From Kocuria tytonicola (GTDB taxonomy: Bacteria > Actinomycetota > Actinomycetes > Actinomycetales > Micrococcaceae): 64,000 nt of DNA. Below are positions 1-64,000 of the stretch, one piece after another. The position numbers and the translations under genes are program-made. The notes beneath the pieces were generated by a model. The model was not told the origin of the DNA. It saw nothing but the letters and a program-made list of their open reading frames with translations, and made no database searches. Each line of letters begins with the position of its first letter. The first letter of the stretch is position 1. Where the stretch lies: positions 1-64,000 of the forward strand of contig NZ_PHOA01000002.1 in the NCBI RefSeq assembly GCF_003687455.1, given 5' to 3'.

Positions 1-118
1 CCGCCCCGCCTCCGGCCCCCCACCCGCCTGCGGCCACCACGGGATCCCGGCGTCCGCCGTGCCCCGGCCCTCGGAACCCCCATCCCGGAAGCCCCCCACC
101 ACCGCAGGAAGGTCCACC

Positions 119-1492
119 GTGCGCCAGGAACTCTCCACCCCGGTCCTGCTGCGGGTCATGCGCGTCACCCTCCACGTGAGCTTCGCGGCGCTGCTGGGGC
201 TCGCGTGCCTGCGCTCCGTCATGGAGCTCGGCACCGGGGGCGGCCACGAGCTGCGGCTCGCCCTGGTCCTGGGGCTCGCGGGGCTGCTCGCGCTGACCTA
301 CGTGCTCGGGACCACCGTGGAGAGCAGGGTGGCCCGGGGCCGGGCGGACCCGGGGCGGCTGCGCTGGACCCCGGTGTGGCTCGCCGCGGTGACCGTGCTG
401 TGGATCTGCCTGGCCCTGCTGAGCCGGGACTTCGCGTGGGTGGTCTTCCCCCTCTTCTTCCTCTACCCCGTGCTGCTGCCCCCGGTGGTCGCGCTCGCAG
501 CCATTGCCGGGCTCACGGGTGTGGTGGTGTTGTCCCAGCTGCTGCATGTGCCCGCCGGGACCTTCACCGCACCCATGGCCGTGGGGCCGAGCATGGGGGC
601 GGTGGTCGCGCTGCTCGTGAGCTACGGCTACCGCGCGCTCTACCGGGACTCGCAGCGCCACGTGCGGGTGATCCGCCAGCTGGAGTCCACGCGCGCGGAG
701 CTCGCCCGGCAGGAGCGCAGCGCGGGCACCCGCAGCGAGCGGGAGCGGCTGTCCCGGGAGATCCACGACACGCTGGCCCAGGGGCTGACCTCCATCGTGC
801 TGGTCTCCCGGGCCGCCCAGCAGTCCCTCACCGGGGACGACCGTTCCACCACCGCGGCCCGGCTCGCCACGATCGAGGAGACCGCCACCGCGAACCTCGC
901 CGAGGCCCGCCGGTTCGTGCGGGACCTCGCCTCCCCCGCGCTCAAGGAGTCCCTGCCCACCGCGCTCGCCCAGGTGTGCCGCCGCACGGAGGGTGCCGCG
1001 CAGGCCGCGGACACGAACCTCTCGTGCGAGTTCTCGGTCCAGGGCGAGGTCCCGGACCTCACGGACCCGCAGCAGACGCTGTTCGTGCGCGCCACCCAGT
1101 CCACCCTGGCGAACGTGGTCTCCCACGCCCGCGCCTCCCGGGTGGTGGTCACCCTCGCGGGCTGGGAGGACTCCGTCTCGCTGGACGTGGTGGACGACGG
1201 CGTGGGGTTCGACCCGCACGCCCTGCGGCACCGGGGCTCGGACGACTCCTACGGCCTTTCCCACCTGCGGCGCCGCGCGGCCGAGCTCGGCGCCGAGCTC
1301 ACGGTGGAGTCCGAACCGCGCCACGGCACCACGGTGAACCTCCGCCTCCCGCTCGCCCCGGTGCTGCCGGGCCACGCCACGACGGGCGACGCCGCACGGC
1401 CGGGCGCCGCGGCGTCGTCGCCCCCGGAGGCACGCACGGTGGGCACCGCGCCCGGAAAATCCCAGAACCACGACGACAGGGGAACACCATGA
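119..1492 (+). CDS. NarL-family sensor histidine kinase
   Basis: Membrane sensor kinase of 457 residues that should autophosphorylate on histidine and pass phosphate to the regulator encoded next. Several hydrophobic segments fill the first ~175 residues, followed by a short coiled linker, a HisKA_3 dimerisation domain with REIHDTLAQG (phospho-acceptor H216) and an HATPase domain with an N-box-like NVVSHA and the G1 motif DDGVGFD. I start it at the GTG at 119 because AGGAAGG lies 6 nt upstream; an in-frame GTG at 59 has no such site. The C-terminal ~45 residues are Ala/Pro/Ser-rich and lie outside known domains. It overlaps the regulator gene by 4 bp (ATGA). The stimulus is unknown. Confidence 0.9.
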   Translation: MRQELSTPVLLRVMRVTLHVSFAALLGLACLRSVMELGTGGGHELRLALVLGLAGLLALTYVLGTTVESRVARGRADPGRLRWTPVWLAAVTVLWICLALLSRDFAWVVFPLFFLYPVLLPPVVALAAIAGLTGVVVLSQLLHVPAGTFTAPMAVGPSMGAVVALLVSYGYRALYRDSQRHVRVIRQLESTRAELARQERSAGTRSERERLSREIHDTLAQGLTSIVLVSRAAQQSLTGDDRSTTAARLATIEETATANLAEARRFVRDLASPALKESLPTALAQVCRRTEGAAQAADTNLSCEFSVQGEVPDLTDPQQTLFVRATQSTLANVVSHARASRVVVTLAGWEDSVSLDVVDDGVGFDPHALRHRGSDDSYGLSHLRRRAAELGAELTVESEPRHGTTVNLRLPLAPVLPGHATTGDAARPGAAASSPPEARTVGTAPGKSQNHDDRGTP

Positions 1493-2112
1493 CCACGCGA
1501 GTGCTGCTCGTGGACGACCACCCCGTGGTGCGCGCGGGGCTGCGCGCCGTGCTGGAGTCCGTGGGGGACATCGCCGTGTGCGCCGAGGCCCAGGACGGGC
1601 GGGCGGCGCTCGCGGTGCTCGACGGCCCCGAGCCCGGTGTGGACGTGGTGGTCATGGACCTGCAGATGGGCGCGGGCATGGGCGGGCTCGAGGCCACCCG
1701 GCGCATCGTGTCCGCGGGCGGGCCGCCCGTGCTGATCCTCACCACGTACGACACCCAGGCGGACGTGGTGGCCGCCCTCGAGGCGGGTGCCACCGGCTAC
1801 CTGCTCAAGGACGCCCAGCCCGCGACGATCGGGCAGGCCGTGCACGACGCCGCCGCGGGGCGGCCCGTGCTCTCCCCCTCGGTCACGGCGCGGCTCGTGC
1901 ACCAGGTGCGCACCCCCGCGGCCTCGCTGAGCCCGAGGGAGATCGAGATCCTGCGGGGGCTCGCCACGGGGGCCTCCAACCGTTCGCTCGCCAAGTCCCT
2001 GTTCATCTCCGAGGCCACCGTCAAGACGCACCTGGTGCACATCTACGACAAGCTCGGCGTGGACAACCGCACCGCCGCCGTGACCCGTGCCCGGGAGGAC
2101 CGGGTCATCTGA
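1489..2112 (+). CDS. NarL/LuxR-type response regulator
   Basis: Response regulator of 207 residues, partner of the upstream kinase and translationally coupled to it. The receiver domain has the acidic pair DD near residue 10, the phosphorylatable D57 (VVVMDLQMG), a conserved T in LILTT and K in LLKDA. The C-terminal LuxR-type helix-turn-helix begins around residue 145 with SLSPREIEIL and ends with the recognition helix in ATVKTHLVHIYDKL. The length is typical of NarL proteins. No obvious target lies beside it: the next genes are convergent. Confidence 0.93.
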   Translation: MTTRVLLVDDHPVVRAGLRAVLESVGDIAVCAEAQDGRAALAVLDGPEPGVDVVVMDLQMGAGMGGLEATRRIVSAGGPPVLILTTYDTQADVVAALEAGATGYLLKDAQPATIGQAVHDAAAGRPVLSPSVTARLVHQVRTPAASLSPREIEILRGLATGASNRSLAKSLFISEATVKTHLVHIYDKLGVDNRTAAVTRAREDRVI

Positions 2113-2267
2113 CGTCACCGTGTCCTGCCGGGCGCCGTGGTGTGGACCGCCCGCGGGGCTGCACCGCTGCACTCGCGCGGTGCCGCGGTGCCCGTCGTGC
2201 GCCGCGGGCCGACCGGTGACCCGTCGGTGTCTGCCGCGGACGCGCCCGCCCGTTCCGGTCCGTCACC

Positions 2268-3410
2268 TCACCCCTGGGCAGTGACCGGCGATGAGGGCAC
2301 CGTTCCGCCCCAGTGCACGCAGGACCACGGCAGCCGGGGGGTCTGCCCGCGGGAGGTGAGCCGGTGCGGGGTGAAGTCCGTGACCGGCGGGACGTCCTCG
2401 TGACCCCTGAACACCGGCCCGGTGTAGCGGTGACCGGTGTCCGGGCAGACCATCAGGACGCAGCGGCCCGGGGAGGTGCCCCCGACGTGCCCGGTCCCCG
2501 GCGCGGATGGCGCGTCCGGCCCGGGCAGGCGGGCGTCCCCGTGCGGTGCTCGCCCCAGCACGTGCCCGGCCACGGCGTACGCGGCCCCGGAGCTGAGCCC
2601 CGCGAACAGCGCGTGGTCCCGGCACAGCGAGACGGCCCCGGCCCGGCCCACCTCCGAACTGACCCAGTGGATCTCGCGGTAGAGCTCGTGGCGCACGTTG
2701 CGGAACTCGATGCAGCTGCCGATTCCGGCGATCAGCATGTCCGGGTCCTGGACGTCCTGGGAGCCGAAGGTCACGGAGCCGAACGGCTGCACGCCCGTGA
2801 GGCGGACCTCCAGTCCGGACTCCGCCAGGCCCAGGGCCAGTGCCCCGCTGGAGGCCCCCGACCCCACGGGAGCCACCAGCTCCACAGCGCGGTGGCCCTC
2901 CCGCAGCAGGCGTCGTCCGAGACCGAGGGCGAGGTCCCGGTAGCCGCGGTAGTGCACGGCGTCGTGGTACTGGCGCATCCAGTGCCAGTCCGGGTGCTCC
3001 GCGAGCAGCGCCCGGATCCGGGCCACCCGCCGGTCCTGGTCCGCGCGCAGGGAGTCCGAGGGAGGCATCTGCTCCAGCCGCGCCCCGAGCATCCCGAGCT
3101 GCAGCCGGAGGGTCTCGTCCACGGTCGTGGAGCCCACGACCACGCAGTGCAGACCTGCCTCGTGGCACGCCAGCGCCAGGGCCAGGGCGTAGATCCCGCT
3201 GGAGGAGTCCACCACGGTGTCCCCGGGGGCGATCCGGCCCTGTGCGAGCAGCTGCCGCACGGCGCCCCGGGCGGACTGCACCTTCATCACCTCGAAACGC
3301 AGCGCGAGCAGCCCGGGACGCAGCCGGATCAGGTCCGGCGCACCCACGGCCTGGGCGGCGTGCTCGAGAAGGTCCGGAAGGGCGGCGTCGTCGTGCGGTG
3401 CGTTTGTCAT
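2268..3410 (-). CDS. PLP-dependent cysteine-synthase-fold enzyme (SbnA-like), metallophore cluster
   Basis: A 380-residue protein of the fold-type II PLP family (cysteine synthase, cystathionine beta-synthase, SbnA). Visible family marks are SSSGIYALALAL (variant of the substrate-binding SSGN loop), PVGSGASSG (phosphate-binding glycine loop), LSSGAAYA and PDTGHRYTG. The usual GSVKDR lysine motif is replaced by EVMKVQSARG, and K43 there is the only lysine in the whole protein, so it is the only possible Schiff-base residue. About 50 residues beyond the usual domain end look unstructured. It is the last gene of the operon and overlaps the kinase gene by 4 bp. Inferred role: beta-replacement on a phosphorylated hydroxy-amino acid made by that kinase, giving a diamino-acid unit of a metallophore. 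The substrate is not known. Confidence 0.75.
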   Translation of the reverse strand: MTNAPHDDAALPDLLEHAAQAVGAPDLIRLRPGLLALRFEVMKVQSARGAVRQLLAQGRIAPGDTVVDSSSGIYALALALACHEAGLHCVVVGSTTVDETLRLQLGMLGARLEQMPPSDSLRADQDRRVARIRALLAEHPDWHWMRQYHDAVHYRGYRDLALGLGRRLLREGHRAVELVAPVGSGASSGALALGLAESGLEVRLTGVQPFGSVTFGSQDVQDPDMLIAGIGSCIEFRNVRHELYREIHWVSSEVGRAGAVSLCRDHALFAGLSSGAAYAVAGHVLGRAPHGDARLPGPDAPSAPGTGHVGGTSPGRCVLMVCPDTGHRYTGPVFRGHEDVPPVTDFTPHRLTSRGQTPRLPWSCVHWGGTVPSSPVTAQG

Positions 3411-4330
3411 GGTCCACCCCAGATCATGTCGACGGTGCGTTCCAGGCCCAGGGAGTCCAGGGCCGTGCGGGCCTCGCGCGCCCGGTGGGCCGCCCCCGGC
3501 CGGCGGGCGTCCAGCAGCACGGCGCACACCGTGCCGCTGTGAGCCACCTGGACACCCACTCCCCCGGTCTCCCGGGACACGGCGAGCAGCTCGGGCAGGG
3601 CGGGTTTGGGCAGGCGGGTCTGGTTCAGCAGGGCGGAGCGCGTGGCGGCCTCGCCGAGCGCCCGGGCGTCCCCGTCCCCCACGCAGCGTTCGAGCAGGTG
3701 GAGGATCCGGAGGCACTCCCGGCGCTCGTGCGGGGTGTAGCCCTGTGCGTCCAGTGCCAGGGTCTCCACCGGGCCGCCGGGCAGGCGGCAGCCCACCAGG
3801 TGCACGGGTGGGAACGCGCGGGGCCAGTGCCGGAGCACGCGCGCGTGTCGCTGGGCGAAGAGGACCGGCTCGCACCCGAAGGCCAGCGGGTCCGAGGCGG
3901 TCTCCGCCCGGCGAGCCAGCTCGCTGACCTCTCCCCGGGTGAGCCGCAGGGAGCAGCAGTGCCCCACGGCCCGGATGGTGGCGATCACGTCCGCGGTGGA
4001 CGAGCCCATGCCGCAGCCGGACGGGATGGCGCTCTCCACGCGCAGCTGCCCCCCGGCTGGACGGGGCAGACCCCGCTCCCGGCACAGCCGCAGGGTCAGC
4101 TGCGCCGCCCGTCGAGCCTTCTCCGTACCGTGGCCCGCGCGCACGCCGGGCCGGGCGCTCGGCACGAACTCCACTCGGGACTGCAGCGGTGGGAGGGGAA
4201 CGGTGACGAGCGCGGGCACGGACCGGGTGCCCCACGCGAAGCTGCCCTGCACGAGTTCACCGTGGTGGGCGATGCACCGCCCGCGCCCGGTCCGTTCGGG
4301 CAGTGGCGGTCGTGGACCCGGAGCGCTCAC
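3407..4330 (-). CDS. GHMP-family kinase, PduX (L-threonine kinase)-like
   Basis: A 307-residue GHMP-superfamily small-molecule kinase. The N-terminus (HHGELVQGSF) matches the PduX/L-threonine-kinase subgroup, and the GHMP phosphate-binding loop is IPSGCGMGSSTADV near residue 105. The late motif GVGVQVAHSGTVCAVLLD corresponds to the C-terminal GHMP motif. Family members phosphorylate L-threonine or a related hydroxy-amino acid with ATP. No CobD or other cobalamin gene is nearby; the next gene is a cysteine-synthase-like enzyme, so the phospho-amino acid is probably activated for beta-replacement instead of decarboxylation. GTG start at 4330 overlaps the MFS stop; the gene ends in a 4-bp overlap with the PLP enzyme. 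Confidence 0.75.
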   Translation of the reverse strand: MSAPGPRPPLPERTGRGRCIAHHGELVQGSFAWGTRSVPALVTVPLPPLQSRVEFVPSARPGVRAGHGTEKARRAAQLTLRLCRERGLPRPAGGQLRVESAIPSGCGMGSSTADVIATIRAVGHCCSLRLTRGEVSELARRAETASDPLAFGCEPVLFAQRHARVLRHWPRAFPPVHLVGCRLPGGPVETLALDAQGYTPHERRECLRILHLLERCVGDGDARALGEAATRSALLNQTRLPKPALPELLAVSRETGGVGVQVAHSGTVCAVLLDARRPGAAHRAREARTALDSLGLERTVDMIWGGP

Positions 4331-5598
4331 GGGGTGCCTCCCGCGTGCTGCCCCGAACGCGCCGGTCCCCCGAGCACCCCGGCTGCCCGGCCGGCCGCGA
4401 GGGCGGCCAGCAGCGTCACGAGCGCGAGCGCGGTGCCCGCACCCTCCCAGCCGGCCGCGGCGAGACCGGCCCCCGCCACCGTGGCGCCGAGGCAGACGCC
4501 CAGGCTCTGGCCCGCGCCGTTCAGCCCGAGCACCGTGCCGCGGTGTCCCGACGAGGCGCGGACCAGAACGGTGGTCACCACCGCGGCGACCACCGCGTGG
4601 GAGGCGGCGAGCACCGCCGTCGCCAGCAGTGCCACGGGGAGCACGGGCGCGAGGAACACCGCCAGGACGGCCCCGGTCCCCACCAGCGCAGCAGCACAGG
4701 CGATCCATGCGGCGCAGCGCGCGGAGGGCTGGGAGCGCAGCGCCCGACCCCCGAACCAGTTGCCCAGGAAGAACGCCAGACCGGACAGTGTCCAGACCAG
4801 GGAGAAAACCCCGGGCCCCACTGCGAAACGCTGCCAGTAGACGACCGCGAGGTACGCGAGCTGGCCCATGAACGCCGTGGTGCGCAGCGTGGACACCAGC
4901 AGCAGCGCGGGAACCCCTGGTAGCGTCCACGCCACCCGCAGCCCGGCCACGTACCCCGTGGGAGCACTCGGCGGCGTCGACGTCTCCCGGCCGGGCCCGC
5001 GCACGGCGTGGCGCAGCAGCAGCCACGCCGTGGCGACCGCCAGCACAGCGGTCGCCACGAGGTCACCGCGCCATCCCCACAGCAGGGCGGGGCCCGCCAG
5101 CAGGGGTGCCGCGAGCATCGCGGTGAGCGTCATGGTGGCGGAGACCTGCGTGGCCGCGCGCCCGGAGGTGGCCTCGTCCCGGAACCGGTCCGCGGCCATC
5201 GCGGAGACGGCGGGGTTCAGCACCGCCGTCCCCGCCCCCACCAGGAGGCAGAAGACCGCCCACGACCACACCGAGCCGAGCACGCCGAGCAGGCACGCGA
5301 GCGCCAGCACGGCGAGCGCCCCGGCGGCCGCGACGCCGCGGGACACCCGGTCCAGCAGGGGCGCGCAGCACACGCCCACCACGAGGGCCGCCACACCACC
5401 CGTGCCGCGCAGCCAGCCCATGAGCGGGGCGCCCTGGCCGCTCTCCCGGGTGATGTCGACCAGGAAGTTCGAGTAGACGGTGAACGGCACCAGCCCCAGG
5501 GCGCACGCCGCGAGCAGGGGCAGGATGCGCGCCGCGATCTGGCGGTCGGTCAGCGCCACGTCACCGTGGGACGCGGTGGCTCCGGAGCGCGCGGTCAT
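4327..5598 (-). CDS. MFS transporter, probable metallophore exporter
   Basis: A 423-residue major facilitator with about 12 hydrophobic segments, starting around residue 27 (LLAACALGLVPFTVY). The loop after helix 2 (CCAPLLDRVSRG) is the MFS motif A region. It lies inside the metallophore operon between the DUF4213/DUF364 gene and the kinase, with 4-bp overlaps on both sides, where analogous siderophore clusters carry the exporter for the newly made chelator. Export direction and substrate are inferred from context; a drug-efflux role cannot be excluded from sequence alone. Confidence 0.75.
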   Translation of the reverse strand: MTARSGATASHGDVALTDRQIAARILPLLAACALGLVPFTVYSNFLVDITRESGQGAPLMGWLRGTGGVAALVVGVCCAPLLDRVSRGVAAAGALAVLALACLLGVLGSVWSWAVFCLLVGAGTAVLNPAVSAMAADRFRDEATSGRAATQVSATMTLTAMLAAPLLAGPALLWGWRGDLVATAVLAVATAWLLLRHAVRGPGRETSTPPSAPTGYVAGLRVAWTLPGVPALLLVSTLRTTAFMGQLAYLAVVYWQRFAVGPGVFSLVWTLSGLAFFLGNWFGGRALRSQPSARCAAWIACAAALVGTGAVLAVFLAPVLPVALLATAVLAASHAVVAAVVTTVLVRASSGHRGTVLGLNGAGQSLGVCLGATVAGAGLAAAGWEGAGTALALVTLLAALAAGRAAGVLGGPARSGQHAGGTP

Positions 5599-6461
5599 CG
5601 TGCGGGCTCCCCCGCGCCGGCGCCGCCGGGCCCGCCGTAGACGTGCAGGTGCGTCTGCTCGGCGCTGAACTGCGAGAACGGGAACGGCTCGGCACTCAGC
5701 GCCGTGACACCGTGGCCCAGGAACTCCCGGGCCACGGCGGGTGCCGACTGCGCGTAGAGCCCCAGTGGGACGCCCCGTTCCAGGCACCGGTTGCGGATCC
5801 GGTCGAAGGTCCCGTTGCCGATCGTCATCCCCGTGGCGAGGACCCCGTCCGCGACCGCCAGCACGTCCTCCATGTCGCGGCTCACGGGGTCTCCCCACAG
5901 GGTCTCGCGCAGGGCGAGGTCGCACGGCAGCACCTCCGCACCGCGAGCGCGCAGTGCCGCTACCAGGGGGTTGACCACGCCGATCAGGGCGATCCGCTGG
6001 CCGGGGCTGACGGACAGCAGGTCGGCGACGGCGCTGTCCCTGGCCCGTGCGCGCTCGTCCGGCGTCCCGGGCGGCAGGGGCACGCGACGGGCGCGCGGAT
6101 CCTCGGAGTGCGGTGCCCTGGACGCGAGCCACGCGTCCAGCACGGCCACGCGCACCGGGAGGCAGGGGTGCGCCAGCAGCTCCCGCACGGGCAGGCCGGA
6201 GAGCTCCGGGATCTCCGGGGTCAGCTCGCGGGCCTCCACCGCGCAGCCGCCGAAGGCCCCCTCGACCCTCACGAGGATGTACTGGTTGCGGTACAGCTCG
6301 GTCTCCGCAGCGAGACGTGTGCCGTGCTGGACGGCGAAGACGCTGCGGGCCACCGGCGCGGGAGCGTCCGATGCACCCGGATGCTCTCTGTCCAGGTGCT
6401 CACGGGCCAGCTCCAGCAGCTCCGCCACGGATTCCGGGGTGCGCTCCCCGAGCCGGCTCAC
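5595..6461 (-). CDS. DUF4213/DUF364 (Rossmann-like, putative metal chelation) protein
   Basis: A 288-residue protein of the DUF4213-DUF364 family: an N-terminal enolase-N-like half (about residues 10-110, ending in ELSGLPVRELLAHPCLP) and a C-terminal Rossmann-like DUF364 half. Visible in the second half are RIALIGVVNPLVAALR, VLPCDLALRETLWGD and ADGVLATGMTIGNGTFD. Family members often sit beside metal ABC transporters and are annotated as putative heavy-metal chelation proteins, but no reaction is established. Here the gene follows the substrate-binding lipoprotein and precedes the exporter, overlapping both by 4 bp. It may release metal from, or help build, the metallophore. Confidence 0.8.
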   Translation of the reverse strand: MSRLGERTPESVAELLELAREHLDREHPGASDAPAPVARSVFAVQHGTRLAAETELYRNQYILVRVEGAFGGCAVEARELTPEIPELSGLPVRELLAHPCLPVRVAVLDAWLASRAPHSEDPRARRVPLPPGTPDERARARDSAVADLLSVSPGQRIALIGVVNPLVAALRARGAEVLPCDLALRETLWGDPVSRDMEDVLAVADGVLATGMTIGNGTFDRIRNRCLERGVPLGLYAQSAPAVAREFLGHGVTALSAEPFPFSQFSAEQTHLHVYGGPGGAGAGEPAR

Positions 6462-7579
6462 CGCAGGCCCTTCGAGCGCAGGTAGTCGGCGAGCTTCTGC
6501 GCGCCGTCCATGTTGCGGGGGCTGGAGACCGCCTCCCCGTAGTCCATGACGTAGATGCTGTCGTTCTTCACGGCGAGCGAGTCCTTGAGCGGGGACTGGT
6601 TCTTGAGGTAGTCGATCTTCTCCCGGACGGGCTGCTTGTTGTAGTCCACCACCACGATCGCCTGGGGCTCGCTCTTGACCACGGACTCCCAGCCCACGGT
6701 GTCCCAGCGAGCGTCGAGGTCCTTGGTCACGGACTCGGCCCCGGCCAGCTCGATCATGCCGTTCAGGGCGGTGCGGTGGCCCGCGGTGTAGGGCTCGGAG
6801 GTCCCGGAGTCGTAGACGAGCACGCGTGCGGGCTTCTCGGGCCTCGGTGCCTCCCGCAGCGCGCGCCGCTTGTCCTCCAGCTCCCCCACGAGCTTCTCGG
6901 CGCGGTCCTCCACGTCGAAGATCTTCCCCAGGTCCCGGAGGTCCTGGTTGGTGGCGTCGAGCGGATCGGGCTCGGAGGTGTCCCCCTTGTAGCCCTTGCA
7001 GGTCTCGTGCTGCATGTAGGAGTTCACGCCCACGTCACGCAGCGAGTCGGGGGTCACCCCGCGGGTCTCGCTGAACCCGGCCTGCCAGCCCGCGAACACC
7101 CAGTCCGCCTTGGCGCTGACCACGGCCTCCTGGCTGAGCACGGTGTCGGAGATGGTCTCCGTCTTCCCGTAGTCCTCGCGGTACGGGGACTTCTCGATCA
7201 CGCTGCTCACCGTCGAGGGGAGCACGATCCCGCGCATCCGGTCCGAGAGGCCGAGCGCGAACATCTTCTCGATCGCGGAGACGTCGTACGCCACCGGCTT
7301 CCGTGGCGTGGGGTAGGTGCTGCTCTGCCCGCAGTTCTCGATGGTCTTCTCCGCGCCGGCTGCCGCATCCTTCTGGACCTGCGCACCACAGCCGGTGAGC
7401 AGCAGGCACGCGACCACCCCGAGTGCCAGGGGCCCGGTGCGCCGCGTCAGGCCCTTGCCGACGACGCCGCTCGCCCGGTTCTCGTGCCGGGCACCCGTGG
7501 CGGGTGGGCCCACCACGCCGGAGCGCGCGGCGGGGTCCGTGCCGTGCGTGGCAGGGTGCGGGGAAGGGGATGTGCTCAT
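6458..7579 (-). CDS. Metallophore/iron-type ABC transporter substrate-binding lipoprotein
   Basis: A 373-residue class III (FecB/BtuF-type) solute-binding lipoprotein. The lipobox LLTGC ends a hydrophobic segment about 64 residues in, after an unusually long Ser/Pro/Gly-rich leader. The two lobes are joined by a long helix, with VLVYDSGTSEPYTAG and VDYNKQPVREKIDYL in the C-lobe. I keep the start at 7579 because AGAGGA precedes it and the ATG overlaps the ATPase stop (ATGA). The ligand would be a metal-chelator complex delivered to the neighbouring permease and ATPase. Lysine content is higher than in its neighbours, as is usual for exported binding proteins. Confidence 0.88.
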   Translation of the reverse strand: MSTSPSPHPATHGTDPAARSGVVGPPATGARHENRASGVVGKGLTRRTGPLALGVVACLLLTGCGAQVQKDAAAGAEKTIENCGQSSTYPTPRKPVAYDVSAIEKMFALGLSDRMRGIVLPSTVSSVIEKSPYREDYGKTETISDTVLSQEAVVSAKADWVFAGWQAGFSETRGVTPDSLRDVGVNSYMQHETCKGYKGDTSEPDPLDATNQDLRDLGKIFDVEDRAEKLVGELEDKRRALREAPRPEKPARVLVYDSGTSEPYTAGHRTALNGMIELAGAESVTKDLDARWDTVGWESVVKSEPQAIVVVDYNKQPVREKIDYLKNQSPLKDSLAVKNDSIYVMDYGEAVSSPRNMDGAQKLADYLRSKGLR

Positions 7580-8475
7580 GAGGGGTCCTCTCGGGTGATG
7601 GGAAACAGCAGGTGGGGTGTCCCGGTGTCGGGACGGGTGATGCTCACGGGCCGCACCCCGTACACGCGTTCCACGGTGTCCGGGTGCAGTGCCTCGTGCG
7701 GCGGGGCGTCCGCGACCACCCGGCCCGCGGCCAGCACGACCACGCGGTCGCACAGGGCGGCCGCGAGGTTGAGGTCGTGCAGCGCCATGAGCACGGCCGG
7801 GCGCGCGGTGGTCGTGCCCCGCAGGGTGCGCACCAGGTCCGTCTGGTGGCGCAGGTCCAGGTGGTTGGTGGGCTCGTCCAGCAGCAGGTAGGGGGTCCGC
7901 TGGGCCAGGGCACGGGCGATGAGCACCCGCTGGCGCTCGCCGCCGGAGAGTCCCAGCACGCTGCGGTGGGCCAGCTCCTGCACCCCGGCGCGCGCCATGG
8001 CGTCCTGCACGGCGCGGTCCAGCTCTTCGCGTGGTGTCCGGGAGTTGGCCGCGGCGCCCAGGCGCACCACCTCGGCCACCAGGAAGTCCAGCTCCACCCG
8101 TTCCTCCTGGGGCAGCGCCGCGATCCGGGCCGCGGAGTCCCGGTGGCGCATCCGGTGCAGGGGGTCCCCGTCCACCAGCACCGCGCCGCCGCTCGGCACC
8201 AGGGCGCGGTAGAGGGCCTTCAGTACGGTGGACTTCCCACAGCCATTGGGACCGACCAGCCCCACGACGTCGCCCGGGGCCACGTCCAGCGAGAGGTCCG
8301 GGACCACGGTGCGCCCGGCGACGTCGAGGCGCAGCTCCCGCAGCTCCAGGCCGTCGTTCCGCCCTGCGTCGGGGGCGTTGCATGGAACGTGCGCCGTGCC
8401 GTCGGCGGGCGCCCCCGCGGGCGCGTCACGCACCAGGGCGCCTCGCCCCGCCGCCGCCTGCTCGCGCGCGGTCAC
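7576..8475 (-). CDS. ABC transporter ATP-binding protein (FecE/FepC type)
   Basis: A 299-residue ATPase of an iron-chelate or vitamin-B12-type importer. After an Ala/Gly-rich leader of ~45 residues come Walker A (GPNGCGKST), the Q-loop PQEE, the signature LSGGERQRV, Walker B (YLLLDEPTN) followed by HLDL, and the H-switch MALHDL. The GTG start at 8475 overlaps the permease stop by 4 bp, and the stop overlaps the start of the binding-protein gene. It powers uptake by the permease and lipoprotein encoded either side. Confidence 0.92.
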   Translation of the reverse strand: MTAREQAAAGRGALVRDAPAGAPADGTAHVPCNAPDAGRNDGLELRELRLDVAGRTVVPDLSLDVAPGDVVGLVGPNGCGKSTVLKALYRALVPSGGAVLVDGDPLHRMRHRDSAARIAALPQEERVELDFLVAEVVRLGAAANSRTPREELDRAVQDAMARAGVQELAHRSVLGLSGGERQRVLIARALAQRTPYLLLDEPTNHLDLRHQTDLVRTLRGTTTARPAVLMALHDLNLAAALCDRVVVLAAGRVVADAPPHEALHPDTVERVYGVRPVSITRPDTGTPHLLFPITREDPS

Positions 8476-9530
8476 CGCGATCCCCCGAAGACGTAGCCGG
8501 CACGGCGCACCAGCACCAGGAAGACGGGCACACCCACCAGCGCGGTGACCACGCCCAGGGGCAGCTCGCGCGGCGGAACGGCCACACGGCTGAGCAGGTC
8601 CACCCAGACCATGAACAGGGCCCCCGCCAGCGGCGCGACCACCACGGTGCGCCGGTGCGCCGGGCCCAGCAGGATCCGGGTGGCGTGCGGGACCACGAGT
8701 CCCACGAAGCCGATGGTGCCGGAGACCGCCACGAGCGTGGCGGTGCCCAGGACCGTGAGCACGAACAGCTGCACCCGCATCCGGTCCGGGTCCACGCCCA
8801 GGCTCGCGGCGGAGCCGTCCCCCATGGCCAGGGTGTCCAGGTCCCGGGCGCGCCACGCGAGCCACACCAGGCACAGCGCCGTGGCGAGGACCGGCAGGGG
8901 AAGCTGCTCCCACGTGGCCGCACCCAGGGAGCCGAGCATCCAGAACATGACGGTGCGGGCGGCGTCGCCCCTCGCGTCGAAGAACACGATCGCGGACATC
9001 AGCGCCTGGAAGCCGAAGGAGAGCACCACCCCGGTGAGGATGAGCCGCACGGGGGCCACACCGCCCGGGGTGCGGGACAGCAGGTACACGAGCACCGACG
9101 CCGCCAGGGCCCCCAGGAAGGCCGCCGCGCTGAGCGCCAGTGCCCCAAGCGCGGCGAACAGCCCCCAGGAGACGACGGCGCTCGCCCCCACCGCCGCGCC
9201 GGAGGAGATCCCCAGGATGAACGGGTCCGCCAGGGGGTTGCGCACCATGGCCTGCGCGGCGATGCCCAGGGCGCTGAGCCCCGCGCCGACCACCGCGGCC
9301 AGCAGCACCCGCGGGGTGCGGATCTGCAGGATCACGGTGTAGTCGGTGAAGTCCGCAGCGGGGATCGCCCCACCGGTCACGGCCGCCCGGAGGAAGTGGG
9401 CGGTGTCCCCCACGGGGATTGGGGCGGCGCCCCAGGAGATGGCCACGGGAAGGGACGCGCCCAGGGCCAGGAGCAGGGCCAGGACGGTGAGCGCGTGGCC
9501 GCGGGGAGACAGGCGTGGTGAGGTGTGCAT
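8472..9530 (-). CDS. FecCD-family ABC transporter permease
   Basis: A 352-residue inner-membrane permease of the FecCD/BtuC family with about ten hydrophobic segments. Recognisable blocks are IRTPRVLLAAVVGAGLSALG, NPLADPFILGISSGAA and GFVGLVVPHATRILLGP, the last being the region that contacts the ATPase. I choose the ATG at 9530, not the ATG at 9599, because a promoter (TTGTCC, 17 nt, TATCAT) lies just upstream of it and the longer reading frame would run through that promoter. The transcript would have almost no leader. It is the first gene of the seven-gene metallophore operon. Confidence 0.9.
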   Translation of the reverse strand: MHTSPRLSPRGHALTVLALLLALGASLPVAISWGAAPIPVGDTAHFLRAAVTGGAIPAADFTDYTVILQIRTPRVLLAAVVGAGLSALGIAAQAMVRNPLADPFILGISSGAAVGASAVVSWGLFAALGALALSAAAFLGALAASVLVYLLSRTPGGVAPVRLILTGVVLSFGFQALMSAIVFFDARGDAARTVMFWMLGSLGAATWEQLPLPVLATALCLVWLAWRARDLDTLAMGDGSAASLGVDPDRMRVQLFVLTVLGTATLVAVSGTIGFVGLVVPHATRILLGPAHRRTVVVAPLAGALFMVWVDLLSRVAVPPRELPLGVVTALVGVPVFLVLVRRAGYVFGGSR

Positions 9531-9538
9531 GGCATCGC

Positions 9539-9568
9539 AATGATAATCATTCGCATATAGCGGGACAA
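9539..9568 (-). promoter_or_regulatory. Operon promoter with Fur/Zur-like operator
   Basis: Read on the minus strand, TTGTCC (9563-9568), a 17-nt spacer and TATCAT (9540-9545) make a sigma-70-type promoter whose start would fall 3-4 nt before the permease ATG. A perfect 6-1-6 palindrome, AATGATAATCATT (9539-9551), covers the -10 box. It equals the core of the Fur-superfamily consensus (Fur and Zur boxes) and is unlike the DtxR/IdeR box. Repression by metal-loaded Fur or Zur is inferred. Confidence 0.65.
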
Positions 9569-9571
9569 AAT

Positions 9572-9585
9572 CCGCCCTAGGGCGG
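9572..9585. repeat. 14-bp perfect palindrome
   Basis: CCGCCCTAGGGCGG is perfectly self-complementary with no loop. It lies between the hydrolase stop and the metallophore promoter, just upstream of the -35 box. It could be an operator; as a terminator it is weak because it has no loop and no U-run. Confidence 0.4.
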
Positions 9586-9651
9586 TCGGGGACGGACATG
9601 CGTCAGCGCTCGGCGGGGCGGGCCCTGCGGGCGGCTGGTGGCCGCGGGGAA

Positions 9652-10560
9652 TCAGTGTCCGGTGGCTTCGGTGATGAGCTCTGCGGTGCGGACGGGGCGG
9701 TCGAGCATCACGAAGTGCCCGGAGCGGGAGACCACCCGGGTGGTCACGCGGGCCTCGCGGTCCAGCGCGCGGGCCTGGCGCAGCACGTGGCGCACCCACG
9801 CGGAGGGACGACGGCGCGGGAGTCGGCCGTTCGCGGCCACCACGAGCACCGGCAGCCGGGGCGGCAGCGGGGTGGTGGCCCGCAGCTCCTCCAGGTGGTG
9901 CATGCACGAGCGGTAGCCCACGAGATCGCGCAGGGAGGCCGCCATCGTGCTCTGCGAGGCAGCCTCGGAGAGGACGCGACACCCCAGGGAGGCGGCCACG
10001 CGGCGTCGTGCGGGGACGGAGCCCGTGAAGACGGCCGGGCCCAGGGCACGCCACAGCAACCCGACGGGGCGGGACAGGGCCACCGGGAGCGTGGCGCGGC
10101 GGAAGCGTCGGGCGGCCCGGGCGGCGTCGACCCCGTGGTCCGTGCCCTCCGCCTCCGGGACGGAGCCGTCCAGCAGGACGAGTCCCGACACGCGCCCGGG
10201 GTGCAGCCGGGCGGTGGCCTCCACGACGGCCGCCCCGAAGGAGTGGCCCACGGCGGTGACCGGCTCCGTGATGCCGAGGGTGTCCAGGACGGCAACGAGG
10301 CGTGCGGCCTCCTCCTCGAGCGTGGGCAGCTCCGGGGTGACGGGGTCCCCCGGCGCGTAGCCGGGGCGGTCCACCACGACCACGCGGTACCGGTCGCGGA
10401 GCAGGCGTGCCAGCGGGAGCCAGTCCCACAGCACGGAGGCCACGCCCGAGGAGCACAGCAGGACGGGCCCGGAACCGGTGTCCAGGATCCTGGTGCGCCG
10501 GCCCGCCACCACGGGGGCACTCACGTGCTCTCGCAGCTCCGGGGTGGCGTCGCGGTTCAT
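9652..10560 (-). CDS. Alpha/beta hydrolase
   Basis: A 302-residue alpha/beta-hydrolase-fold protein. The nucleophile elbow is GHSFGA (Ser near residue 107), the oxyanion-region strand is ILDTGSGPVLLCSSG, and the C-terminal catalytic His is in SRSGHFVMLDRP. An acid residue between them is not obvious. The fold includes esterases, lipases and dehalogenases, so the substrate cannot be named. It starts with ATG at 10560, overlapping by 4 bp the stop of the DUF998 membrane protein gene, so the two are co-transcribed. Confidence 0.8.
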   Translation of the reverse strand: MNRDATPELREHVSAPVVAGRRTRILDTGSGPVLLCSSGVASVLWDWLPLARLLRDRYRVVVVDRPGYAPGDPVTPELPTLEEEAARLVAVLDTLGITEPVTAVGHSFGAAVVEATARLHPGRVSGLVLLDGSVPEAEGTDHGVDAARAARRFRRATLPVALSRPVGLLWRALGPAVFTGSVPARRRVAASLGCRVLSEAASQSTMAASLRDLVGYRSCMHHLEELRATTPLPPRLPVLVVAANGRLPRRRPSAWVRHVLRQARALDREARVTTRVVSRSGHFVMLDRPVRTAELITEATGH

Positions 10561-11276
10561 GCGGCCACCGGCTCGCGCCGGGACCCCAGCCGGTCCACCA
10601 CGGGGATCCCGGCCACCGCCACGAGCCACACGACGATGGCCAGCATGGACACACGCTGGGTGATCCCCTCCGTGGGAATGCGGGTGACGACGGCGTCCAC
10701 ACCGGACAGTGCGATCGTCACGATCCCTGCCCAGCTGGCGATCCGCACCACGCGGTCGGACGCAGTGCTCAGGGCCAGGGAGGCCGCCATGGCGAGAACG
10801 AAGGCCGTGCCGGCGAGCGCTGAGGACACGGTGTGCATCTCGTGCTGGACGGGCAGCGTTCCGGCGGCCTCCGCCGCGGCGCACTCCGGGGAGACGGAGG
10901 GGGCGCACGTCATGGGGTTGATGGCGTCCACCACCGTGGCGGCACCGGCCACGGCCAGGGCGGCACTCCACACGCGCACGGCCACGCGTCCGCGCCGTTC
11001 GGTGCGCTGCGCGGGGGCGGCACCGCCGAGACCACCGGGCAGCCCGCGCCACAGCGTGCGCGTCCGCGCGTAGGAGAGCACCGCGATCACGATGAGGAGC
11101 ATCCCGCAGATCCCGTCCGCCGTGCGCAGCAGGGTGGCCGCGGGGCGGTCCGCCACGAAGTACTCGGACGCGTACGAGGTCCACGGGTGCAGCTGCGGGT
11201 CCAGCAGCGGGGCCACGAGCCACGCCGAGTAGACCACCGCCACCACGGAGCAGAGCCGGCGTGAAGCCAGGGTCAT
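10557..11276 (-). CDS. DUF998 family integral membrane protein
   Basis: A 239-residue protein with six to seven hydrophobic segments, the first close to the N-terminus (LCSVVAVVYSAWLVAPLL). The pattern, including WTSYASEYF and a polar segment with NPMTCAPSVSPEC between helices, fits DUF998 membrane proteins of unknown function. I prefer the ATG at 11276; a GTG at 11327 would add 17 residues but has no better upstream site. It overlaps the downstream hydrolase gene by 4 bp and is probably the first gene of that pair. Confidence 0.7.
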   Translation of the reverse strand: MTLASRRLCSVVAVVYSAWLVAPLLDPQLHPWTSYASEYFVADRPAATLLRTADGICGMLLIVIAVLSYARTRTLWRGLPGGLGGAAPAQRTERRGRVAVRVWSAALAVAGAATVVDAINPMTCAPSVSPECAAAEAAGTLPVQHEMHTVSSALAGTAFVLAMAASLALSTASDRVVRIASWAGIVTIALSGVDAVVTRIPTEGITQRVSMLAIVVWLVAVAGIPVVDRLGSRREPVAA

Positions 11277-11432
11277 GGGAACCGGGTCACCCGCCTGTGG
11301 TCGTCGTGGTGCTGCGGAAGGTAGCACCGGTTCACTGTACTAGGACGCGACGATGAAGGCCGCCGTGATGCGGCCACCTGGGACGGCCCCCTTTCACCTG
11401 CTCAGTGCACTGCTCTCACGTGAGTGAGGGGA

Positions 11433-11448
11433 TGGCCCCGAGGGGCCA
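11433..11448 (-). terminator. Short hairpin after the M20 remnant
   Basis: TGGCCCC and GGGGCCA form a perfect 7-bp stem with a 2-nt loop, 8 bp past the stop of the remnant on the minus strand. There is no U-tract. Confidence 0.4.
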
Positions 11449-11455
11449 CTCAGGG

Positions 11456-11764
11456 TTAGGCTCGCGGCGGCTTCAGCTCCTCCGCGGTGTGCACCACGCG
11501 TTCGTGCTGGGTGGGGTGGATCGCGGGGACCCGCAGCGAGACGTTCGCCATGCCCGTGGACCCGGCCATGCGGCGTCGTCGGCTCATGGGGGCGTCCGTG
11601 AAGACGCGGCCCAGGGACTCGGCGTTGGCGCGGTACGCGGCGACCATGGGGTCGTCGTTGCGCCTTTCCTCGTATGCGGTCTCCGGTTCGGCGTGCACCG
11701 AGTGGCTCAGCTGGACGACCTCCTCGCGGGCTGAGCGGGCAGAGGTGGCTCGTATGGTCGTCAT
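11456..11764 (-). pseudogene. Remnant of an M20-family amidohydrolase/dipeptidase
   Basis: A 102-codon open frame that joins two distant parts of an M20 (PM20D2/AbgB-like) peptidase. The N-terminal helix LSHSVHAEPETAYEE is followed directly by NAESLGRVF and then GSTGMANVSLRVPAIHP, a motif normally some 250 residues later (usually GSTDMGNVS..VPAIHP). The whole central domain and the C-terminus are missing, and the motif Asp is Gly. A full-length member is about 400 residues. I read it as an internally deleted, non-functional copy; whether the short frame is still translated is unknown. Confidence 0.7.
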
Positions 11765-12031
11765 GCCACAGGCGTACGCAAGTACGTACGTTTGCGCCAT
11801 GGGCGGGCACCGCATGTCGTCATCCCATCACCTTGTTCGTAAAGCCTGGCCAAGGGGTCTGCTGGCGGAACGGGCCTGCTTGCTCTGCCCGCCTCTGCAC
11901 GGCGCCACCGTCAACCTCGGCTGGTTCCGACGGCGCAGAGAGACGGTCTGGCTGTGTGGCCATTCGGCTCAGGGAGATGTAGCCCTCCCCGCGACAACGG
12001 TCGATCCGGACGCCACACGTGGTTGCGGGGC

Positions 12032-13267
12032 TCAGGCCTGCGCGGCGAGCGCTTCGTCGTCGTCCTCCGTGGGAAGCGGGCGCGGGGCGGTGGCGCGCAT
12101 GTCCCGGAAGGTCTTGAAGCTGGCCCAGAGCACCGCCGTGAGGGGGACCGCGAGCAGCGCTCCGGCCACCCCGCCCTGGTGGGCGCCGATGGCCAGCGCA
12201 GCAATGATGACGAGACCGTGCAGGCTCAGCGCGGTGCCCATGACCTTGGGCTGCAGGATGTGGTGCTCGATCTGGTTGACCAGGATCACCACGACGACCA
12301 GCACCACCGAGGCCAGCGGCCCGGCCGCCACCAGCGCCACCAGTGCGGCCGCCATGCCGGTGACCAGGGCGCCGACAATGGGGATGAAGGCCCCCAGGAA
12401 GATCAGGGCCGCCAGGGGGAACGCCAGCGGCACTCCCATGACGAGCATCGCGATCAGGTCGCACACCGCGGCGAAGGCGGCGATGACCACGGTGCCGCGG
12501 ATGTACTTGCCCAGCACGTTCACGGAAGCCCGCCCGGCCTCGTTGGCCCGCTCCTGCAGCCGCTCCGGCAGGAACCCCACCAGGAAGTCGGAGATCCGGT
12601 CCCCGTCCAGCAGGAAGAAGAACAGCATCACGATCATCAGCAGCGCACCGGTGATGATCTCCGTGGCCACGGAGACCCCGGACAGCGCACTGGATTCCGC
12701 GCCGCTGTTCTTGAGGAACTCGGTGACCTGGGAGAGGTACTCGCTCAGGTGGGTGTCGTCCAGCGGGATGCCCCAGCCGGTGAGGATCTCCATCAGCTTG
12801 TTCACGCCCTCCTGGGCCTTCCCCGCGAGAGCGGACCACTCGGCGCGCACCGTCAGCGCGATGCCGAACAGCACGGCGGCCAGGCCCACCAGGATGGCCA
12901 CGAGGCCGGTGATGGCCGACCAGACACGGGTGAAGCCGGCCCGCTGGCGCAGGAACCGCATGATCGGGTTCATGGCCGAGGCGATGATGAGGGCCAGGAG
13001 CAGCGGCAGCACCACGATCTTCAAGGTCACGGCCAGCCACACGCCCAGCCCGATCACCGCCACCAGGATCAGGGTCTGCAGGGCCCGGATGGCTGCCCGC
13101 CCGTAGGCGTCACGCCACATCTGACGCGGGGTGGGGGCGGGGGGCGGAGCCTGCGGCGAGGAGGTCTGCATCGCTGAGGACTGCTGCTCCGGGCTCTGCC
13201 GGGTCGCGGCGGTGCCGCGCGCGGAGGCCGTGGGCTGTGGGGAAGCGGTGGAGCCGGAATCGGTCAT
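12032..13267 (-). CDS. AI-2E family (TqsA/PerM-like) transporter
   Basis: A 411-residue membrane protein of the AI-2E family (Pfam name AI-2E_transport), with paired N-terminal helices from about residue 60, a central soluble stretch (~170-210), and the family block FLGAFIPIVGALVTG followed by NQIEHHILQPKVMG. An N-terminal Ser/Gln/Pro-rich tail of ~55 residues precedes the first helix. Members include the AI-2 exporter TqsA but also Na+/H+ antiporters, so quorum-signal transport should not be assumed. I start it at the ATG at 13267, preceded by AGGACG. It stands alone, upstream of the M20 remnant. Confidence 0.85.
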   Translation of the reverse strand: MTDSGSTASPQPTASARGTAATRQSPEQQSSAMQTSSPQAPPPAPTPRQMWRDAYGRAAIRALQTLILVAVIGLGVWLAVTLKIVVLPLLLALIIASAMNPIMRFLRQRAGFTRVWSAITGLVAILVGLAAVLFGIALTVRAEWSALAGKAQEGVNKLMEILTGWGIPLDDTHLSEYLSQVTEFLKNSGAESSALSGVSVATEIITGALLMIVMLFFFLLDGDRISDFLVGFLPERLQERANEAGRASVNVLGKYIRGTVVIAAFAAVCDLIAMLVMGVPLAFPLAALIFLGAFIPIVGALVTGMAAALVALVAAGPLASVVLVVVVILVNQIEHHILQPKVMGTALSLHGLVIIAALAIGAHQGGVAGALLAVPLTAVLWASFKTFRDMRATAPRPLPTEDDDEALAAQA

Positions 13268-13445
13268 CGAGGACGTCCTTGGGCCGGAGGGTCGGGGAGG
13301 GCGCGACCGGGCGGTATCCACTGCCTCGGGGCGGGTCCGCCCGCGGTCGCGCACTCACACATTAGACCCGGGAGGGTGGACGCGCACCACCGCTTCTCTC
13401 CCCTGCCGGGCTTGTCCGCTCCACCTGTGGAATGGAGACTCGACG

Positions 13446-14089
13446 GTGTGTCGAGGTAAACCGACCGAACGCGCTGACGAGGCCGTGCGTCTCGCACGTG
13501 GGCTCGCCAAGGGTGACTCCCGCAATGTTCAAAGCGACCAGCGACGTCTGGGAGGGCTGATCAGCTCCTCCACCGATCACTGGGTCTCGGACCGGCTGAT
13601 GATGGAAGCCTGCACCGCCCCCCCACCCCGGCCATGGCTGACACGCTGCGTCAGCTCTACGTGCAAGCGCCACCGGAGTACCAGCAGTCCATTGCCGGCC
13701 TCGCGGCAATCACCCATTACGCCCAGTACGGCAACAGCCAGGCGCTGCGCGCGGTGAGCATGCAGCTGGACGCCGAGGGCCCCGGTTTCGCCGACGCCAA
13801 GATCGTGGACGTGCTCTCTCGCACGTTGCCGGAGTTCCGCGAGTGCCAGCAGCAGATCGCGCGGGCCGGGAAACGAGTCGAAAAGATCGACCTCGGAGGC
13901 GCACAAGACGCCCATTGGCGCCAGGGCACGCAGCAACGCCACCCCCCGGCCGACACCGAGAGCGCGTCGAGGGCGACCCCCGATGCCTCGCTCCAGAGGG
14001 AAGTACCCCGCCCGGAAACCCCGCCGCAGATGCCCGGCCACGAGCAGGGACCACCCCCACCCCCGCCTGACGGCCCCAGCATGAGCTGA
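13446..14089 (+). CDS. Hypothetical protein, probably frameshifted at a C7 run
   Basis: Two open frames appear to be one gene. The first begins at GTG 13446 (GGAGA 7 nt upstream) and reads plausibly to about 13617, ending WVSDRLMMEACTA. The second begins at ATG 13634, has no ribosome-binding site, and encodes 151 residues starting MADTLRQLYVQAPPEYQQS. A run of seven C (13618-13624) separates them; one extra C would join both into a ~214-residue protein. The C-terminal 60 residues are Pro/Gln-rich. I recognise no family. A strong hairpin follows the stop, which supports a real transcription unit. It could be a true frameshift or a sequencing slip. Confidence 0.45.
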
Positions 14090-14100
14090 GCACCTGATGA

Positions 14101-14147
14101 GCGCAGTGCCCCTGGACCCACACCTGTAGTGGCCAGGGTCACTGCGC
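14101..14147 (+). terminator. Hairpin terminator
   Basis: GCGCAGTG (14101-14108) pairs perfectly with CACTGCGC (14140-14147), extended inward by CCCTGG/CCAGGG after one mismatch. It lies 11 bp after the hypothetical gene's stop. Confidence 0.6.
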
Positions 14148-14241
14148 TTCCAAGAGACACGAGCCCGAACGCCGCCGAGTAACGCCCCTCCCGGCGCCAG
14201 CGGCCCCGTTCCTACGATGAAACCCGAGGAGAGTGATGACC

Positions 14242-14571
14242 ATGTCCCAGCAACGAGTGTTCTTCCACCATGTGAAGCCCTACGCCGTGCCCGATTCGCT
14301 GGACGAGCTCCACGGCCCATCCTCTGGGTGGGTGGAACTTTCACATTCGCTGTACTGGGCTCCGGGCCCACGCCGCTTCAACCTCGACGACGACTACGGC
14401 ATATGGCGCGTCTACGTCTCCGCGCTGGCCGAGGGCACCCTGGCCGATGTCCAAGCCCTGGTCAACGCCGACCGGCTCGTGGAGGTCTGGGACGAGCTCG
14501 TCCTGCCCACACGGGTACGCGACCTGTGGGAAGCCCAATTCCCAACCCTTGCCGCCAAACCCACGGCGTAG
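14242..14571 (+). CDS. Conserved-looking hypothetical protein, 109 aa
   Basis: Small acidic, soluble-looking protein with blocks such as WVELSHSLYWAPGPRRF and YGIWRVYVSALAEG. Its overall character resembles a widespread type of short actinobacterial hypothetical protein, but I cannot name a family. Of three possible starts (GTG 14233, ATG 14236, ATG 14242) the last fits GAGGAGAG at 14226-14233 best, with 8 nt spacing. It is flanked by a terminator upstream and ~310 bp without genes downstream. The function is unknown. Confidence 0.6.
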   Translation: MSQQRVFFHHVKPYAVPDSLDELHGPSSGWVELSHSLYWAPGPRRFNLDDDYGIWRVYVSALAEGTLADVQALVNADRLVEVWDELVLPTRVRDLWEAQFPTLAAKPTA

Positions 14572-14885
14572 GAAAACACAGCATGTAAGTCAGTCTCCTG
14601 CGCCTCCCCCAAGGCTCAGCTGACTATCGCGGCAACAGGGATCGCCCTTCCCCTCCGGGGCGCTGTCAGTCCGGGTGTGCGCCCGGACACCATGTGGAAT
14701 CATGGACTTATGCATTCCGCCGAAGGGCAAGCGATGCCGGGCCCGCATCCAAAGAGTTACGACGCCAGGGTGACAACCTCCGCTCCCGTCGCCAGGGCGG
14801 CGCCAGCCTTGCAGTAGGCGGTACTAGCGGGCCGGCGTCCATCCGTGCACAACCGTATGCACCGCGGCGTTCGAGACGAAGACTC
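14572..14885. other. No gene seen
   Basis: About 310 bp between the hypothetical gene and the convergent acetyltransferase. Open frames here have poor codon structure and no ribosome-binding sites. I see no RNA gene or repeat. Confidence 0.5.
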
Positions 14886-15488
14886 TCACAATGTCATCGT
14901 CGCCCATCGAACGTGTGCCCACTCGGGCCTCATGCTGGTTTTCAGCCCATCTGCGTGAGAGGGATGCAGCGGCTCCCCCGCAGGTTGGATATCCATGCCC
15001 ATGGATCGGAGGAACTCGGCGGCACCCTCGGATGTAGCGGCGGCGCAAAAGTTTCGCACGGACCGGTCCTGCGCCTCTCTCAATGCCGCCTCGAAAAATC
15101 GCTTCCCGATCCCCTGACCCCGGTATTCGGGGTCAACGGCAATTTCTTCGAGCAGCACATTGCCCATAAAGTAATTGACAAGCCCTTTTGGGGTGAACGC
15201 CCTCGGTAGACGAGCGTCTGGAGACACACGAGAAATCAGCTCGGACCCGTTGCCCACAGGAGGTGCTGAGTGGACGACGCCGATCAGCTCACGCCCACTC
15301 CATGCACCGAACCAGAAGTCGGCGGGAAGCTCAGCGCTGTGTTCCCGCATGAACGCACGCGCAGCGCGGTGCTCAGCATCATCCCAACGGCCAATGCCCC
15401 TTGCCTTGACCATGTGAATTTCCTTGTCAGCCAGCCAGCGGGCGCGATTCTGGCGGTGCTCGTCGATGATGCCGTAGGTGATGACCAT
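14886..15488 (-). CDS. GNAT family N-acetyltransferase
   Basis: A 200-residue protein with one GNAT domain in its C-terminal half. The acetyl-CoA-binding motif A is EIAVDPEYRGQGIGKRFF, preceded by the beta-strand region FWFGAWSGRELIGVVHSAP and followed by a motif B-like ATSEGAAEFLRSMGM. The first ~50 residues (TYGIIDEHRQNRARWLA...) are not part of the domain. I start it at ATG 15488, behind AGGAGA. The substrate cannot be deduced, and no partner gene adjoins it. Composition is less GC-rich than the chromosome core, as for the rest of this segment. Confidence 0.75.
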   Translation of the reverse strand: MVITYGIIDEHRQNRARWLADKEIHMVKARGIGRWDDAEHRAARAFMREHSAELPADFWFGAWSGRELIGVVHSAPPVGNGSELISRVSPDARLPRAFTPKGLVNYFMGNVLLEEIAVDPEYRGQGIGKRFFEAALREAQDRSVRNFCAAATSEGAAEFLRSMGMDIQPAGEPLHPSHADGLKTSMRPEWAHVRWATMTL

Positions 15489-15681
15489 GCTCGTTCTCCT
15501 GTCCATTGACCAACCGTGGATGGTCCCGAGTCGTGAGCGCGCGATCACCAAAGCGCGCCCAAGACTGTTTGTTCCGGTGGCGCCCGGCGCTATCTCTCTG
15601 CAGTGTGCAGTACGGGAGCGCTCCCGGCACCACCGGAACTCGATGCTCACTGGTTGACTACCTCGGGTCACCACGCCGAGC

Positions 15682-15873
15682 TCAGGGCTTGTGGTGCTCC
15701 TCGTCGGGTTTTCGGCGGTCGTGGTGGCGCTGCCACATGGTGGCCACGAGCGACCCCACGATTAGCGCCAGTGCCAGGGGAACGGGGTTGCCCACTGCCC
15801 CGAAACCTTCCGTCAAGAGCACCGCCAGGCCAAGCAGAGCCAGAACAACGGCGATGGGGTATCCGATCTTCAT
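15682..15873 (-). CDS. Small two-helix membrane protein, possible immunity partner
   Basis: A 63-residue protein with two hydrophobic segments (PIAVVLALLGLAVLL and VPLALALIVGSLVATMW) and a highly charged tail, RHHDRRKPDEEHHKP. GGAAAGG lies upstream of the ATG. It begins 55 bp downstream of the secreted-protein gene on the same strand. Small, charged-tail membrane proteins of this kind often give self-protection next to bacteriocin genes; that role is inferred from position and shape only. Confidence 0.6.
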   Translation of the reverse strand: MKIGYPIAVVLALLGLAVLLTEGFGAVGNPVPLALALIVGSLVATMWQRHHDRRKPDEEHHKP

Positions 15874-15928
15874 ACCAGAAGCCTTTCCAAAGGGTCGACC
15901 CGTCGTGAACGAGCAGACGAATCAGGAA

Positions 15929-16597
15929 CTACCGGGGCCAGCACACAACGGGACCGACGTGGGGCTTCTTGATGGAGATCCCCTTGTCATTCCAGTTGCA
16001 CAGTCCTGCGATGCCGCCGGCTGCCGCGAATGCTCCGGCAACCACACCGGCGACTCCCCCACCCAAACCGGTCCAAGACATGATTGCCGCGGCCAAGGCG
16101 CTGACGCCGGCCCCAGCGGTGAGGATCTTCTGGGCCTGGCCCACTGCGTAGTTGTCCAGCCACAGCTCCACCCCCCACCAGTGCGCCTTGAACCCGCCGT
16201 GGGAGGCCTGGGCACCGACGTGGCCATCACCGTCCCGAGTTGCAGCACCGGAATCCATCGCCTGCTTCTGATCCGCGTTGGCCTGAGAGATCGCCTTCTT
16301 CACCAGCTCCACTTCGGAGGCCGGGAAATCCTGGCCCGCCGGCAGGTTCAGCGTGTATGCCCCCTGTGCGTCGACGGTGACGTAGGGGTCGTACTTGGCG
16401 ATCAGCTTCTCGTCCAACCCCTCGACGGAGGTGACGCTCGCGTTGCCGGACGCAGCGTCCGCCGACAGCGCCTGCGAGACCGCGGCCGCCGAGGCCTGCT
16501 CAGCCGGGGCTGGCTGCGCATGGGCTGCCGGCAACGAGCCCAGAGCCACCGCGGCGGCCAGGGCAATTCCTGTCGGGTAGGTGTATGCACGCTTCAT
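15929..16597 (-). CDS. Secreted Gly/Ala-rich protein, bacteriocin-like
   Basis: A 222-residue exported protein. A signal peptide (residues ~1-31) ends at AAHA before QPAPAEQ. The middle (~35-125) is acidic and helical. The C-terminal ~85 residues begin HWWGVELWLDNYAVGQAQ, continue through a long Gly/Ala-rich hydrophobic stretch (GVSALAAAIMSWTGLGGG) and end in NWNDKGISIKKPHVGPVVCWPR-like text with two Cys. That layout (leader, acidic pro-region, small hydrophobic C-terminal domain) resembles secreted bacteriocin-like or membrane-active proteins, but I cannot assign a named family. AAGGAGCG precedes the ATG at 16597. The small membrane protein downstream may be its partner. Confidence 0.55.
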   Translation of the reverse strand: MKRAYTYPTGIALAAAVALGSLPAAHAQPAPAEQASAAAVSQALSADAASGNASVTSVEGLDEKLIAKYDPYVTVDAQGAYTLNLPAGQDFPASEVELVKKAISQANADQKQAMDSGAATRDGDGHVGAQASHGGFKAHWWGVELWLDNYAVGQAQKILTAGAGVSALAAAIMSWTGLGGGVAGVVAGAFAAAGGIAGLCNWNDKGISIKKPHVGPVVCWPR

Positions 16598-16804
16598 GAC
16601 TCGCTCCTTAATGTCTCGGACCATGAGGACAATCCCAGATTGCCACTAACACCAGAAAGACCACAAGCATCCGCCACTAACAGTGTGGATATCCAGCACG
16701 CCCCCTAGTTTGTCAATAGCCAAACGACCGGACTTTTCCTCATTACCAGTAGGCTTTTATCTCATTAACCTAAACACTCTGCTTCCCGCTCTTAGTGTTC
16801 GCCG

Positions 16805-17067
16805 TCAAGGCCAGAGCCTGGTGCGGTACTCGATGTCCCATTCCGGGTGGTTGTCCCACCTGATGCAGCTCGCTCCGCCCTCAATTTCTCCAAACTGGGC
16901 CAGGGGCGCCGCCAAGGCGTTGAGCAGCTGGTCATCCTCCCAACCGAACACCGCATTACCCGCGCACAAGGACTCCTCACCTCGTCGTGAAAGCGAAAGG
17001 TGTGTCGCTCATACCCGTCTACCGGCGGGGCGTCATCCACCAGCATGACCAGCTGACGCTGCTTCAC
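16805..17067 (-). pseudogene. Frameshifted small hypothetical gene
   Basis: Two good-looking frames meet near 16978. The first encodes MLVDDAPPVDGYERHTFRF-like sequence from GTG 17067. The second encodes NAVFGWEDDQLLNALAAPL and ends WDIEYRTRLWP before a stop at 16805-16807. A 5-nt gain within GAGGTGAGGAG would explain the shift. Joined, they make about 85 residues of unknown function. Two overlapping genes, with GAGGTGAGGAG as the ribosome-binding site of a TTG start, is the alternative. Confidence 0.4.
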
Positions 17068-17239
17068 GCCTGATGCCAGCCAGCGACGTGAGCAGCGCGA
17101 ACCCCATCAGGCGGTGGGCACCACGATCACCGACGCCGCGTGGAACCACACGAACGCGTGGGTCACGTGAAGTGAGGAGCCCTCGGCGCGCGTAGGTGAG
17201 AGTCCACCAACCGGCCGGCTCTCCACGATGCTGGACATG

Positions 17240-17282
17240 AAAAACCGGGCCTGCCTTGCGTCTCCGCAGGTCAGACCCGGTT
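17240..17282 (-). terminator. Intrinsic terminator of tRNA-Asn
   Basis: On the minus strand AACCGGG...CCTGC pairs with GGCAGGCCCGGTT and is followed by a run of T. It lies 3 bp past the tRNA 3' end and is the only hairpin I saw in the window with a clear U-tract. Confidence 0.8.
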
Positions 17283-17285
17283 CGG

Positions 17286-17361
17286 TGGCTCCCCCGACTG
17301 GACTCGAACCAGTAACCCTTCGATTAACAGTCGAATGCTCTGCCAATTGAGCTACGGGGGA
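17286..17361 (-). tRNA. tRNA-Asn (GTT)
   Basis: A 76-nt cloverleaf with encoded CCA. The acceptor stem is TCCCCCG/CGGGGGA with discriminator G; the anticodon arm is TTCGA-CTGTTAA-TCGAA with anticodon GTT; the T arm is ACTGG-TTCGAGT-CCAGT. Its 3' end points towards the accessory segment at 13.4-17.1 kb, the side on which integrating elements would lie. Confidence 0.96.
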
Positions 17362-17462
17362 ATGCACATGTTGCTGCGCAACGAGACGATACTTTACAGC
17401 CCCCGCCGGGCTTCCTCAAATCGCCCGGGCGGGCGGCCCCACGCCCCGGCGGCCGGCCGGAG

Positions 17463-19466
17463 TCACACCCCCATGAGGCTGCGCCGCTGCAGCTCCAGGT
17501 CCAGCAGCTCGCGGTTGAGCTGCTGGTAGAGGTCCGGCGCGCGCTGGGCGTTGAGCCGGTTGAGGTGCGCGAGCTTGTCGGACTTCTCCCGGTTGATGTG
17601 CATCTCCACGAGCGAGGTGATGACCCCCACCGCGTAGTTGCGCATCTGCTGCTCGGTGGCCGCGGGCAGCGGCGTGACCGAGAGCTGCGCCAGGTACCCG
17701 TGCAGCGGTTCGGGCAGGTGGTTCCGCACGGCCTCCAGCCACACGCGTCCGCCCTGCACCTGCTCGCCCAGGTCCGCGCGGGCACCCACCACGGCGTCGT
17801 GCATCACCTGGTGCACCCGGTACGTCATCCCCGCGGAGTCGAAGTGCCCCCAGTAGGACAGCGGTACCAGGTCCGGAACCTGCAGCACCATCTCCAGCGC
17901 CTCGCGCTCCATGCGGGACACCGGCTCCCGGGGATCGGGAAGCTCCACGGGGCGCGGCCCCTGGGACTCCTCGGAAGTGTCACTGTGAGCGCCCGCCGGC
18001 CCCTGGGTGCCGCCCGCGGCCGCGCGCCCGGGTTCGTGACCCTGCTGCCGTGACCGGGCGCCGTCGTGCCCGGAACCGGCAGACCGGGGCCCAGGGGCAG
18101 ACCCGGCTCCGGAGCCAGCGGGACCGGAGCCGCCGCGCTGCGCGGACTTCGCCGCCGCGCTCACCGCGCGCATCACCTCGTCCGTCTCGATGCCGAGCCA
18201 CCCGGAGAGCTCCCGGGCGTAGGCCGGGCGCAGGGAGGGGTCGCGGATCTGAGCCACGATGGGCGCGCACGCCCGCATGGCTCGCAGCCGCCCCTCCAGG
18301 CTGTTGACGTCGTGCTCCTTGATGGTGGCCCGCAGCGCGAACTCGAACAGCGGGGTGCGGGTCTCCACGAGGTCCCGCACGGCCACATCCCCGCGGGCCA
18401 GGCGGAGGTCGCACGGGTCCATGCCGTGCGGCTCCACGGCCACGTAGGTCTGGGCCACGAAGCGCTGGTCCTCCTGGAAGGCGCGCAGGGCGGCCTTCTG
18501 CCCGGCGGCGTCGCCGTCGAAGGTGAAGACCACTTCACCCCCGGCGGAGTCGTCGGAGAGGAAGCGGCGCACGATCTTGATGTGCTCGGGGCCGAACGCC
18601 GTGCCGCACGTGGCCACCGCGGTGGGAATCCCGGCCAGGTGGCACGCCATGACATCCGTGTAGCCCTCCACCACCACCACCTGCTTGGTCTTGGCGATGG
18701 GCCGCTTGGCCAGGTCGATGCCGTAGAGCACCTGGGACTTCTTGTAGAGCTGGGTCTCGGGGGTGTTGAGGTACTTGGGGCCCTGATCGTCCTCGTAGAG
18801 CTTGCGCGCCCCGAAGCCGATCACCTCCCCGGCCACCGCGCGGATGGGCCAGATGAGCCGGCCGCGGAAGCGGTCGTAGAGTCCGCGGTTGCCCTCCGAG
18901 AACATGCCGGTGAGCTTGAGCTCCTGGTCCGTGAACCCCAGGTTGCGCAGGTGGTGCAGCAGGTGGGACCAGCCCTGGGGTGCGTAGCCGATGCCGTAGG
19001 TGCGGGCGGCGGCGTGGTCGAAGCCCCGCTCCCCCAGGAACTTCTGGGCGGCGGCGGCCTGACGGGTGTAGAGGTTGCGCTGGAAGAACTCGGCGGCCAC
19101 CTTGTGGGCGTCCAGCAGACGCTGGCGGCGGCCCACCTCCTCGCGGTTGGGCGCACCGCCCTGCTCGTAGTGCAGCTCGTAGCCGATCCGTGCGGCCAGC
19201 CGCTCCACGGTCTCCGTGAACGGGGTGTGGTCCATCTCCATGAGGAACGCGATGACGTCCCCGGACTCGTCGCAGCCGAAGCAGTGGTACGTGCCCATCT
19301 GCGGGCGAACGTGGAAGGACGGCGAGCGCTCGTCGTGGAACGGGCAGAGCCCCTTGTACGAACCGATCCCCGCGGGCTTCAGGGTGACGTACTGCTCCAC
19401 GACCTCGCGGATGTCCGTGCGCGCACGAACCTCGTCGATGTCTTCACGCTTGATCAGTCCGGCCAC
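17463..19466 (-). CDS. dnaG: DNA primase
   Basis: A 667-residue DnaG that makes RNA primers at the replication fork. The N-terminal CHC2 zinc finger has C41, H44, C62 and C65 (LCPFHD and HCFGCDESGD). The catalytic core contains the RNAP-basic motif region VIGFGARKL and the Toprim domain VVVEGYTDVMACHLAG, with the acidic DGDAAGQKAA. After ~residue 430 comes a Gly/Ser-rich linker (about 450-510), then a C-terminal helicase-binding domain. It is the last protein gene of the TPR-dusB-dgt-dnaG run; 68 bp separate it from dgt. Confidence 0.97.
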   Translation of the reverse strand: MAGLIKREDIDEVRARTDIREVVEQYVTLKPAGIGSYKGLCPFHDERSPSFHVRPQMGTYHCFGCDESGDVIAFLMEMDHTPFTETVERLAARIGYELHYEQGGAPNREEVGRRQRLLDAHKVAAEFFQRNLYTRQAAAAQKFLGERGFDHAAARTYGIGYAPQGWSHLLHHLRNLGFTDQELKLTGMFSEGNRGLYDRFRGRLIWPIRAVAGEVIGFGARKLYEDDQGPKYLNTPETQLYKKSQVLYGIDLAKRPIAKTKQVVVVEGYTDVMACHLAGIPTAVATCGTAFGPEHIKIVRRFLSDDSAGGEVVFTFDGDAAGQKAALRAFQEDQRFVAQTYVAVEPHGMDPCDLRLARGDVAVRDLVETRTPLFEFALRATIKEHDVNSLEGRLRAMRACAPIVAQIRDPSLRPAYARELSGWLGIETDEVMRAVSAAAKSAQRGGSGPAGSGAGSAPGPRSAGSGHDGARSRQQGHEPGRAAAGGTQGPAGAHSDTSEESQGPRPVELPDPREPVSRMEREALEMVLQVPDLVPLSYWGHFDSAGMTYRVHQVMHDAVVGARADLGEQVQGGRVWLEAVRNHLPEPLHGYLAQLSVTPLPAATEQQMRNYAVGVITSLVEMHINREKSDKLAHLNRLNAQRAPDLYQQLNRELLDLELQRRSLMGV

Positions 19467-19534
19467 TGGGCCAGTTTAGGCACCCCGTCAAACCGGTACG
19501 ACGCCGCTCGGGCGGGTGTGCAGGGCGCCCCACC

Positions 19535-20854
19535 TCACCACAGCGGCTTGTCCCCGGTGCGCCAATTGGTGCCCCGGATGCGGTCGTGCAGTGCCACGGC
19601 CGAGTGGTCCGTGAGGCACGCGATCTGGTCCACCACGAGCCGCAGCCGAGCGGCCTCCGCGCCGGGCCCGTCCCCCAGTTCCCGCCATTCCGCGGCGAAC
19701 TCGGTGGCCAGGAACCGCCCGTCCGTCTCCATGAGGGCCTCCACCAGGATGGTGAGGATCTCGTGCTGGTTCTCGTACAGGGGCAGGGCGTCCCGCACGG
19801 TCATCACGAACGCCGTGGCAATGCCCTTGAGCACGCCGATCTCCAGCTGGGTCTCCCACGGGACCACGAGCGAGGCCCGGTAGCGGGTGAGCCGGTCGTC
19901 CCCGGCCACGTCCCGGGTGGCCACCACCGCGGACATCGCGAAGCGACCGATCAGTTGACTCGTCATGTTCTTGAGCCGCGCGAGGTCCGCGCGGGTGCCG
20001 TTCATGCGCGGCACCCAGGCGGTGGTTGCCTCCAGGCGGACCAGGGCGGCGTCGAGCTCCGCGTCCGTGGCCTGGGGCAGGTACCAGCCGCGCGTGCACT
20101 CGATGACCCGCCCGCGCTGGGTGGGCTCCGCGAGCAGCTCCAGCTGCAGGGCGTGGGCGGCCACGGCGTCCTCCACGTCGTGCACGCTGTAGGAGATGTC
20201 GTCCGCGAGGTCCATCACCTGGGCCTCCAGGCACTTGCGGCCCTGCACCGCGCCCTCGCGGAACCACTCGAACACCGGGAGGTCGTCCTGGTACGCGCCG
20301 AACTTGCGGTTGGGGCGCCCGTCCGCGCGGGGCGGGGCGTCCGCGGCGGACCACGGGTACTTGCACGTGGCGTCCAGCGTGGCGCGCGTGAGGTTGAGCC
20401 CGGCGGGCTCCCCCGAGGGCGTCATGATCTTGGGTTCCAGGCGCACGAGCAGCCGCAGGGTCTGGGCGTTGCCCTCGAAGCCCCCGATGCCCCGCGTGAG
20501 CTGGGCGAGCACCGTCTCCCCGTTGTGCCCGAACGGCGGGTGGCCGAGGTCGTGGGAGAGGCACGCGGCGTCCACCACGTCCGGGTCGCAGCCCAGCGCC
20601 TTGCCGAGTTCCCGCCCGATCTGCGCGACCTCCAGGGAGTGCGTGAGGCGGTTGCGCACGAAGTCCGAGGTCTGCGGGTCCACCACCTGGGTCTTGGCCG
20701 CGAGCCGGCGCAGCGCGGAGCTGTGCAGCACACGCGCGCGGTCCCGCTCGAAGTGGCTGCGGTGGCGGTTGTGGTGGTCCTCGGTGACGAAGCGCTCGGT
20801 GTCCGCGGGCGTGTAGCCGGGAGACAGGGACTCCAGCCGGTCGGGGGTGTGCAC
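19535..20854 (-). CDS. dgt: dGTP triphosphohydrolase
   Basis: A 439-residue HD-domain enzyme that hydrolyses dGTP (and often other dNTPs) to deoxynucleoside and triphosphate. The N-terminal RRLAAKTQV and the metal-binding HD set RLTHSLEVAQIGREL...SHDLGHPPFGHNGE are intact, with later DLADDISYSVHDVEDA. The GTG start at 20854 follows GGGAGG by 9 nt and lies 5 bp after the dusB stop. The dusB-dgt-dnaG order is common in actinobacteria. Confidence 0.95.
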   Translation of the reverse strand: MHTPDRLESLSPGYTPADTERFVTEDHHNRHRSHFERDRARVLHSSALRRLAAKTQVVDPQTSDFVRNRLTHSLEVAQIGRELGKALGCDPDVVDAACLSHDLGHPPFGHNGETVLAQLTRGIGGFEGNAQTLRLLVRLEPKIMTPSGEPAGLNLTRATLDATCKYPWSAADAPPRADGRPNRKFGAYQDDLPVFEWFREGAVQGRKCLEAQVMDLADDISYSVHDVEDAVAAHALQLELLAEPTQRGRVIECTRGWYLPQATDAELDAALVRLEATTAWVPRMNGTRADLARLKNMTSQLIGRFAMSAVVATRDVAGDDRLTRYRASLVVPWETQLEIGVLKGIATAFVMTVRDALPLYENQHEILTILVEALMETDGRFLATEFAAEWRELGDGPGAEAARLRLVVDQIACLTDHSAVALHDRIRGTNWRTGDKPLW

Positions 20855-20859
20855 GGCGC

Positions 20860-22050
20860 TCAGCCTCCCGAGACGTCGAGCTCGGCGGCCGCGAGACCCA
20901 GCCGTTCGGCGTCGCCCAGGATCCGCGAGGACAGCCAGCCGTCCGGCAGGTGCGGCTTCTTGGGCGAGCCCGCGCGGCCGCGGGGTCCCTCCACGTCCGC
21001 ACCCGGGTAGGGCGCGTCCAGGTCCAGCTGGTCCAGCAGCTCGCGCAGCGCGGCGAGAGCGGGCACCTGCGCCATCTTCGCGCGCAGCTCCCCGCCCACG
21101 GGGTAGCCCTTGAAGTACCAGGACACGTGCTTGCGGATCTCGCGGCAGCCCTTGGCCTCGTCCCCGAACTCCTCCGTGAGCAGCTCGGCGTGGCGGTAGA
21201 CGGTCTCCGCGACCTTGCGCACGCCCGGCCGGAACCGGCGCGGGCTGCCCTCGAACGCGGCCTGCAGGTCCCCGAACAGCCACGGGCGGCCCTGGCAGCC
21301 GCGACCGACGACGACGCCGTCCACTCCCGTGTGCTCCACCATGGCCACCGCGTCCTCGGCGGAGAAGATGTCCCCGTTGCCGAGCACGGGGAGGTCCGGC
21401 AGGGCCTCCCGCAGCCGGGCGATGGCGTCCCAGTTCGCGGTGCCCGAGTAGTGCTGCTCCAGGGTGCGCCCGTGCAGGGCCACCGCGGCCACGCCCTCGT
21501 CGCGCGCCATGCGCCCGGCGTCCAGGTAGGTCTGGTGCTCGTCGTCGATGCCGATGCGCATCTTCACCGTCACCGGGATGTCCGCAACGGACGCCTCGCG
21601 CACCGCCGTGCTCACGATCGCGCGGAACAGGTCCGTCTTCCACGGCAGGGCGGAGCCGCCGCCGCGCTTGGTGACCTTGGGCACGGGGCAACCGAAGTTG
21701 AGGTCGATGTGGTCCGCGCGGTCCTCCTCCGCGACCATCCGCACGGCCTTGCCCACGTTCACGGCGTCCACGCCGTAGATCTGGATGGAGCGCGGGGTCT
21801 CGTCCGGGTCGTGGTGGATGATCCGCAGGGACTCCGGCCGCCGCTCCACCAGGGCGCGCGCCGTGACCATCTCGGTCACGTACAGTCCCCCGCCGTACTC
21901 GCGGCACAGTTTGCGGAAGGACTTGTTGGTCACCCCGGCCATGGGTGCCAGCACCACGGGGACGTCGATGGTCAACGGCCCCAGGTGCAGCGGCTTCAGG
22001 TTCAGCACGGCCGGTTCGCGGTCCATGGTCTCAGTCGTCTCGGTGCTCAT
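20860..22050 (-). CDS. dusB: tRNA-dihydrouridine synthase
   Basis: A 396-residue FMN-dependent Dus enzyme that reduces uridines in the tRNA D-loop. It shows the TIM-barrel start VVLAPMAGVTNKSFR, the active-site DLNFGCPVPKVT with the catalytic Cys, RGGGSAL, VKMRIG, ALHGRT and the FMN phosphate site GNGDI and GVVVGRGCQGRPW. The tail after ~residue 335 is the C-terminal tRNA-binding helical domain. The symbol follows common usage for the actinobacterial single Dus. It starts 14 bp after the TPR gene's stop. Confidence 0.93.
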   Translation of the reverse strand: MSTETTETMDREPAVLNLKPLHLGPLTIDVPVVLAPMAGVTNKSFRKLCREYGGGLYVTEMVTARALVERRPESLRIIHHDPDETPRSIQIYGVDAVNVGKAVRMVAEEDRADHIDLNFGCPVPKVTKRGGGSALPWKTDLFRAIVSTAVREASVADIPVTVKMRIGIDDEHQTYLDAGRMARDEGVAAVALHGRTLEQHYSGTANWDAIARLREALPDLPVLGNGDIFSAEDAVAMVEHTGVDGVVVGRGCQGRPWLFGDLQAAFEGSPRRFRPGVRKVAETVYRHAELLTEEFGDEAKGCREIRKHVSWYFKGYPVGGELRAKMAQVPALAALRELLDQLDLDAPYPGADVEGPRGRAGSPKKPHLPDGWLSSRILGDAERLGLAAAELDVSGG

Positions 22051-22064
22051 CGCCTGACATTGTC

Positions 22065-22889
22065 TCACCTGCGGCCGACGGCGCTCCCGTCCTCCGCGCG
22101 CGCGGCACCCGCCGCGATCTGCTCCAGGCGCACCGCGAGCTTGAACGCGCGGATCTGCTCGTCCCGGCGGCCCAGGGTCTTGCACACCGCCCCGAGCTCC
22201 CGCAGGCAGGCCACCCACTCGTCCGTGTGCGCCTCGGGGTCCGGCAGTGCCGAGTACAGGTTCGAGGCGTTCTCCAGGGCGTGCGCGGCGTCGGCCCAGG
22301 CCATCCGGTCCCGTGCGAGCGCGGCAAGTCCCTGCCAGCACAGGATCTGCCCGGCGGCGTCCCGGCGGGTCTCGCACCCGCTGAGCACTGCCTCGTAGTG
22401 CTCCTCCGCGAGCTTGCGCCGCCCGGCCGCCTGCGCCGCCGTGGCCAGGTGGGAGGTCCAGCGCAGGTCCTCGCGGGTCACGAACCCGGTGCTGCCCGCG
22501 TGGGCCGGCCGGTCGGGATCCACCCCGGCCACCTCGGCGCCCTCCTGGAAAACCCGGTACGCGTCCCATGGGCGTCCCAGGGCGAGCAGCACGTCCCCGA
22601 GCTCCTCCAGGCACCGCACCCGCCCGCGCACGGAACGCGCGGTGCGCTCCGCGCGGCGGTACTGCACGGCGCCGATCCGGTAGTGGTGCTCGGCGTTGGT
22701 GAGATTCCCCGCGTCCCGTTCCAGATCCCCCAGCGACGACGCCGCGTCACCCGCCGCGCACCACGCGTCACCCAGGCGGGCGGTGCGCAGGGCGTCCTCG
22801 AACAGCGTCCGGGCCTCGACGAGGTCCCCGCGCTCACGAGCGGCGGCGGCGCGCTTGAGCCGACGGGCGGAGGTCTGCGCTGCGAACAT
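22065..22889 (-). CDS. TPR-repeat protein of unknown function
   Basis: A 274-residue, Arg/Ala-rich soluble protein made of tandem helix pairs, for example GDLVEARTLFEDALRTA, GNLTNAEHHYRIGAVQYRRA and GRRKLAEEHYEAVLSGCE, the 34-residue TPR pattern. TPR proteins bind other proteins; no enzyme domain is present. It is the first gene of the run into dusB, dgt and dnaG, with 14 bp to dusB. The start at ATG 22889 precedes the first repeat, so the frame looks complete. Confidence 0.7.
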   Translation of the reverse strand: MFAAQTSARRLKRAAAARERGDLVEARTLFEDALRTARLGDAWCAAGDAASSLGDLERDAGNLTNAEHHYRIGAVQYRRAERTARSVRGRVRCLEELGDVLLALGRPWDAYRVFQEGAEVAGVDPDRPAHAGSTGFVTREDLRWTSHLATAAQAAGRRKLAEEHYEAVLSGCETRRDAAGQILCWQGLAALARDRMAWADAAHALENASNLYSALPDPEAHTDEWVACLRELGAVCKTLGRRDEQIRAFKLAVRLEQIAAGAARAEDGSAVGRR

Positions 22890-22978
22890 GCTGGACTCCT
22901 GGAACGGTGCTGTCTACTGGCGGGCGGGCCGACCGGGAAATCTTGTCCAAGGAAGCGTATTGCCCGCACATCGGTGCC

Positions 22979-23560
22979 CTAAGATCCTAGCGCCGCCGCG
23001 GAATTTCGGGCCTGGGCAACCGGGTCAGCGGTGGAGTCGAGACGAATGGTCAGGGCGTCGAGGAGTATGCCGTTGACCAGATGGTGCAGGCGCAGGACTG
23101 CATCCCGCCCACCTGGCAGTCCACGCGAGTTGTGGAATTCGACGTCCGCCTCGAAACCCGCACGCAGGAATGCGCCCAGGGGTTCTGCGACCTCTGGGTT
23201 TCGGGCAGCTTCGAGACGTAGCTCAATCAGTGCACGCGCAAGGACAGGACGGGCCAGAAGCCGCTCCACCACATAGCCCGCATAGGCCGGTCCCGCCTCG
23301 GCAGCATCGAGGGAAGCGAGTTCTTCGAGCCGCCGCGAATCCGGAGCAAGTACCGCGAAAATTCTCTGCGCCATCCCTTCAAGCAAGTCGGAGCGAGTCC
23401 CGAAGTAGTTCGCGCAGGTTCCCGTCGGCACTCCGGCCTCAGCATCGACAGCACGGTGTGTCACTGCCCGCGCACCGTCCCGGCCAAGCAGCTGGAGCGC
23501 AGCGTCAGCGACAGCTGTACGACGGGAGGGGTTGGCGACCATGCCCGAAATCTTACGCAT
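22979..23560 (-). CDS. TetR-family transcriptional regulator
   Basis: A 193-residue repressor. The N-terminal helix-turn-helix is visible as AVADAALQLLGRDGARAVTHRAVD followed by the recognition part AGVPTGTCANYFGTRSDLLEG; the rest is an all-helical ligand-binding domain. ATG 23560 is taken as the start, with ATG 23542 as alternative. It diverges from the DHFR-like reductase gene across 58 bp, so it probably controls that gene and itself. The base composition is lower in GC than the housekeeping genes beside it, consistent with transfer. Confidence 0.8.
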   Translation of the reverse strand: MRKISGMVANPSRRTAVADAALQLLGRDGARAVTHRAVDAEAGVPTGTCANYFGTRSDLLEGMAQRIFAVLAPDSRRLEELASLDAAEAGPAYAGYVVERLLARPVLARALIELRLEAARNPEVAEPLGAFLRAGFEADVEFHNSRGLPGGRDAVLRLHHLVNGILLDALTIRLDSTADPVAQARNSAAALGS

Positions 23561-23618
23561 GACTGCCCAATGTGTGCTTTAGTGAGCAACCAGTACATCT
23601 GTAGTGATTGGAGACACC

Positions 23619-24257
23619 GTGCGAGACCTCGTGTACTACGTTGCCACTTCCATTGACGGCTACATCGCCGCCAGCGACGGCGCTTTCACCGCCTTTCCGC
23701 AGGATCCGGCCACTCTCAGGGCGCTATTCACCCGATACCCCGAGACCTGCCCTGCCCACGCAAGAGCCGCCCTGGGCATTACCGAGCCGCCCCGTCGATT
23801 CGACACCGTGATCATGGGGTACAAGACGTATGAACCCGCTCTGGCTGTTGACCTGCCGGGCGGCGCGTATCCGCACCTTCATCAGGTTGTGGCCACGCAT
23901 CGCCACCTGCCTGAGGCACTGGGCTTGACGACCATCAGCGGTGATCTGACAACGCAGGTCACCAACCTCAAGGCAGGCGCTGGACGCGACATCTGGTTGT
24001 GCGGTGGTGCGCATCTCGCCGCGCAGCTGATGGACCTCATTGATGAGATTCAGGTCAAGGTGAATCCGGTCATTCTCGGGGACGGGATACCTCTGCTGCC
24101 CAGCGCAGACGCACCACGCCCCTTTTGCCTGACTGCCATGGAAGAGCTGCCCGGAGAAGTGGCACTCCTGACCTACCGGCTTCGCCGGGATACCACGTCT
24201 CAGCGGGCTCAGCTAGGGCGTGTTTCCCAAACCCTCAGTCTGCGTCGGCAAGGGTGA
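23619..24257 (+). CDS. Dihydrofolate-reductase/RibD-C-like reductase, 3' end replaced by IS
   Basis: A 212-residue protein of the DHFR-like RibD C-terminal family: DLVYYVATSIDGYIAASDG at the N-terminus, VIMGYKTYEPAL, and a Rossmann-like DIWLCGGAHLAAQLMDLIDEI, then VNPVILGDGIPLL. Members reduce small molecules with NAD(P)H, and many are stand-alone proteins of unknown substrate. I start at GTG 23619 behind GGAGA. The last ~14 codons (from about 24216) read into the left end of an IS5-type remnant, so the native C-terminus has been replaced; the folded core looks complete. It diverges from the TetR gene. Confidence 0.75.
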   Translation: MRDLVYYVATSIDGYIAASDGAFTAFPQDPATLRALFTRYPETCPAHARAALGITEPPRRFDTVIMGYKTYEPALAVDLPGGAYPHLHQVVATHRHLPEALGLTTISGDLTTQVTNLKAGAGRDIWLCGGAHLAAQLMDLIDEIQVKVNPVILGDGIPLLPSADAPRPFCLTAMEELPGEVALLTYRLRRDTTSQRAQLGRVSQTLSLRRQG

Positions 24258-24975
24258 TCGCGTGTCGCGGTTGCAAACGCTCTCGGATGCCGAGTGGGAC
24301 TTGATCGAGGACTTCATGCCGTCTTCGGACGGGCGGCGGGGTCGTCGGTTCTCGGATCACCGGTTGGTGGTCGAGGGGATCATCTACCGCTACCGGACCG
24401 GCTTCGCGTGGCGGGACCTGCCTGCGGAGTTCGGTGCGTGGCAGACGGTGCGGAAGCGACACCGCCGCTTCGCGGGCGACGGGGCCTGGGACAAGGTCCC
24501 GACGGCCTTGTTGACCAGGGCAGACGCTAGGGGCGAGATCGATTGGGATGTTGCGGTCGACTCCACCATTGCGCGCCCACCAGCACGCGACGAACACTAG
24601 GCGCCTCGCGGGGGCTCCATCGAATTACGTGATGCAGATGCTCGAGCCGGCGGATCATGCGATCGGACGATTGCGCGGCGGACTGTCGACGAAGGTCCAT
24701 CAGTTGTGCGACGGCAACGGACGTCCCATCGGCATCGCGGTTGGGCCGGGGCAAGGCAGCGACTCGAAGATGTTCCCGTACCTGCTCGCTGCGGTTCGGG
24801 TTCCGCGCGAAGGGGCGGGGCGTCCTCGCACCACCCCTGATGCGGTGTTGGCAGACAAGGCGTACTCCTCGGGAGCTCACCGGACTCTGCTGCGCAGTCG
24901 AGGGATCACAGCCGTGATCGCTGAACCGCGGGACCAGCAGGCGAACCGGAAACGGCTTGGTTCTCGTGGCGGGTG
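24217..24975 (+). mobile_element. IS5-type insertion sequence, truncated
   Basis: The left end appears to lie where the DHFR-like gene loses homology (around GGGCGTGTTTCCCAAA). The transposase homology ends abruptly at GSRGG, about 24975, where a full element would continue through the last third of the DDE domain. No matching right inverted repeat is present before the next IS at 25052. It is a dead remnant. Confidence 0.7.
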
Positions 24976-25018
24976 CCCCCCGTTACCTTTTTCGTGGCGC
25001 CTTCCTCCGGGAGGATGA
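24262..25018 (+). pseudogene. IS5-family transposase, frameshifted and truncated
   Basis: The first frame (from GTG 24262) gives the N-terminal domain (SDAEWDLIEDFMP, YRYRTGFAWRDLPAEFG, VAVDST). The second frame, shifted by one base, resumes at LRAHQHATNTRR and carries GRLRGGLSTKVHQL and VLADKAYSSGAHR. The shift falls at ATTGCGCGCC near 24571. Some IS5-group elements use programmed frameshifting, but no slippery run is present here and the 3' third, with the final catalytic Glu, is gone. It is non-functional. Confidence 0.75.
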
Positions 25019-25085
25019 GGGCGTAGGTAGCCAGCCGGTCCCGGCATGATTGGGGCTGCCGCACGAACAGGTGACAGTTGGGGTG

Positions 25086-25946
25086 TCAGGCCGCGAGGCT
25101 CACGGCCGGGTTCATGATGGTCTCGTATTCGATAGGGGTCAATCGACCGAAGCGGGCCTGCCGGCGACGGCGGTGGTAGGTCCGCTCAATCCAGGTGATG
25201 ATCGCGATTCGGAGCTCTTCTCGGGTCCGCCAGCGCTTGCGGTCCAGGACGTTCTTCTGCAGCAGCGAGAAGAAGGACTCCATCGCGGCGTTGTCGCCAG
25301 CGGCGCCGACTTTCCCCATCGAGCCCACGAGGTGATGACGGTTCAGAGCGTGCACGAACTTCCGTGACCTGAACTGGGACCCTCTGTCCGAGTGGACGAT
25401 GCAGCCAGCGGCGTCGCGACGCCGGGATATCGCGTTGTCCAGGGCGTTCACCGCGAGGTGGGCCTTCATCCTGCCGCTGATCGAGTAGCCGACGATCCGG
25501 CCGGAGAACACGTCCTTGATGGCGCAGAGGTAGAGCTTGCCCTCTTCTGTCCAGTGCTCGGTGATATCGGTCAGCCAGAGTTCGTTGGTGTCCTCAGCGG
25601 AGAAGTCACGCTTCACGAGATCATCGTGGACCGGCGGCCCGGGGCGCTTCCCGTTCTTGCCGCACTTCTTGCCGAACACGGACCACCACTGATTGTCCCG
25701 GCAGATCCGCCACGCGGTCCGCTCGCACATGCGCTGGACAGCGGCCTCCGCTTCGCCGACCAGGAACCGATACCCGAACTCGGGATCATCGCGGTGGGCG
25801 TCGAACAACGCGTTCGCCCGGTGGGCCTCGACCAGGTCAGACTCCGTGACCTGTTGTTTTCGCCATCGGTAGTAGGGCTGGCGGGAGAGCTTCAGGACCC
25901 GCAGGGACACCGCGACGGGGATACCGTCGGCAGCGAGCTCATTCAC
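25086..25946 (-). CDS. IS3-family transposase OrfB (DDE integrase domain)
   Basis: A 286-residue integrase-core protein, normally made as the C-terminal part of an OrfAB fusion. The HTH_21-like start is KLSRQPYYRWRKQ; the catalytic acids are in LWLTDITEHW (D), CIVHSDRGSQF (D) and GDNAAMESFFSLLQKN (E), all intact. The last residues GRLTPIEYET are the usual IS3 ending. Frame overlap with OrfA at 25943-25946 and an A4 run (complement of 25961-25964, GGGAAAATCC) fit -1 slippage, giving LPGK-ILYPLVNELA. Confidence 0.9.
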   Translation of the reverse strand: MNELAADGIPVAVSLRVLKLSRQPYYRWRKQQVTESDLVEAHRANALFDAHRDDPEFGYRFLVGEAEAAVQRMCERTAWRICRDNQWWSVFGKKCGKNGKRPGPPVHDDLVKRDFSAEDTNELWLTDITEHWTEEGKLYLCAIKDVFSGRIVGYSISGRMKAHLAVNALDNAISRRRDAAGCIVHSDRGSQFRSRKFVHALNRHHLVGSMGKVGAAGDNAAMESFFSLLQKNVLDRKRWRTREELRIAIITWIERTYHRRRRQARFGRLTPIEYETIMNPAVSLAA

Positions 25947-26251
25947 GAGCGGGTAGAGGATTTTCCCGGCAGGTTCACCTGCGAGAGATACGCAGCGGCG
26001 CGGCGCAAGACCTCGTTCTCCTGCTCCAGCAGCCGGATCCGCTTACGCGCATCACGCAGCTCGGAGGACTCCTCGCGCGACTTGCCGGGACGGTTGCCGT
26101 CGTCGATGTCGGCTTGGCGGATCCATTTATGCAGCGTCATCTCGTGAACGCCGAAGTCCTTCGCGATCTGCGCGATCGTGACGCCATCCTCACGGGACCG
26201 GGCCACACGCACGACATCGTCGCGGAACTCTCGGGGATATGGAGCGGGCAT
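25943..26251 (-). CDS. IS3-family transposase OrfA
   Basis: A 102-residue OrfA that binds the element ends. Its HTH_Tnp_1 domain reads YPREFRDDVVRVARS...TIAQIAKDFGVHEMTLHKWI, followed by a leucine-zipper-like coiled coil (RDARKRIRLLEQENEVLRRAAAYL). I start at ATG 26251. The four final codons overlap the 5' end of OrfB in another frame, as expected for a programmed -1 fusion. Confidence 0.9.
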   Translation of the reverse strand: MPAPYPREFRDDVVRVARSREDGVTIAQIAKDFGVHEMTLHKWIRQADIDDGNRPGKSREESSELRDARKRIRLLEQENEVLRRAAAYLSQVNLPGKSSTRS

Positions 26252-26320
26252 GGTGCACATCCTTCCAGGCCGCCCTACGGGCAAGCCAGATCAGATGTCA
26301 CATATCCGTACAGCAGCCCC

Positions 26321-26344
26321 GTATTTCGTATTTAGACGAAATAC
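26321..26344. promoter_or_regulatory. Perfect inverted repeat, probable operator of the HTH gene
   Basis: GTATTTCG and CGAAATAC flank an 8-nt spacer (TATTTAGA). TATACT, a good -10 box, follows at 26348-26353, and the start codon is at 26360 with no ribosome-binding site between, which suggests a leaderless transcript. The repeat lies where a -35 box should be, so the encoded HTH protein could repress itself. It begins one base after the IS3 end. Confidence 0.6.
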
Positions 26345-26359
26345 GTATATACTTTCCTT

Positions 26360-26680
26360 ATGAATCAGAGCCTTGCCCGGCCAACCCCTGCAGAGCCGGT
26401 GAGTTCACTCGCCGAAGTGCTGTCGGCGCTTGGGAACCCTGTACGACTGGCTGTCGTTGTTGAAGTCGCCACCCGAGGCCCCCTCTCCCCCGGGGAGATC
26501 CAGGTAGACGTCGCAGCATCCACCCTCAGCCAGCACCTGGGCGTTCTACGTCGTGCTGGAATCATTCGCCAGGAGACAGTCGGCCTTCGACGCCCCTGCC
26601 ACCTGCGCCGCAAGGAGCTCTCCGCAGGGCTTCCAGGCCTGCTCGATTGCGTGCTTGAACTCGCCGAAGGAAGCCACTGA
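26360..26680 (+). CDS. Small ArsR-type winged-helix regulator
   Basis: A 106-residue winged-helix protein: SLAEVLSALGNPVRLAVVVEV, then LSPGEIQVDVAASTLSQHLGVLRRAG (helix-turn-helix) and IIRQETVGLRRPCHLRR (wing). There is no obvious metal-binding Cys pair, so a metal sensor is unlikely. The ATG follows a promoter and a palindrome directly, and the stop shares one base with the methyltransferase start (TGATG), so both are one operon. A small autoregulated HTH protein ahead of a methyltransferase recalls controller proteins of restriction-modification systems; this is inference. Confidence 0.8.
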   Translation: MNQSLARPTPAEPVSSLAEVLSALGNPVRLAVVVEVATRGPLSPGEIQVDVAASTLSQHLGVLRRAGIIRQETVGLRRPCHLRRKELSAGLPGLLDCVLELAEGSH

Positions 26681-28584
26681 TGCCCCCCAACCGATCACTG
26701 CTGGAGTCCAACTTCCCCTTCGTCGACATCTCTCGCCTAGTCGCCGCAGATCGACGAGCCCCAGACCCGGCCTACCAGGCGCACCGCTGGTTCGCACGAC
26801 GACCGCCAGCCCTTATCCGTGCCACCCTTCTTGCCGCGACCCGCGATCACGAATCGTCGATCGACTCGTTCTGGGCGGATTACGCTCAGCCAGACCATCA
26901 CCTCATCGGCACGCATGTCCTCGACCCCTTCATGGGTGGTGGCACCACCCTGCTCGAAGCTTCTCGCCTCGGAGCCGGCGTCGATGGGCAGGACGTCGAC
27001 CCGATGTCCGTAGAGCTCAATCGCCATCTTCTGACACCACCGTCCCGGGACGCGGTCGCGGAGGCGGGCAGTCAGCTCATCGCTCACCTCGAGCGTTCTA
27101 TGGGGTGGCTATGGCCCTCGACGGAAACGGACAGCGAGTCGTGGCAGGCGCTGCACTATTTTTCGCTAGCGAAGGTCACCTGCCCCGGGTGCGACAGCAT
27201 GGATCTGCTCTACCGAACACCCGTGCTGGCACGGAGTATCGGATGCCGCGGAGCCGTCGTCCGTGACTCGGCAGTCGATGCGTTCTGCCCTGAATGCTTG
27301 TCGCTGCATAGCCTTCCGGCGGACTCGCAAGAACTGATGTGCTGTGACCGGAAGTGGCCGCTTGACCAAGGCACGTTCCGGGCGGGCCGATACCGTTGCC
27401 CAACCTGTGGCCTGGCAAGCTCTCACGAGCGCCTCCAGACGGGCACCGCGCCGCGGACCGTGGTCGCCGTGGAAGAGACTCCCCCAGGGCGAGGGCACCG
27501 TCGCCTCAGGGCTCCCTACGACAGCGACGCTCCGAGCATCACAGTCCCCGACAATGCGGTGCTGGGGCTCGAGATCGAGGTGGGGCACGACCGCCGGCCC
27601 GTGTCGTACGGAATCAAGACGATCCGCGACCTGCACACTGATCGCCAACTCGCCTACCTGCTCGAAGCCATGTCCTGGATCAAGAGGGAAGTCCACAGCC
27701 CCCCGCTGGGCCGGGCCCTACGTCTGGCCGTGTCGACCTCGATCACGAGCAATAACCGCCTTTGCGGGTACGCCACGGACTACGGGCGCTTGGCACCCCT
27801 CTTCAGTGTCCGCGCCTTCGCGCTTCCCGCCCTCACTGTCGAACTCAACCCCCTACACACATCTGGAGGCCGAGGCACTCTGCGGGCGGCGCTTTCGAGG
27901 GTGGCCGCCTCTTGCTCGAACGAAGTACGCAGGAACGTGCTCCGTGGCGAAACTGTGACGCCCGAGCGCATGGCACTCGCAAGGTCTGCCGGGACCGTTG
28001 CGCCGGGTGACTCGGTAAAGGAAATTCACAGCACCCCGGCTGCGGACCTGTGCCTGACGGACCCGCCCTACTTTGACTTCATCCCCTACGACACTCTCAG
28101 TCAGGTGTTCCGTGCCTGGCTCGCCGGTCGGGATCTCGCGGGAGAACCCGTCCTGCCAGCCGGAGATGATCCCGTGCAACACTTCGCCCAGCTCCTGGGG
28201 ACGGCTCTGGCCAACGCATCCAAGGCCTGCGTGCCCGGTGCGCTTGTGGCCTTTACCTTCAAAGGCGGAGAGCAGGGCTGGTCCGGCGTCGCCGGTGGAC
28301 TCAGGCTCGCGGGCCTGCGCGTTACGGCGCTGTGGCCTGTCTTGGCCGACCCAGGCATGGGACATCACTCGGGAGCAGGCAACTGCGAATTCGACATGCT
28401 CGTTGTGTGCCGGCCCGCTCCAGTGTGTGAACCGGCCCCCGCGCATTTCGACCCCTCGGCCTGGGCGCGCGCCGTCTCGAATTGGCGACCGCTGTCGGAG
28501 ACGGACCGGCGACACATGATCCTGGCCGCCAAGTCTCTCTCGCCCCTGCGAGCCGTTATGACCAGCGCAACTCCATCGGCCTGA
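26680..28584 (+). CDS. DUF1156-like adenine-type DNA methyltransferase
   Basis: A 634-residue DNA methyltransferase with separated motifs. The N-terminus (NFPFVDISRLVAADRR...HRWFARRPPALIRATLL) resembles DUF1156 proteins. The SAM-binding motif is VLDPFMGGGTTLLEA near residue 80, and the catalytic DPPY motif is CLTDPPYFDFIPYD near 460. Between them are zinc-ribbon-like pairs: CPGC (~168), CPEC (~204), CPTC (~241). DPPY points to N6-adenine or N4-cytosine modification. It is co-transcribed with the small HTH protein and converges on a large nuclease-helicase, overlapping it by 29 bp at the 3' end. I infer the modification arm of a defence system; target sequence unknown. Confidence 0.8.
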   Translation: MPPNRSLLESNFPFVDISRLVAADRRAPDPAYQAHRWFARRPPALIRATLLAATRDHESSIDSFWADYAQPDHHLIGTHVLDPFMGGGTTLLEASRLGAGVDGQDVDPMSVELNRHLLTPPSRDAVAEAGSQLIAHLERSMGWLWPSTETDSESWQALHYFSLAKVTCPGCDSMDLLYRTPVLARSIGCRGAVVRDSAVDAFCPECLSLHSLPADSQELMCCDRKWPLDQGTFRAGRYRCPTCGLASSHERLQTGTAPRTVVAVEETPPGRGHRRLRAPYDSDAPSITVPDNAVLGLEIEVGHDRRPVSYGIKTIRDLHTDRQLAYLLEAMSWIKREVHSPPLGRALRLAVSTSITSNNRLCGYATDYGRLAPLFSVRAFALPALTVELNPLHTSGGRGTLRAALSRVAASCSNEVRRNVLRGETVTPERMALARSAGTVAPGDSVKEIHSTPAADLCLTDPPYFDFIPYDTLSQVFRAWLAGRDLAGEPVLPAGDDPVQHFAQLLGTALANASKACVPGALVAFTFKGGEQGWSGVAGGLRLAGLRVTALWPVLADPGMGHHSGAGNCEFDMLVVCRPAPVCEPAPAHFDPSAWARAVSNWRPLSETDRRHMILAAKSLSPLRAVMTSATPSA

Positions 28585-31500
28585 CATCTGCGCCCGTTTG
28601 GAAGGTGACGGTTCTGGTGTTCGCGCACACCTCGGTGACGAACCGCTTCATCATCGAGCTGTTGTCAAGCACCTTCAGATCGGAGGCTAGATGGTCTACC
28701 AGTGTGCGCGCCATGATAACGATGAGCTTGGTCTCCGGCCGCGAGGCTGTGACGTTGAATCGGTTCAGTGACTGGAGGAACTCTTCTTCGCCTGCAATCA
28801 CGTCCGGGTCTCCCACGCCGTATGAAGCGATGATGATCTCCCTTTGCTGGCCTTGGAAGTGCTCCACGGTGTCGACTGTCTTGCCGAGGATTTCGAGGTC
28901 CGCCGTGGGCCACAGCCGCGCTAGCCGGGACGTTATCGCCGAACGCTGCGCGCGATGCGGCGTGACAATGCCTAGACCGCTGTTGAGGAAATCCTCGAGG
29001 TCGAGCGAGCCGGCACTTGGTTGGCTGCTGGCAGCTAGACGCGCATCGAGCAGGTGTGCCAGGGCGACGACGAGGGAGGCCTCCATCTCGTTGGACTGGC
29101 CGGACAGCTCGTCGTCATGCAGGAGACAGACCACAGGGGTCTCGGGGTCGAGTAGCGTCGCGTAGTCGTCGCTCCAGGGGAGATCGGCCGGCCAATCGTG
29201 GGGGCGGGAAGTGGGCACAGGCGAAGCCAGGGCCAGTCGCTTGCCTGGAGTGTGGGCCGTCAGCTCGAGTGGATAGCCCGCAATCTTGAAGGCCTCAATG
29301 ATTTCGCTATTCGAGCGATAGTTGATCAACAGTTTCTGCTCGCCGACTCCCCGTTGCATGACGAGGAACTCGTAAAGGCTGCCGACCATGTGCTCAAGCC
29401 CCACAGGCGGCGCAACCTGACTGATCGGGGCCAGCTGAAGCTTGTCGCCCGCCACCACCACCGTGCTTTTCTCAGCCATCGAGATGAGGGAAACGATCGA
29501 AGAGGCAACATCAACTTGGCTTGCCTCGTCGACGACCACGACGTCGAACTGGACATCCTGACGAAGCTTCCTATTCCTGCTCCTGCCGCCCTCGGTGAAG
29601 ACGAGCTTGTGGACCTGGTGCGGGTTCGCGGCGACGATTGTGACGTCGTTCCTACCTGGCGCCAGTCGGGCCCGCAACCGATCGGTGTCTTCGTCCGTGC
29701 CGTGGGAGGTGCAGCAGGCAATGACCGGGGCGGGCATAGGCGCCCTACCCTCGCTCTGGAGCCGCCACAGCTCGACGTCGGGCACCATGTTGGGAAGGAA
29801 TCCAGCGACAGACTTCAACACGTTGTCTGTGGCATCGTAGGTGTTGGCCGTCAGCAGGATTCGCACGCCCTCGCCCTTGCCTTTGGCGTCCAGGACGGCC
29901 CCAGCGAGGATCCGCGACAGTGTGCGGCTCTTCCCGGTCCCTGGCGGCCCCCAGATCACGCTGAGACGGTGGGTGAGTGCGTGCTCGACCGCAGCCCACT
30001 GGTTGTCGTCAAGGGTCTGACGAGCCGCTTCAAGCTCGTGTCGCAGATAAGGCACGTTGCGAGCAACGGCGGTGCCAGCCATGGCCGCGCTGTCCCAAAT
30101 GAGGTCCTCCACCGGCACACGCGGCGTGGACCTAACGTTGCTGGAATTGCCAGTGGCCGTTGACGACATCATGTGGTCGAGCGCCTTGGGGGTCTTGCCG
30201 ATGGCCATCAGCGTCGTCTTCAGCCGCCCGGACATGATGTCGACGGAGAGCTTTTCCAGGCTAGTCGCTCCCGTCAAATCAATGAGCCCGGCATCCATCA
30301 GTCGCCTGCGCCAACGGGCTCCGTCCTTATACTCGACGCCCTTGACAGCAAGTAAGCCCTTTGTCCGGTCCATCCCCACGATGTCGACCCCGAGCACTTT
30401 GTCCATGGTCAGGTACGCCACCCCTGCGGCCTGAGCATCTCTCAGCAGCCCTGCTGCGGTTGCCCCCCGCCTCTGCAGGTAGTAGTCGAACCGCTGAGTG
30501 AGTAGTTCAGTGTGATCCTCCGGCACGATGGCGCACGCGAACTCGCCCTCGCTGAACTTCGCATCCCGACTGGCCTCGGCGATCCGATAAATCTCGATCT
30601 CCGGGCCCGACAGTTCAAGCTGGACCATCGCATTGTCCCGGTCGGCTCCGACCAGCAGCTCGCTGAGGCGGGCGGATTCGAAGGACGCTTCTCGCTCAGA
30701 CGCGGTTAGCGCATGAATAGCAGACACCGCCTGCGATGCTACTGCCGCCTTGAGCTTGGTGTGTGCATACCAGAGAAGCTCATCAGAGGTCATCTTGCCG
30801 GGGTTATCGAGAGCCTTCAGGTACTTGACCTTTGGCGCCCACCTCCGCAGGCCGTTCCGGGCGCCGAGGTCTTCGCGAAGCCGCTCACGCACAGCCTGCA
30901 ACGCAGACAACTGCGTTAACGTCATCTTGAAAGCCTGCTGTTGGACGCGCGCACTCCCGCTGGCCTGCTTCCATTTTTCGTGGGCGCGCTCACTGGGAAT
31001 CTGGCTAGAGAACGGATCCTCCCACAGATCTGTGGGAGGGGCGAAACCATGGGCGCTTCCGTAGGCCTCCGAACTGTGGTAATCACGAGCGGTGGAGAGC
31101 AGTGAGTAGTAGAACGGGGTGCGCGTAGCCAGCAACGAGTCCACAGGTTGGTTTACGACACAAATTGCTGGCTCAAGGACCAGTCGGGCGTTGGCGAGGA
31201 TCTCTTCTGGCGGGAACAACCAAGCCAGGCTTTTCGCTCCTCCCGGCTGGGCGAGGACCGCATCCAGGTGGCGGCCAACGACCCTGCAGATATGGTCGTA
31301 AGTCAGCTGGTCCCAGACATAAACCTGCAGAGAAGCATTCTCGTCGTGTTTGCGAACCTTTTCGACGAATCTGCCAATTTTTGCGAGAAAATTGATGACC
31401 CTCGTCTGCTCCTCGTCGATTTCCCGGCGCTCGACAATCTCGACAACACGGAACGATATTGGCTCGGCGAGCCGGTTATTTCGGGTGCCGGAATATATAC

Positions 31501-32788
31501 CGTCGGCACCGAGGGTGAACGTGATTGCTGTCGACGAGTCGAAGTTGGCAACAACGTGGATCTGCGCGTCCGCCCATCGAGGCAGGGAGGCGGTAGCGAT
31601 GTTGCCCGGGATGAGGCTTGCGTCACCGTCCGAGCGGATCCGGTCGGCTCTATCGACCGTCACGCTCCGACGCCCTCGGAGGCTGTGGTGCTCGTCGAAC
31701 ACTTCATCAGAGGCTGTGGTGACGTCTGCGACGGTCTGGACCGAATTGCGGTCTAGAACTCCCGCTGCGCCCCGGCTCAGTCTAGGGATGCGAGATAAGT
31801 GATCGCGCACCTCCGTGGTGGGGATGCACGAGTTCGGCGAGGGTGGCTGTGCGTTGGACCACCTCATACCCAGGTAGTCACAACCACGGCACAGAGCGTT
31901 GACGTGAAAGGGAAGAGCCTGCCAGTCGGGTTCGTCCATCGCTTTCGGCAGGTGCTCACCGAAAAATTTCTGTAACGAGTGGACAAGAACTGCGGGCTGA
32001 GCAATAACAAGGTCCTTCTCCACTGAGCCCAGAACTTCGCCGGGCGTCAGCTTTCTACCCTCGGTCGCGGCGTAGAGAGCAGTCTGGTGAAGGGTGCTTC
32101 CGACATGGGAACCCGGCCAGATGCCCGGGTCAGCTCGCACTAGGAATTCTTGCTGCAATGACTGGTCCTCAAGCCAACCAGCGAGGGCAACGGCGTAGAA
32201 GACGGCCTCCATAAGGTATCCGGTACCAGGGTCTTCATTGAGCTTGATGTCGAGGATGCGCAGCTGCCGGCGATTGTCGCTCTTCAGGATCGGTCGCATG
32301 CCCCCATCGGAGAGCACCTCGTTGCCTTCCGAGCCAGGCTCCATGACAAAGATGAGGTCTGGCCGTAGCTTGGTGAACTCGATCGTGTGGCCTGCCTGGC
32401 TGAGAACAGGAAAATGGCGCCGAAAGGTTTGCCCCACGCTGTATTCGTGTTCGACCAGCACCTGCGATGGCGCGGTCCGAGCAAGGCCGGCCTGCGTGAT
32501 CGGGATGTTCTGGTAAGTGGTCTTACCGGCGGATGAGACGGCGTGTTCTTCGACGACGAAACCGGCGGGCAGTTGTTGTATGAGGTCCTCCACACAAGTG
32601 TTGGCCCATTCCTCTCCGGCTGCGGCGCGGTCTGTAAGGCCCGGGCGGGGGTGCTTCTCTGGCATTGCATCGAGCCCCGACTGCTGCTTGCGGGCCGGCT
32701 CTGGAACTAGATTGATTCTCAGCTGTCGAAGGCAACTCGACGAGAGGAATGCAGTCATTGCCTGCTTGCTGATCTTGTAGGTGTTCAT
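28556..32788 (-). CDS. RecB-like nuclease fused to SF1B (DNA2/NAM7-type) helicase
   Basis: A 1410-residue protein. The N-terminal ~350 residues look like a TM0106/Cas4-type RecB nuclease: SSSCLRQLRI near 18, LRPDLIF (~138), the D-x-K core ILDIKLN (~180), a YLMEAVFYAVAL helix and CRGCDYLG...SC for a possible Fe-S cluster. The C-terminal ~500 residues are a superfamily 1B helicase: Walker A GPPGTGKS (~945), Walker B VVVDEASQVD, GDKLQLAPI, INYRSN, VDTVEHFQGQQREIIIAS and a motif VI variant NVTASRPETKLIVI. The ~550 residues between are unrecognised. ATG 32788. It faces the methyltransferase convergently. Likely role: DNA processing or restriction in an anti-phage module. Confidence 0.8.
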   Translation of the reverse strand: MNTYKISKQAMTAFLSSSCLRQLRINLVPEPARKQQSGLDAMPEKHPRPGLTDRAAAGEEWANTCVEDLIQQLPAGFVVEEHAVSSAGKTTYQNIPITQAGLARTAPSQVLVEHEYSVGQTFRRHFPVLSQAGHTIEFTKLRPDLIFVMEPGSEGNEVLSDGGMRPILKSDNRRQLRILDIKLNEDPGTGYLMEAVFYAVALAGWLEDQSLQQEFLVRADPGIWPGSHVGSTLHQTALYAATEGRKLTPGEVLGSVEKDLVIAQPAVLVHSLQKFFGEHLPKAMDEPDWQALPFHVNALCRGCDYLGMRWSNAQPPSPNSCIPTTEVRDHLSRIPRLSRGAAGVLDRNSVQTVADVTTASDEVFDEHHSLRGRRSVTVDRADRIRSDGDASLIPGNIATASLPRWADAQIHVVANFDSSTAITFTLGADGIYSGTRNNRLAEPISFRVVEIVERREIDEEQTRVINFLAKIGRFVEKVRKHDENASLQVYVWDQLTYDHICRVVGRHLDAVLAQPGGAKSLAWLFPPEEILANARLVLEPAICVVNQPVDSLLATRTPFYYSLLSTARDYHSSEAYGSAHGFAPPTDLWEDPFSSQIPSERAHEKWKQASGSARVQQQAFKMTLTQLSALQAVRERLREDLGARNGLRRWAPKVKYLKALDNPGKMTSDELLWYAHTKLKAAVASQAVSAIHALTASEREASFESARLSELLVGADRDNAMVQLELSGPEIEIYRIAEASRDAKFSEGEFACAIVPEDHTELLTQRFDYYLQRRGATAAGLLRDAQAAGVAYLTMDKVLGVDIVGMDRTKGLLAVKGVEYKDGARWRRRLMDAGLIDLTGATSLEKLSVDIMSGRLKTTLMAIGKTPKALDHMMSSTATGNSSNVRSTPRVPVEDLIWDSAAMAGTAVARNVPYLRHELEAARQTLDDNQWAAVEHALTHRLSVIWGPPGTGKSRTLSRILAGAVLDAKGKGEGVRILLTANTYDATDNVLKSVAGFLPNMVPDVELWRLQSEGRAPMPAPVIACCTSHGTDEDTDRLRARLAPGRNDVTIVAANPHQVHKLVFTEGGRSRNRKLRQDVQFDVVVVDEASQVDVASSIVSLISMAEKSTVVVAGDKLQLAPISQVAPPVGLEHMVGSLYEFLVMQRGVGEQKLLINYRSNSEIIEAFKIAGYPLELTAHTPGKRLALASPVPTSRPHDWPADLPWSDDYATLLDPETPVVCLLHDDELSGQSNEMEASLVVALAHLLDARLAASSQPSAGSLDLEDFLNSGLGIVTPHRAQRSAITSRLARLWPTADLEILGKTVDTVEHFQGQQREIIIASYGVGDPDVIAGEEEFLQSLNRFNVTASRPETKLIVIMARTLVDHLASDLKVLDNSSMMKRFVTEVCANTRTVTFQTGADVRPMELRWS

Positions 32789-32809
32789 CCAAGGAGCCTC
32801 TCGTTCACG

Positions 32810-33085
32810 TTACTGGTGATATAAGTTGTATTGCCAAGCACATGGCGCCTGGCTCAGCTCCGAGAGCCTGGCCCTCATAGTAGTTGAGCCCCCAGGAACG
32901 AGGGCTTCACCGTGGTCGATGCGGTCCTGTTTCCACCAGTTCCGCTGGGTACGGGGAGAGATCCCGCCATGTGCTTCTCCCACGGCGGTGTAGGCAACCC
33001 ATCCCGAGCACTGCTCCGCACGGACTCGCTCCTCGATGAGCTCCAGGGCACGGGCCTTGAATTCGGAGCTGTAGTTCTGAGACAT
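32810..33085 (-). pseudogene. IS3-family OrfA remnant
   Basis: A 91-codon frame whose first ~65 residues match an IS3-type OrfA helix-turn-helix (SSEFKARALELIEERVRAEQ...ISPRTQRNWWKQDRIDHGEA). Homology stops at about 32880, after which the frame is unrelated sequence. There is no OrfB and no recognisable inverted repeat. It is unrelated in sequence to the IS3 at 25-26 kb and marks the right edge of the accessory island, next to galK. Confidence 0.65.
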
Positions 33086-33267
33086 GTTCTGATCCTCCTT
33101 GAGGAAGCATGTCGGAACGAAACCCAGAGCTCTTCAGGTGGGGCGTTGTCTGCAACCGCAACTACTGCTGATGAACATCCGGATCTCGCCAGAATGGTCT
33201 CCCCAGTGCCCCTGCCGGGGTACCGGCCCACGTCACGAACCGCTTGCTCAACTGCTCCCGGAACACG

Positions 33268-34632
33268 TCAGCGGACCCGGCGCCCGGCGGGCGACGGGTT
33301 CAGGGTCAGGAACAGAGGGTCGCGGAAGCCGTGGTCTGAAAACGCCGAGCACACGGAGTCGGCCAGCTCGTCCAGCGCGTCCTCCCGGGCCAGGGCGATC
33401 ACGGAACCGCCGAAGCCGCCGCCCACCACCTTGGCACCCAGGGCGCCGGCGGCCAGGCACGCGGTCACGGCGGTGTCGAGCTCGGGGACGGTGACCTGGC
33501 AGTCGCGGCGCATGGACTCGTGGCCGGCCACGAGCAGGCGGCCCACGAGCGACCAGTCCGGGTCCGGGGAGGAGAGCTGGTCCGCTATGCGCACCGAGCG
33601 GACCATCTCCGTCAGGGAGTGGCGCAGCCGCAGCCGCACACCTTCCGGGTTGCCGCGCAGGGTGACCCCGGAGGAGACGAGGTCGTCGAAGCGTTCGAGG
33701 ACCGCGGCCGCGTCGTCCTCGGTGGGGTGCTCCGGCAGGGCGTCGCGCAGGCGGGCCACGCCCAGGACGGCGGCCGCGGCCTCGCACTCGTCCCGGCGGG
33801 AGCTGTACTGGCCGTCCGCGAGCCGGTGCGGGGCGCGCGTGTCCACCGCGAGCCACGTGAGACCGGCGGCGGAGGGATCGGCGGGCAGGTGGGTGGCGTC
33901 GAAGTCGCGGCAGTCCAGGGCGATCATCTCGCCCGCGTGCGAGCGCAGGGAGGCGGTCTGGTCCAGGCCGCCCGTGTTGGCGCCCACGATGTAGTTCTCG
34001 GCATCCATGCACGCGCGCGCGAGGGCGCGGCGGTGGGCGTCGTCGGGGTCGTCCTCGCCCGTGTGCAGCGAGTGCAGCGCGAGCGCCACGGAGCACTCCA
34101 GGGCCGCGGAAGAGGCGAGTCCGGCGCCGATGGGCACGGTGGAGTCCACCATGAGGTCCGCGCCGAACTCCGCGGGCAGGGCGAGCTCCGGTACGGCCAC
34201 CGGGTGCGCGGAGGCGCCCGCGGCCACACGGTTCATGCCCCAGGCGACGCCGGCGGCGTACCCGAACCAGCCGCTGATCCCCCCGGGGGCGATCTGCCCC
34301 ACGCGGGTCTCCCGCAGCCGGTGGTCCGCCACGGACTCGTCCGCGTCCTGCAGGGACAGCGCCCGCAGCACCCCGTCCGTGCGCGGTGCGGCGGCGGTGA
34401 GGGTCACGTACTGGTGCGCGAACGGCAGGCACATCCCGCCCGAGAAGTCGATGTACTCCCCCATGAGGTTGGCGCGCCCGGGCGCGGCCCACACCCCCGC
34501 CGGCGCGCGGCCGTAGGCCCGCTCGAAGCGCTCGCCCAGCTCCCGTGCCCGGGCGGCGACGTCCGGCTGGGGCACCCACTGCGGGCACCCGGCTTCCTCC
34601 GGCGGGGCGACGACGCTGGCTTCACAGGACAC
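33268..34632 (-). CDS. galK: Galactokinase
   Basis: A 454-residue GHMP kinase that phosphorylates galactose to galactose-1-phosphate. The galactokinase signature GRANLMGEYIDFSGG (family: GRVNLIGEHTDYNGG) is near residue 55, the GHMP loop is STVPIGAGLASSAALECSVA, and the C-terminal motif is GAKVVGGGFGGSVIAL. The substitution of the usual HTDY by YIDF is notable, since those residues contact sugar. I start at GTG 34632, with GAGGA 8-9 nt upstream. It follows the sugar transporter by 55 bp. No galT or galE is in the window. Confidence 0.88.
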   Translation of the reverse strand: MSCEASVVAPPEEAGCPQWVPQPDVAARARELGERFERAYGRAPAGVWAAPGRANLMGEYIDFSGGMCLPFAHQYVTLTAAAPRTDGVLRALSLQDADESVADHRLRETRVGQIAPGGISGWFGYAAGVAWGMNRVAAGASAHPVAVPELALPAEFGADLMVDSTVPIGAGLASSAALECSVALALHSLHTGEDDPDDAHRRALARACMDAENYIVGANTGGLDQTASLRSHAGEMIALDCRDFDATHLPADPSAAGLTWLAVDTRAPHRLADGQYSSRRDECEAAAAVLGVARLRDALPEHPTEDDAAAVLERFDDLVSSGVTLRGNPEGVRLRLRHSLTEMVRSVRIADQLSSPDPDWSLVGRLLVAGHESMRRDCQVTVPELDTAVTACLAAGALGAKVVGGGFGGSVIALAREDALDELADSVCSAFSDHGFRDPLFLTLNPSPAGRRVR

Positions 34633-34687
34633 GGACGGTTTCCTCACGTGGTGGATCGGGTGGTGCGGGGTGACACGCCATTGTCCC

Positions 34688-36109
34688 CTACGCGCCGCGG
34701 AAGTGCTGCTCCAGCTCCTCCAGGGTGCGGTCCTTGGTCTCCGGGGCCACACGGTGCACCCACACGAGCGCCACGAGCTGCAGGGCCACGAAGATCAGCA
34801 CCGTGTACCCCACCCCCAGGGCGTCCGTGAGCAGGGGGAAGGTCAGCCCCACCACGAACGTCATCATCCACAGCAACCACGCGCACGCGCCCATTCCCAC
34901 CCCGCGCACGGACAACGGGAAGATCTCGGACATGTACAGCCACGTGACGGTTCCCACGCAGCACTGCTCGAAGCCCACGAACACCACGATGCACGCGAGC
35001 ACCGCCCACGGCCGGGCCGTACTGTCCTCGGGGATCAGCAGGTAGCACAGCGCGAACGCGGTCAGCGAGGTGATGGTCCCCGCCAGCCCGGTGAGCAGCA
35101 GCGGGCGCCGGCCCACGTGCTTGAGCAGCACCATGGCGAGCGCCACGGCGGCCACGCCCACGAACCCGGGGATGATGTTCGCGTAGAACGCCCCGTTGCC
35201 GCCGAAGCCCGAGTCCTGCAGCACGGTCACGCCGTAGTACTGGATGGCGTTGATCCCGGAGATCTGGTTGATCACGGCCATGGCCGCACCGATCCCGAAG
35301 ATGCCGCGGATCCACGGCACGCGCACGAGGTCCAGCACACCGGCGGCGGGACGGTCCGCGTCCTGCGCGGCGAGCTCCCGCACGCCCTCGGCCTCGTCCC
35401 CGGTGTAGGCGTGCTGCCGGATGCGCTGGAGCACCCGCACCATCTCGTCCAGGCGGCCGCGGCGGGCCAGCCAGCGCGGGGACTCCGGCACCACGGCCAT
35501 CCCCACCCACAGCACCAGCGCGGGCACCGTGGCGAGCACCTGCATGTAGCGCCACACGTGCGGGATGTGCCCGAACGCCGTCGCCAGACCCGCGTTGAAG
35601 ACGAACGCGAGCGCCTGCCCACCCACGATCATCAGCTCGTTCTGGGCCACCACCCGCCCGCGCAGGTGGGCGGGCGCCAGCTCCGCGAGGAACACGGGCA
35701 CGATCACCGACGACGCACCCACGGCCAGTCCCAGCACCGCACGGAACGCCACGAGCACCCCCACCGAGGGGGCGAGCGCGCAGCCGAGCGTCGCGGCCAC
35801 GAACAGCACCGCGAGCACCGTGAGCACACGACGCCGCCCGAAACGGTCCGCGAACCGCCCACCGAACGCCGCGCCCCAGGCCGCGCCGAACGGCAGGATG
35901 GAGGCGACCAGCCCCTCCAGGAACGGAGTGAGCCGCAGGTCCGTGACCAGGGAGGGCAGAGCGCCGTTGATCACGCCGGTGTCGTAGCCGAACAGCAGCC
36001 CGCCGAACGTGGCCACGGTGGCGATCAGCCGCAGCCGCCCGTTCAGGGGCTGGGTGTCGGGTGGAGAGGCCGCGCGGTCCGAGCGGGGTGTCACCTGGGA
36101 GCCGGTCAT
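34688..36109 (-). CDS. MFS sugar porter, probably galactose
   Basis: A 473-residue sugar/H+ symporter of the MFS sugar-porter family. Visible are LLFGYDTGVINGAL in helix 1, GGRFADRFGRRRV (motif A), VPVFLAELAPAHLRGRVV, PESPRWLARRGR at the central loop, the sugar-binding QISGINAIQYYG, and the C-terminal PETKDRTLEELE. I start at ATG 36109 behind AAAGGA. It lies directly upstream of galK on the same strand, so galactose is the likely substrate. Confidence 0.92.
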   Translation of the reverse strand: MTGSQVTPRSDRAASPPDTQPLNGRLRLIATVATFGGLLFGYDTGVINGALPSLVTDLRLTPFLEGLVASILPFGAAWGAAFGGRFADRFGRRRVLTVLAVLFVAATLGCALAPSVGVLVAFRAVLGLAVGASSVIVPVFLAELAPAHLRGRVVAQNELMIVGGQALAFVFNAGLATAFGHIPHVWRYMQVLATVPALVLWVGMAVVPESPRWLARRGRLDEMVRVLQRIRQHAYTGDEAEGVRELAAQDADRPAAGVLDLVRVPWIRGIFGIGAAMAVINQISGINAIQYYGVTVLQDSGFGGNGAFYANIIPGFVGVAAVALAMVLLKHVGRRPLLLTGLAGTITSLTAFALCYLLIPEDSTARPWAVLACIVVFVGFEQCCVGTVTWLYMSEIFPLSVRGVGMGACAWLLWMMTFVVGLTFPLLTDALGVGYTVLIFVALQLVALVWVHRVAPETKDRTLEELEQHFRGA

Positions 36110-36201
36110 GGAAGTCCTTTCGTCCGTGAACGTCATACCACGGTCCTCACCGCGGAAAGCACATGCGCGGGGGTGGGGCGGTGCTCGGGCAGGCCGCGCA
36201 T

Positions 36202-36243
36202 GCGAAGGCCCTCCCGCCGAGTGCTCGGAGGGAGGGCCTTCGC
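36202..36243 (-). terminator. Strong hairpin upstream of the sugar porter
   Basis: GCGAAGGCCCTCCC (36202-36215) pairs perfectly with GGGAGGGCCTTCGC (36230-36243), and CCGAG/CTCGG pairs inside the loop. It most likely ends the CPBP gene transcript; there is no U-run. Confidence 0.6.
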
Positions 36244-36429
36244 GGCAGGTGCTAGGGGTGCCCGATATTCGTCGGGTGCACGCGGTCCCCGCGTGCACCT
36301 CCCCCGCAGCTGGGTAGAGGATCAAGGTATTGCCATGACCCACTCCCCAACCCGCCGCAGCACATTCCCGCCACCTTTCATACTGGGTCTGGCGAGGCAG
36401 TCTTCAACGACGGGTCTGATGGGCGGGCG

Positions 36430-37335
36430 TCAGGAACGAGCGCGACGGTGCCGGACAAGAAGGTAGACAGTGGCTGCGGCAAACATCACCGTGGCAACCA
36501 CGGAGCCCTCGAAACCAAAACCGCCGCCGGTGAGCCAGCTCGGAGACCCGTCCACCGTGGAGTAGTGCGCCATCCGAGTTGCGAAGGGGTTGTTCGACAC
36601 AGCCGCTCCCCAGATGTTCCCCTGCGCCCAGTTCCACACGGTGTGCCAGGCACACGCGGCCCACAGGTTGCCGGTGACATACGTCCACGCCGCCAGGAAA
36701 GTGGCGAAGAGGAAGAGATTGAGCACCGTCACAACGGTTGCTCCACCGTTCGAGCTGTGCAGGGCCGAGAACACGACTGCCTGGAGGAGGAACGCAGCAG
36801 GTGCACCCCAGCGGGCGAGGGCCTGACTGAGGTACCCCCGGAACACGATCTCCTCGGTGGAGCTCTGAATCGCGAATCCGACGAGGACGATGAGAACACC
36901 TCCGAGCGCACCCCAGGAGAAGGATCCGAGAGTGGCGGTTCCTGCGATCAGATTGACAGCCACAACGATGGCGGTCATGCCGAATCCCACCAGGCTGCCC
37001 ACGAGGAGACCGCGGAATGCTCCAGCGGTCAACCCGACACTGCGAATCGAGCGTTTCTCCTTGAACTTCACCCATGCCAGCAGGGCCAGTGCCCAGCCCA
37101 GGAACGGGACGGTGAGGCCGAGCTGAGCGATCATCGACTGAGGCGGAGTGTCGTCAACCATCAGCAGCGGCAGAAAGACGAACTGGCCAAGCATCGCCAG
37201 GCCTGCGACGAGGAGTCCGACCACTGGCCCAGTAGGACGCCGTGCCTCCTTCATTCCCTGCAGGATCAGGGGAGGTGAGCAGGATCCCGGAGATCTTGAC
37301 GTGATTTCATGACGAGGCGAGGACGCGGAGGACAT
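36430..37335 (-). CDS. CPBP-family intramembrane metalloprotease
   Basis: A 301-residue membrane protein of the CPBP (CAAX protease/bacteriocin-processing) family. About eight hydrophobic segments follow a 25-residue polar leader. The active-site motifs are STEEIVFRGYLSQAL (EExxxR), FSALHSSNGG (first His) and AWHTVWNWAQG (HxxxN). These enzymes cleave prenylated or other membrane peptides; the substrate here is unknown. AAAGGGA precedes ATG 37335. It stands alone between hairpin 36202-36243 and the GNAT gene. Confidence 0.85.
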   Translation of the reverse strand: MSSASSPRHEITSRSPGSCSPPLILQGMKEARRPTGPVVGLLVAGLAMLGQFVFLPLLMVDDTPPQSMIAQLGLTVPFLGWALALLAWVKFKEKRSIRSVGLTAGAFRGLLVGSLVGFGMTAIVVAVNLIAGTATLGSFSWGALGGVLIVLVGFAIQSSTEEIVFRGYLSQALARWGAPAAFLLQAVVFSALHSSNGGATVVTVLNLFLFATFLAAWTYVTGNLWAACAWHTVWNWAQGNIWGAAVSNNPFATRMAHYSTVDGSPSWLTGGGFGFEGSVVATVMFAAATVYLLVRHRRARS

Positions 37336-37418
37336 GATTCCCTTTCGAGTAGCGGCAGTATTGGTGGACCCATGCCCTCCTCTTCGAGGGAAAGGGCGAT
37401 GGGGATCCATCGTGACAC

Positions 37419-38384
37419 CTAGTCCAGGACCAGGGTCTCGGTCTCCGTGACCACCCGTGCCACCCCGGCGGCCAGGAGGTTGTCCACCACGGCCACCAGC
37501 GGGCCCATGGAGTCGTCCACCTGGATCTCCACCGGGTAGTCGCTCACGAGCAGCGCCAGCAGGGTCTCCAGTGCAGCACCGGACTGCTCCGGGGTGGCGC
37601 CGGCCGTCCCGGGGACGTAGCCCAGCAGCACGTCCGCCACCTCGTTCGGCAGGGGCTCGTCGTGCGGGTTGGCGGGGTCGAACGGGCGGTAGCTCACGGC
37701 GAAAGCACCGATCGGGCCCTTCCCCTCCGTACCGTCCACCGTGCGCCGCAGCACCACCGCGCCGTAGGCCCCGGCGGTGTCCGAGAGGAACTGCTTGTTG
37801 ACCGCCCCGATGCTCACGTCCCCCACGGGATCCCACGCGTGCACCGCACGGTAGAAGGCCTCCACCGCCCGGGTGAGCTCCACCGAACCGGACGCGAGGT
37901 CCTCCACGGACTCCGCGTCCGAGCCGTCCGCGTTCTGGCCCATCGTGGGCTGCGGCAGAGCACCGGCGTCCACGCGGACCACGCGCGAGCGCATGGTGTG
38001 CACGAACCCGAGGGAGCGGGCGAAGCCCTCCCCTGTGGAGCCCGGGGTCATGCGCGTGCGCAGGGCCTCGACGGGAGCACCGGCCTCACGGGCCGCTGCC
38101 CGCAGCCGGGACACCAGTTCCCGCCCGATGCCCTCGTGGCGGTGGTCCGGGGCCACCTCCACGAACAGCCACAGCCGCTGCGGGTGCCACGCGGAGGCGT
38201 AGCAGACCCCCGCGGCGACCGGGACGTCGTCGTCGGTGGCCACCAGCGTCGTGGAGAAGCCGCTGTGGTCCTCAGCACCGAGCCGGGCACGGAACGCCTG
38301 GACGGGCGCGGACTCGGCGTCGGGCCACAGTTCCAGCAGGCGGAGGTCGTCGTCCTCCTGCCAGAGGCGGTAGTCGATGCTCAT
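37419..38384 (-). CDS. GNAT family N-acetyltransferase, two-domain
   Basis: A 321-residue protein. The N-terminal half is a GNAT domain with LWLFVEVAPDHRHEGIGRELVSRL (motif A) and a motif B region ending ARSLGFVHTMRSRV. The C-terminal half (from ~residue 165) has a degenerate GNAT-like layout without a clear acetyl-CoA loop. It begins 4 bp after the glyS stop and is probably co-transcribed with it. A link with glycyl-tRNA is not known; the substrate is not identifiable. Confidence 0.75.
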   Translation of the reverse strand: MSIDYRLWQEDDDLRLLELWPDAESAPVQAFRARLGAEDHSGFSTTLVATDDDVPVAAGVCYASAWHPQRLWLFVEVAPDHRHEGIGRELVSRLRAAAREAGAPVEALRTRMTPGSTGEGFARSLGFVHTMRSRVVRVDAGALPQPTMGQNADGSDAESVEDLASGSVELTRAVEAFYRAVHAWDPVGDVSIGAVNKQFLSDTAGAYGAVVLRRTVDGTEGKGPIGAFAVSYRPFDPANPHDEPLPNEVADVLLGYVPGTAGATPEQSGAALETLLALLVSDYPVEIQVDDSMGPLVAVVDNLLAAGVARVVTETETLVLD

Positions 38385-38388
38385 GCGC

Positions 38389-39771
38389 TCACTTCTCCAG
38401 GCGCTCGGCCAGGTACTGCTGCACGCGGTCCAGGCCCACGCGCTCCTGGGTCATCTCGTCCCGGGAGCGGATGGTCACGGCCTGGTCCTCCAGGGTGTCG
38501 AAGTCCACGGTGATGCAGAACGGGGTGCCGATCTCGTCCTGGCGACGGTAGCGGCGCCCGATGGCCCCGGCGTCGTCGTAGTCGATGTTCCAGCGGCGGC
38601 GCAGCTCGGCGTCCAGGGTCTGCGCGGCGGGGCGCAGGTCCTCCTTCTTGGACAGCGGCAGCACGGCGGCCTTGACCGGGGCCAGACGGGGGTCCAGGCG
38701 CAGCACAGTGCGGGTGTCCACACCGCCCTTGGTGTTGGGCGCCTCGTCCTCCACGTACGCATCCACCAGGAACGCCATCATGGAGCGGGTCAGCCCGAAG
38801 GACGGCTCGATGACGTACGGGGTGTAGCGCTCGCCGGAGGCCTGGTCGAAGTACTGCATCTTGGTTCCGGAGGCCTCGGTGTGGTTGCTGAGGTCGAAGT
38901 CCGTGCGGTTGGCCACGCCCATCAGCTCACCCCACTCGGAGCCCTGGAAGCCGAAGCGGTACTCGATGTCGATGGTGCCGTCCGAGTAGTGCGCGCGGTC
39001 GTCCTCGGGGACGTCGTAGCGGCGCATGTTGTCCGGGTTCACGCCCAGGTCCACGAACCAGTTCCAGCACGCCTCGACCCACTCGTCGAAGTACTGCGTG
39101 GCCTCGTCCGGGTGGATGAAGTACTCGATCTCCATCTGCTCGAACTCGCGCGTGCGGAAGATGAAGTTGCCGGGGGTGATCTCGTTGCGGAACGCCTTGC
39201 CGATCTGTCCGATGCCGAACGGCGGCTTCTTGCGGGCGGCGGTGACCACGTTGAGGAAGTTCACGAAGATGCCCTGGGCGGTCTCCGGGCGCAGGAAGTG
39301 CTTGCCCTCCTCGTTGTCCACGGGGCCCAGGAAGGTCTTCATCAGACCGGAGAACTGCTGCGGCTCGGTCCACTTGCCGTCCTGGCCAGTCTCCGGGTCC
39401 TTGACGTCCGCCAGCCCGTTGACCGGCGGGTGCCCGTGCTTGGCCTCGTACACCTCCAGCAGGTGGTCCGCACGGTAGCGCTTGTGGGTGTGCAGGGACT
39501 CCACCAGGGGGTCCGTGAACGTCTCCACGTGCCCGGAGGCCTGCCACACCGCGGACGGCAGGATGATCGAGGAGTCCAGGCCCACCATGTCCGCGCGGCC
39601 ACGCACGAAGGTCTGCCACCACTCGCGCTTGATGTTCTCCTTCAGCTCCGCACCCAGGGGCCCGTAGTCCCACGCGGAGCGCGACCCGCCGTAGATCTCC
39701 CCCGCCTGGAACACGAAGCCCCGGCGCTTGGCCAGGGAGATGACATTGTCCAGGGTGGATTTCGGGGCCAT
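38389..39771 (-). CDS. glyS: Glycyl-tRNA synthetase (single-chain type)
   Basis: A 460-residue class II synthetase of the eukaryote/archaeal-like homodimeric type, charging tRNA-Gly. Seen are [23 protein letters not shown] at the N-terminus, motif 2 ([28 protein letters not shown]) and motif 3 ([14 protein letters not shown]), then an anticodon-binding domain from ~residue 365 ([14 protein letters not shown]) to the end. The length is normal. It starts at ATG 39771 and is followed by the GNAT gene after 4 bp. No T-box leader was recognised in the ~260 bp upstream. Confidence 0.97.
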
Positions 39772-40037
39772 GCGGTCTCACTTCCGTTTCTCGCGCGGGC
39801 CTCGCGAGGGCTCGCGCGTGGGGATCGGTGGGCTCAGGCTCTCGACCCGCGCGGGCAGAGCCGTTCCGCTCCAGGGTAGCGAGGTTCCGCAGGCCGGACC
39901 TAACCCCCGCGCACGACGACGCCGCACGGCGGACTCCCGCGCGCACCGCCCGCCGCTCAGTCCGTTCGGATGCTTCGCCCCCCGAAGCGCGTGGGAGTGA
40001 TTCCCGGGGCCACGAACCGACGCCGGGCGGCACCCGC

Positions 40038-40664
40038 TCACTCGTCTGCTTGGGGTCTGTCGTGGCTGTGGTGTTCGTCTGGAAGAGAGAAGGAGTGCAA
40101 GAAGATGCGAACGCGTCTCTCTCCGGCACGTTCCGATGTGTCGCCCGGCATCTTTCCTTCACCTTTGCGGCGCTGCTCAGCGGCCTCCGAGTGACGTTTG
40201 AGGGTGCGCAGCATCTCTGTCGTGAGCGCAGCCAACTCCTCAGAGGTCATCCACTGCGTGTACGTCGTCAGCGTTCCTGCCTCAGACCACGGGGAGTCTC
40301 TGGCTGAACCCGCGACCGAGCGGCGGAGATCGTTCACCACTGCTTCGACGGTCCAGTCCCGCAAGCCCTCCACCACCACGGCCGGTGCAGTGCCGACGTC
40401 TTCGAAGGAGAAGCTTTGCGCCCGCCACCACCGCTGCCGACTCGACCCCGACCCCTCGACCTCACCAACGAAGCCGTACTTGGCCAGCTGGCGAAGGTGG
40501 TAGCTCGTCTGCCCACTGCTCTCCCCCGTCTGCCGAGCCAGCATGCTGGCCGTGGCCTGCCCCTGATCTTCGAGCAGGCGATACAGCCGCATCCGGAGCG
40601 GATGGCTGAATGCCTTCATCTGCTCAGGCGTCATCGCCACGGGCAGGTTCTTGTCCTCATCCAT
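40038..40664 (-). CDS. ArsR-like HTH regulator
   Basis: A 208-residue regulator with an N-terminal winged helix: MTPEQMKAFSHPLRMRLYRLLED, TASMLARQTGESSGQTSYHLRQLAKYG and the wing GSGSSRQRWWRAQ. The central part (residues ~95-175) is helical and probably dimerises; the last ~30 residues are basic and low in complexity. I start at ATG 40664. It diverges from an MFS transporter gene across 65 bp that hold two CCTTTGCA repeats, so it likely controls that transporter. Confidence 0.8.
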   Translation of the reverse strand: MDEDKNLPVAMTPEQMKAFSHPLRMRLYRLLEDQGQATASMLARQTGESSGQTSYHLRQLAKYGFVGEVEGSGSSRQRWWRAQSFSFEDVGTAPAVVVEGLRDWTVEAVVNDLRRSVAGSARDSPWSEAGTLTTYTQWMTSEELAALTTEMLRTLKRHSEAAEQRRKGEGKMPGDTSERAGERRVRIFLHSFSLPDEHHSHDRPQADE

Positions 40665-40675
40665 ATACAGAGATA

Positions 40676-40697
40676 CCTTTGCAGAAATTCCTTTGCA
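40676..40697. promoter_or_regulatory. Direct repeats between divergent regulator and MFS gene
   Basis: CCTTTGCA occurs at 40676-40683 and again at 40690-40697. The region is AT-rich and too short for two separate control regions, so it is a reasonable operator for the HTH protein. Confidence 0.35.
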
Positions 40698-40729
40698 CAA
40701 CTTGGTTTGTACTCAGTCTAGAGGTGCCC

Positions 40730-41983
40730 ATGGTCCCGCTCCATCGTTTGTCAAGCCCCCGCCGCGTTCATCCTTTCCATGCTCACCTCGGCGCGGTGGG
40801 CATGGCAAACCTGGCAGACGGCGTCATGCAGACGGGCATTGGCCTTCTGGCGCTCACCCTGACCCGGTCCCCGTCCGCCATGGGCGCACTCAGCGCCGCG
40901 GTCTGGCTCCCATGGCTCCTCCTCGGTTTGAGCGCCGGCCGAGGAGTCGACCGGTGGGACCGTCGCCGTATCATGATCGTTGCGCTGACCATGCGCGCGA
41001 TCCTGCTTCTCGCAGTCACCGGTCTGGCGATGGCCGGGCATCTTACGATCCTGATCTTGGTTTTTCTGGCACTGTCCTACGGGATCACCGAGGTGTTCGT
41101 GGACCTGGCTGCACAGGCACAGGTCCCCGCCTTGACAGGACGGTCATCCACCGAACTGCAACGCGCCAATGCGCGCCTTCTCTCCCTCGAGCAGATCACC
41201 AACGGATTTATCGGCCCTCCCCTAGCCGGATTGCTCGTCGGCTTGGGCGCCGCATGGGTGCTCGGGCTCCCCGCCGTCGCCGTCCTCGCCGCGGTGCTCG
41301 TCCTTTTCCTTGGTCTGCGGCGCTGGCGTGCCCCCGCGACGCGAAGCGCCCCTGAAGATGATGAAAAGAACCATCTGAATGGCGGACTCAGGATTCTGTG
41401 GCGCCACCCGGTACTTCGACCCCTGATCTTCTTTGGAGCGCTGTGGAACGCCGGTTCCACCGCGATGGGCGCCGTGCTACTGCTCTGGATGGTCGGGCCG
41501 GGTTCCGCAGGGGCCTTGACCCCGCAGACGTGGGGGCTGGTTGTCATCGCTCTTCCTGCCGGCGCCTTGCTTGGTAGCTGGCTGGCCACCTATCTTTTGC
41601 GACGACTGCCCGAGATGACCGTCTTGCTCTCGTGCTGGGCCGTCGGTGCCGCGGCCCTTGTCGTCCCCCTGATCTCTCCGAGCGTGGCCGGTATGGTGGC
41701 CTACGGCTTGATCGCCGGAATAGCCGGCGTGATTGGAAACGTTGTGTCCGGCTCCATACGGCCCCGCATGATTCCTGACGCCCAGCTCGGACGGGTTGGG
41801 GGTGCCGCGCGTTTCGTCGGTTTCGGGATCATGCCTGTGAGCGCCCTGACCGCAGGGCAACTTGCAGCCATCGTGGGAATCCCGGCCATCATGATCGCCG
41901 CTGCCGTCACAGCAGAGCTGGCGACACTGTTGGCGGGAGCCACCGTGAGCCAGAAGCTCATCAACGCCCACGAACTCACCTGA
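40730..41983 (+). CDS. MFS transporter, probable efflux type
   Basis: A 417-residue major facilitator of the MFS_3/MDR type with 10-12 helices. Motif A is LLLGLSAGRGVDRWDRRRIMI. The later text GAVLLLWMVGPGSAGALTPQ marks the second half. I start at ATG 40730 after AGAGG. It is divergent from an ArsR-like regulator, the usual arrangement for an inducible exporter of a toxic compound. The substrate is unknown. GC content is slightly lower than the flanking housekeeping genes. Confidence 0.82.
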   Translation: MVPLHRLSSPRRVHPFHAHLGAVGMANLADGVMQTGIGLLALTLTRSPSAMGALSAAVWLPWLLLGLSAGRGVDRWDRRRIMIVALTMRAILLLAVTGLAMAGHLTILILVFLALSYGITEVFVDLAAQAQVPALTGRSSTELQRANARLLSLEQITNGFIGPPLAGLLVGLGAAWVLGLPAVAVLAAVLVLFLGLRRWRAPATRSAPEDDEKNHLNGGLRILWRHPVLRPLIFFGALWNAGSTAMGAVLLLWMVGPGSAGALTPQTWGLVVIALPAGALLGSWLATYLLRRLPEMTVLLSCWAVGAAALVVPLISPSVAGMVAYGLIAGIAGVIGNVVSGSIRPRMIPDAQLGRVGGAARFVGFGIMPVSALTAGQLAAIVGIPAIMIAAAVTAELATLLAGATVSQKLINAHELT

Positions 41984-41993
41984 GTCGAACAGA

Positions 41994-42027
41994 GCGGCGA
42001 TGGTGACGCAACGGTGTCACCTGCCGC
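41994..42027. terminator. Bidirectional hairpin between convergent genes
   Basis: GGTGAC (42002-42007) pairs with GTCACC (42016-42021), extended by GCGGC (41994) and GCCGC (42023). It lies between the MFS stop and the acyl-CoA dehydrogenase stop. Confidence 0.55.
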
Positions 42028-42061
42028 TTCGTTGACCCATCACGTCGTTAATTTCGAACAC

Positions 42062-43255
42062 CTACGAAACGAACGCGGAGACGCCCGTGAGGGCGCGGGC
42101 CACGATGAGCGAGTTGATGTGGTAGCTGCCCTCGTACGTGTGGATGGCCTCGATGTCCGCCATGACCTTGGCGATCCCGTACGGACTCAGCAGGCCGTTG
42201 CCACCGAGCGCGTCCCGGGCCTGCGCGGCGGACTGGCGGGCCAGGCGCGTCGCGGTGGACTTGGCGAGGGCGGCCTGCATCATGGCGAGCTCGTCCGCCT
42301 CCTGGACGTGCGTGAGCTGCGCCATCATCCCGGAGCTGGCCGCCAGGTTCCCGGCAACCTCCGCGATCACCTGCTGGACGAGCTGGAAGCTCGCGAGCGG
42401 CCTGCCGAACTGGATCCGCTCCAGGGCGTAGTCCCGCACGATGTCCAGGATCGCCTGCTGGGCGCCCACGGCCTGCCAGCCCACCCACGCGCGGGAGTCC
42501 TTGAGCAGGCCGTTGGCCGCCTGGAAGGACGCCGCACCGGGCAGGAGTGCGTCAGCGGGCAGCCGGAGGTCCGTGAGCTCGATGTCCGCGTTCTGCATGA
42601 TGCGCAGACCCATCTTGTGCTCGATCTTGGTGGCCGCGTACCCCGGCAGGGACGTGTCCACCGCAAAGCACTTGACGAGGCCGTCCGCGGTGTCCCGGGC
42701 CCACACCAGCGCGAGGTCCGCCACGGTGCCGAGCCCGATCCAGCGCTTGGAGCCGCTGAGCACCCACCCGTCCGCGTCCCGCGTGGCGGTGGTGGCAAGA
42801 CCACCGGCGATGTCCGAGCCGTGCTCGGGCTCGGTGAGGCAGAACGCGCCCAGCTGCCGCAGCTCCATGAGCCCGGGCAGCCACGTCTGCTTCTGCTCCT
42901 CCGAGCCGAAAGCGGCGAGGGTGCCCACGATCAGCTCGTTGTGGATGCCGAGCAGCGCGGACAGCGAGAGGTCCGCGCGGGCGATCTGGGTGTGCACCAG
43001 GCCCTGGAACAGACGGGAGCCGCCGTCCTGGACCAGCCGCCCCAGTCCGAGCTCGGCGAGCCCGGGCAGCAGCTCCCGGGGCAGCTCCTCCCGGTTCCAC
43101 GGGTCCACGCTCTGGTGCCGCACCTCGTGCTGCAGGTACTCCGAGATGGCGTGCAGCCGCTCACGCTCCGCCGCGCCGAGCTGGTGCTCCAGGTGCAGCA
43201 GGTCCGGGGTGGGGAGGGATGCGGTGGCGCGCTGGGGTGATGCGGCTGGGCTCAT
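42062..43255 (-). CDS. Acyl-CoA dehydrogenase, probable isobutyryl-CoA/branched-chain type
   Basis: A 397-residue FAD-dependent acyl-CoA dehydrogenase. The FAD/substrate block is LGAFCLTEPEHGSDIAG, followed by KRWIGLGTVADLALVWARD, RIQFGRPLASFQLVQQ, ARDALGGNGLLSPYGIAKVMADIEAI and HTYEGSYHINSLIVARALTG with the catalytic-type Glu. Parts resemble glutaryl-CoA dehydrogenase. Its promoter region shares an operator-like palindrome with mmsA, so a step in valine catabolism (isobutyryl-CoA to methacrylyl-CoA) is likely; the substrate assignment is inferred. It diverges from the marR gene. Confidence 0.85.
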   Translation of the reverse strand: MSPAASPQRATASLPTPDLLHLEHQLGAAERERLHAISEYLQHEVRHQSVDPWNREELPRELLPGLAELGLGRLVQDGGSRLFQGLVHTQIARADLSLSALLGIHNELIVGTLAAFGSEEQKQTWLPGLMELRQLGAFCLTEPEHGSDIAGGLATTATRDADGWVLSGSKRWIGLGTVADLALVWARDTADGLVKCFAVDTSLPGYAATKIEHKMGLRIMQNADIELTDLRLPADALLPGAASFQAANGLLKDSRAWVGWQAVGAQQAILDIVRDYALERIQFGRPLASFQLVQQVIAEVAGNLAASSGMMAQLTHVQEADELAMMQAALAKSTATRLARQSAAQARDALGGNGLLSPYGIAKVMADIEAIHTYEGSYHINSLIVARALTGVSAFVS

Positions 43256-43286
43256 GGTCCTGGTCCTCGTGTGGTGGGCAGGTCGA

Positions 43287-43304
43287 TAGTGGTACGTCCA
43301 ACTA
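43287..43304. promoter_or_regulatory. MarR-type operator, acd-marR intergenic
   Basis: TAGTGGTACGTCCAACTA is an imperfect 18-bp palindrome (14 of 18 positions symmetric) in the divergent region. Read on the minus strand it matches the palindrome upstream of mmsA at 15 of 18 positions. Confidence 0.6.
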
Positions 43305-43406
43305 TAACGGATTCATGGATTTTCCGTGGTGCGGATCACATGGGGTGCCCACGCCCGGGGCTGCGCCGCTGCGAGCCCGCAGGCCGGTGCCCACTAGAAT
43401 GCGGGC

Positions 43407-43967
43407 ATGCCCCAGCACGAGCCCCTCCCCCGCGATCCCATTGCCGAAGCACGGCGCAACTGGGAGCGCGAGGGCTGGACGCAGGCCGCCGGTCCCATGG
43501 CAGCCGTGACCTCGATCATGCGCGCACAACAGCTGCTGCTGGGGCAGGCGGACCGCATTCTCAAGCCGTTCCGGCTCACGTTCTCCCGCTACGAGGTGCT
43601 GGCCCTGCTGAGCTTCGCACGGGAGCACAAGATGCTCATGAAGAAGGCGAGCGCCCTGCTGCAGGTGCACCCCACGTCCATCACCAATGCCGTGGACCGT
43701 CTGGAGGACGCCGGGCTGGTGCGCCGTGAGCCGGTCAGCACGGACCGCCGGGCGGTGAACGTGGCGCTCACCCTCGAGGGTCTGGAGATCGTGGAGCAGG
43801 CCAGCCGCGCGCTGAACGAGCAGCTGTTCCTGACCACGGGCTTCGAGGAGCAGGAGGTGGAGACGATCGTGGCCGCACTCAGCGGCTTCCGTGCGCGCTC
43901 CGGGGACTTCACTGCTCCCGAGAACCTCCCTGTGAGTCTTCCCCCGTCCCCGCCCGCAGCGTCGTGA
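43407..43967 (+). CDS. MarR-family transcriptional regulator
   Basis: A 186-residue MarR protein. The winged helix is FSRYEVLALLSFAREHKMLMKKASALLQVHPTSITNAVDRLEDAGL followed by the wing VRREPVSTDRRAVNVALT; dimer helices lie on both sides. It is divergent from the acyl-CoA dehydrogenase, and the palindrome between them recurs before mmsA, so it likely represses the valine-degradation genes and itself, with an acyl-CoA or related ligand. Its 3' end overlaps the convergent mmsB by 59 bp. Confidence 0.85.
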   Translation: MPQHEPLPRDPIAEARRNWEREGWTQAAGPMAAVTSIMRAQQLLLGQADRILKPFRLTFSRYEVLALLSFAREHKMLMKKASALLQVHPTSITNAVDRLEDAGLVRREPVSTDRRAVNVALTLEGLEIVEQASRALNEQLFLTTGFEEQEVETIVAALSGFRARSGDFTAPENLPVSLPPSPPAAS

Positions 43968-44865
43968 TGATCCCGGAGAAGTCCTTGCCTGCGTGGCCGT
44001 CCGTCACGAACTGGTTGTAGAGCTCCGCAGCCAACCGCCCCATGGGCGCCGTGGCCCCGGTCTCGTCCAGCGCGGTGGCCGCGAGGTTGAGGTCCTTGGC
44101 CATCAGAGCGCCGGCAAAACCGGGTTCGAAGTCGTTGTTGGCCGGGCTCGTGGGCACGGGGCCGGGAACCGGGCAGTTGGTGGTCAGTGCCCAGCACTGG
44201 CCGGAGGCGTTGGAGACGACGTCGAACATCGCCTGGTGCTCCAGCCCCAGCTTCTCCGCGAGCACGAACGCCTCGCTGACCGCCACCATGGACACACCCA
44301 GGATCATGTTGTTGCAGATCTTCGCGGCCTGGCCCATGCCGTTGCCGCCGCAGTGCACCACGCGCGCGCCCATGATCTCCAGCAGCGGCCGCACGCGCTC
44401 GAACACCTCCGGCTCACCGCCCACCATGAACGCGAGGGTCCCGGCGGTGGCGCCCACCACTCCCCCGGAGACCGGGGCGTCCGCCGCGGTGAACCCGGCG
44501 TCCCGCGCCAGCTGGGCGGCCTCCTGCGCCTCGGAGATGTTGATGGTGGAGCAGTCCAGGAACGTGGCACCCGCGGGAGCCGCGGCGAGCAGGCCCTCGG
44601 CGCCGTCGGCCCCCGTGTAGGCGTCGATGACGTGCCGGCCGGACGGGAACATGGTGATCACCACGCCCGCCGCGCGCACGGCATCCTGCGGGGTGTCCAC
44701 CACGTCGACCCCCTGCTCGCGGGCCGCCGCGCACGCCTCGGGGACGATGTCGTAGCCGGTGACCCGCACGCCCGCCTCCACGAGGTTCGCGGCCATCGGG
44801 CCGCCCATGTGGCCCAGGCCCAGGAAGGCGACGGCGGGGAGCTGCTGGCTGGTGGTCTCGGTCAT
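43909..44865 (-). CDS. mmsB: 3-hydroxyisobutyrate dehydrogenase
   Basis: A 318-residue NAD-dependent dehydrogenase that oxidises 3-hydroxyisobutyrate to methylmalonate semialdehyde in valine breakdown. It has the Rossmann start VAFLGLGHMGGPMAANL, the substrate motif DAPVSGGVVGATAGTL, the catalytic-Lys region GQAAKICNNMILGVSM, and the family-specific WALTTNCPVPGPVP and AGALMAKDLNLA. The mmsA gene, encoding the next enzyme, lies 79 bp upstream on the same strand. Confidence 0.94.
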   Translation of the reverse strand: MTETTSQQLPAVAFLGLGHMGGPMAANLVEAGVRVTGYDIVPEACAAAREQGVDVVDTPQDAVRAAGVVITMFPSGRHVIDAYTGADGAEGLLAAAPAGATFLDCSTINISEAQEAAQLARDAGFTAADAPVSGGVVGATAGTLAFMVGGEPEVFERVRPLLEIMGARVVHCGGNGMGQAAKICNNMILGVSMVAVSEAFVLAEKLGLEHQAMFDVVSNASGQCWALTTNCPVPGPVPTSPANNDFEPGFAGALMAKDLNLAATALDETGATAPMGRLAAELYNQFVTDGHAGKDFSGIITTLRAGTGEDSQGGSREQ

Positions 44866-44944
44866 GACGTTCCTCGTTCCAGGAGTGGTGGAGATCCGGG
44901 GGTGGTGGAGTGCCGGGGGGCTGCGGACGACGACGCCGCGCGGC

Positions 44945-46441
<1,497 letters not shown>

Positions 46442-46494
46442 GGCTGCTCCTGGGGTGGGGTGTGATGCACGTCTCCCCCGAACGTAGCCCCACT

Positions 46495-46512
46495 TCGTTG
46501 GACGTGCAACTA
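46495..46512. promoter_or_regulatory. MarR-type operator upstream of mmsA
   Basis: TCGTTGGACGTGCAACTA, 14 of 18 positions symmetric, 54 bp before the mmsA start codon and nearly the same as the site in the acd-marR intergenic region. The implied consensus is TAGTTGGACGTNCAACTA. Confidence 0.6.
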
Positions 46513-46681
46513 CTTTGGCGCACGACGCCGCCCGGGTGCGTTCACGTGTCGCCTCGCGCGCCCTGCCCTCGCACGTCCCGGCACCGGCCGTCCTGACCCG
46601 TGGCCCACCCCGAGCACTCCGGAGCCGTCTGAGACACCTGGGGCTTCCGCGCACTCCCAGAGCACCTGAGACAATGTGCCC

Positions 46682-46918
46682 ATGAGTGACAACGCCTACG
46701 AAGAGCTGCCGATCCGCGACGAGATGATCCGCCTGGGCCAGGCCCTGAAGCTGGCCAACCTGGCCGAGGACGGGCACGTGGCCAAGACCCTGGTGGCAGA
46801 GGGCAGGGTGACGGTGAACGGCGCGGTGGAGACCCGGCGCGGCGCCCAGCTGCACCCGGGCGACGTCGTCGCCGTCGAGGGCTCCGGGCTGCCGGGGGTG
46901 CGTCTCGTCTCCGCGTGA
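46682..46918 (+). CDS. Small S4-domain RNA-binding protein
   Basis: A 78-residue protein that is essentially one S4 domain: IRLGQALKLANLAEDGHVAKTLVAEGRVTVNG followed by ETRRGAQLHPGDVVAV. It belongs to the YbcJ/YlmH-like small S4 group and should bind structured RNA; the cellular target is unknown. I start at ATG 46682, since the GTG two codons earlier has no better signal. It is a single-gene unit divergent from mmsA. Confidence 0.85.
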   Translation: MSDNAYEELPIRDEMIRLGQALKLANLAEDGHVAKTLVAEGRVTVNGAVETRRGAQLHPGDVVAVEGSGLPGVRLVSA

Positions 46919-47041
46919 CCGTGGCGAGCTGCGCGCCGACGCCGCATGGAAGGAGACGCGTCCGTTCGGCACCCGGGTGGGAACTGACGGGAGCGCGGCC
47001 ACGGCCCCCTGAGGCAGGTCGTGGAGAGCCGTGGACCCGGC

Positions 47042-47686
47042 TCAGCCCACCAGCGCGCGCAGGTACTCTCCCACGTGGCCGATCTCCTGCGGGGACACCC
47101 CGTGGCCCACGTTGCGGTACTGCACCTTGGTGGCGTCCGCGTGCTGCTGCATCCACTCCGCGGTGAAGTCCACCATCGCGGGCGGGATCACCGGGTCCTC
47201 GGGGTCGCGGCCCCAGAACATGGGCAGGGGCTCCTCGCGCAGGGCGGTGTCGTGGAAGAAGTCCGCCTGGGCGTCGTCGTGCGCCACCGGGACCACGAAA
47301 CCGGAGAGACCCACCACGGCGTCCACCAGGTCCGGGGCGTGACGGGCCACCGTGGTGGCCATGGCCATGCCCTGCGAGAAGCCCAGCAGGATCACGTGGG
47401 TGTGCTGCAGGGACTCGTCCCGCAGCCACTCGACCACCGGCTGCGCGGCGGCCACCACGGCGTCCGTGGTGAAGCTGAGGTCATCCGCGAGCGGGAACCA
47501 CTGGAAGCCCATCCCCGCGCGCTGCGGCGCACGCACGGCGACGTAGCTGAAGGACTCCGGCAGGGACTCGCTCAGGGCCATGAGGTCCCCCTCGTGCGAG
47601 CCGTAGCCGTGGAGCAGGACCACCAGCGGGGTGCCTGCGCGGTCGTCGGGGTCGTTGTTCCAGATCACGTGAGGGGCTTGCTGCAT
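47042..47686 (-). CDS. Phospholipase/carboxylesterase-family alpha/beta hydrolase
   Basis: A 214-residue serine hydrolase of the Abhydrolase_2 (carboxylesterase/thioesterase) family. The oxyanion strand is LVVLLHGYGSHEGDL, the nucleophile elbow GFSQGMAMA, the acid in GRDPEDPVIPP and the His in RNVGHGVSPQEIGH. I start at ATG 47686, with GGTGG upstream. It diverges from the SGNH hydrolase gene across ~70 bp. The substrate is unknown; bacterial relatives hydrolyse short acyl esters. Confidence 0.88.
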   Translation of the reverse strand: MQQAPHVIWNNDPDDRAGTPLVVLLHGYGSHEGDLMALSESLPESFSYVAVRAPQRAGMGFQWFPLADDLSFTTDAVVAAAQPVVEWLRDESLQHTHVILLGFSQGMAMATTVARHAPDLVDAVVGLSGFVVPVAHDDAQADFFHDTALREEPLPMFWGRDPEDPVIPPAMVDFTAEWMQQHADATKVQYRNVGHGVSPQEIGHVGEYLRALVG

Positions 47687-47757
47687 GCCACCATCCTGGC
47701 ACGCGCTGCCGGTCCCGGAAGTCGCGTCCACCCCTTTGGGCGTGTTAGAAACCGATC

Positions 47758-48642
47758 ATGGATCAGAGCACCCCAGCGCAGACCCCGATGGCCGAAACCC
47801 CGCAGACCCCGACCGCCGAACCGCTGCACCCGTGGCACCCGTGGCACCGCATGGTCTCCATCGGGGACTCCTTCACCGAGGGCGTGGGTGACCCGGACGA
47901 CTCCGTCCCTGGCGGCTTCCGCGGCTGGGCGGACCGGGTGGCCGAGGAGCTCGCGCGCACCACGGACGACTTCGCCTACGCGAACCTGGCCATCCGCGGG
48001 CGTCTCTTCCAGCCCATCGTGGACGAGCAGCTGGAGCCCGCCCTGGAACTCAAGCCGGACCTCGTGACCATCAGCGCGGGTGGCAACGACATGCTGCGCC
48101 CCGGCGCTGACCCCGACGACATCGCGTCCCGCCTGGACGTGGTGGTCGAGCAGATCGCCGCCACCGGCGCCACCGTGGTGATGTTCGACGCCGCGGACAT
48201 CGGCAACACCCCCGTGATGCGTGGCATCCGCGGGCGCGTGGCCATCTGGAACGAGAACGTGCGCACCGTGGCCGCCCGCCACGACGCCGTGCTGGTGGAC
48301 CTGTGGGGGCTCAACCAGCTGAGCGATCCCCAGATGTGGGCCCCGGACCGCCTGCACTTCTCCCCCCTGGGCCACCAGCTGCTCGCGTGCGAGACCCTGG
48401 ACAGCCTGGGCGTGGACCACGGTCTCACCCCGGACCACCCCGAGGCGCGCCCCGAGCGCACGTGGCGCGAGGCCCGCCGGGACGACATGGTCTGGGCCCG
48501 CAAGTACTTCGTCCCGTGGGTGGGCCGCCGCATCCGCCGCCGCAGCTCCGGCGACTTCATCACCGCCAAGCGCCCCGCCTTCGGCCAGGCCACCATCCCC
48601 GGCGCGGGCGAGGAGATCCCCCAGCAGGCCGAGGAGGCCTGA
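47758..48642 (+). CDS. SGNH/GDSL-family hydrolase
   Basis: A 294-residue hydrolase with SGNH blocks: ISIGDSFTEG-like VSIGDSFTEGVGD (block I Ser), NLAIRGR (block II), SAGGNDML (block III Asn) and DRLHFSPLGHQLL (block V Asp/His). No signal peptide is visible, so it is cytoplasmic. The ~60 C-terminal residues (WVGRRIRRRSSGDF...) are basic and outside the domain. Esterase or deacylase activity on an unknown substrate is expected. A bidirectional terminator follows. Confidence 0.88.
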   Translation: MDQSTPAQTPMAETPQTPTAEPLHPWHPWHRMVSIGDSFTEGVGDPDDSVPGGFRGWADRVAEELARTTDDFAYANLAIRGRLFQPIVDEQLEPALELKPDLVTISAGGNDMLRPGADPDDIASRLDVVVEQIAATGATVVMFDAADIGNTPVMRGIRGRVAIWNENVRTVAARHDAVLVDLWGLNQLSDPQMWAPDRLHFSPLGHQLLACETLDSLGVDHGLTPDHPEARPERTWREARRDDMVWARKYFVPWVGRRIRRRSSGDFITAKRPAFGQATIPGAGEEIPQQAEEA

Positions 48643-48668
48643 GCCCTCCCGCTCTGCTCCACCACACG

Positions 48669-48709
48669 ACGACGGCGCCCGCGCCCTTCCGGGGGGCAGG
48701 CGCCGTCGT
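48669..48709. terminator. Bidirectional terminator
   Basis: ACGACGGCGCC (48669-48679) and GGCGCCGTCGT (48699-48709) form a perfect 11-bp stem between the convergent SGNH hydrolase and metX genes. Confidence 0.7.
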
Positions 48710-48741
48710 AGGTCAGCCGCAGCAGGCAGCCACCCGCGCGC

Positions 48742-49911
48742 TCAGTCCCCCAGCACCGTGGCCCGCAGTAGCCGGCCCACCTGCGGGGTCTCCAGCAGGA
48801 AGCCGTCGTGGCCGTTCGGTGAGGTGATGGTGTGCACCTCGTGCTCACCGGGCAGCGCCTCGGCGAGCTCCGCGGACTCCTCGGGCGGGAACAACCGGTC
48901 CGAGTCCACGGCGGCCACGAGCCACTCGCAGCGGGTGCGCGCAAGGGCCTGCCGCAGGCTGCCGCGGCCGCGGGCGACGTCGTGGGACATCAGCGTCTCG
49001 TTGACGCTGAGGTACGCGTTCGCGTCGAAGCGCGCCGCGAGCTTCTCCGCCTGGTGGTCCAGGTAGCCCTCCACCCGGTAGCGACCCCGGCTGCCGGGGT
49101 ACGTGCCCGCGGGGTCCTCGCGCGGCTGGGGCTCCCGGCCGAAGCGCGCGGCGAGCTCGTGGGCGCTGCGGTAGGTGATGTGCGCGATCCGCCGTGCCAG
49201 GCCGAGGCCCTCCACGGGGTGCGGGCCCGCGTAGTAGTCGCCGTGGCGGAACCGGGGGTCCTGGCGGATGGCGAGCGCCTGGGTGCGGCCCCACGCGAGC
49301 TGCTCCGCGCTGACCCGGGCGTTCGCGGCGATCACCGCGCACGCGGCCACCCGCTCGGGGTGACACACGGCCCACTCCAGCGCGCGGGCCCCGCCCATGG
49401 AGCCGCCCACCACGAGCCGCCACCGCGGGATTCCCAGCAGGTCCGCGAGCCGCGCCTCCGCGGCCACGGTGTCCCGCACGGTGATGCGCGGGAAGCGCGA
49501 GCCCCACGGGGCGCCGTCCGGGGCCAGGCTCGCCGGGCCGGTGCTGCCGTGGCAGCCGCCCAGGATGTTCGCGCACACCACGAACCACCGGTTGGTGTCG
49601 ATCGCGGCCCCCGGCCCCACGAGCCCGTCCCACCAGCCGTCGGTCCCGGCGGCCACGCGGCGGTCCAGGGTGTCGAAGGGCGCAGTGTCCCCGTACCCAA
49701 CACGGGTGCCGCGCGCCACGTGCGAATCGCCCGTGAGCGCGTGCTCGACCAGCACTGCGTTGGAGCCGTCCGGGGCCAGCTCGCCCCACGTCTCGTAGGC
49801 CAGGCGCACGTCCGGAAGACGCACCCCGGACTCCAGCTCCAGCTCCCCGAGGTCCGCGCGGCGCACCACGCCGTCCCGGCGCACGGCGGGCGCGGTCTGC
49901 ACCGCACTCAC
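48742..49911 (-). CDS. metX: Homoserine O-acetyltransferase
   Basis: A 389-residue alpha/beta-hydrolase-fold acyltransferase that makes O-acetylhomoserine, the substrate of the adjacent metY product. Marks are RLAYETWGEL, LVEHALTGDSHVARG, VCANILGGCHGSTGP, the nucleophile VVGGSMGGARALEWA, and the C-terminal acid/His in VDSDRLFPP and NGHDGFLLE. The GTG start overlaps the metY stop by 4 bp, so the two are translationally coupled behind the SAM riboswitch. Confidence 0.95.
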   Translation of the reverse strand: MSAVQTAPAVRRDGVVRRADLGELELESGVRLPDVRLAYETWGELAPDGSNAVLVEHALTGDSHVARGTRVGYGDTAPFDTLDRRVAAGTDGWWDGLVGPGAAIDTNRWFVVCANILGGCHGSTGPASLAPDGAPWGSRFPRITVRDTVAAEARLADLLGIPRWRLVVGGSMGGARALEWAVCHPERVAACAVIAANARVSAEQLAWGRTQALAIRQDPRFRHGDYYAGPHPVEGLGLARRIAHITYRSAHELAARFGREPQPREDPAGTYPGSRGRYRVEGYLDHQAEKLAARFDANAYLSVNETLMSHDVARGRGSLRQALARTRCEWLVAAVDSDRLFPPEESAELAEALPGEHEVHTITSPNGHDGFLLETPQVGRLLRATVLGD

Positions 49912-51413
49912 GCCGCACGCTCCGCGCCCGCGCCACCACGCGCCGTCGACGACGCCGCTGGGCCACCTCCGCGACCCGCGCCCACCGCCGCGTCGGCGAC
50001 CACGGCGTCGTCGCCACCCTGTGCCGACTGTGCCGACCGCGAGCGCGCCGGCTCCTGCGCGTCCCCCGCGGTCGGGGCGCCTGCCACCGCCGCGAAACCG
50101 GCCTCCAGGTCCGCGAGGATGTCCTCGATGCCCTCGGTGCCCACAGAAAGCCGCACGAAACCGGGTTCCACACCCGCCGCGAGCTGCTCCTCGGCCGAGA
50201 GCTGCGCGTGCGTCGTCGACGCCGGGTGGATCACCAGCGAGCGCACGTCCCCGATGTTCGCCACGTGGGAGTGCAGACCGAGCGCGTCCACGAAGGCGAT
50301 CCCCGCGTCCCTGCCGCCGTCCAGGACGAAGCCGAGGACGGAACCGGCTCCTCGGGGTGCGTACTTCCGGGCGCGCTCGTGCCACGGCGAGGAGGGCAGG
50401 CCCGCGTAGGAGACGGAGCGCACCTCGGGGCGGGCCTCGAGCCACTCGGCCACCCGCTGGGCGTTGGCCACGTGGCGCTCCACGCGCAGGGAGAGCGTCT
50501 CGATCCCCTGCTCGATGAGGAACGCGTTGAACGGTGAGATGGCCGAGCCCAGATCACGCAGCAGCTGCACGCGCGCCTTGAGCACGTAGGAGAGGTTCGC
50601 GCCGAACGCGCCGCCCTCCCCCAGGTCCCGCGCGTACACCAGGCCGTTGTAGGTGGGGTCCGGCTCGTTGAAGCCGGGGAAGCGCTCGGGGTCCGCACCG
50701 TAGTCGAAGCGCCCGGCGTCCACGATGAACCCGCCGATGGCGGTGCCGTGCCCGCCCAGGAACTTGGTGCCCGAGTGCAGCACGATGTCCGCGCCCCACT
50801 CGATGGGCCGCACCAGGTACGGGGTGGCCACGGTGTTGTCCACGATCAGCGGCACCCCGGCCCGGTGGGCGGTCTCCGCAATGGTCTCCACGTCCAGGAC
50901 GTCGTTGCGGGGGTTGGGGATCATCTCCCCGAAGAACGCCACGGTGTTGGGCCGCACGGCGTCCCGCCACTGCTGCGGGTCGTCCGGGTCCGCCACGAAG
51001 GTGGTCTCCACCCCCAGCCGCGCGAGCGTGTGCTTGAGCAGGTTGTAGGACCCGCCGTAGAGGGAGGGGCTGGCCACCACGTGACTGCCCGCGCCGCCCA
51101 GGTTGAGCACCGCCAGCGTCGCGGCGGCCTGCCCGGACGAGACCATCAGTGCGCCCACGCCGCCCTCGAGGGAGGCGATGCGGTTCTCCACCACCTCCGT
51201 GGTGGGGTTGGTCAGGCGGGAGTACAGGGGTCCCATCTCCTGCAGGGCGAACCGGGCGGCGGCCGTGTCCGCGTCCGGGAACACGAAGGACGAGGTCTGG
51301 TAGATGGGCAGCGACCGGGCTCCGGTCACGGGGTCCGGGTTCTGACCGGCGTGGATCTGCCGGGTCTCGAAGGACCAGCCCTGGGGGTTGTCGGGGGTGG
51401 GTGCAGTGCTCAT
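49908..51413 (-). CDS. metY: O-acetylhomoserine aminocarboxypropyltransferase (sulfhydrylase)
   Basis: A 501-residue PLP enzyme that joins O-acetylhomoserine with sulfide to make homocysteine. Family marks are [57 protein letters not shown] and the PLP lysine in [11 protein letters not shown]. The catalytic domain ends around residue 440; the last ~60 residues are an Ala/Gly/Ser-rich tail not typical of the family. First gene of the metY-metX operon, controlled by the riboswitch ~75 bp upstream. Confidence 0.94.
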
Positions 51414-51489
51414 GGCCGTGCTCCTGTGCAGGATCATGGGCCTGGCGACCGTCCGCACGGCGCCCGCACGAACGGGCAACCGAGGGCCC

Positions 51490-51606
51490 GCGCTTGCCGC
51501 AGACGTCGGACGACGTCCCGGCCAGGTCTTCACCCAGGGCACCCCGCCGCGGTAGGGAGGGTTGCCGGTCAGCAAGCTGGGGCTTGGCGCTGACTCTCGT
51601 GACCTA
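51490..51606 (-). ncRNA. SAM-IV-type riboswitch upstream of metY
   Basis: On the minus strand the leader reads AGGTCACGAGAGTCAGCG, CCAAGCCCCAGCTTGCTGAC, CGGCAACCCTCC and GGGGTGCCCTGGGTGAAGAC, the conserved blocks of the actinobacterial SAM-IV (SAM-I/IV) class. P1 pairs AGGTC with GACCT. A further GC-rich hairpin (ACGTC...GACGT, ~51500-51520) lies between the core and metY. High S-adenosylmethionine should reduce metY-metX expression. The 3' boundary is approximate. Confidence 0.8.
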
Positions 51607-51721
51607 GGCCTCCATTGTGGGAACCACCCCGGCACCCGTCAAGCGAGCGTTCCGTCCGGGTGGTCCCGTGTGTTGCACCGCCCGATTTGGACGGCCGTAT
51701 GACGGGTGTCACGATGACTGC

Positions 51722-52360
51722 ATGAAGCTGGACCACGTTTCTTTCGCAGCACAGCCGGACGGGCTGGAGGCCACCACCGAGCGGATCGCGGACCGCCTGG
51801 GGATCGAGCCGGTCAAGGGCGGGGTCCATCCCCGCTTCGGCACCCGGAACATGATCCTGCCGCTCACCGACCACCAGTACGTGGAGGTCGTGACCGTCCT
51901 GGAGCACCCCGCTGCGGAGAAGGCGCCGTTCGGCCAGGCCGTCCGCGCCCGTTCCGAGGCCGGCGGTGGCTGGCTCGGCTGGGTCGTGGAGGTCCCGGAC
52001 CTCGCGCCCTTCGAGGACAAGCTCGGGCGCCCCGCCGCCCCGGGTTCCCGGCTCTTCCCGGACGGGCGCCAGCTGGAGTGGCACCAGATCGGCGTCAAGG
52101 GCCTGATCGCGGACCCCCAGCTGCCGTTCATGATCCACTTCGACTCCGCGGACGCGATGCACCCCTCCCAGGCCCGTCTCACGGACGTGCGCCTCACCGG
52201 CATGGAGATCGCGGGCTCTCCCGAGCGGGTCACGGACTGGCTGGGCGGTCCCGTGGAGGACGTCCTGCGCTCGCTGGACGTCACCTGGAGCGCCCCCAAC
52301 GGCACCCCCGGCCTGATGGCGGTCTCCTTCGACACTCCGGACGGCACCGTCACCATCTGA
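51722..52360 (+). CDS. VOC/glyoxalase-like domain protein
   Basis: A 212-residue protein starting MKLDHVSFAAQPDGLEATTERIADRLG-like text (beta-alpha-beta-beta-beta unit) with a second, weaker half from ~residue 110 (LPFMIHFDSADAMHPSQ). It resembles the Glyoxalase_3 group of VOC proteins, which bind metals or small hydrophobic compounds; no reaction can be assigned. ATG 51722 is the first start that fits the fold. It diverges from metY across the riboswitch region. Confidence 0.75.
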   Translation: MKLDHVSFAAQPDGLEATTERIADRLGIEPVKGGVHPRFGTRNMILPLTDHQYVEVVTVLEHPAAEKAPFGQAVRARSEAGGGWLGWVVEVPDLAPFEDKLGRPAAPGSRLFPDGRQLEWHQIGVKGLIADPQLPFMIHFDSADAMHPSQARLTDVRLTGMEIAGSPERVTDWLGGPVEDVLRSLDVTWSAPNGTPGLMAVSFDTPDGTVTI

Positions 52361-52388
52361 GCCCCGGCATCCTGGCGGTGCCACGGTG

Positions 52389-53153
52389 TCATCCCGCCAG
52401 CAGCTGGGGTGCGAGGAAACCGGCCGCGTCCAGCAGGAAGTGGGCCAGCAGCAGCGGCATCACGCGGCCGTACCGGCGGTAGCACCACACGAAGACGAGC
52501 CCCATCACGAGGTTCCCCACGGCCGGCCCCACCCCCTGGTACAGGTGGTAGCTCGCCCGCAGCACCGAGGACACCACCGCCACGGTCCACCAGGAGCGGC
52601 CCAGCCCGCGCATGCGGTCCGCGAGGAACGCCACCACGATGACTTCCTCCACCAGAGCGTGCCGTGCGGCTGTGAGCGCGAGCAGTGCCACTGCCCACCA
52701 GGTGGTGTCCAGCGTGGACGTGGTGATCTGCGCGGTGATCCCGAGCGCACGGCCCACCCGGTAGAGCACGAGCGTGCCGCCGCCCATGGCGAGGAACAGC
52801 CCGAGGCCCCAGGCGGCGTCGTGCGCCGGGCGCTTGCCGTCCGCACCCATGCCGCGCAGGGCGGCCGGAATGCGGGATGCGGTGCCCGCCAGGAGGTAGA
52901 CCGCGAGCGCCACGGGCACGAGGGCGAGGCAAATGCCCGCGAGGCGGCGCAGCGCGTCGACCACCGGTACCCGGCTGAGGGGCTGGTTCAGGGTGGTGGA
53001 GCTCTCCGCAATCGAGGACCGCAGCACCATCTCCGCGAGGTCCAGCACGGAGTACACGGCGGAGGCGCCGAGGGACACGCCGAGCACCAGGAGGAGCTGC
53101 AGCCGGAGGTCTGCGGGGCTCGCCGGACGCGGCGCGGGGGCTGGGGTCTGCAC
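52389..53153 (-). CDS. CPBP-family intramembrane protease
   Basis: A 254-residue membrane protein with about seven helices. The CPBP motifs are ARHALVEEVIVVAFLADRM (EE; the expected Arg is 7 residues after the pair), SSVLRASYHLYQG (His) and AHFLLDAAG (HxxxD in place of HxxxN). Divergence from canonical residues makes activity uncertain. It diverges from the histidine kinase gene across ~100 bp and converges with the VOC gene. Confidence 0.8.
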   Translation of the reverse strand: MQTPAPAPRPASPADLRLQLLLVLGVSLGASAVYSVLDLAEMVLRSSIAESSTTLNQPLSRVPVVDALRRLAGICLALVPVALAVYLLAGTASRIPAALRGMGADGKRPAHDAAWGLGLFLAMGGGTLVLYRVGRALGITAQITTSTLDTTWWAVALLALTAARHALVEEVIVVAFLADRMRGLGRSWWTVAVVSSVLRASYHLYQGVGPAVGNLVMGLVFVWCYRRYGRVMPLLLAHFLLDAAGFLAPQLLAG

Positions 53154-53256
53154 CCCTTCATTGTGCCCGGGTGCACCGGGTGCACCGGGTGGACCGCGCG
53201 GTCCGCTCCCCTGTCAGCGGGCCGCCCCGCGGGCTGGTCTCGGTAGGGTGGGCACC

Positions 53257-54528
53257 ATGCCACCGCGCCGCTCCGCCCCCGACGCCGCCACGCGCCATCG
53301 CGCCCTGCCGTCGGGGTGGCGACGCCGCGACGGCCTGGAGGCCGTGGTCCTGGCGCTCTTCGGCGTGGAGCTGGTGTACCTGTCGGACTTCGTACAGAAG
53401 GTGCCGTGGCAGGCGGACGTGGGATGGGTTGCCCTGGGCGCCGTCGCCCTGGCCGCGCCCCTCGCCTGGCGTCGGCGCTTCCCCGTCACCGTGATGGTGG
53501 CCGTGTCCTTCCTGTACTTCACGCTCGCCACCTGGGTGGGAGTGGAGATGTACGCCTCCCAGGTGGTGCTCTTCCTCGGCTTCTACTCCGTGGGGGCGTG
53601 GTGCCCGGACCGCCGTCTGGCCGTCCGGTCCCGGGCGGCGGTTGCCGTGGGCATGGCGGTGTGGCTGCTCTGGGCCACCGTGGACCAGTTCACGGACCCG
53701 CAGGTGGGAGAGCGCGGCGTCAACGCCTACATGGCGTTCGCCGCGATCCAGTTGCTGGTCAACATCGCCTACTTCACCGGTGCCTGGATCTTCGGGGACC
53801 GCACGTGGCACGCGGCCGTGGAGCGCGAAAACCTGGAAGCCGCCCACGCAGAGATCAGGGAGCAGCAGGACCGGCTGGCCGAGCAGGCGGTGAGCCTGGA
53901 ACGGCTTAGGATCGCCCGGGAGCTGCACGACGTGGTGGCCCACCACGTGACCGCCATGGGCGTGCAGGCCGGTGCGGCCCGGGTGAGCATGACCCGGGAC
54001 CCCGACGCCGCGGCCGTGCACCTGCGCGGCGTGGAGTCCTCGGCCCGGGAGGCCGTGGCCGAGCTCAAGACCATGGTGCACACGCTGCGGGACGGCGACG
54101 AGGTTCCCGACTCGGTGCCGCGCCTGGCGGACCTCGACGCACTCGTGGCCGATGCCCGGGCCATTGGGCAGGATGCCGTGCTCGAGCGGATCGGACCCGA
54201 ACCGGACCTGCCGCCCCCGGCCCAGCTGGCCCTGTACCGCACGGCCCAGGAGGGAATCACCAATGCCCGCAAGCACGCCGGGCCCCGCGCAGCCGTCACC
54301 GTGCGACTGCGCTCCGGCACGGACCGGGTGGAGCTGGAGGTCAGTGACAACGGCCGTGGCGGCCGACCCGGTGACACGCCCGCACACGGCACCGGGATGG
54401 GCGTGACCGGCATGAGAGAACGCATGGCGTCCATGGGCGGCACGCTGCAGGCGGGTCCGAAACCGGACGGCGGCTGGCTTGTGCGGGCCACCGTGCCGGT
54501 CCCCTCCGGGGAGAGGACCCTGCCATGA
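53257..54528 (+). CDS. NarL-family sensor histidine kinase
   Basis: A 423-residue sensor kinase with five to six hydrophobic segments in the first ~180 residues, a coiled-coil linker (VERENLEAAHAEIREQQDRL), a HisKA_3 domain with ARELHDVVAHHVTAMG (H224) and an HATPase domain with NARKHAG and VSDNGRGG. The extra His in the HDVVAHH context is typical of DesK-like actinobacterial kinases. It starts at ATG 53257 and overlaps the response regulator gene by 4 bp. The NatAB-like exporter genes 3' of it are a plausible target. Confidence 0.92.
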   Translation: MPPRRSAPDAATRHRALPSGWRRRDGLEAVVLALFGVELVYLSDFVQKVPWQADVGWVALGAVALAAPLAWRRRFPVTVMVAVSFLYFTLATWVGVEMYASQVVLFLGFYSVGAWCPDRRLAVRSRAAVAVGMAVWLLWATVDQFTDPQVGERGVNAYMAFAAIQLLVNIAYFTGAWIFGDRTWHAAVERENLEAAHAEIREQQDRLAEQAVSLERLRIARELHDVVAHHVTAMGVQAGAARVSMTRDPDAAAVHLRGVESSAREAVAELKTMVHTLRDGDEVPDSVPRLADLDALVADARAIGQDAVLERIGPEPDLPPPAQLALYRTAQEGITNARKHAGPRAAVTVRLRSGTDRVELEVSDNGRGGRPGDTPAHGTGMGVTGMRERMASMGGTLQAGPKPDGGWLVRATVPVPSGERTLP

Positions 54529-55256
54529 GCCTGCGCGTCCTGCTGGTGGACGACCAGCCCCTGATCCGCGTGGGCTTCGCCACGATCCTCACGTCCCAGG
54601 AGGACATCGAGGTGGTGGGAGAAGCCGGTGACGGCGCGCAGGCCCTCGACCTCGCGGCGGCCCTCCACCCGGACGTGGTGTGCATGGACGTCCAGATGCC
54701 CCGGATGGACGGCATCGAGGCCACCCGTCGGCTCCTGGCCACCGGGTCACGGGCTGTGGTGCTCATCCTCACCACCTTCGACACGGACGAGGCACTCTTC
54801 GCGGCCCTGTCCGCGGGGGCCTCCGGGTTCCTGCTGAAGTCCGCGGGCCCCGAGGAGCTGATCGAGGCGGTCCGGGTGCTCGGACGCGGTGATGCGCTGC
54901 TGGACCCACTGGTCACGCGGCGGGTGCTGGAGCGCATGGCGGGGGCGAGCGATGAGCCAGGTGGCTCCGCGGCGTCGTCGTGCTCCGAACTGCCCGCCCC
55001 GGAGACGGAGGCCACCCCTGCTGAGCAGGACCGCCGGGGAGCGGACGAGCTGGACCGTGCGGGTCTCACCGCCCGGGAGGCCGAGGCGCTGCGGGCCATG
55101 GCGCGGGGCCTGTCCAACGACGAGATCGCCCAGCAGCTGGTCGTGGGCAGGGCCACCGTGAAGACCCACGTCTCGAACGTCCTGCTGAAGACGGGGGCCA
55201 GGGACCGCGTGCACGCCATCATCTGGGCGTTCGAGCACGGGGTGGCCGGGGGCTGA
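54525..55256 (+). CDS. NarL/LuxR-type response regulator with long linker
   Basis: A 243-residue regulator: receiver domain with DD at 9-10, phospho-acceptor D55 (VVCMDVQMP), T in LILTTF and K in LLKSA; then an unusually long, acidic, Ser/Ala-rich linker (~residues 140-180, with AASSCSELPAPETE); then a LuxR helix-turn-helix (LTAREAEALRAMARGLSNDEIAQQL, TVKTHVSNVLLK). It is ~30 residues longer than usual NarL proteins because of the linker. The ABC exporter operon begins 107 bp downstream. Confidence 0.92.
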   Translation: MSLRVLLVDDQPLIRVGFATILTSQEDIEVVGEAGDGAQALDLAAALHPDVVCMDVQMPRMDGIEATRRLLATGSRAVVLILTTFDTDEALFAALSAGASGFLLKSAGPEELIEAVRVLGRGDALLDPLVTRRVLERMAGASDEPGGSAASSCSELPAPETEATPAEQDRRGADELDRAGLTAREAEALRAMARGLSNDEIAQQLVVGRATVKTHVSNVLLKTGARDRVHAIIWAFEHGVAGG

Positions 55257-55363
55257 CTCCCATCGCGCTGCGGCACCCTCCCCCTCGGGGCGGAGGAAAC
55301 CCACGCCGCAGAATCCCCCACGGGACGGAGGTGCGGAAGGCCCGGGCTCCGTAACCTCGAAGC

Positions 55364-56248
55364 ATGATCACAGTGAACGGGGTGAACAAGTCCTTCGGCG
55401 CGGCCCACGTGCTCCAGGACGTGACCTTCAGCATCCGCCCGGGCCTCATGACGGGGTTCGTGGGCGGCAACGGCGCGGGCAAGACCACCACCATGCGCAT
55501 CCTGCTGGGTGTGCTGACGCCGGACTCGGGGCGGATCGAGGTGGACGGGGCCCCGATCACCGCCGACTACCGGGCTGGGATCGGGTACATGCCCGAGGAG
55601 CGCGGTCTCTACCCGAAGATGAGCGTCCTGGACCAGCTCGTGTACCTGGGCCGGCTGCACGGCCTGTCCTCCGGCACGGCGAAGTCCCGCGCCGCGGCCT
55701 TGCTCGAGCGGCTCGGCCTGGGCGAGCGGGCGGGCAGCCGACTCGAGGAGCTCTCCCTCGGCAACCAGCAGCGCGCCCAGATCGCCGCCGCTCTGGTGCA
55801 CGACCCGGTGGCCCTGGTGCTGGACGAACCCTTCTCCGGCCTGGACCCCCACGCCGTGGAAACCACCCTCCAGGTGCTGCGGGAGACCGCCGACACCGGC
55901 GTCCCCGTCCTGTTCTCCTCCCACCAGCTCGACCTCGTGGAGCGGCTGTGCGACGAGCTCGTCATCCTGGCGGGCGGACGCGTGCGCGCCACGGGCTCGC
56001 GCGCCGAGCTGCTGGCCGCACACGCCGAACCCGAGTGGGAGCTGGTGACGGACTCCGACACCGGGTGGGTGCGCGGTGTCCCCGGGGTGGAGGTGCTGTC
56101 CTTCGACGGCGGCCACGTCCGGTTCCGCGCCACCTCTGAACCCGCCGCCCACCAGGTCCTTGCCGACGCCGTGGGCAGGGGCACCGTCCACCGCTTCGGC
56201 CCCGTCACCCGCACCCTGCACGAGATCTTCACGGAGGTCACCCGATGA
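55364..56248 (+). CDS. ABC exporter ATP-binding protein (NatA-like)
   Basis: A 294-residue ATPase. Walker A GGNGAGKTTT, Q-loop region YMPEERGLYP, signature LSLGNQQRAQIAAAL, Walker B ALVLDEPFSGLDP and the switch His in FSSHQLDLVERL are intact. The C-terminal ~70 residues form the accessory domain common in NatA/DrrA-type exporters. It overlaps its permease by 4 bp. NatA relatives work with NatB-like permeases in Na+ or antimicrobial export; the substrate here is undetermined. Confidence 0.92.
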   Translation: MITVNGVNKSFGAAHVLQDVTFSIRPGLMTGFVGGNGAGKTTTMRILLGVLTPDSGRIEVDGAPITADYRAGIGYMPEERGLYPKMSVLDQLVYLGRLHGLSSGTAKSRAAALLERLGLGERAGSRLEELSLGNQQRAQIAAALVHDPVALVLDEPFSGLDPHAVETTLQVLRETADTGVPVLFSSHQLDLVERLCDELVILAGGRVRATGSRAELLAAHAEPEWELVTDSDTGWVRGVPGVEVLSFDGGHVRFRATSEPAAHQVLADAVGRGTVHRFGPVTRTLHEIFTEVTR

Positions 56249-57381
56249 GCACCACCGCTGCTTCCACGCCCACCACTCCGGTCCACAGGCCCCGGCGCAC
56301 CCCCTTCTGGTCCGCGGTGGGCACCGTGGCCGCCCGGGAGATGACGGTGAAGGCCAGGTCCCGTCCGTTCATCGTCACCACGCTGATCCTGATCGCGGCG
56401 GCACTGGCCGCCACACTGCTCGTGCCGCGCCTGGGCGACCTGTTCGCCGGGGACGCCATGCGCGTGGCGGTGGTCGACCAGACGGCGGCGTCGGTCCAGG
56501 GGCTCGGGGAGAACTACGCGCCGCAGACACTCGGTTCGGAGGAGGCGGCCCGCGACGCGGTGCGCAGCGGGGACGCGGACGCCGCCGTGGTTCCCGATCC
56601 GGCCAGCCCCTCCGGCACCGCCGTCCTGGCCATGACGGACGCCCCCACGGGCCTGGTGCAGGCACTGTCTGCCAGCCCCACCGTGGAGCTGCTCGACCCC
56701 AGCGCACCGAACCCCCTGCTGCGCTACCTCATCGCCTTCGGCTTCGGGATCGTCTTCTTCCTGGCCGCCATCACGTTCGGCCAGCAGATCGCGGTGTCGG
56801 TGATCGAGGAGAAGCAGTCGCGGATCGTGGAGATTCTGCTCGCAGCGGTCCCCGCACGGGCCATGATGGCGGGCAAGGTGCTGGGCAACGCGGCCATGGC
56901 CATCCTGCAGGTGGGCCTGGTGGCCGCAGCACTTCTGCTGGGCATGCAGATCAACGGGGACGTGCTGCCGCTGGACGGTCTGGGTCTGCCGATCCTGTGG
57001 TTCGTGGTGCTGTTCTCCATCGGGTTCGTGATGATCGCCGCGCTCTACGCCGCCGCGGCGTCCATGGTGTCCCGGCAGGAGGACATCGGCTCCACCTCGA
57101 TGCCCGTGATGCTCATGATCATGCTCCCCTACTTCGGTGTCATCTTCTTCAACAGCAACCCTGAGGCGCTGCGCGTCATGAGCTGGATCCCGTTCTCCGC
57201 CCCGGTGGCCGTCCCGCTGCGCATCTTCCTGCAGCAGGGCGCGTGGTGGGAGCACGTCGGTTCCCTGGTGGTCCTGCTGGTCTCCACCGCCCTGGCCATC
57301 TGGCTGGCCGCGGTGATCTACGAGCGGTCCATCCTGCGGACGGGCAAGGCCCTGAAGTGGCGGGAGGCCCTGCGGGGCTGA
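56245..57381 (+). CDS. ABC-2 type permease (NatB-like)
   Basis: A 378-residue permease. A first hydrophobic helix (~residues 45-65, VTTLILIAAALAATLLV) is followed by a large extracytoplasmic domain (~70-155) and six helices from YLIAFGFGIVFFLAAITFGQ to the end. The cytoplasmic coupling region SVIEEKQSRIVEILLAAVP is the hallmark of NatB/YhaP permeases. It forms the exporter with the overlapping ATPase; a hairpin terminator follows. Expression may depend on the two-component system upstream. Confidence 0.9.
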   Translation: MSTTAASTPTTPVHRPRRTPFWSAVGTVAAREMTVKARSRPFIVTTLILIAAALAATLLVPRLGDLFAGDAMRVAVVDQTAASVQGLGENYAPQTLGSEEAARDAVRSGDADAAVVPDPASPSGTAVLAMTDAPTGLVQALSASPTVELLDPSAPNPLLRYLIAFGFGIVFFLAAITFGQQIAVSVIEEKQSRIVEILLAAVPARAMMAGKVLGNAAMAILQVGLVAAALLLGMQINGDVLPLDGLGLPILWFVVLFSIGFVMIAALYAAAASMVSRQEDIGSTSMPVMLMIMLPYFGVIFFNSNPEALRVMSWIPFSAPVAVPLRIFLQQGAWWEHVGSLVVLLVSTALAIWLAAVIYERSILRTGKALKWREALRG

Positions 57382-57388
57382 CGACGTC

Positions 57389-57435
57389 GGTGGCGCGCCC
57401 CGGTCGCGGACGGCCGGTCCGCGGGGCGCACCACC
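57389..57435 (+). terminator. Hairpin terminator after the ABC exporter
   Basis: GGTGGCGCGCCCC pairs with GGGGCGCACCACC (one bulge), and CGCGGAC/GTCCGCG pairs inside the loop, 7 bp past the permease stop. Confidence 0.7.
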
Positions 57436-57477
57436 GACCCACCGGGCGGGCACAGGACGTCTCCCTACACTGGCCCC

Positions 57478-59910
57478 ATGACTTCCGAGCACCCCACCCC
57501 CACCGGCACCCCGTACCCCGTGGCCGAGCGCCGGCCCGTGGAGCGCACGTTCCACGGGCACACGTTCTCCGATCCCTACGAGTGGCTGCGGGAGAAGGAC
57601 TCCCCCGAGGTCCGTTCGCACCTGGATGCCGAGAACGCGTACTCCGAGGCCGTCACCGCGGACCTGGCCCCGCTGCGGGAGCGGATCTACGGGGAGATCA
57701 AGGACCGCACCCAGGAGACCGACCTCTCCGTGCCCGGCCGCCACGGGGACTGGTGGTACTTCGCCCGCACCGTGGAGGGCGGCGCGCACCAGGTGTTCTG
57801 CCGGGTGCCGGTCGCGGACCCCGCGGACTGGACCCCGCCCGCCGTGGAGCCGGGTGTCGAGCTCACGGGCGAGGAGGTCCTGCTGGACGCCAACGCCGCC
57901 TCGCAGGACCACGAGTTCTACGCGCTGGGCGCCTTCAGCGTGGCCGACGACGGCTCCCGGCTCGCGTGGTCCGAGGACGTCGCCGGGGACGAGCGGTTCA
58001 CGGTGCACCTCAAGGACCTCACCACGGGCGAGCTGCTCCCGGACCGCGTGGAGCAGACCTCCTACGGCGCGTTCCTCACCCCGGACGCCACGCAGCTGAT
58101 CTACACCGTGGTGGACGAGTCCTGGCGCCCCCACCGCGTCTACCGCCACGTGGTGGGCCAGGAGGCCGCCTCGGACGAGCTGCTGTTCCAGGAGGACGAC
58201 CCCGGCCTGTGGCTCGGCGCGGAGCTCTCCGCGGACAAGCAGTGGCTCATGCTGTCCTCCTCGTGCTCGGAGTACAGCGAGTACCGGATCGTGCGCCTGA
58301 GCGAGCTGGCCGCCCACGCGCCGTCCGCCTCTCCGGAAGCTGACGACGCCGCCCTGCCCCTCGACCTGCCGTGGCGCACCGTGCTCTCCCGCGAGGACCG
58401 CGTGCTGCACGAGGTGGAGCCCCTGGAACTCGCGGGCGAGGACTACCTGCTGCTGTCCCACGACGCGTACGCCCCCAACGGCCGGATCAGCCTGCTGCCC
58501 CTGGACGACGCCGGCCGCCCCCTCGCGCAGCTCTCGCTCGTGGACGTCCTGCCCGCCTCGGACGCCACCCGGGTGGAGTCCTGCGTCCCCACCGCCACGC
58601 ACCTCGTGGTGGCGCTGCGCGAGGACACGACGCCGCGCGTGCGGCTCATCCCCCGCGCCGCGGTGGAGCACCTGGTCACCGGGCCCTCGCAGAACGTGGC
58701 GGGCAACGGCGCGGAGGGTGCGTCGTCGGCCCCGGGGCACGAGGCGAGCACGGGGGCCACCGGCGCGGCGGCGTCGTCACCGGAGAACGGGACGCACACG
58801 GGAACGAACGGTGCGGCGTCGTCGCCCCAGGGAATCCGCGGGGCGGGTGACGGCGCCCAGGAGGCGGTGCTGCTCGCGGGGACCGAGGCCGCGTTCGACG
58901 AGGAGCTCTACAGCGCGGCGGTGCTCTCCGCGGAGTACGAGAACCCCGTGGTGCGGGTGTCCTACACGTCCTTCGTGAAGCCCCCGCGCGTGTACGACAT
59001 CCCCACCGGAGTGCCCGGGAGCGAGGGCCTGGACGCGTTCGGCGTGGGCGAGCCCGTGCTGCGGCGCGAGGCCACCGTGCTGGGCGGCTACCGCAGCGAG
59101 GACTACACCGTGGAGCGGGACTGGGCCGTGGCCGAGGACGGCACGCGGATCCCCGTGAGCCTGGTCCGCCGCGCGGACCTGGACCCGTCGGTGCCCGCAC
59201 CGGTCCTGCAGTACGCGTACGGCTCCTACGAGATCAGCACGGATCCGGGATTCTCCGTCTCCCGGCTGTCCCTGCTGGACCGCGGCGTCGTGTGGGCCGT
59301 GGCCCACGTGCGTGGCGGCGGGGAGCTGGGGCGCGCGTGGTACGAGAACGGCAAGAAGGGCTCCAAGACCAACACGTTCACCGACTACGTGGCCGTGACC
59401 AGGCACCTGGCCGCGCGCCCGGACGTGGATGCGGGGCGCATCGCGGTGATGGGCGGCTCCGCGGGCGGCCTCCTGGTGGGTGCGGTGCTCAACCTCGCCC
59501 CGGAGCTGTACTGCGGGGCGCTCGCGGCAGTGCCGTTCGTGGACGCGCTCACCTCCATGCTGATGCCCGAGCTGCCGCTCACCGCCCTGGAGTGGGAGGA
59601 GTGGGGCAACCCCGTGGAGTCCGCGGAGGTCTACGAGTACATGCGCTCCTACTCCCCCTACGAGAACGTGCGGGACACCGACTACCCGCCGGTCCTGGCG
59701 GTCACCAGCCTGAACGACACCCGTGTGCTCTACGTGGAGCCCGCCAAGTGGGTGGCCGAGCTGCGCACGCACGCCGAGCACCCGGAGACCGTGCTGCTGC
59801 GCTGCGAGATGGCCGGCGGGCACGGCGGTGCCTCCGGGCGGTACTCGCAGTGGAAGGACACCGCGTGGGAGTACGCGTGGCTCGCCCGGCAGCTGGGCGT
59901 GGCGGTCTGA
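57478..59910 (+). CDS. S9A prolyl oligopeptidase family protein (oligopeptidase B-like)
   Basis: An 810-residue cytoplasmic serine peptidase (no signal peptide) that should cut short peptides. The N-terminal part (YPVAERRPVERTFHGHTFSDPYEWLR) and the beta-propeller run to about residue 540; the catalytic domain has GGSAGGLL (S661), the acid in VTSLNDTRV and His in GGHGGASGRY. The order and length match oligopeptidase B, except for an Ala/Gly/Ser-rich insertion at about residues 400-465 that carries two AASSP units and is not part of the fold. ATG 57478. Confidence 0.92.
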   Translation: MTSEHPTPTGTPYPVAERRPVERTFHGHTFSDPYEWLREKDSPEVRSHLDAENAYSEAVTADLAPLRERIYGEIKDRTQETDLSVPGRHGDWWYFARTVEGGAHQVFCRVPVADPADWTPPAVEPGVELTGEEVLLDANAASQDHEFYALGAFSVADDGSRLAWSEDVAGDERFTVHLKDLTTGELLPDRVEQTSYGAFLTPDATQLIYTVVDESWRPHRVYRHVVGQEAASDELLFQEDDPGLWLGAELSADKQWLMLSSSCSEYSEYRIVRLSELAAHAPSASPEADDAALPLDLPWRTVLSREDRVLHEVEPLELAGEDYLLLSHDAYAPNGRISLLPLDDAGRPLAQLSLVDVLPASDATRVESCVPTATHLVVALREDTTPRVRLIPRAAVEHLVTGPSQNVAGNGAEGASSAPGHEASTGATGAAASSPENGTHTGTNGAASSPQGIRGAGDGAQEAVLLAGTEAAFDEELYSAAVLSAEYENPVVRVSYTSFVKPPRVYDIPTGVPGSEGLDAFGVGEPVLRREATVLGGYRSEDYTVERDWAVAEDGTRIPVSLVRRADLDPSVPAPVLQYAYGSYEISTDPGFSVSRLSLLDRGVVWAVAHVRGGGELGRAWYENGKKGSKTNTFTDYVAVTRHLAARPDVDAGRIAVMGGSAGGLLVGAVLNLAPELYCGALAAVPFVDALTSMLMPELPLTALEWEEWGNPVESAEVYEYMRSYSPYENVRDTDYPPVLAVTSLNDTRVLYVEPAKWVAELRTHAEHPETVLLRCEMAGGHGGASGRYSQWKDTAWEYAWLARQLGVAV

Positions 59911-59930
59911 CGAGAGCGGCCCTCGGCGGC

Positions 59931-60949
59931 TCACGGTCGTGACCCGCCAGGGCGGCTTCCGGGCGCCGTGCCGCCCGGTACCACCGGACCGGGGCCACCT
60001 CCGGGCAGACCGCACGGGGCGGGCGGCCCGCCAACGTGCGGTGAGTCGCTTCGTACCGCAGCGAAAGGTCCTGCGGCTGCCGGAGCTCCTGCGCGTCGGG
60101 GTGGAGGCGGGGGCGGTCGGGCGCCGCGCTCCGGTTGCAGCGCGGCCACCGTGTCCGGACTCAACCACTCGCCCACGCTCCCGGCCACGATCTGCTCGGC
60201 GGCCGCGGTGGCCATGGCAGCGCTGGTCTGGAAGCCGTAGCCGCCCTGGCCCGCGAGCCAGAACACACCCTCGGCCCCTGCGTTCCAGCCGCACACCGGG
60301 ACGTCGGACGCACGCTCGGTCCGCAGCCCGGTCCAGGCCTTCGCCACCTCGGTGATCCGAAGCCCCGTGCAGCTCTGGATGGTCTCGCCCAACCGTTCGA
60401 CGGCGCCCGGGTGGGGCTGCGCGTCGCACGCCTCGCTGAGTTCGGACTCCCCCATGGAGACCATCGCGCCCACGGGATCGGGCCGGAAGTACCAGTGCTC
60501 CGCGGCGTCCATGACTATGGGGTGCTCCGGCGGCATCGGCTCGGTCAGACGCACGAGGGCCGCGGTGCGCCGCAGCGGTTGCAGGCCCTGCGGCGCGGCC
60601 CCCAGCAGCGACCCCACGTGCTCGGCCCACGCCCCGGCCCCATTGACCACGGTGCTCGCGCGGACGACGCCGCCGGGTTCCGTTCCGGGCTCGGCCACAC
60701 GAGGAGCGAGGGCAGATCCGCAGAGGCCCGCGCGAGCTCGGCAACGGACCACCGGGTCAGTTCCAGCACCGGCTCCGGGCCATAGCTGGGGATGAGCTGC
60801 TGGGCGGAGCGTGCGGAGGCGTGCCGGGCCACGTCCTGCTCCGCCTCCAGGACAAAGATGCCGCGACCGGTGCCCCGCAGGCGGGCAAGTTCCGAGGCCG
60901 CGGACAGGCCCGCAATGCCCGCCCCGATGATTGCGATGTCGTAGGCCAT
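59931..60949 (-). pseudogene. FAD-dependent (DAO-type) oxidoreductase, deleted and frameshifted
   Basis: The N-terminal frame from ATG 60949 gives a perfect FAD-binding start, YDIAIIGAGIAGLSAASELA, and continues to ARASADLPSLL at about 60690. The other frame then carries the C-terminal half, from VVNGAGAWAEHV through FWLAGQGGYGFQTSAAM. Roughly 100 residues that normally lie between them are absent and the frame changes, so no complete enzyme can be made. The remaining C-terminal frame runs on ~60 residues beyond the domain in Pro/Gly-rich sequence. It converges with the S9A peptidase gene. Confidence 0.8.
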
Positions 60950-61168
60950 GCGCCCATCGTGCCACTGCCCGCCAAAGGCTCGACAGACGCCCCTCCCGCA
61001 CGGTGCGGTCGTCCGTCGACCGGGCGACGGTTGGGCCCCGAGGCAAGGACGCTTCCGGCACGCGTGGTCCGCTCGCCCGCCGGCCTGGGAAGGACTGCGT
61101 GAGGGCGTCTCGCTCCGGTCCGCCCCGGAGCGGGCGCGGCCGGTGCCCCGCCGTGCAAGGACACACGA

Positions 61169-61209
61169 AGAACCCCGCCCCTCACCGCAATGGTGAGGGG
61201 CGGGGTTCT
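61169..61209 (-). terminator. Terminator of the rpf gene
   Basis: AGAACCCCGCCCCTCACC and GGTGAGGGGCGGGGTTCT form an 18-bp perfect stem with a 5-nt loop, 67 bp past the rpf stop on the minus strand, followed by TTCG. Confidence 0.85.
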
Positions 61210-61275
61210 GCTGTGGCTCCGGCCCATCAGGTCGGCCGGGTCAACCGTTCATCGACGTGCGATGAGGTGCCTGGA

Positions 61276-61974
61276 TCAGGCGGGGATGTTCAGCACCTGA
61301 CCCGGGAAGATCAGGTTGGCATCCGCCACGGTGCCGGCGTTGGCCGCGTAGAGGGCCTGCCAGCCGCCGTTGACGCCCAGCTTGTTGGCGATGGTGCCCA
61401 GGGTGTCGCCAGCCTGCACGGTGTAGGTGCCGGCGGCCGGAGCGGCCTGCTGCACGGGAGCGGCCGGAGCGGTGTACTCCACGGCGGGAGCCTGCGCGGC
61501 CGGAGCGGCCTGCTGCACCGGGGCAGCCTGCTGCACGGGAGCGGCCTGCTGCGCGGGAGCAGTCTGCTGGACCGGAGCGGACTGCTGCACGGAGGAGGCC
61601 TGCGGGGCCACGGACGCGCCGGAGGCCATGCCGCCACCGTTGCCGTGGAGGCCCAGGCTGGCGGAGCAGGCGGGCCATGCGCCCCAGCCCTGACCCTGCA
61701 GGACGTTCTCGGCCACGCGAACCTGCTCAGCCCACGAAGCGTTGTGCGCAGAGCCTTGACCACCATAAGCAGCCCAGGTGGAGGGAGTGAACTGGAGGGC
61801 GCCGGAGAAGCCGTTGCCGGTGTTCGTCGAAGCGTTGCCACCAGACTCGCACTGAGCGAGCTGGTTCCAGGTGTCCATGGAGGCAGCGTTGGCGGGAACG
61901 GCGAAAGTACCGACAGCCACACCGCCCATCAGGACAGCAGCGGCACCACGGCGAATAGCGGTAGAAGTCTTCAT
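61276..61974 (-). CDS. Resuscitation-promoting factor-like lytic transglycosylase with LysM
   Basis: A 232-residue secreted protein. The signal peptide ends at ANAA (~residue 32). The Rpf transglycosylase-like domain (~33-105) reads MDTWNQLAQCESGGNAS, FSGALQFTPSTWAAYGG and EQVRVAENVLQGQGWGAWPACS; the catalytic Glu is in CESGG and two Cys can form the usual disulfide. A Gln/Pro/Ala-rich linker (AAPVQQ repeats, ~130-180) leads to a C-terminal LysM domain (YTVQAGDTLGTIANKLG...VLNIPA) that binds peptidoglycan. Such proteins cleave cell wall and stimulate regrowth. Start ATG 61974; adjacent in-frame ATG 61977 is equally possible. Confidence 0.93.
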   Translation of the reverse strand: MKTSTAIRRGAAAVLMGGVAVGTFAVPANAASMDTWNQLAQCESGGNASTNTGNGFSGALQFTPSTWAAYGGQGSAHNASWAEQVRVAENVLQGQGWGAWPACSASLGLHGNGGGMASGASVAPQASSVQQSAPVQQTAPAQQAAPVQQAAPVQQAAPAAQAPAVEYTAPAAPVQQAAPAAGTYTVQAGDTLGTIANKLGVNGGWQALYAANAGTVADANLIFPGQVLNIPA

Positions 61975-61977
61975 CAT

Positions 61978-62405
61978 GCTCCGTAAGGCCACCTACGCTC
62001 GTTCCCATCCCTGGGTGTCTTCGCGCCGTCGTCTACCCATGACAGTTGGTGTGAGGGGTAGTAACTACGGAATGCTGCCATCTAGACGACGTACGGTGTT
62101 GCGGCAGCATCCAGCACAATCCAGACCACGGATCATGTGTGCCTGGAAGCGAACTTCCGGTCACGAAAGTCCGCTGAGGAAGTTGTTGATAACGGTAGCG
62201 TAACGATGGCTTGTAGATCAAGTACTTCGTTACACCCTTGTTATCCCACTTCGGGGGACAGCCCCCGTTGCGGGCATGTGTCACGGCCGCGAGCCGGTCA
62301 ACCCGGGCTACGCTAGGTCACCCCATCCTGCGGGTCAACCCGACGCTGCTCCCGCACGCGGGCACCGGGGGCATCCCCGGACCACAACGGATTGATTTCG
62401 GCGGG
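61978..62405. other. Long rpf leader/promoter region
   Basis: About 430 bp without a gene. The part next to rpf contains a hairpin (GGAATGCTGCC / GGCAGCATCC at ~62070 and ~62120), suggesting a structured 5' leader. GATAAC and GTAACG at 62188-62205 form the only promoter-type repeat I recognised. Beyond 62250 I see nothing. Confidence 0.45.
62188..62205 (-). promoter_or_regulatory. Possible MtrA-type direct repeat upstream of rpf
   Basis: On the minus strand CGTTAC and GTTATC are spaced as a direct repeat (12 nt start to start). MtrA of actinobacteria binds similar GTTAC-type repeats upstream of rpf and cell-wall genes. The second half-site is imperfect. Confidence 0.3.
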
Positions 62406-63263
62406 TCAGGGGCGCGCCCACGCGGCAATGACACTGGCCAGACGGGCCTTTTCGTAGTCATGTGCTTCTGCAACCGAAGTGCTGTGGGATGTGTCACGCA
62501 GAGCTGGCGGCGGTGGCAGGTCCGGTCGCTCCACCCCGGCCCCCGCCTCACTGGCAATGAGCGCGCCGGCCGCCCAGTCGTGCTCGTGCAGAGCCCGCTC
62601 CGAGTAGCCGTCCAGTGTGCCGTCCGCCACCATGCACAGGTCCAGGGACGCCGCACCCAGACGCCTCATGTCCGAGAACCGCTCCATCGTGTCCAGGAAG
62701 CCGCCGAACTGCTCACGGCGCACTGCGGCGTCGTAGGAGAAGCCCGTGCCGTACAGCGCACCGCGGCGTCCGGACACCGGCCCCGTGAGGCGGGAGTCCG
62801 CACCACTGCGGCGGACCCAGGCCCCGAGACCGGCCACCGCGTAGTACACGCGACCCAGCGCGGGGGCGTCCACCACCCCCGCGAGCCAGTTGCCGCTCTC
62901 GTCGCACACGGCCACCGACGTGGCGTAGTAGACGATGTCCCGGATGAAGTTCGTGGTGCCGTCCAGGGGATCCACGGACCAGCGCAGACCGGAGCGGTGC
63001 TCGGGCACGAACGTGCCGGACTCCTCCCCGGTGATGACGTCGTAGGGACGTTCCTCGCGCAGGACCGTGCTCACGGCGTCCTCGGCCGCGACGTCGAACG
63101 CCGTGACCCAATCCCCGTCCGAGGACTTGTTCTGGGCATGGAGCTGGGCGGCGTCCCGGCCGCGGAGCACGTCCGCTCCCGCCGCGGCCGCCCGCAGGGC
63201 CACCCGCAGCAGGTCCTCGAGCTCGTCCGTTCCGGGGCCGAGCCCCTCCAGTGGATCCGCCAT
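62406..63263 (-). CDS. Inositol-monophosphatase family phosphatase
   Basis: A 285-residue Mg2+-dependent phosphatase of the IMPase/HisN/SuhB group. The metal-binding motifs are ITGEESG, the signature VDPLDGTTNFIRD and, near the C-terminus, HEHDWAAGALIASEAG. Which sugar or inositol phosphate it hydrolyses cannot be decided from the sequence. It starts 8 bp after the ligA stop on the same strand and probably shares its transcript. Confidence 0.9.
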   Translation of the reverse strand: MADPLEGLGPGTDELEDLLRVALRAAAAGADVLRGRDAAQLHAQNKSSDGDWVTAFDVAAEDAVSTVLREERPYDVITGEESGTFVPEHRSGLRWSVDPLDGTTNFIRDIVYYATSVAVCDESGNWLAGVVDAPALGRVYYAVAGLGAWVRRSGADSRLTGPVSGRRGALYGTGFSYDAAVRREQFGGFLDTMERFSDMRRLGAASLDLCMVADGTLDGYSERALHEHDWAAGALIASEAGAGVERPDLPPPPALRDTSHSTSVAEAHDYEKARLASVIAAWARP

Positions 63264-63271
63264 GTCTGCTC

Positions 63272-64000
<729 letters not shown>

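What the first reader, a model, noticed from the sequence alone, without database searches (positions are those of the whole stretch)
26360..32788. Candidate anti-phage module: small HTH controller, DUF1156-like methyltransferase and convergent nuclease-helicase
A methyltransferase with separated SAM and DPPY motifs and zinc ribbons is led by a small HTH protein and faces a 1410-residue protein that joins a TM0106/Cas4-like RecB nuclease, ~550 unrecognised residues and an SF1B helicase. The set lies between IS elements, in lower-GC DNA. It matches no defence system I can name exactly (not DISARM: no DUF1998 or PLD gene; not BREX: no PglZ or BrxC). Inference: methylation marks self DNA and the nuclease-helicase degrades unmarked DNA.
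Basis: partly seen in the sequence, partly recalled or inferred. Interest (0 to 1): 0.78.

Follow-up and report, generated by a model that had tools for sequence, protein, structure and literature searches.

The report
Methylase paired with Cas4-type nuclease-helicase
A DNA-methylating enzyme and a large DNA-cutting, DNA-unwinding enzyme travel together as a mobile gene pair in very different microbes, which looks like an undescribed kind of restriction-modification defence, although no activity has been tested.

Summary
At 26360-32788 lie an ArsR-type HTH gene, a 634-aa DNA methyltransferase (MTase) and, convergent and overlapping it by 29 bp, a 1410-aa protein: an N-terminal Cas4/AddB/Dna2-type nuclease with intact catalytic residues and four iron-sulfur-type cysteines, a DEDD-exonuclease-fold domain lacking its catalytic Glu, and an SF1 helicase. 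A search with the nuclease-helicase alone found 42 genome loci in many phyla. All 36 with a full-length core ORF carry a related MTase within 3 kb, in three gene orders; in two further loci a beta-class MTase takes its place. The core is rare: 1 of 295 sampled genomes of the family, 7 of 396 of the phylum (plus one weak match). It lies in a ~10.4-kb island missing from that site in three relatives; elsewhere it occurs on plasmids, near phage-type genes, or beside other defence genes. I read it as a mobile, ATP-dependent, restriction-modification-like module. Family libraries recognise only its helicase part well, and ten open-access literature searches found no description. The HTH is local, not conserved. 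Methylation, cutting and phage protection remain inferred.

The parts
22891..33268 (.). Accessory island of about 10.4 kb between a TPR-protein gene and galK; absent at the same site in three relatives
   Evidence: in L085, L086, L087 the match ending at window 22,888-22,903 is followed 9-118 bp later by the match starting at 33,268-33,270; a fourth relative (L084) matched only the galK side and is uninformative
26320..26345 (.). 10-bp perfect inverted repeat with 6-nt spacer, 14 bp before the HTH start: candidate operator
   Evidence: the only site over 55% A+T among 25 inverted-repeat hits (arm >=9, spacer <=10) in the window; such a repeat arose in 0.12% of 5000 simple shuffles of the 76-nt segment
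26360..26680 (+). ArsR-type HTH protein, 106 aa; probable local regulator, not a conserved part of the module
   Evidence: HTH_20 1.3e-9; one weak match, phmmer 0.0013, several kb from the L054 core; none beside the pair
26680..28584 (+). DNA methyltransferase, 634 aa: motif I DPFMGGGTT, central Cys-rich region, motif IV TDPPYF
   Evidence: (N6_N4_Mtase 1e-4, below cut-off)
28556..32788 (-). Nuclease-helicase core, 1410 aa
31739..32788 (-). Cas4/AddB/Dna2-type nuclease domain (residues 1-350): D144, D180, K182, Y198; C19, C300, C303, C321
   Evidence: same residue in 49-51 of 51 rows; pLDDT 87; Cas4 Z 12.3; AddB 8.6; Exo5 8.4; Dna2 8.2
30839..31576 (-). DEDD 3'-5' exonuclease-fold domain (about residues 405-650), catalytic D-x-E lost: D417 kept 51/51, residue 419 is G/S/A in 51/51
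   Evidence: (Z 9.9-13.2 over the rows shown)
28589..30022 (-). SF1 helicase (residues about 923-1400): Walker A GPPGTGK, DEAS, GDxxQ, TPH, QG, SR motifs
   Evidence: AAA_11/12/19/30; IGHMBP2-type 2.8e-30; DpdJ helicase part 6.3e-47
24220..25018 (+). IS4/IS5-type transposase in two ORFs, left side of the island
   Evidence: DUF4096, DDE_Tnp_1
25086..26284 (-). IS3-type transposase ORF pair just left of the HTH gene; 98% identical DNA elsewhere in the genome over 25358-26320
32810..33085 (-). IS-like fragment right of the module (no Pfam hit; overlaps repeated DNA)

Best explanation
A mobile two-gene, ATP-dependent restriction-modification-like defence module. The MTase methylates a motif in the cell's own DNA. 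The large protein acts on unmethylated incoming DNA, translocating and unwinding it with its SF1 helicase and cutting it with its Cas4-type nuclease; the degenerate exonuclease-fold domain serves as a DNA-handling or regulatory platform. Shown: conserved pairing across phyla, intact catalytic residues, island/plasmid/phage-gene-associated location, exchange of MTase class. Inferred: methylation, its protective effect, cleavage, antiviral role.
For: Pairing: 39 of 42 genome loci found with the core alone carry the family MTase (38, plus the L033 edge fragment). Of the other three, L058 and L062 end inside the core and L061 has a broken core. All 36 full-length core ORFs have it: 32 complete, 3 cut by contig ends, 1 split over two frames; in 34 it is directly adjacent, in L039 and L066 1-2 ORFs lie between. 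Pairing survives three gene orders (19 upstream co-directional, 17 downstream convergent, 2 downstream co-directional). In L124 and L073 a beta-class MTase sits directly upstream instead. Core and MTase distances correlate: Spearman 0.92 for 18 short-MTase loci, 0.55 for 19 long. Catalytic residues are conserved; the nuclease fold is Cas4. Distribution is sporadic with an empty site. Neighbours match 351 PADLOC families at E<=1e-10 (112 proteins) against 43 for 110 matched-control proteins. In the two loci with both sides visible and no MTase, the core is broken: L061 lacks residues 1-207, L020 is frame-broken.
Against: No activity data. Distance correlation in the long clade is moderate, near-identical rows inflate the short one, and shared descent alone gives some correlation. 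In L032 the core is full-length but the MTase reading frame is split (a MAG, so possibly sequence error). Cores are also broken in L044 and L060 with an intact MTase, so decay is not confined to MTase loss. No target-recognition domain was identified in the core, so how it tells methylated from unmethylated DNA is unknown. PADLOC neighbour counts are redundant families, not proteins; the control also gave hits (mad3, mad8, AriA, PD-T4-6, RtcR). No isolate phage in the collection carries a full core.
Confidence: 0.72

Rival explanations
1. Type III-like obligate complex: the MTase is also the site-recognition subunit, and the nuclease-helicase acts only when recruited by it. This is a mechanistic sub-case of restriction-modification.
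For: The core has no recognised target-recognition domain. The long MTases carry a large Cys-rich insert between motifs I and IV that could read DNA. MTase and core co-vary.
Against: Convergent arrangement in 17 of 38 loci is unlike a mod-res operon (recalled). Beta-class MTases of permuted motif order pair with the same core family, which makes one specific protein interface harder.
Confidence: 0.35
2. Selfish addiction or stabilisation module of mobile elements, kept by post-segregational killing rather than by antiviral benefit.
For: Plasmid and phage-gene-associated locations, rarity, and broken cores where the MTase is missing.
Against: Not exclusive with restriction. Defence-rich neighbourhoods fit antiviral use as well.
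Confidence: 0.2
3. DNA repair or replication-fork nuclease of Dna2 type with an associated epigenetic regulator, not a defence system.
For: Domain order (FeS-type nuclease then SF1 helicase) and nuclease fold resemble Dna2; AddB and Exo5 score alike.
Against: No match in 294 of 295 sampled family members and 388 of 396 sampled phylum members; island, plasmid and phage-gene contexts; constant MTase partner.
Confidence: 0.1
4. BREX-related/Hma (DUF499-DUF1156-helicase) or DISARM fragment.
For: MTase hits HmaB 1.5e-13 and DUF1156_MTase 3e-8 in PADLOC; a 27%-identical relative sits in what reads as a DISARM-like cluster with helicase and PLD genes.
Against: No DUF499, DUF1998 or PLD domain in the ten flanking ORFs scanned or in the module; the pair is conserved in 36 of 36 full-length loci.
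Confidence: 0.05

Closest known systems
Type III restriction-modification (Mod/Res)
   Same: Two proteins: a DNA MTase and a large ATP-dependent helicase-nuclease.
   Different: The motor is SF1 of AAA_11/AAA_12 type, not the ResIII SF2 type (recalled); the nuclease is N-terminal and Cas4-type, not a C-terminal endonuclease (recalled); MTases of different classes pair with the core.
Dna2 / AddB Cas4-type nuclease-helicases
   Same: FeS-type nuclease of the same fold (Z 8.2-8.6) in one protein with an SF1-type helicase; nuclease-first order as in Dna2 (order recalled).
   Different: Extra degenerate DEDD-fold domain; constant MTase partner; accessory gene, not housekeeping.
TM0106 family RecB-like putative nuclease (TIGR03491)
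   Same: 11 of 32 members match the model (best 1.8e-5); a Cas4-like nuclease followed by an exonuclease-fold domain is the expected layout (recalled).
   Different: The window protein itself scores no hit; the exonuclease-fold domain lacks its Glu; MTase partner.
UvrD-Cas4 fusions next to type III RM or Dcm/Vsr (PMC5704561)
   Same: Cas4-like nuclease fused to an SF1 helicase beside DNA MTases (passages read).
   Different: Those use UvrD-like 3'-5' helicases and pfam12705 nucleases and were taken as ancillary to other systems; here the helicase family and the partner differ.
BREX-related/Hma systems (PMC12839542)
   Same: That paper describes MTases with a recognition insert (Cys4 zinc finger in type-3 BREX) and DUF1156 in the BREX-related ones (passages read); the MTase here has a Cys-rich insert and weak matches to them.
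   Different: No DUF499 ATPase gene found; different helicase-nuclease partner.

Membership tests
Restriction-modification system (functional class) | DNA MTase encoded next to a nuclease | tested here: met
   36 of 36 full-length cores have an MTase within 3 kb, 34 directly adjacent
Restriction-modification system (functional class) | Sequence-specific methylation protects from the nuclease | not testable with these tools
   Needs methylome and restriction assays
Type III RM | Res subunit with SF2 ResIII-type motor | tested here: not met
   Pfam gives AAA_11, AAA_12, AAA_19, AAA_30 and weaker ones; ResIII is not among the ten families listed at E<=1
Type III RM | MTase acts as recognition subunit of a complex | not tested
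   No complex was predicted
BREX-related / Hma | DUF499 (BrxC-like) ATPase gene in the cluster | tested here: not met
   Ten flanking ORFs scanned give TetR, RibD_C, transposases, galK, TPR and sugar transporter or nothing; no DUF499; module proteins neither
BREX-related / Hma | DUF1156-type MTase | tested here: inconclusive
   Pfam DUF1156 E 0.03; HmaB 1.5e-13 partial; NF042963 2.4e-13, 49 bits against a 1000-bit cut-off
DISARM | DUF1998 protein (DrmB), DrmA helicase, PLD protein (DrmC) | tested here: not met
   None among the ten flanking ORFs and three module proteins scanned with Pfam; no DISARM model among the 16 PADLOC families of the core (the MTase list was cut at 25 of 36)
BREX | PglZ and BrxC | tested here: not met
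   None among the proteins scanned with Pfam
Cas4-type (FeS PD-(D/E)XK) nuclease superfamily | Fold plus D-DxK catalytic set and four FeS-type Cys | tested here: met
   Z 12.3 to Cas4; D144 51/51, D180 49/51 (E in 2), K182 51/51, Cys 50-51/51; the metal cluster itself is not testable here
TM0106 family (TIGR03491) | Match to the model | tested here: inconclusive
   11 of 32 relatives at E<=0.1, not the window protein
Active DEDD 3'-5' exonuclease | D-x-E motif | tested here: not met
   Residue 419 is G 33, S 16, A 2 of 51

The most novel reading that the evidence does not exclude
A widespread, undescribed type of ATP-dependent restriction-modification system. Its effector is a Dna2/AddB-like nuclease-helicase with a built-in catalytically dead exonuclease domain that may act as the modification or DNA-end reader. 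One effector family works with three kinds of MTase (long Cys-rich, short, and beta-class), so self-recognition is partly decoupled from effector ancestry.
Probability: 0.4. Interest if true: 0.78.

Novelty: new variant of a known kind. Interest (0 to 1): 0.62.

Why it matters
If true, it adds a compact two-gene restriction-modification architecture found across many bacterial phyla (and a partial core in one archaeal MAG), with an effector unlike the SF2 motors of type I and III enzymes (recalled). It would also give a natural experiment in how one nuclease-helicase family learns self from non-self when paired with methyltransferases of different classes. The two plasmid records seen call the parts 'AAA domain-containing protein' or 'AAA family ATPase' and 'DNA methyltransferase', so the system is easily missed.

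Tried and rejected
First gene maps suggested that L031 and L046 lack the MTase, and the tree carries that label ('none') for them. That was an artefact of my greedy ORF picker: tblastn and ORF checks found open MTase frames there and in L121 and L123; L065 has only a truncated one. The counts in this report are, not from the earlier maps or notes.

I tested the HTH as a conserved component and rejected it: one weak match (phmmer 0.0013, in L054, several kb from the pair) and no other among neighbour ORFs; generic ArsR hits on plasmids.

I looked for isolate phages with a core (query: the Bradyrhizobium homologue): only one partial helicase match in 50,697 records. 'Phage-associated' therefore rests on IMG/VR contigs, on lysozyme and tail-type genes beside L048 and on tail-type genes beside L049, not on isolate phages. 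A viral scan with the window MTase found nothing.

Foldseek gave no match at E<=0.001 for either model; the folds come from VIA-align on Foldseek's candidates, a second look and not a full search. No solved structure matches residues 1-915 by sequence except a chance hit at E 0.8.

In the genus, 9 of 27 genomes including the window's own gave some match to the core at E<=0.001; the other eight are short helicase-motif matches, which I did not count as the family.

Literature searches (ten in all, open-access PMC only) gave no description of this pair in what was listed; one search held 297 papers of which 20 were listed. I read passages of PMC12839542, PMC5704561 and PMC11090510; the rest only as listings. 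Absence from subscription papers, most preprints or newer defence-system tools is not shown.

Rows dropped: L058, L062 and L065 from the tree. L020, L044 and L061 were not in the residue alignment, which did include the partial L058, L062 and L065. G505 (weak hit, E 6.8e-20) was not counted as a family member. L069 equals L048 and L070 equals L075 in core sequence. The defence-neighbour test used 20 of the 42 loci, up to six nearest genes each, with my own gene caller. Eight of the nine MTase queries come from these loci; that the MTases are related to one another is shown separately.

Full report
What is there. The three ORFs are real and at the stated coordinates. The HTH is an ArsR-type protein (HTH_20 1.3e-9). 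The second is a DNA MTase with motif I (DPFMGGGTT) from residue 82 and motif IV (TDPPYF) from 460. Between them lies a Cys-rich region with pairs C168/C171, C203/C206, C221/C222 and C240/C243, invariant among the five sequences aligned. Pfam calls it only weakly (N6_N4_Mtase 1e-4, below cut-off; DUF1156 0.03). The best NCBIfam and PADLOC matches are partial (DUF1156_antiphage 2.4e-13, HmaB 1.5e-13). The 1410-aa protein is convergent with it and the two genes overlap by 29 bp. GC falls to 0.59-0.65 across the module.

Anatomy of the large protein. An AlphaFold model of residues 1-350 (31-row alignment, pLDDT 87) aligns best with Cas4 (7mi5, Z 12.3, rmsd 3.1, 195 residues), then at Z 8-9 with AddB (8.6), Exo5 (8.4) and Dna2 (8.2). 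In 51 aligned sequences D144, K182 and Y198 are invariant, D180 is D in 49 and E in 2, and C19, C300, C303 and C321 are kept in 50-51: the layout of an iron-sulfur Cas4/AddB/Dna2-type nuclease. A model of residues 1-915 (32 rows, pLDDT 87) shows a DEDD 3'-5' exonuclease fold at about 405-650, matching family-B polymerase proofreading domains and RNase T at Z 9.9-13.2. The first catalytic Asp (D417) is invariant, but the residue two on, where the motif has Glu, is Gly, Ser or Ala in all 51. The domain is therefore probably not an exonuclease, although it keeps its own invariant residues (E460, Q488, W492, R506, E600, R601). Residues 923-1400 carry a complete SF1 helicase motif set, nearest in family models to IGHMBP2-type helicases (2.8e-30) and to the helicase part of DpdJ (6.3e-47). 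The first 915 residues of the window protein have no Pfam or NCBIfam match at E<=0.1, and the best PADLOC stretch listed there is a weak one (Cas3d, 0.012); 11 of 32 relatives hit TIGR03491, TM0106 family.

Conserved pairing. I searched GTDB genome contigs with a core-only alignment, without any MTase information: 42 loci, by record title from Actinomycetota, Pseudomonadota, Myxococcota, Chloroflexota, Planctomycetota, Nitrospirota, Spirochaetota, Acidobacteriota and Bacteroidota, among others, plus a partial core in an archaeal MAG (L058). tblastn with nine family MTases finds a family MTase in 38 of 42 at E<=1e-15. A 39th (L033) shows the MTase C-terminus at the contig edge. Of the other three, L058 and L062 end inside the core and L061 has a broken core. 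A full-length core ORF is present in 36 of 42; all 36 have the MTase, complete in 32, cut by contig ends in 3, and split over two frames in 1 (L032). The aligned ends lie within about 100 bp of the core in 36 of 38; L039 and L066 have 2.6 and 1.3 kb between. Orders are: upstream co-directional 19, downstream convergent 17, downstream co-directional 2. The window belongs to a small clade with L026 and L039 (support 99, but long branches) with the long MTase downstream and convergent. MTases of all orders are related; the window's is 53% and 51% identical to those of L039 and L026. Among 8 viral contigs, 7 have the family MTase. The eighth, L073, and the unnamed Actinomycetota genome G468 (L124) instead have a beta-class MTase (SPPYW before DPF.GS) directly upstream. 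Core and MTase distances correlate (Spearman 0.92, n=18 short, 0 of 2000 permutations as high; 0.55, n=19 long, 1 of 2000).

Decay pattern. The two loci where both sides are visible and no MTase is found have broken cores: L061 has lost residues 1-207, which hold most of the nuclease active site, and is frame-broken; L020 is frame-broken. L065 has a truncated core and a truncated MTase. Against a strict rule, L044 and L060 have a broken core with an intact MTase, and L032 an intact core with a split MTase. This fits, weakly and with small numbers, a nuclease that is tolerated only with its MTase.

Mobility and defence context. Full-length cores occur in 1 of 27 genomes of the genus (eight others have only short helicase-motif matches), 1 of 295 of the family and 7 of 396 of the phylum, plus one weak match. 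In a sample of the class of the Shinella genome it was 1 of 385, the centre genome itself. Of four relatives compared, three have the TPR gene next to galK without the island of about 10.4 kb; the fourth was uninformative. Two full-length homologues (28-29% identity) lie on plasmids with a convergent MTase. L048 sits beside phage lysozyme and tail-type genes and L049 beside tail-type genes, both beside a ResIII helicase with a TnsA-like nuclease domain. In 20 of the 42 loci, 112 neighbour proteins (core and MTase excluded) match 351 PADLOC families at E<=1e-10, the first listed being type I MTases, GajB and a DRT helicase. 110 proteins from distant stretches of the same contigs match 43, led by mad3, mad8 and AriA. 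These are counts of redundant families, not of proteins.

The HTH. No relative lies beside the pair at any other locus, so it is not part of the conserved module. Upstream of it is a 10-bp perfect inverted repeat with a 6-nt spacer (26320-26345), the only AT-rich repeat of that strength in the window, arising in 0.12% of simple shuffles of that segment. It begins where the match to the other IS3 copy ends. A plausible reading, by inference, is that the HTH represses its own promoter and, through the coupled start, the MTase.

Interpretation. The best-supported reading is an ATP-dependent restriction-modification-like defence module. It is not filed as type III RM, BREX, BREX-related/Hma or DISARM, because defining features tested were not met. 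How the core senses methylation is open; a type III-like complex with the MTase and an end- or fork-loading Dna2-like mode are both compatible. Ten literature searches found no description (listed in Tried and rejected), within an open-access library only.

Noticed in passing
L048 3028-7948 and L049 5280-7949: A gene for a ResIII-type helicase with a TnsA-like nuclease domain lies directly upstream of the core, preceded in L048 by a large N6_N4 MTase gene: a second RM-like unit clustered with this one, next to phage-type genes.
   Followed up: partly
window 22979-24257: The island also carries a TetR regulator and a RibD_C-domain reductase gene; whether they arrived with the module is unknown.
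   Followed up: partly
window 25358-26320: IS3-type element with 98% identical DNA on another contig of the same genome, so probably recently active.
   Followed up: partly
window 13000-17400: Second lower-GC stretch (0.62-0.68) ending near a tRNA-Asn gene (17286-17361); its ORFs were listed but not searched: possible tRNA-linked island.
   Followed up: no
L027, L029, L030, L032, L034, L037: Nearly identical cores in MAGs assigned to Myxococcota, Chloroflexota, Thermodesulfobacteriota, Planctomycetota and Nitrospirota (end branches 0.013-0.037): recent inter-phylum transfer or MAG contamination.
   Followed up: no
L046 12451-17400: Core with its own MTase lies beside what reads as a type I RM (hsd-like) cluster (read by eye).
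   Followed up: no
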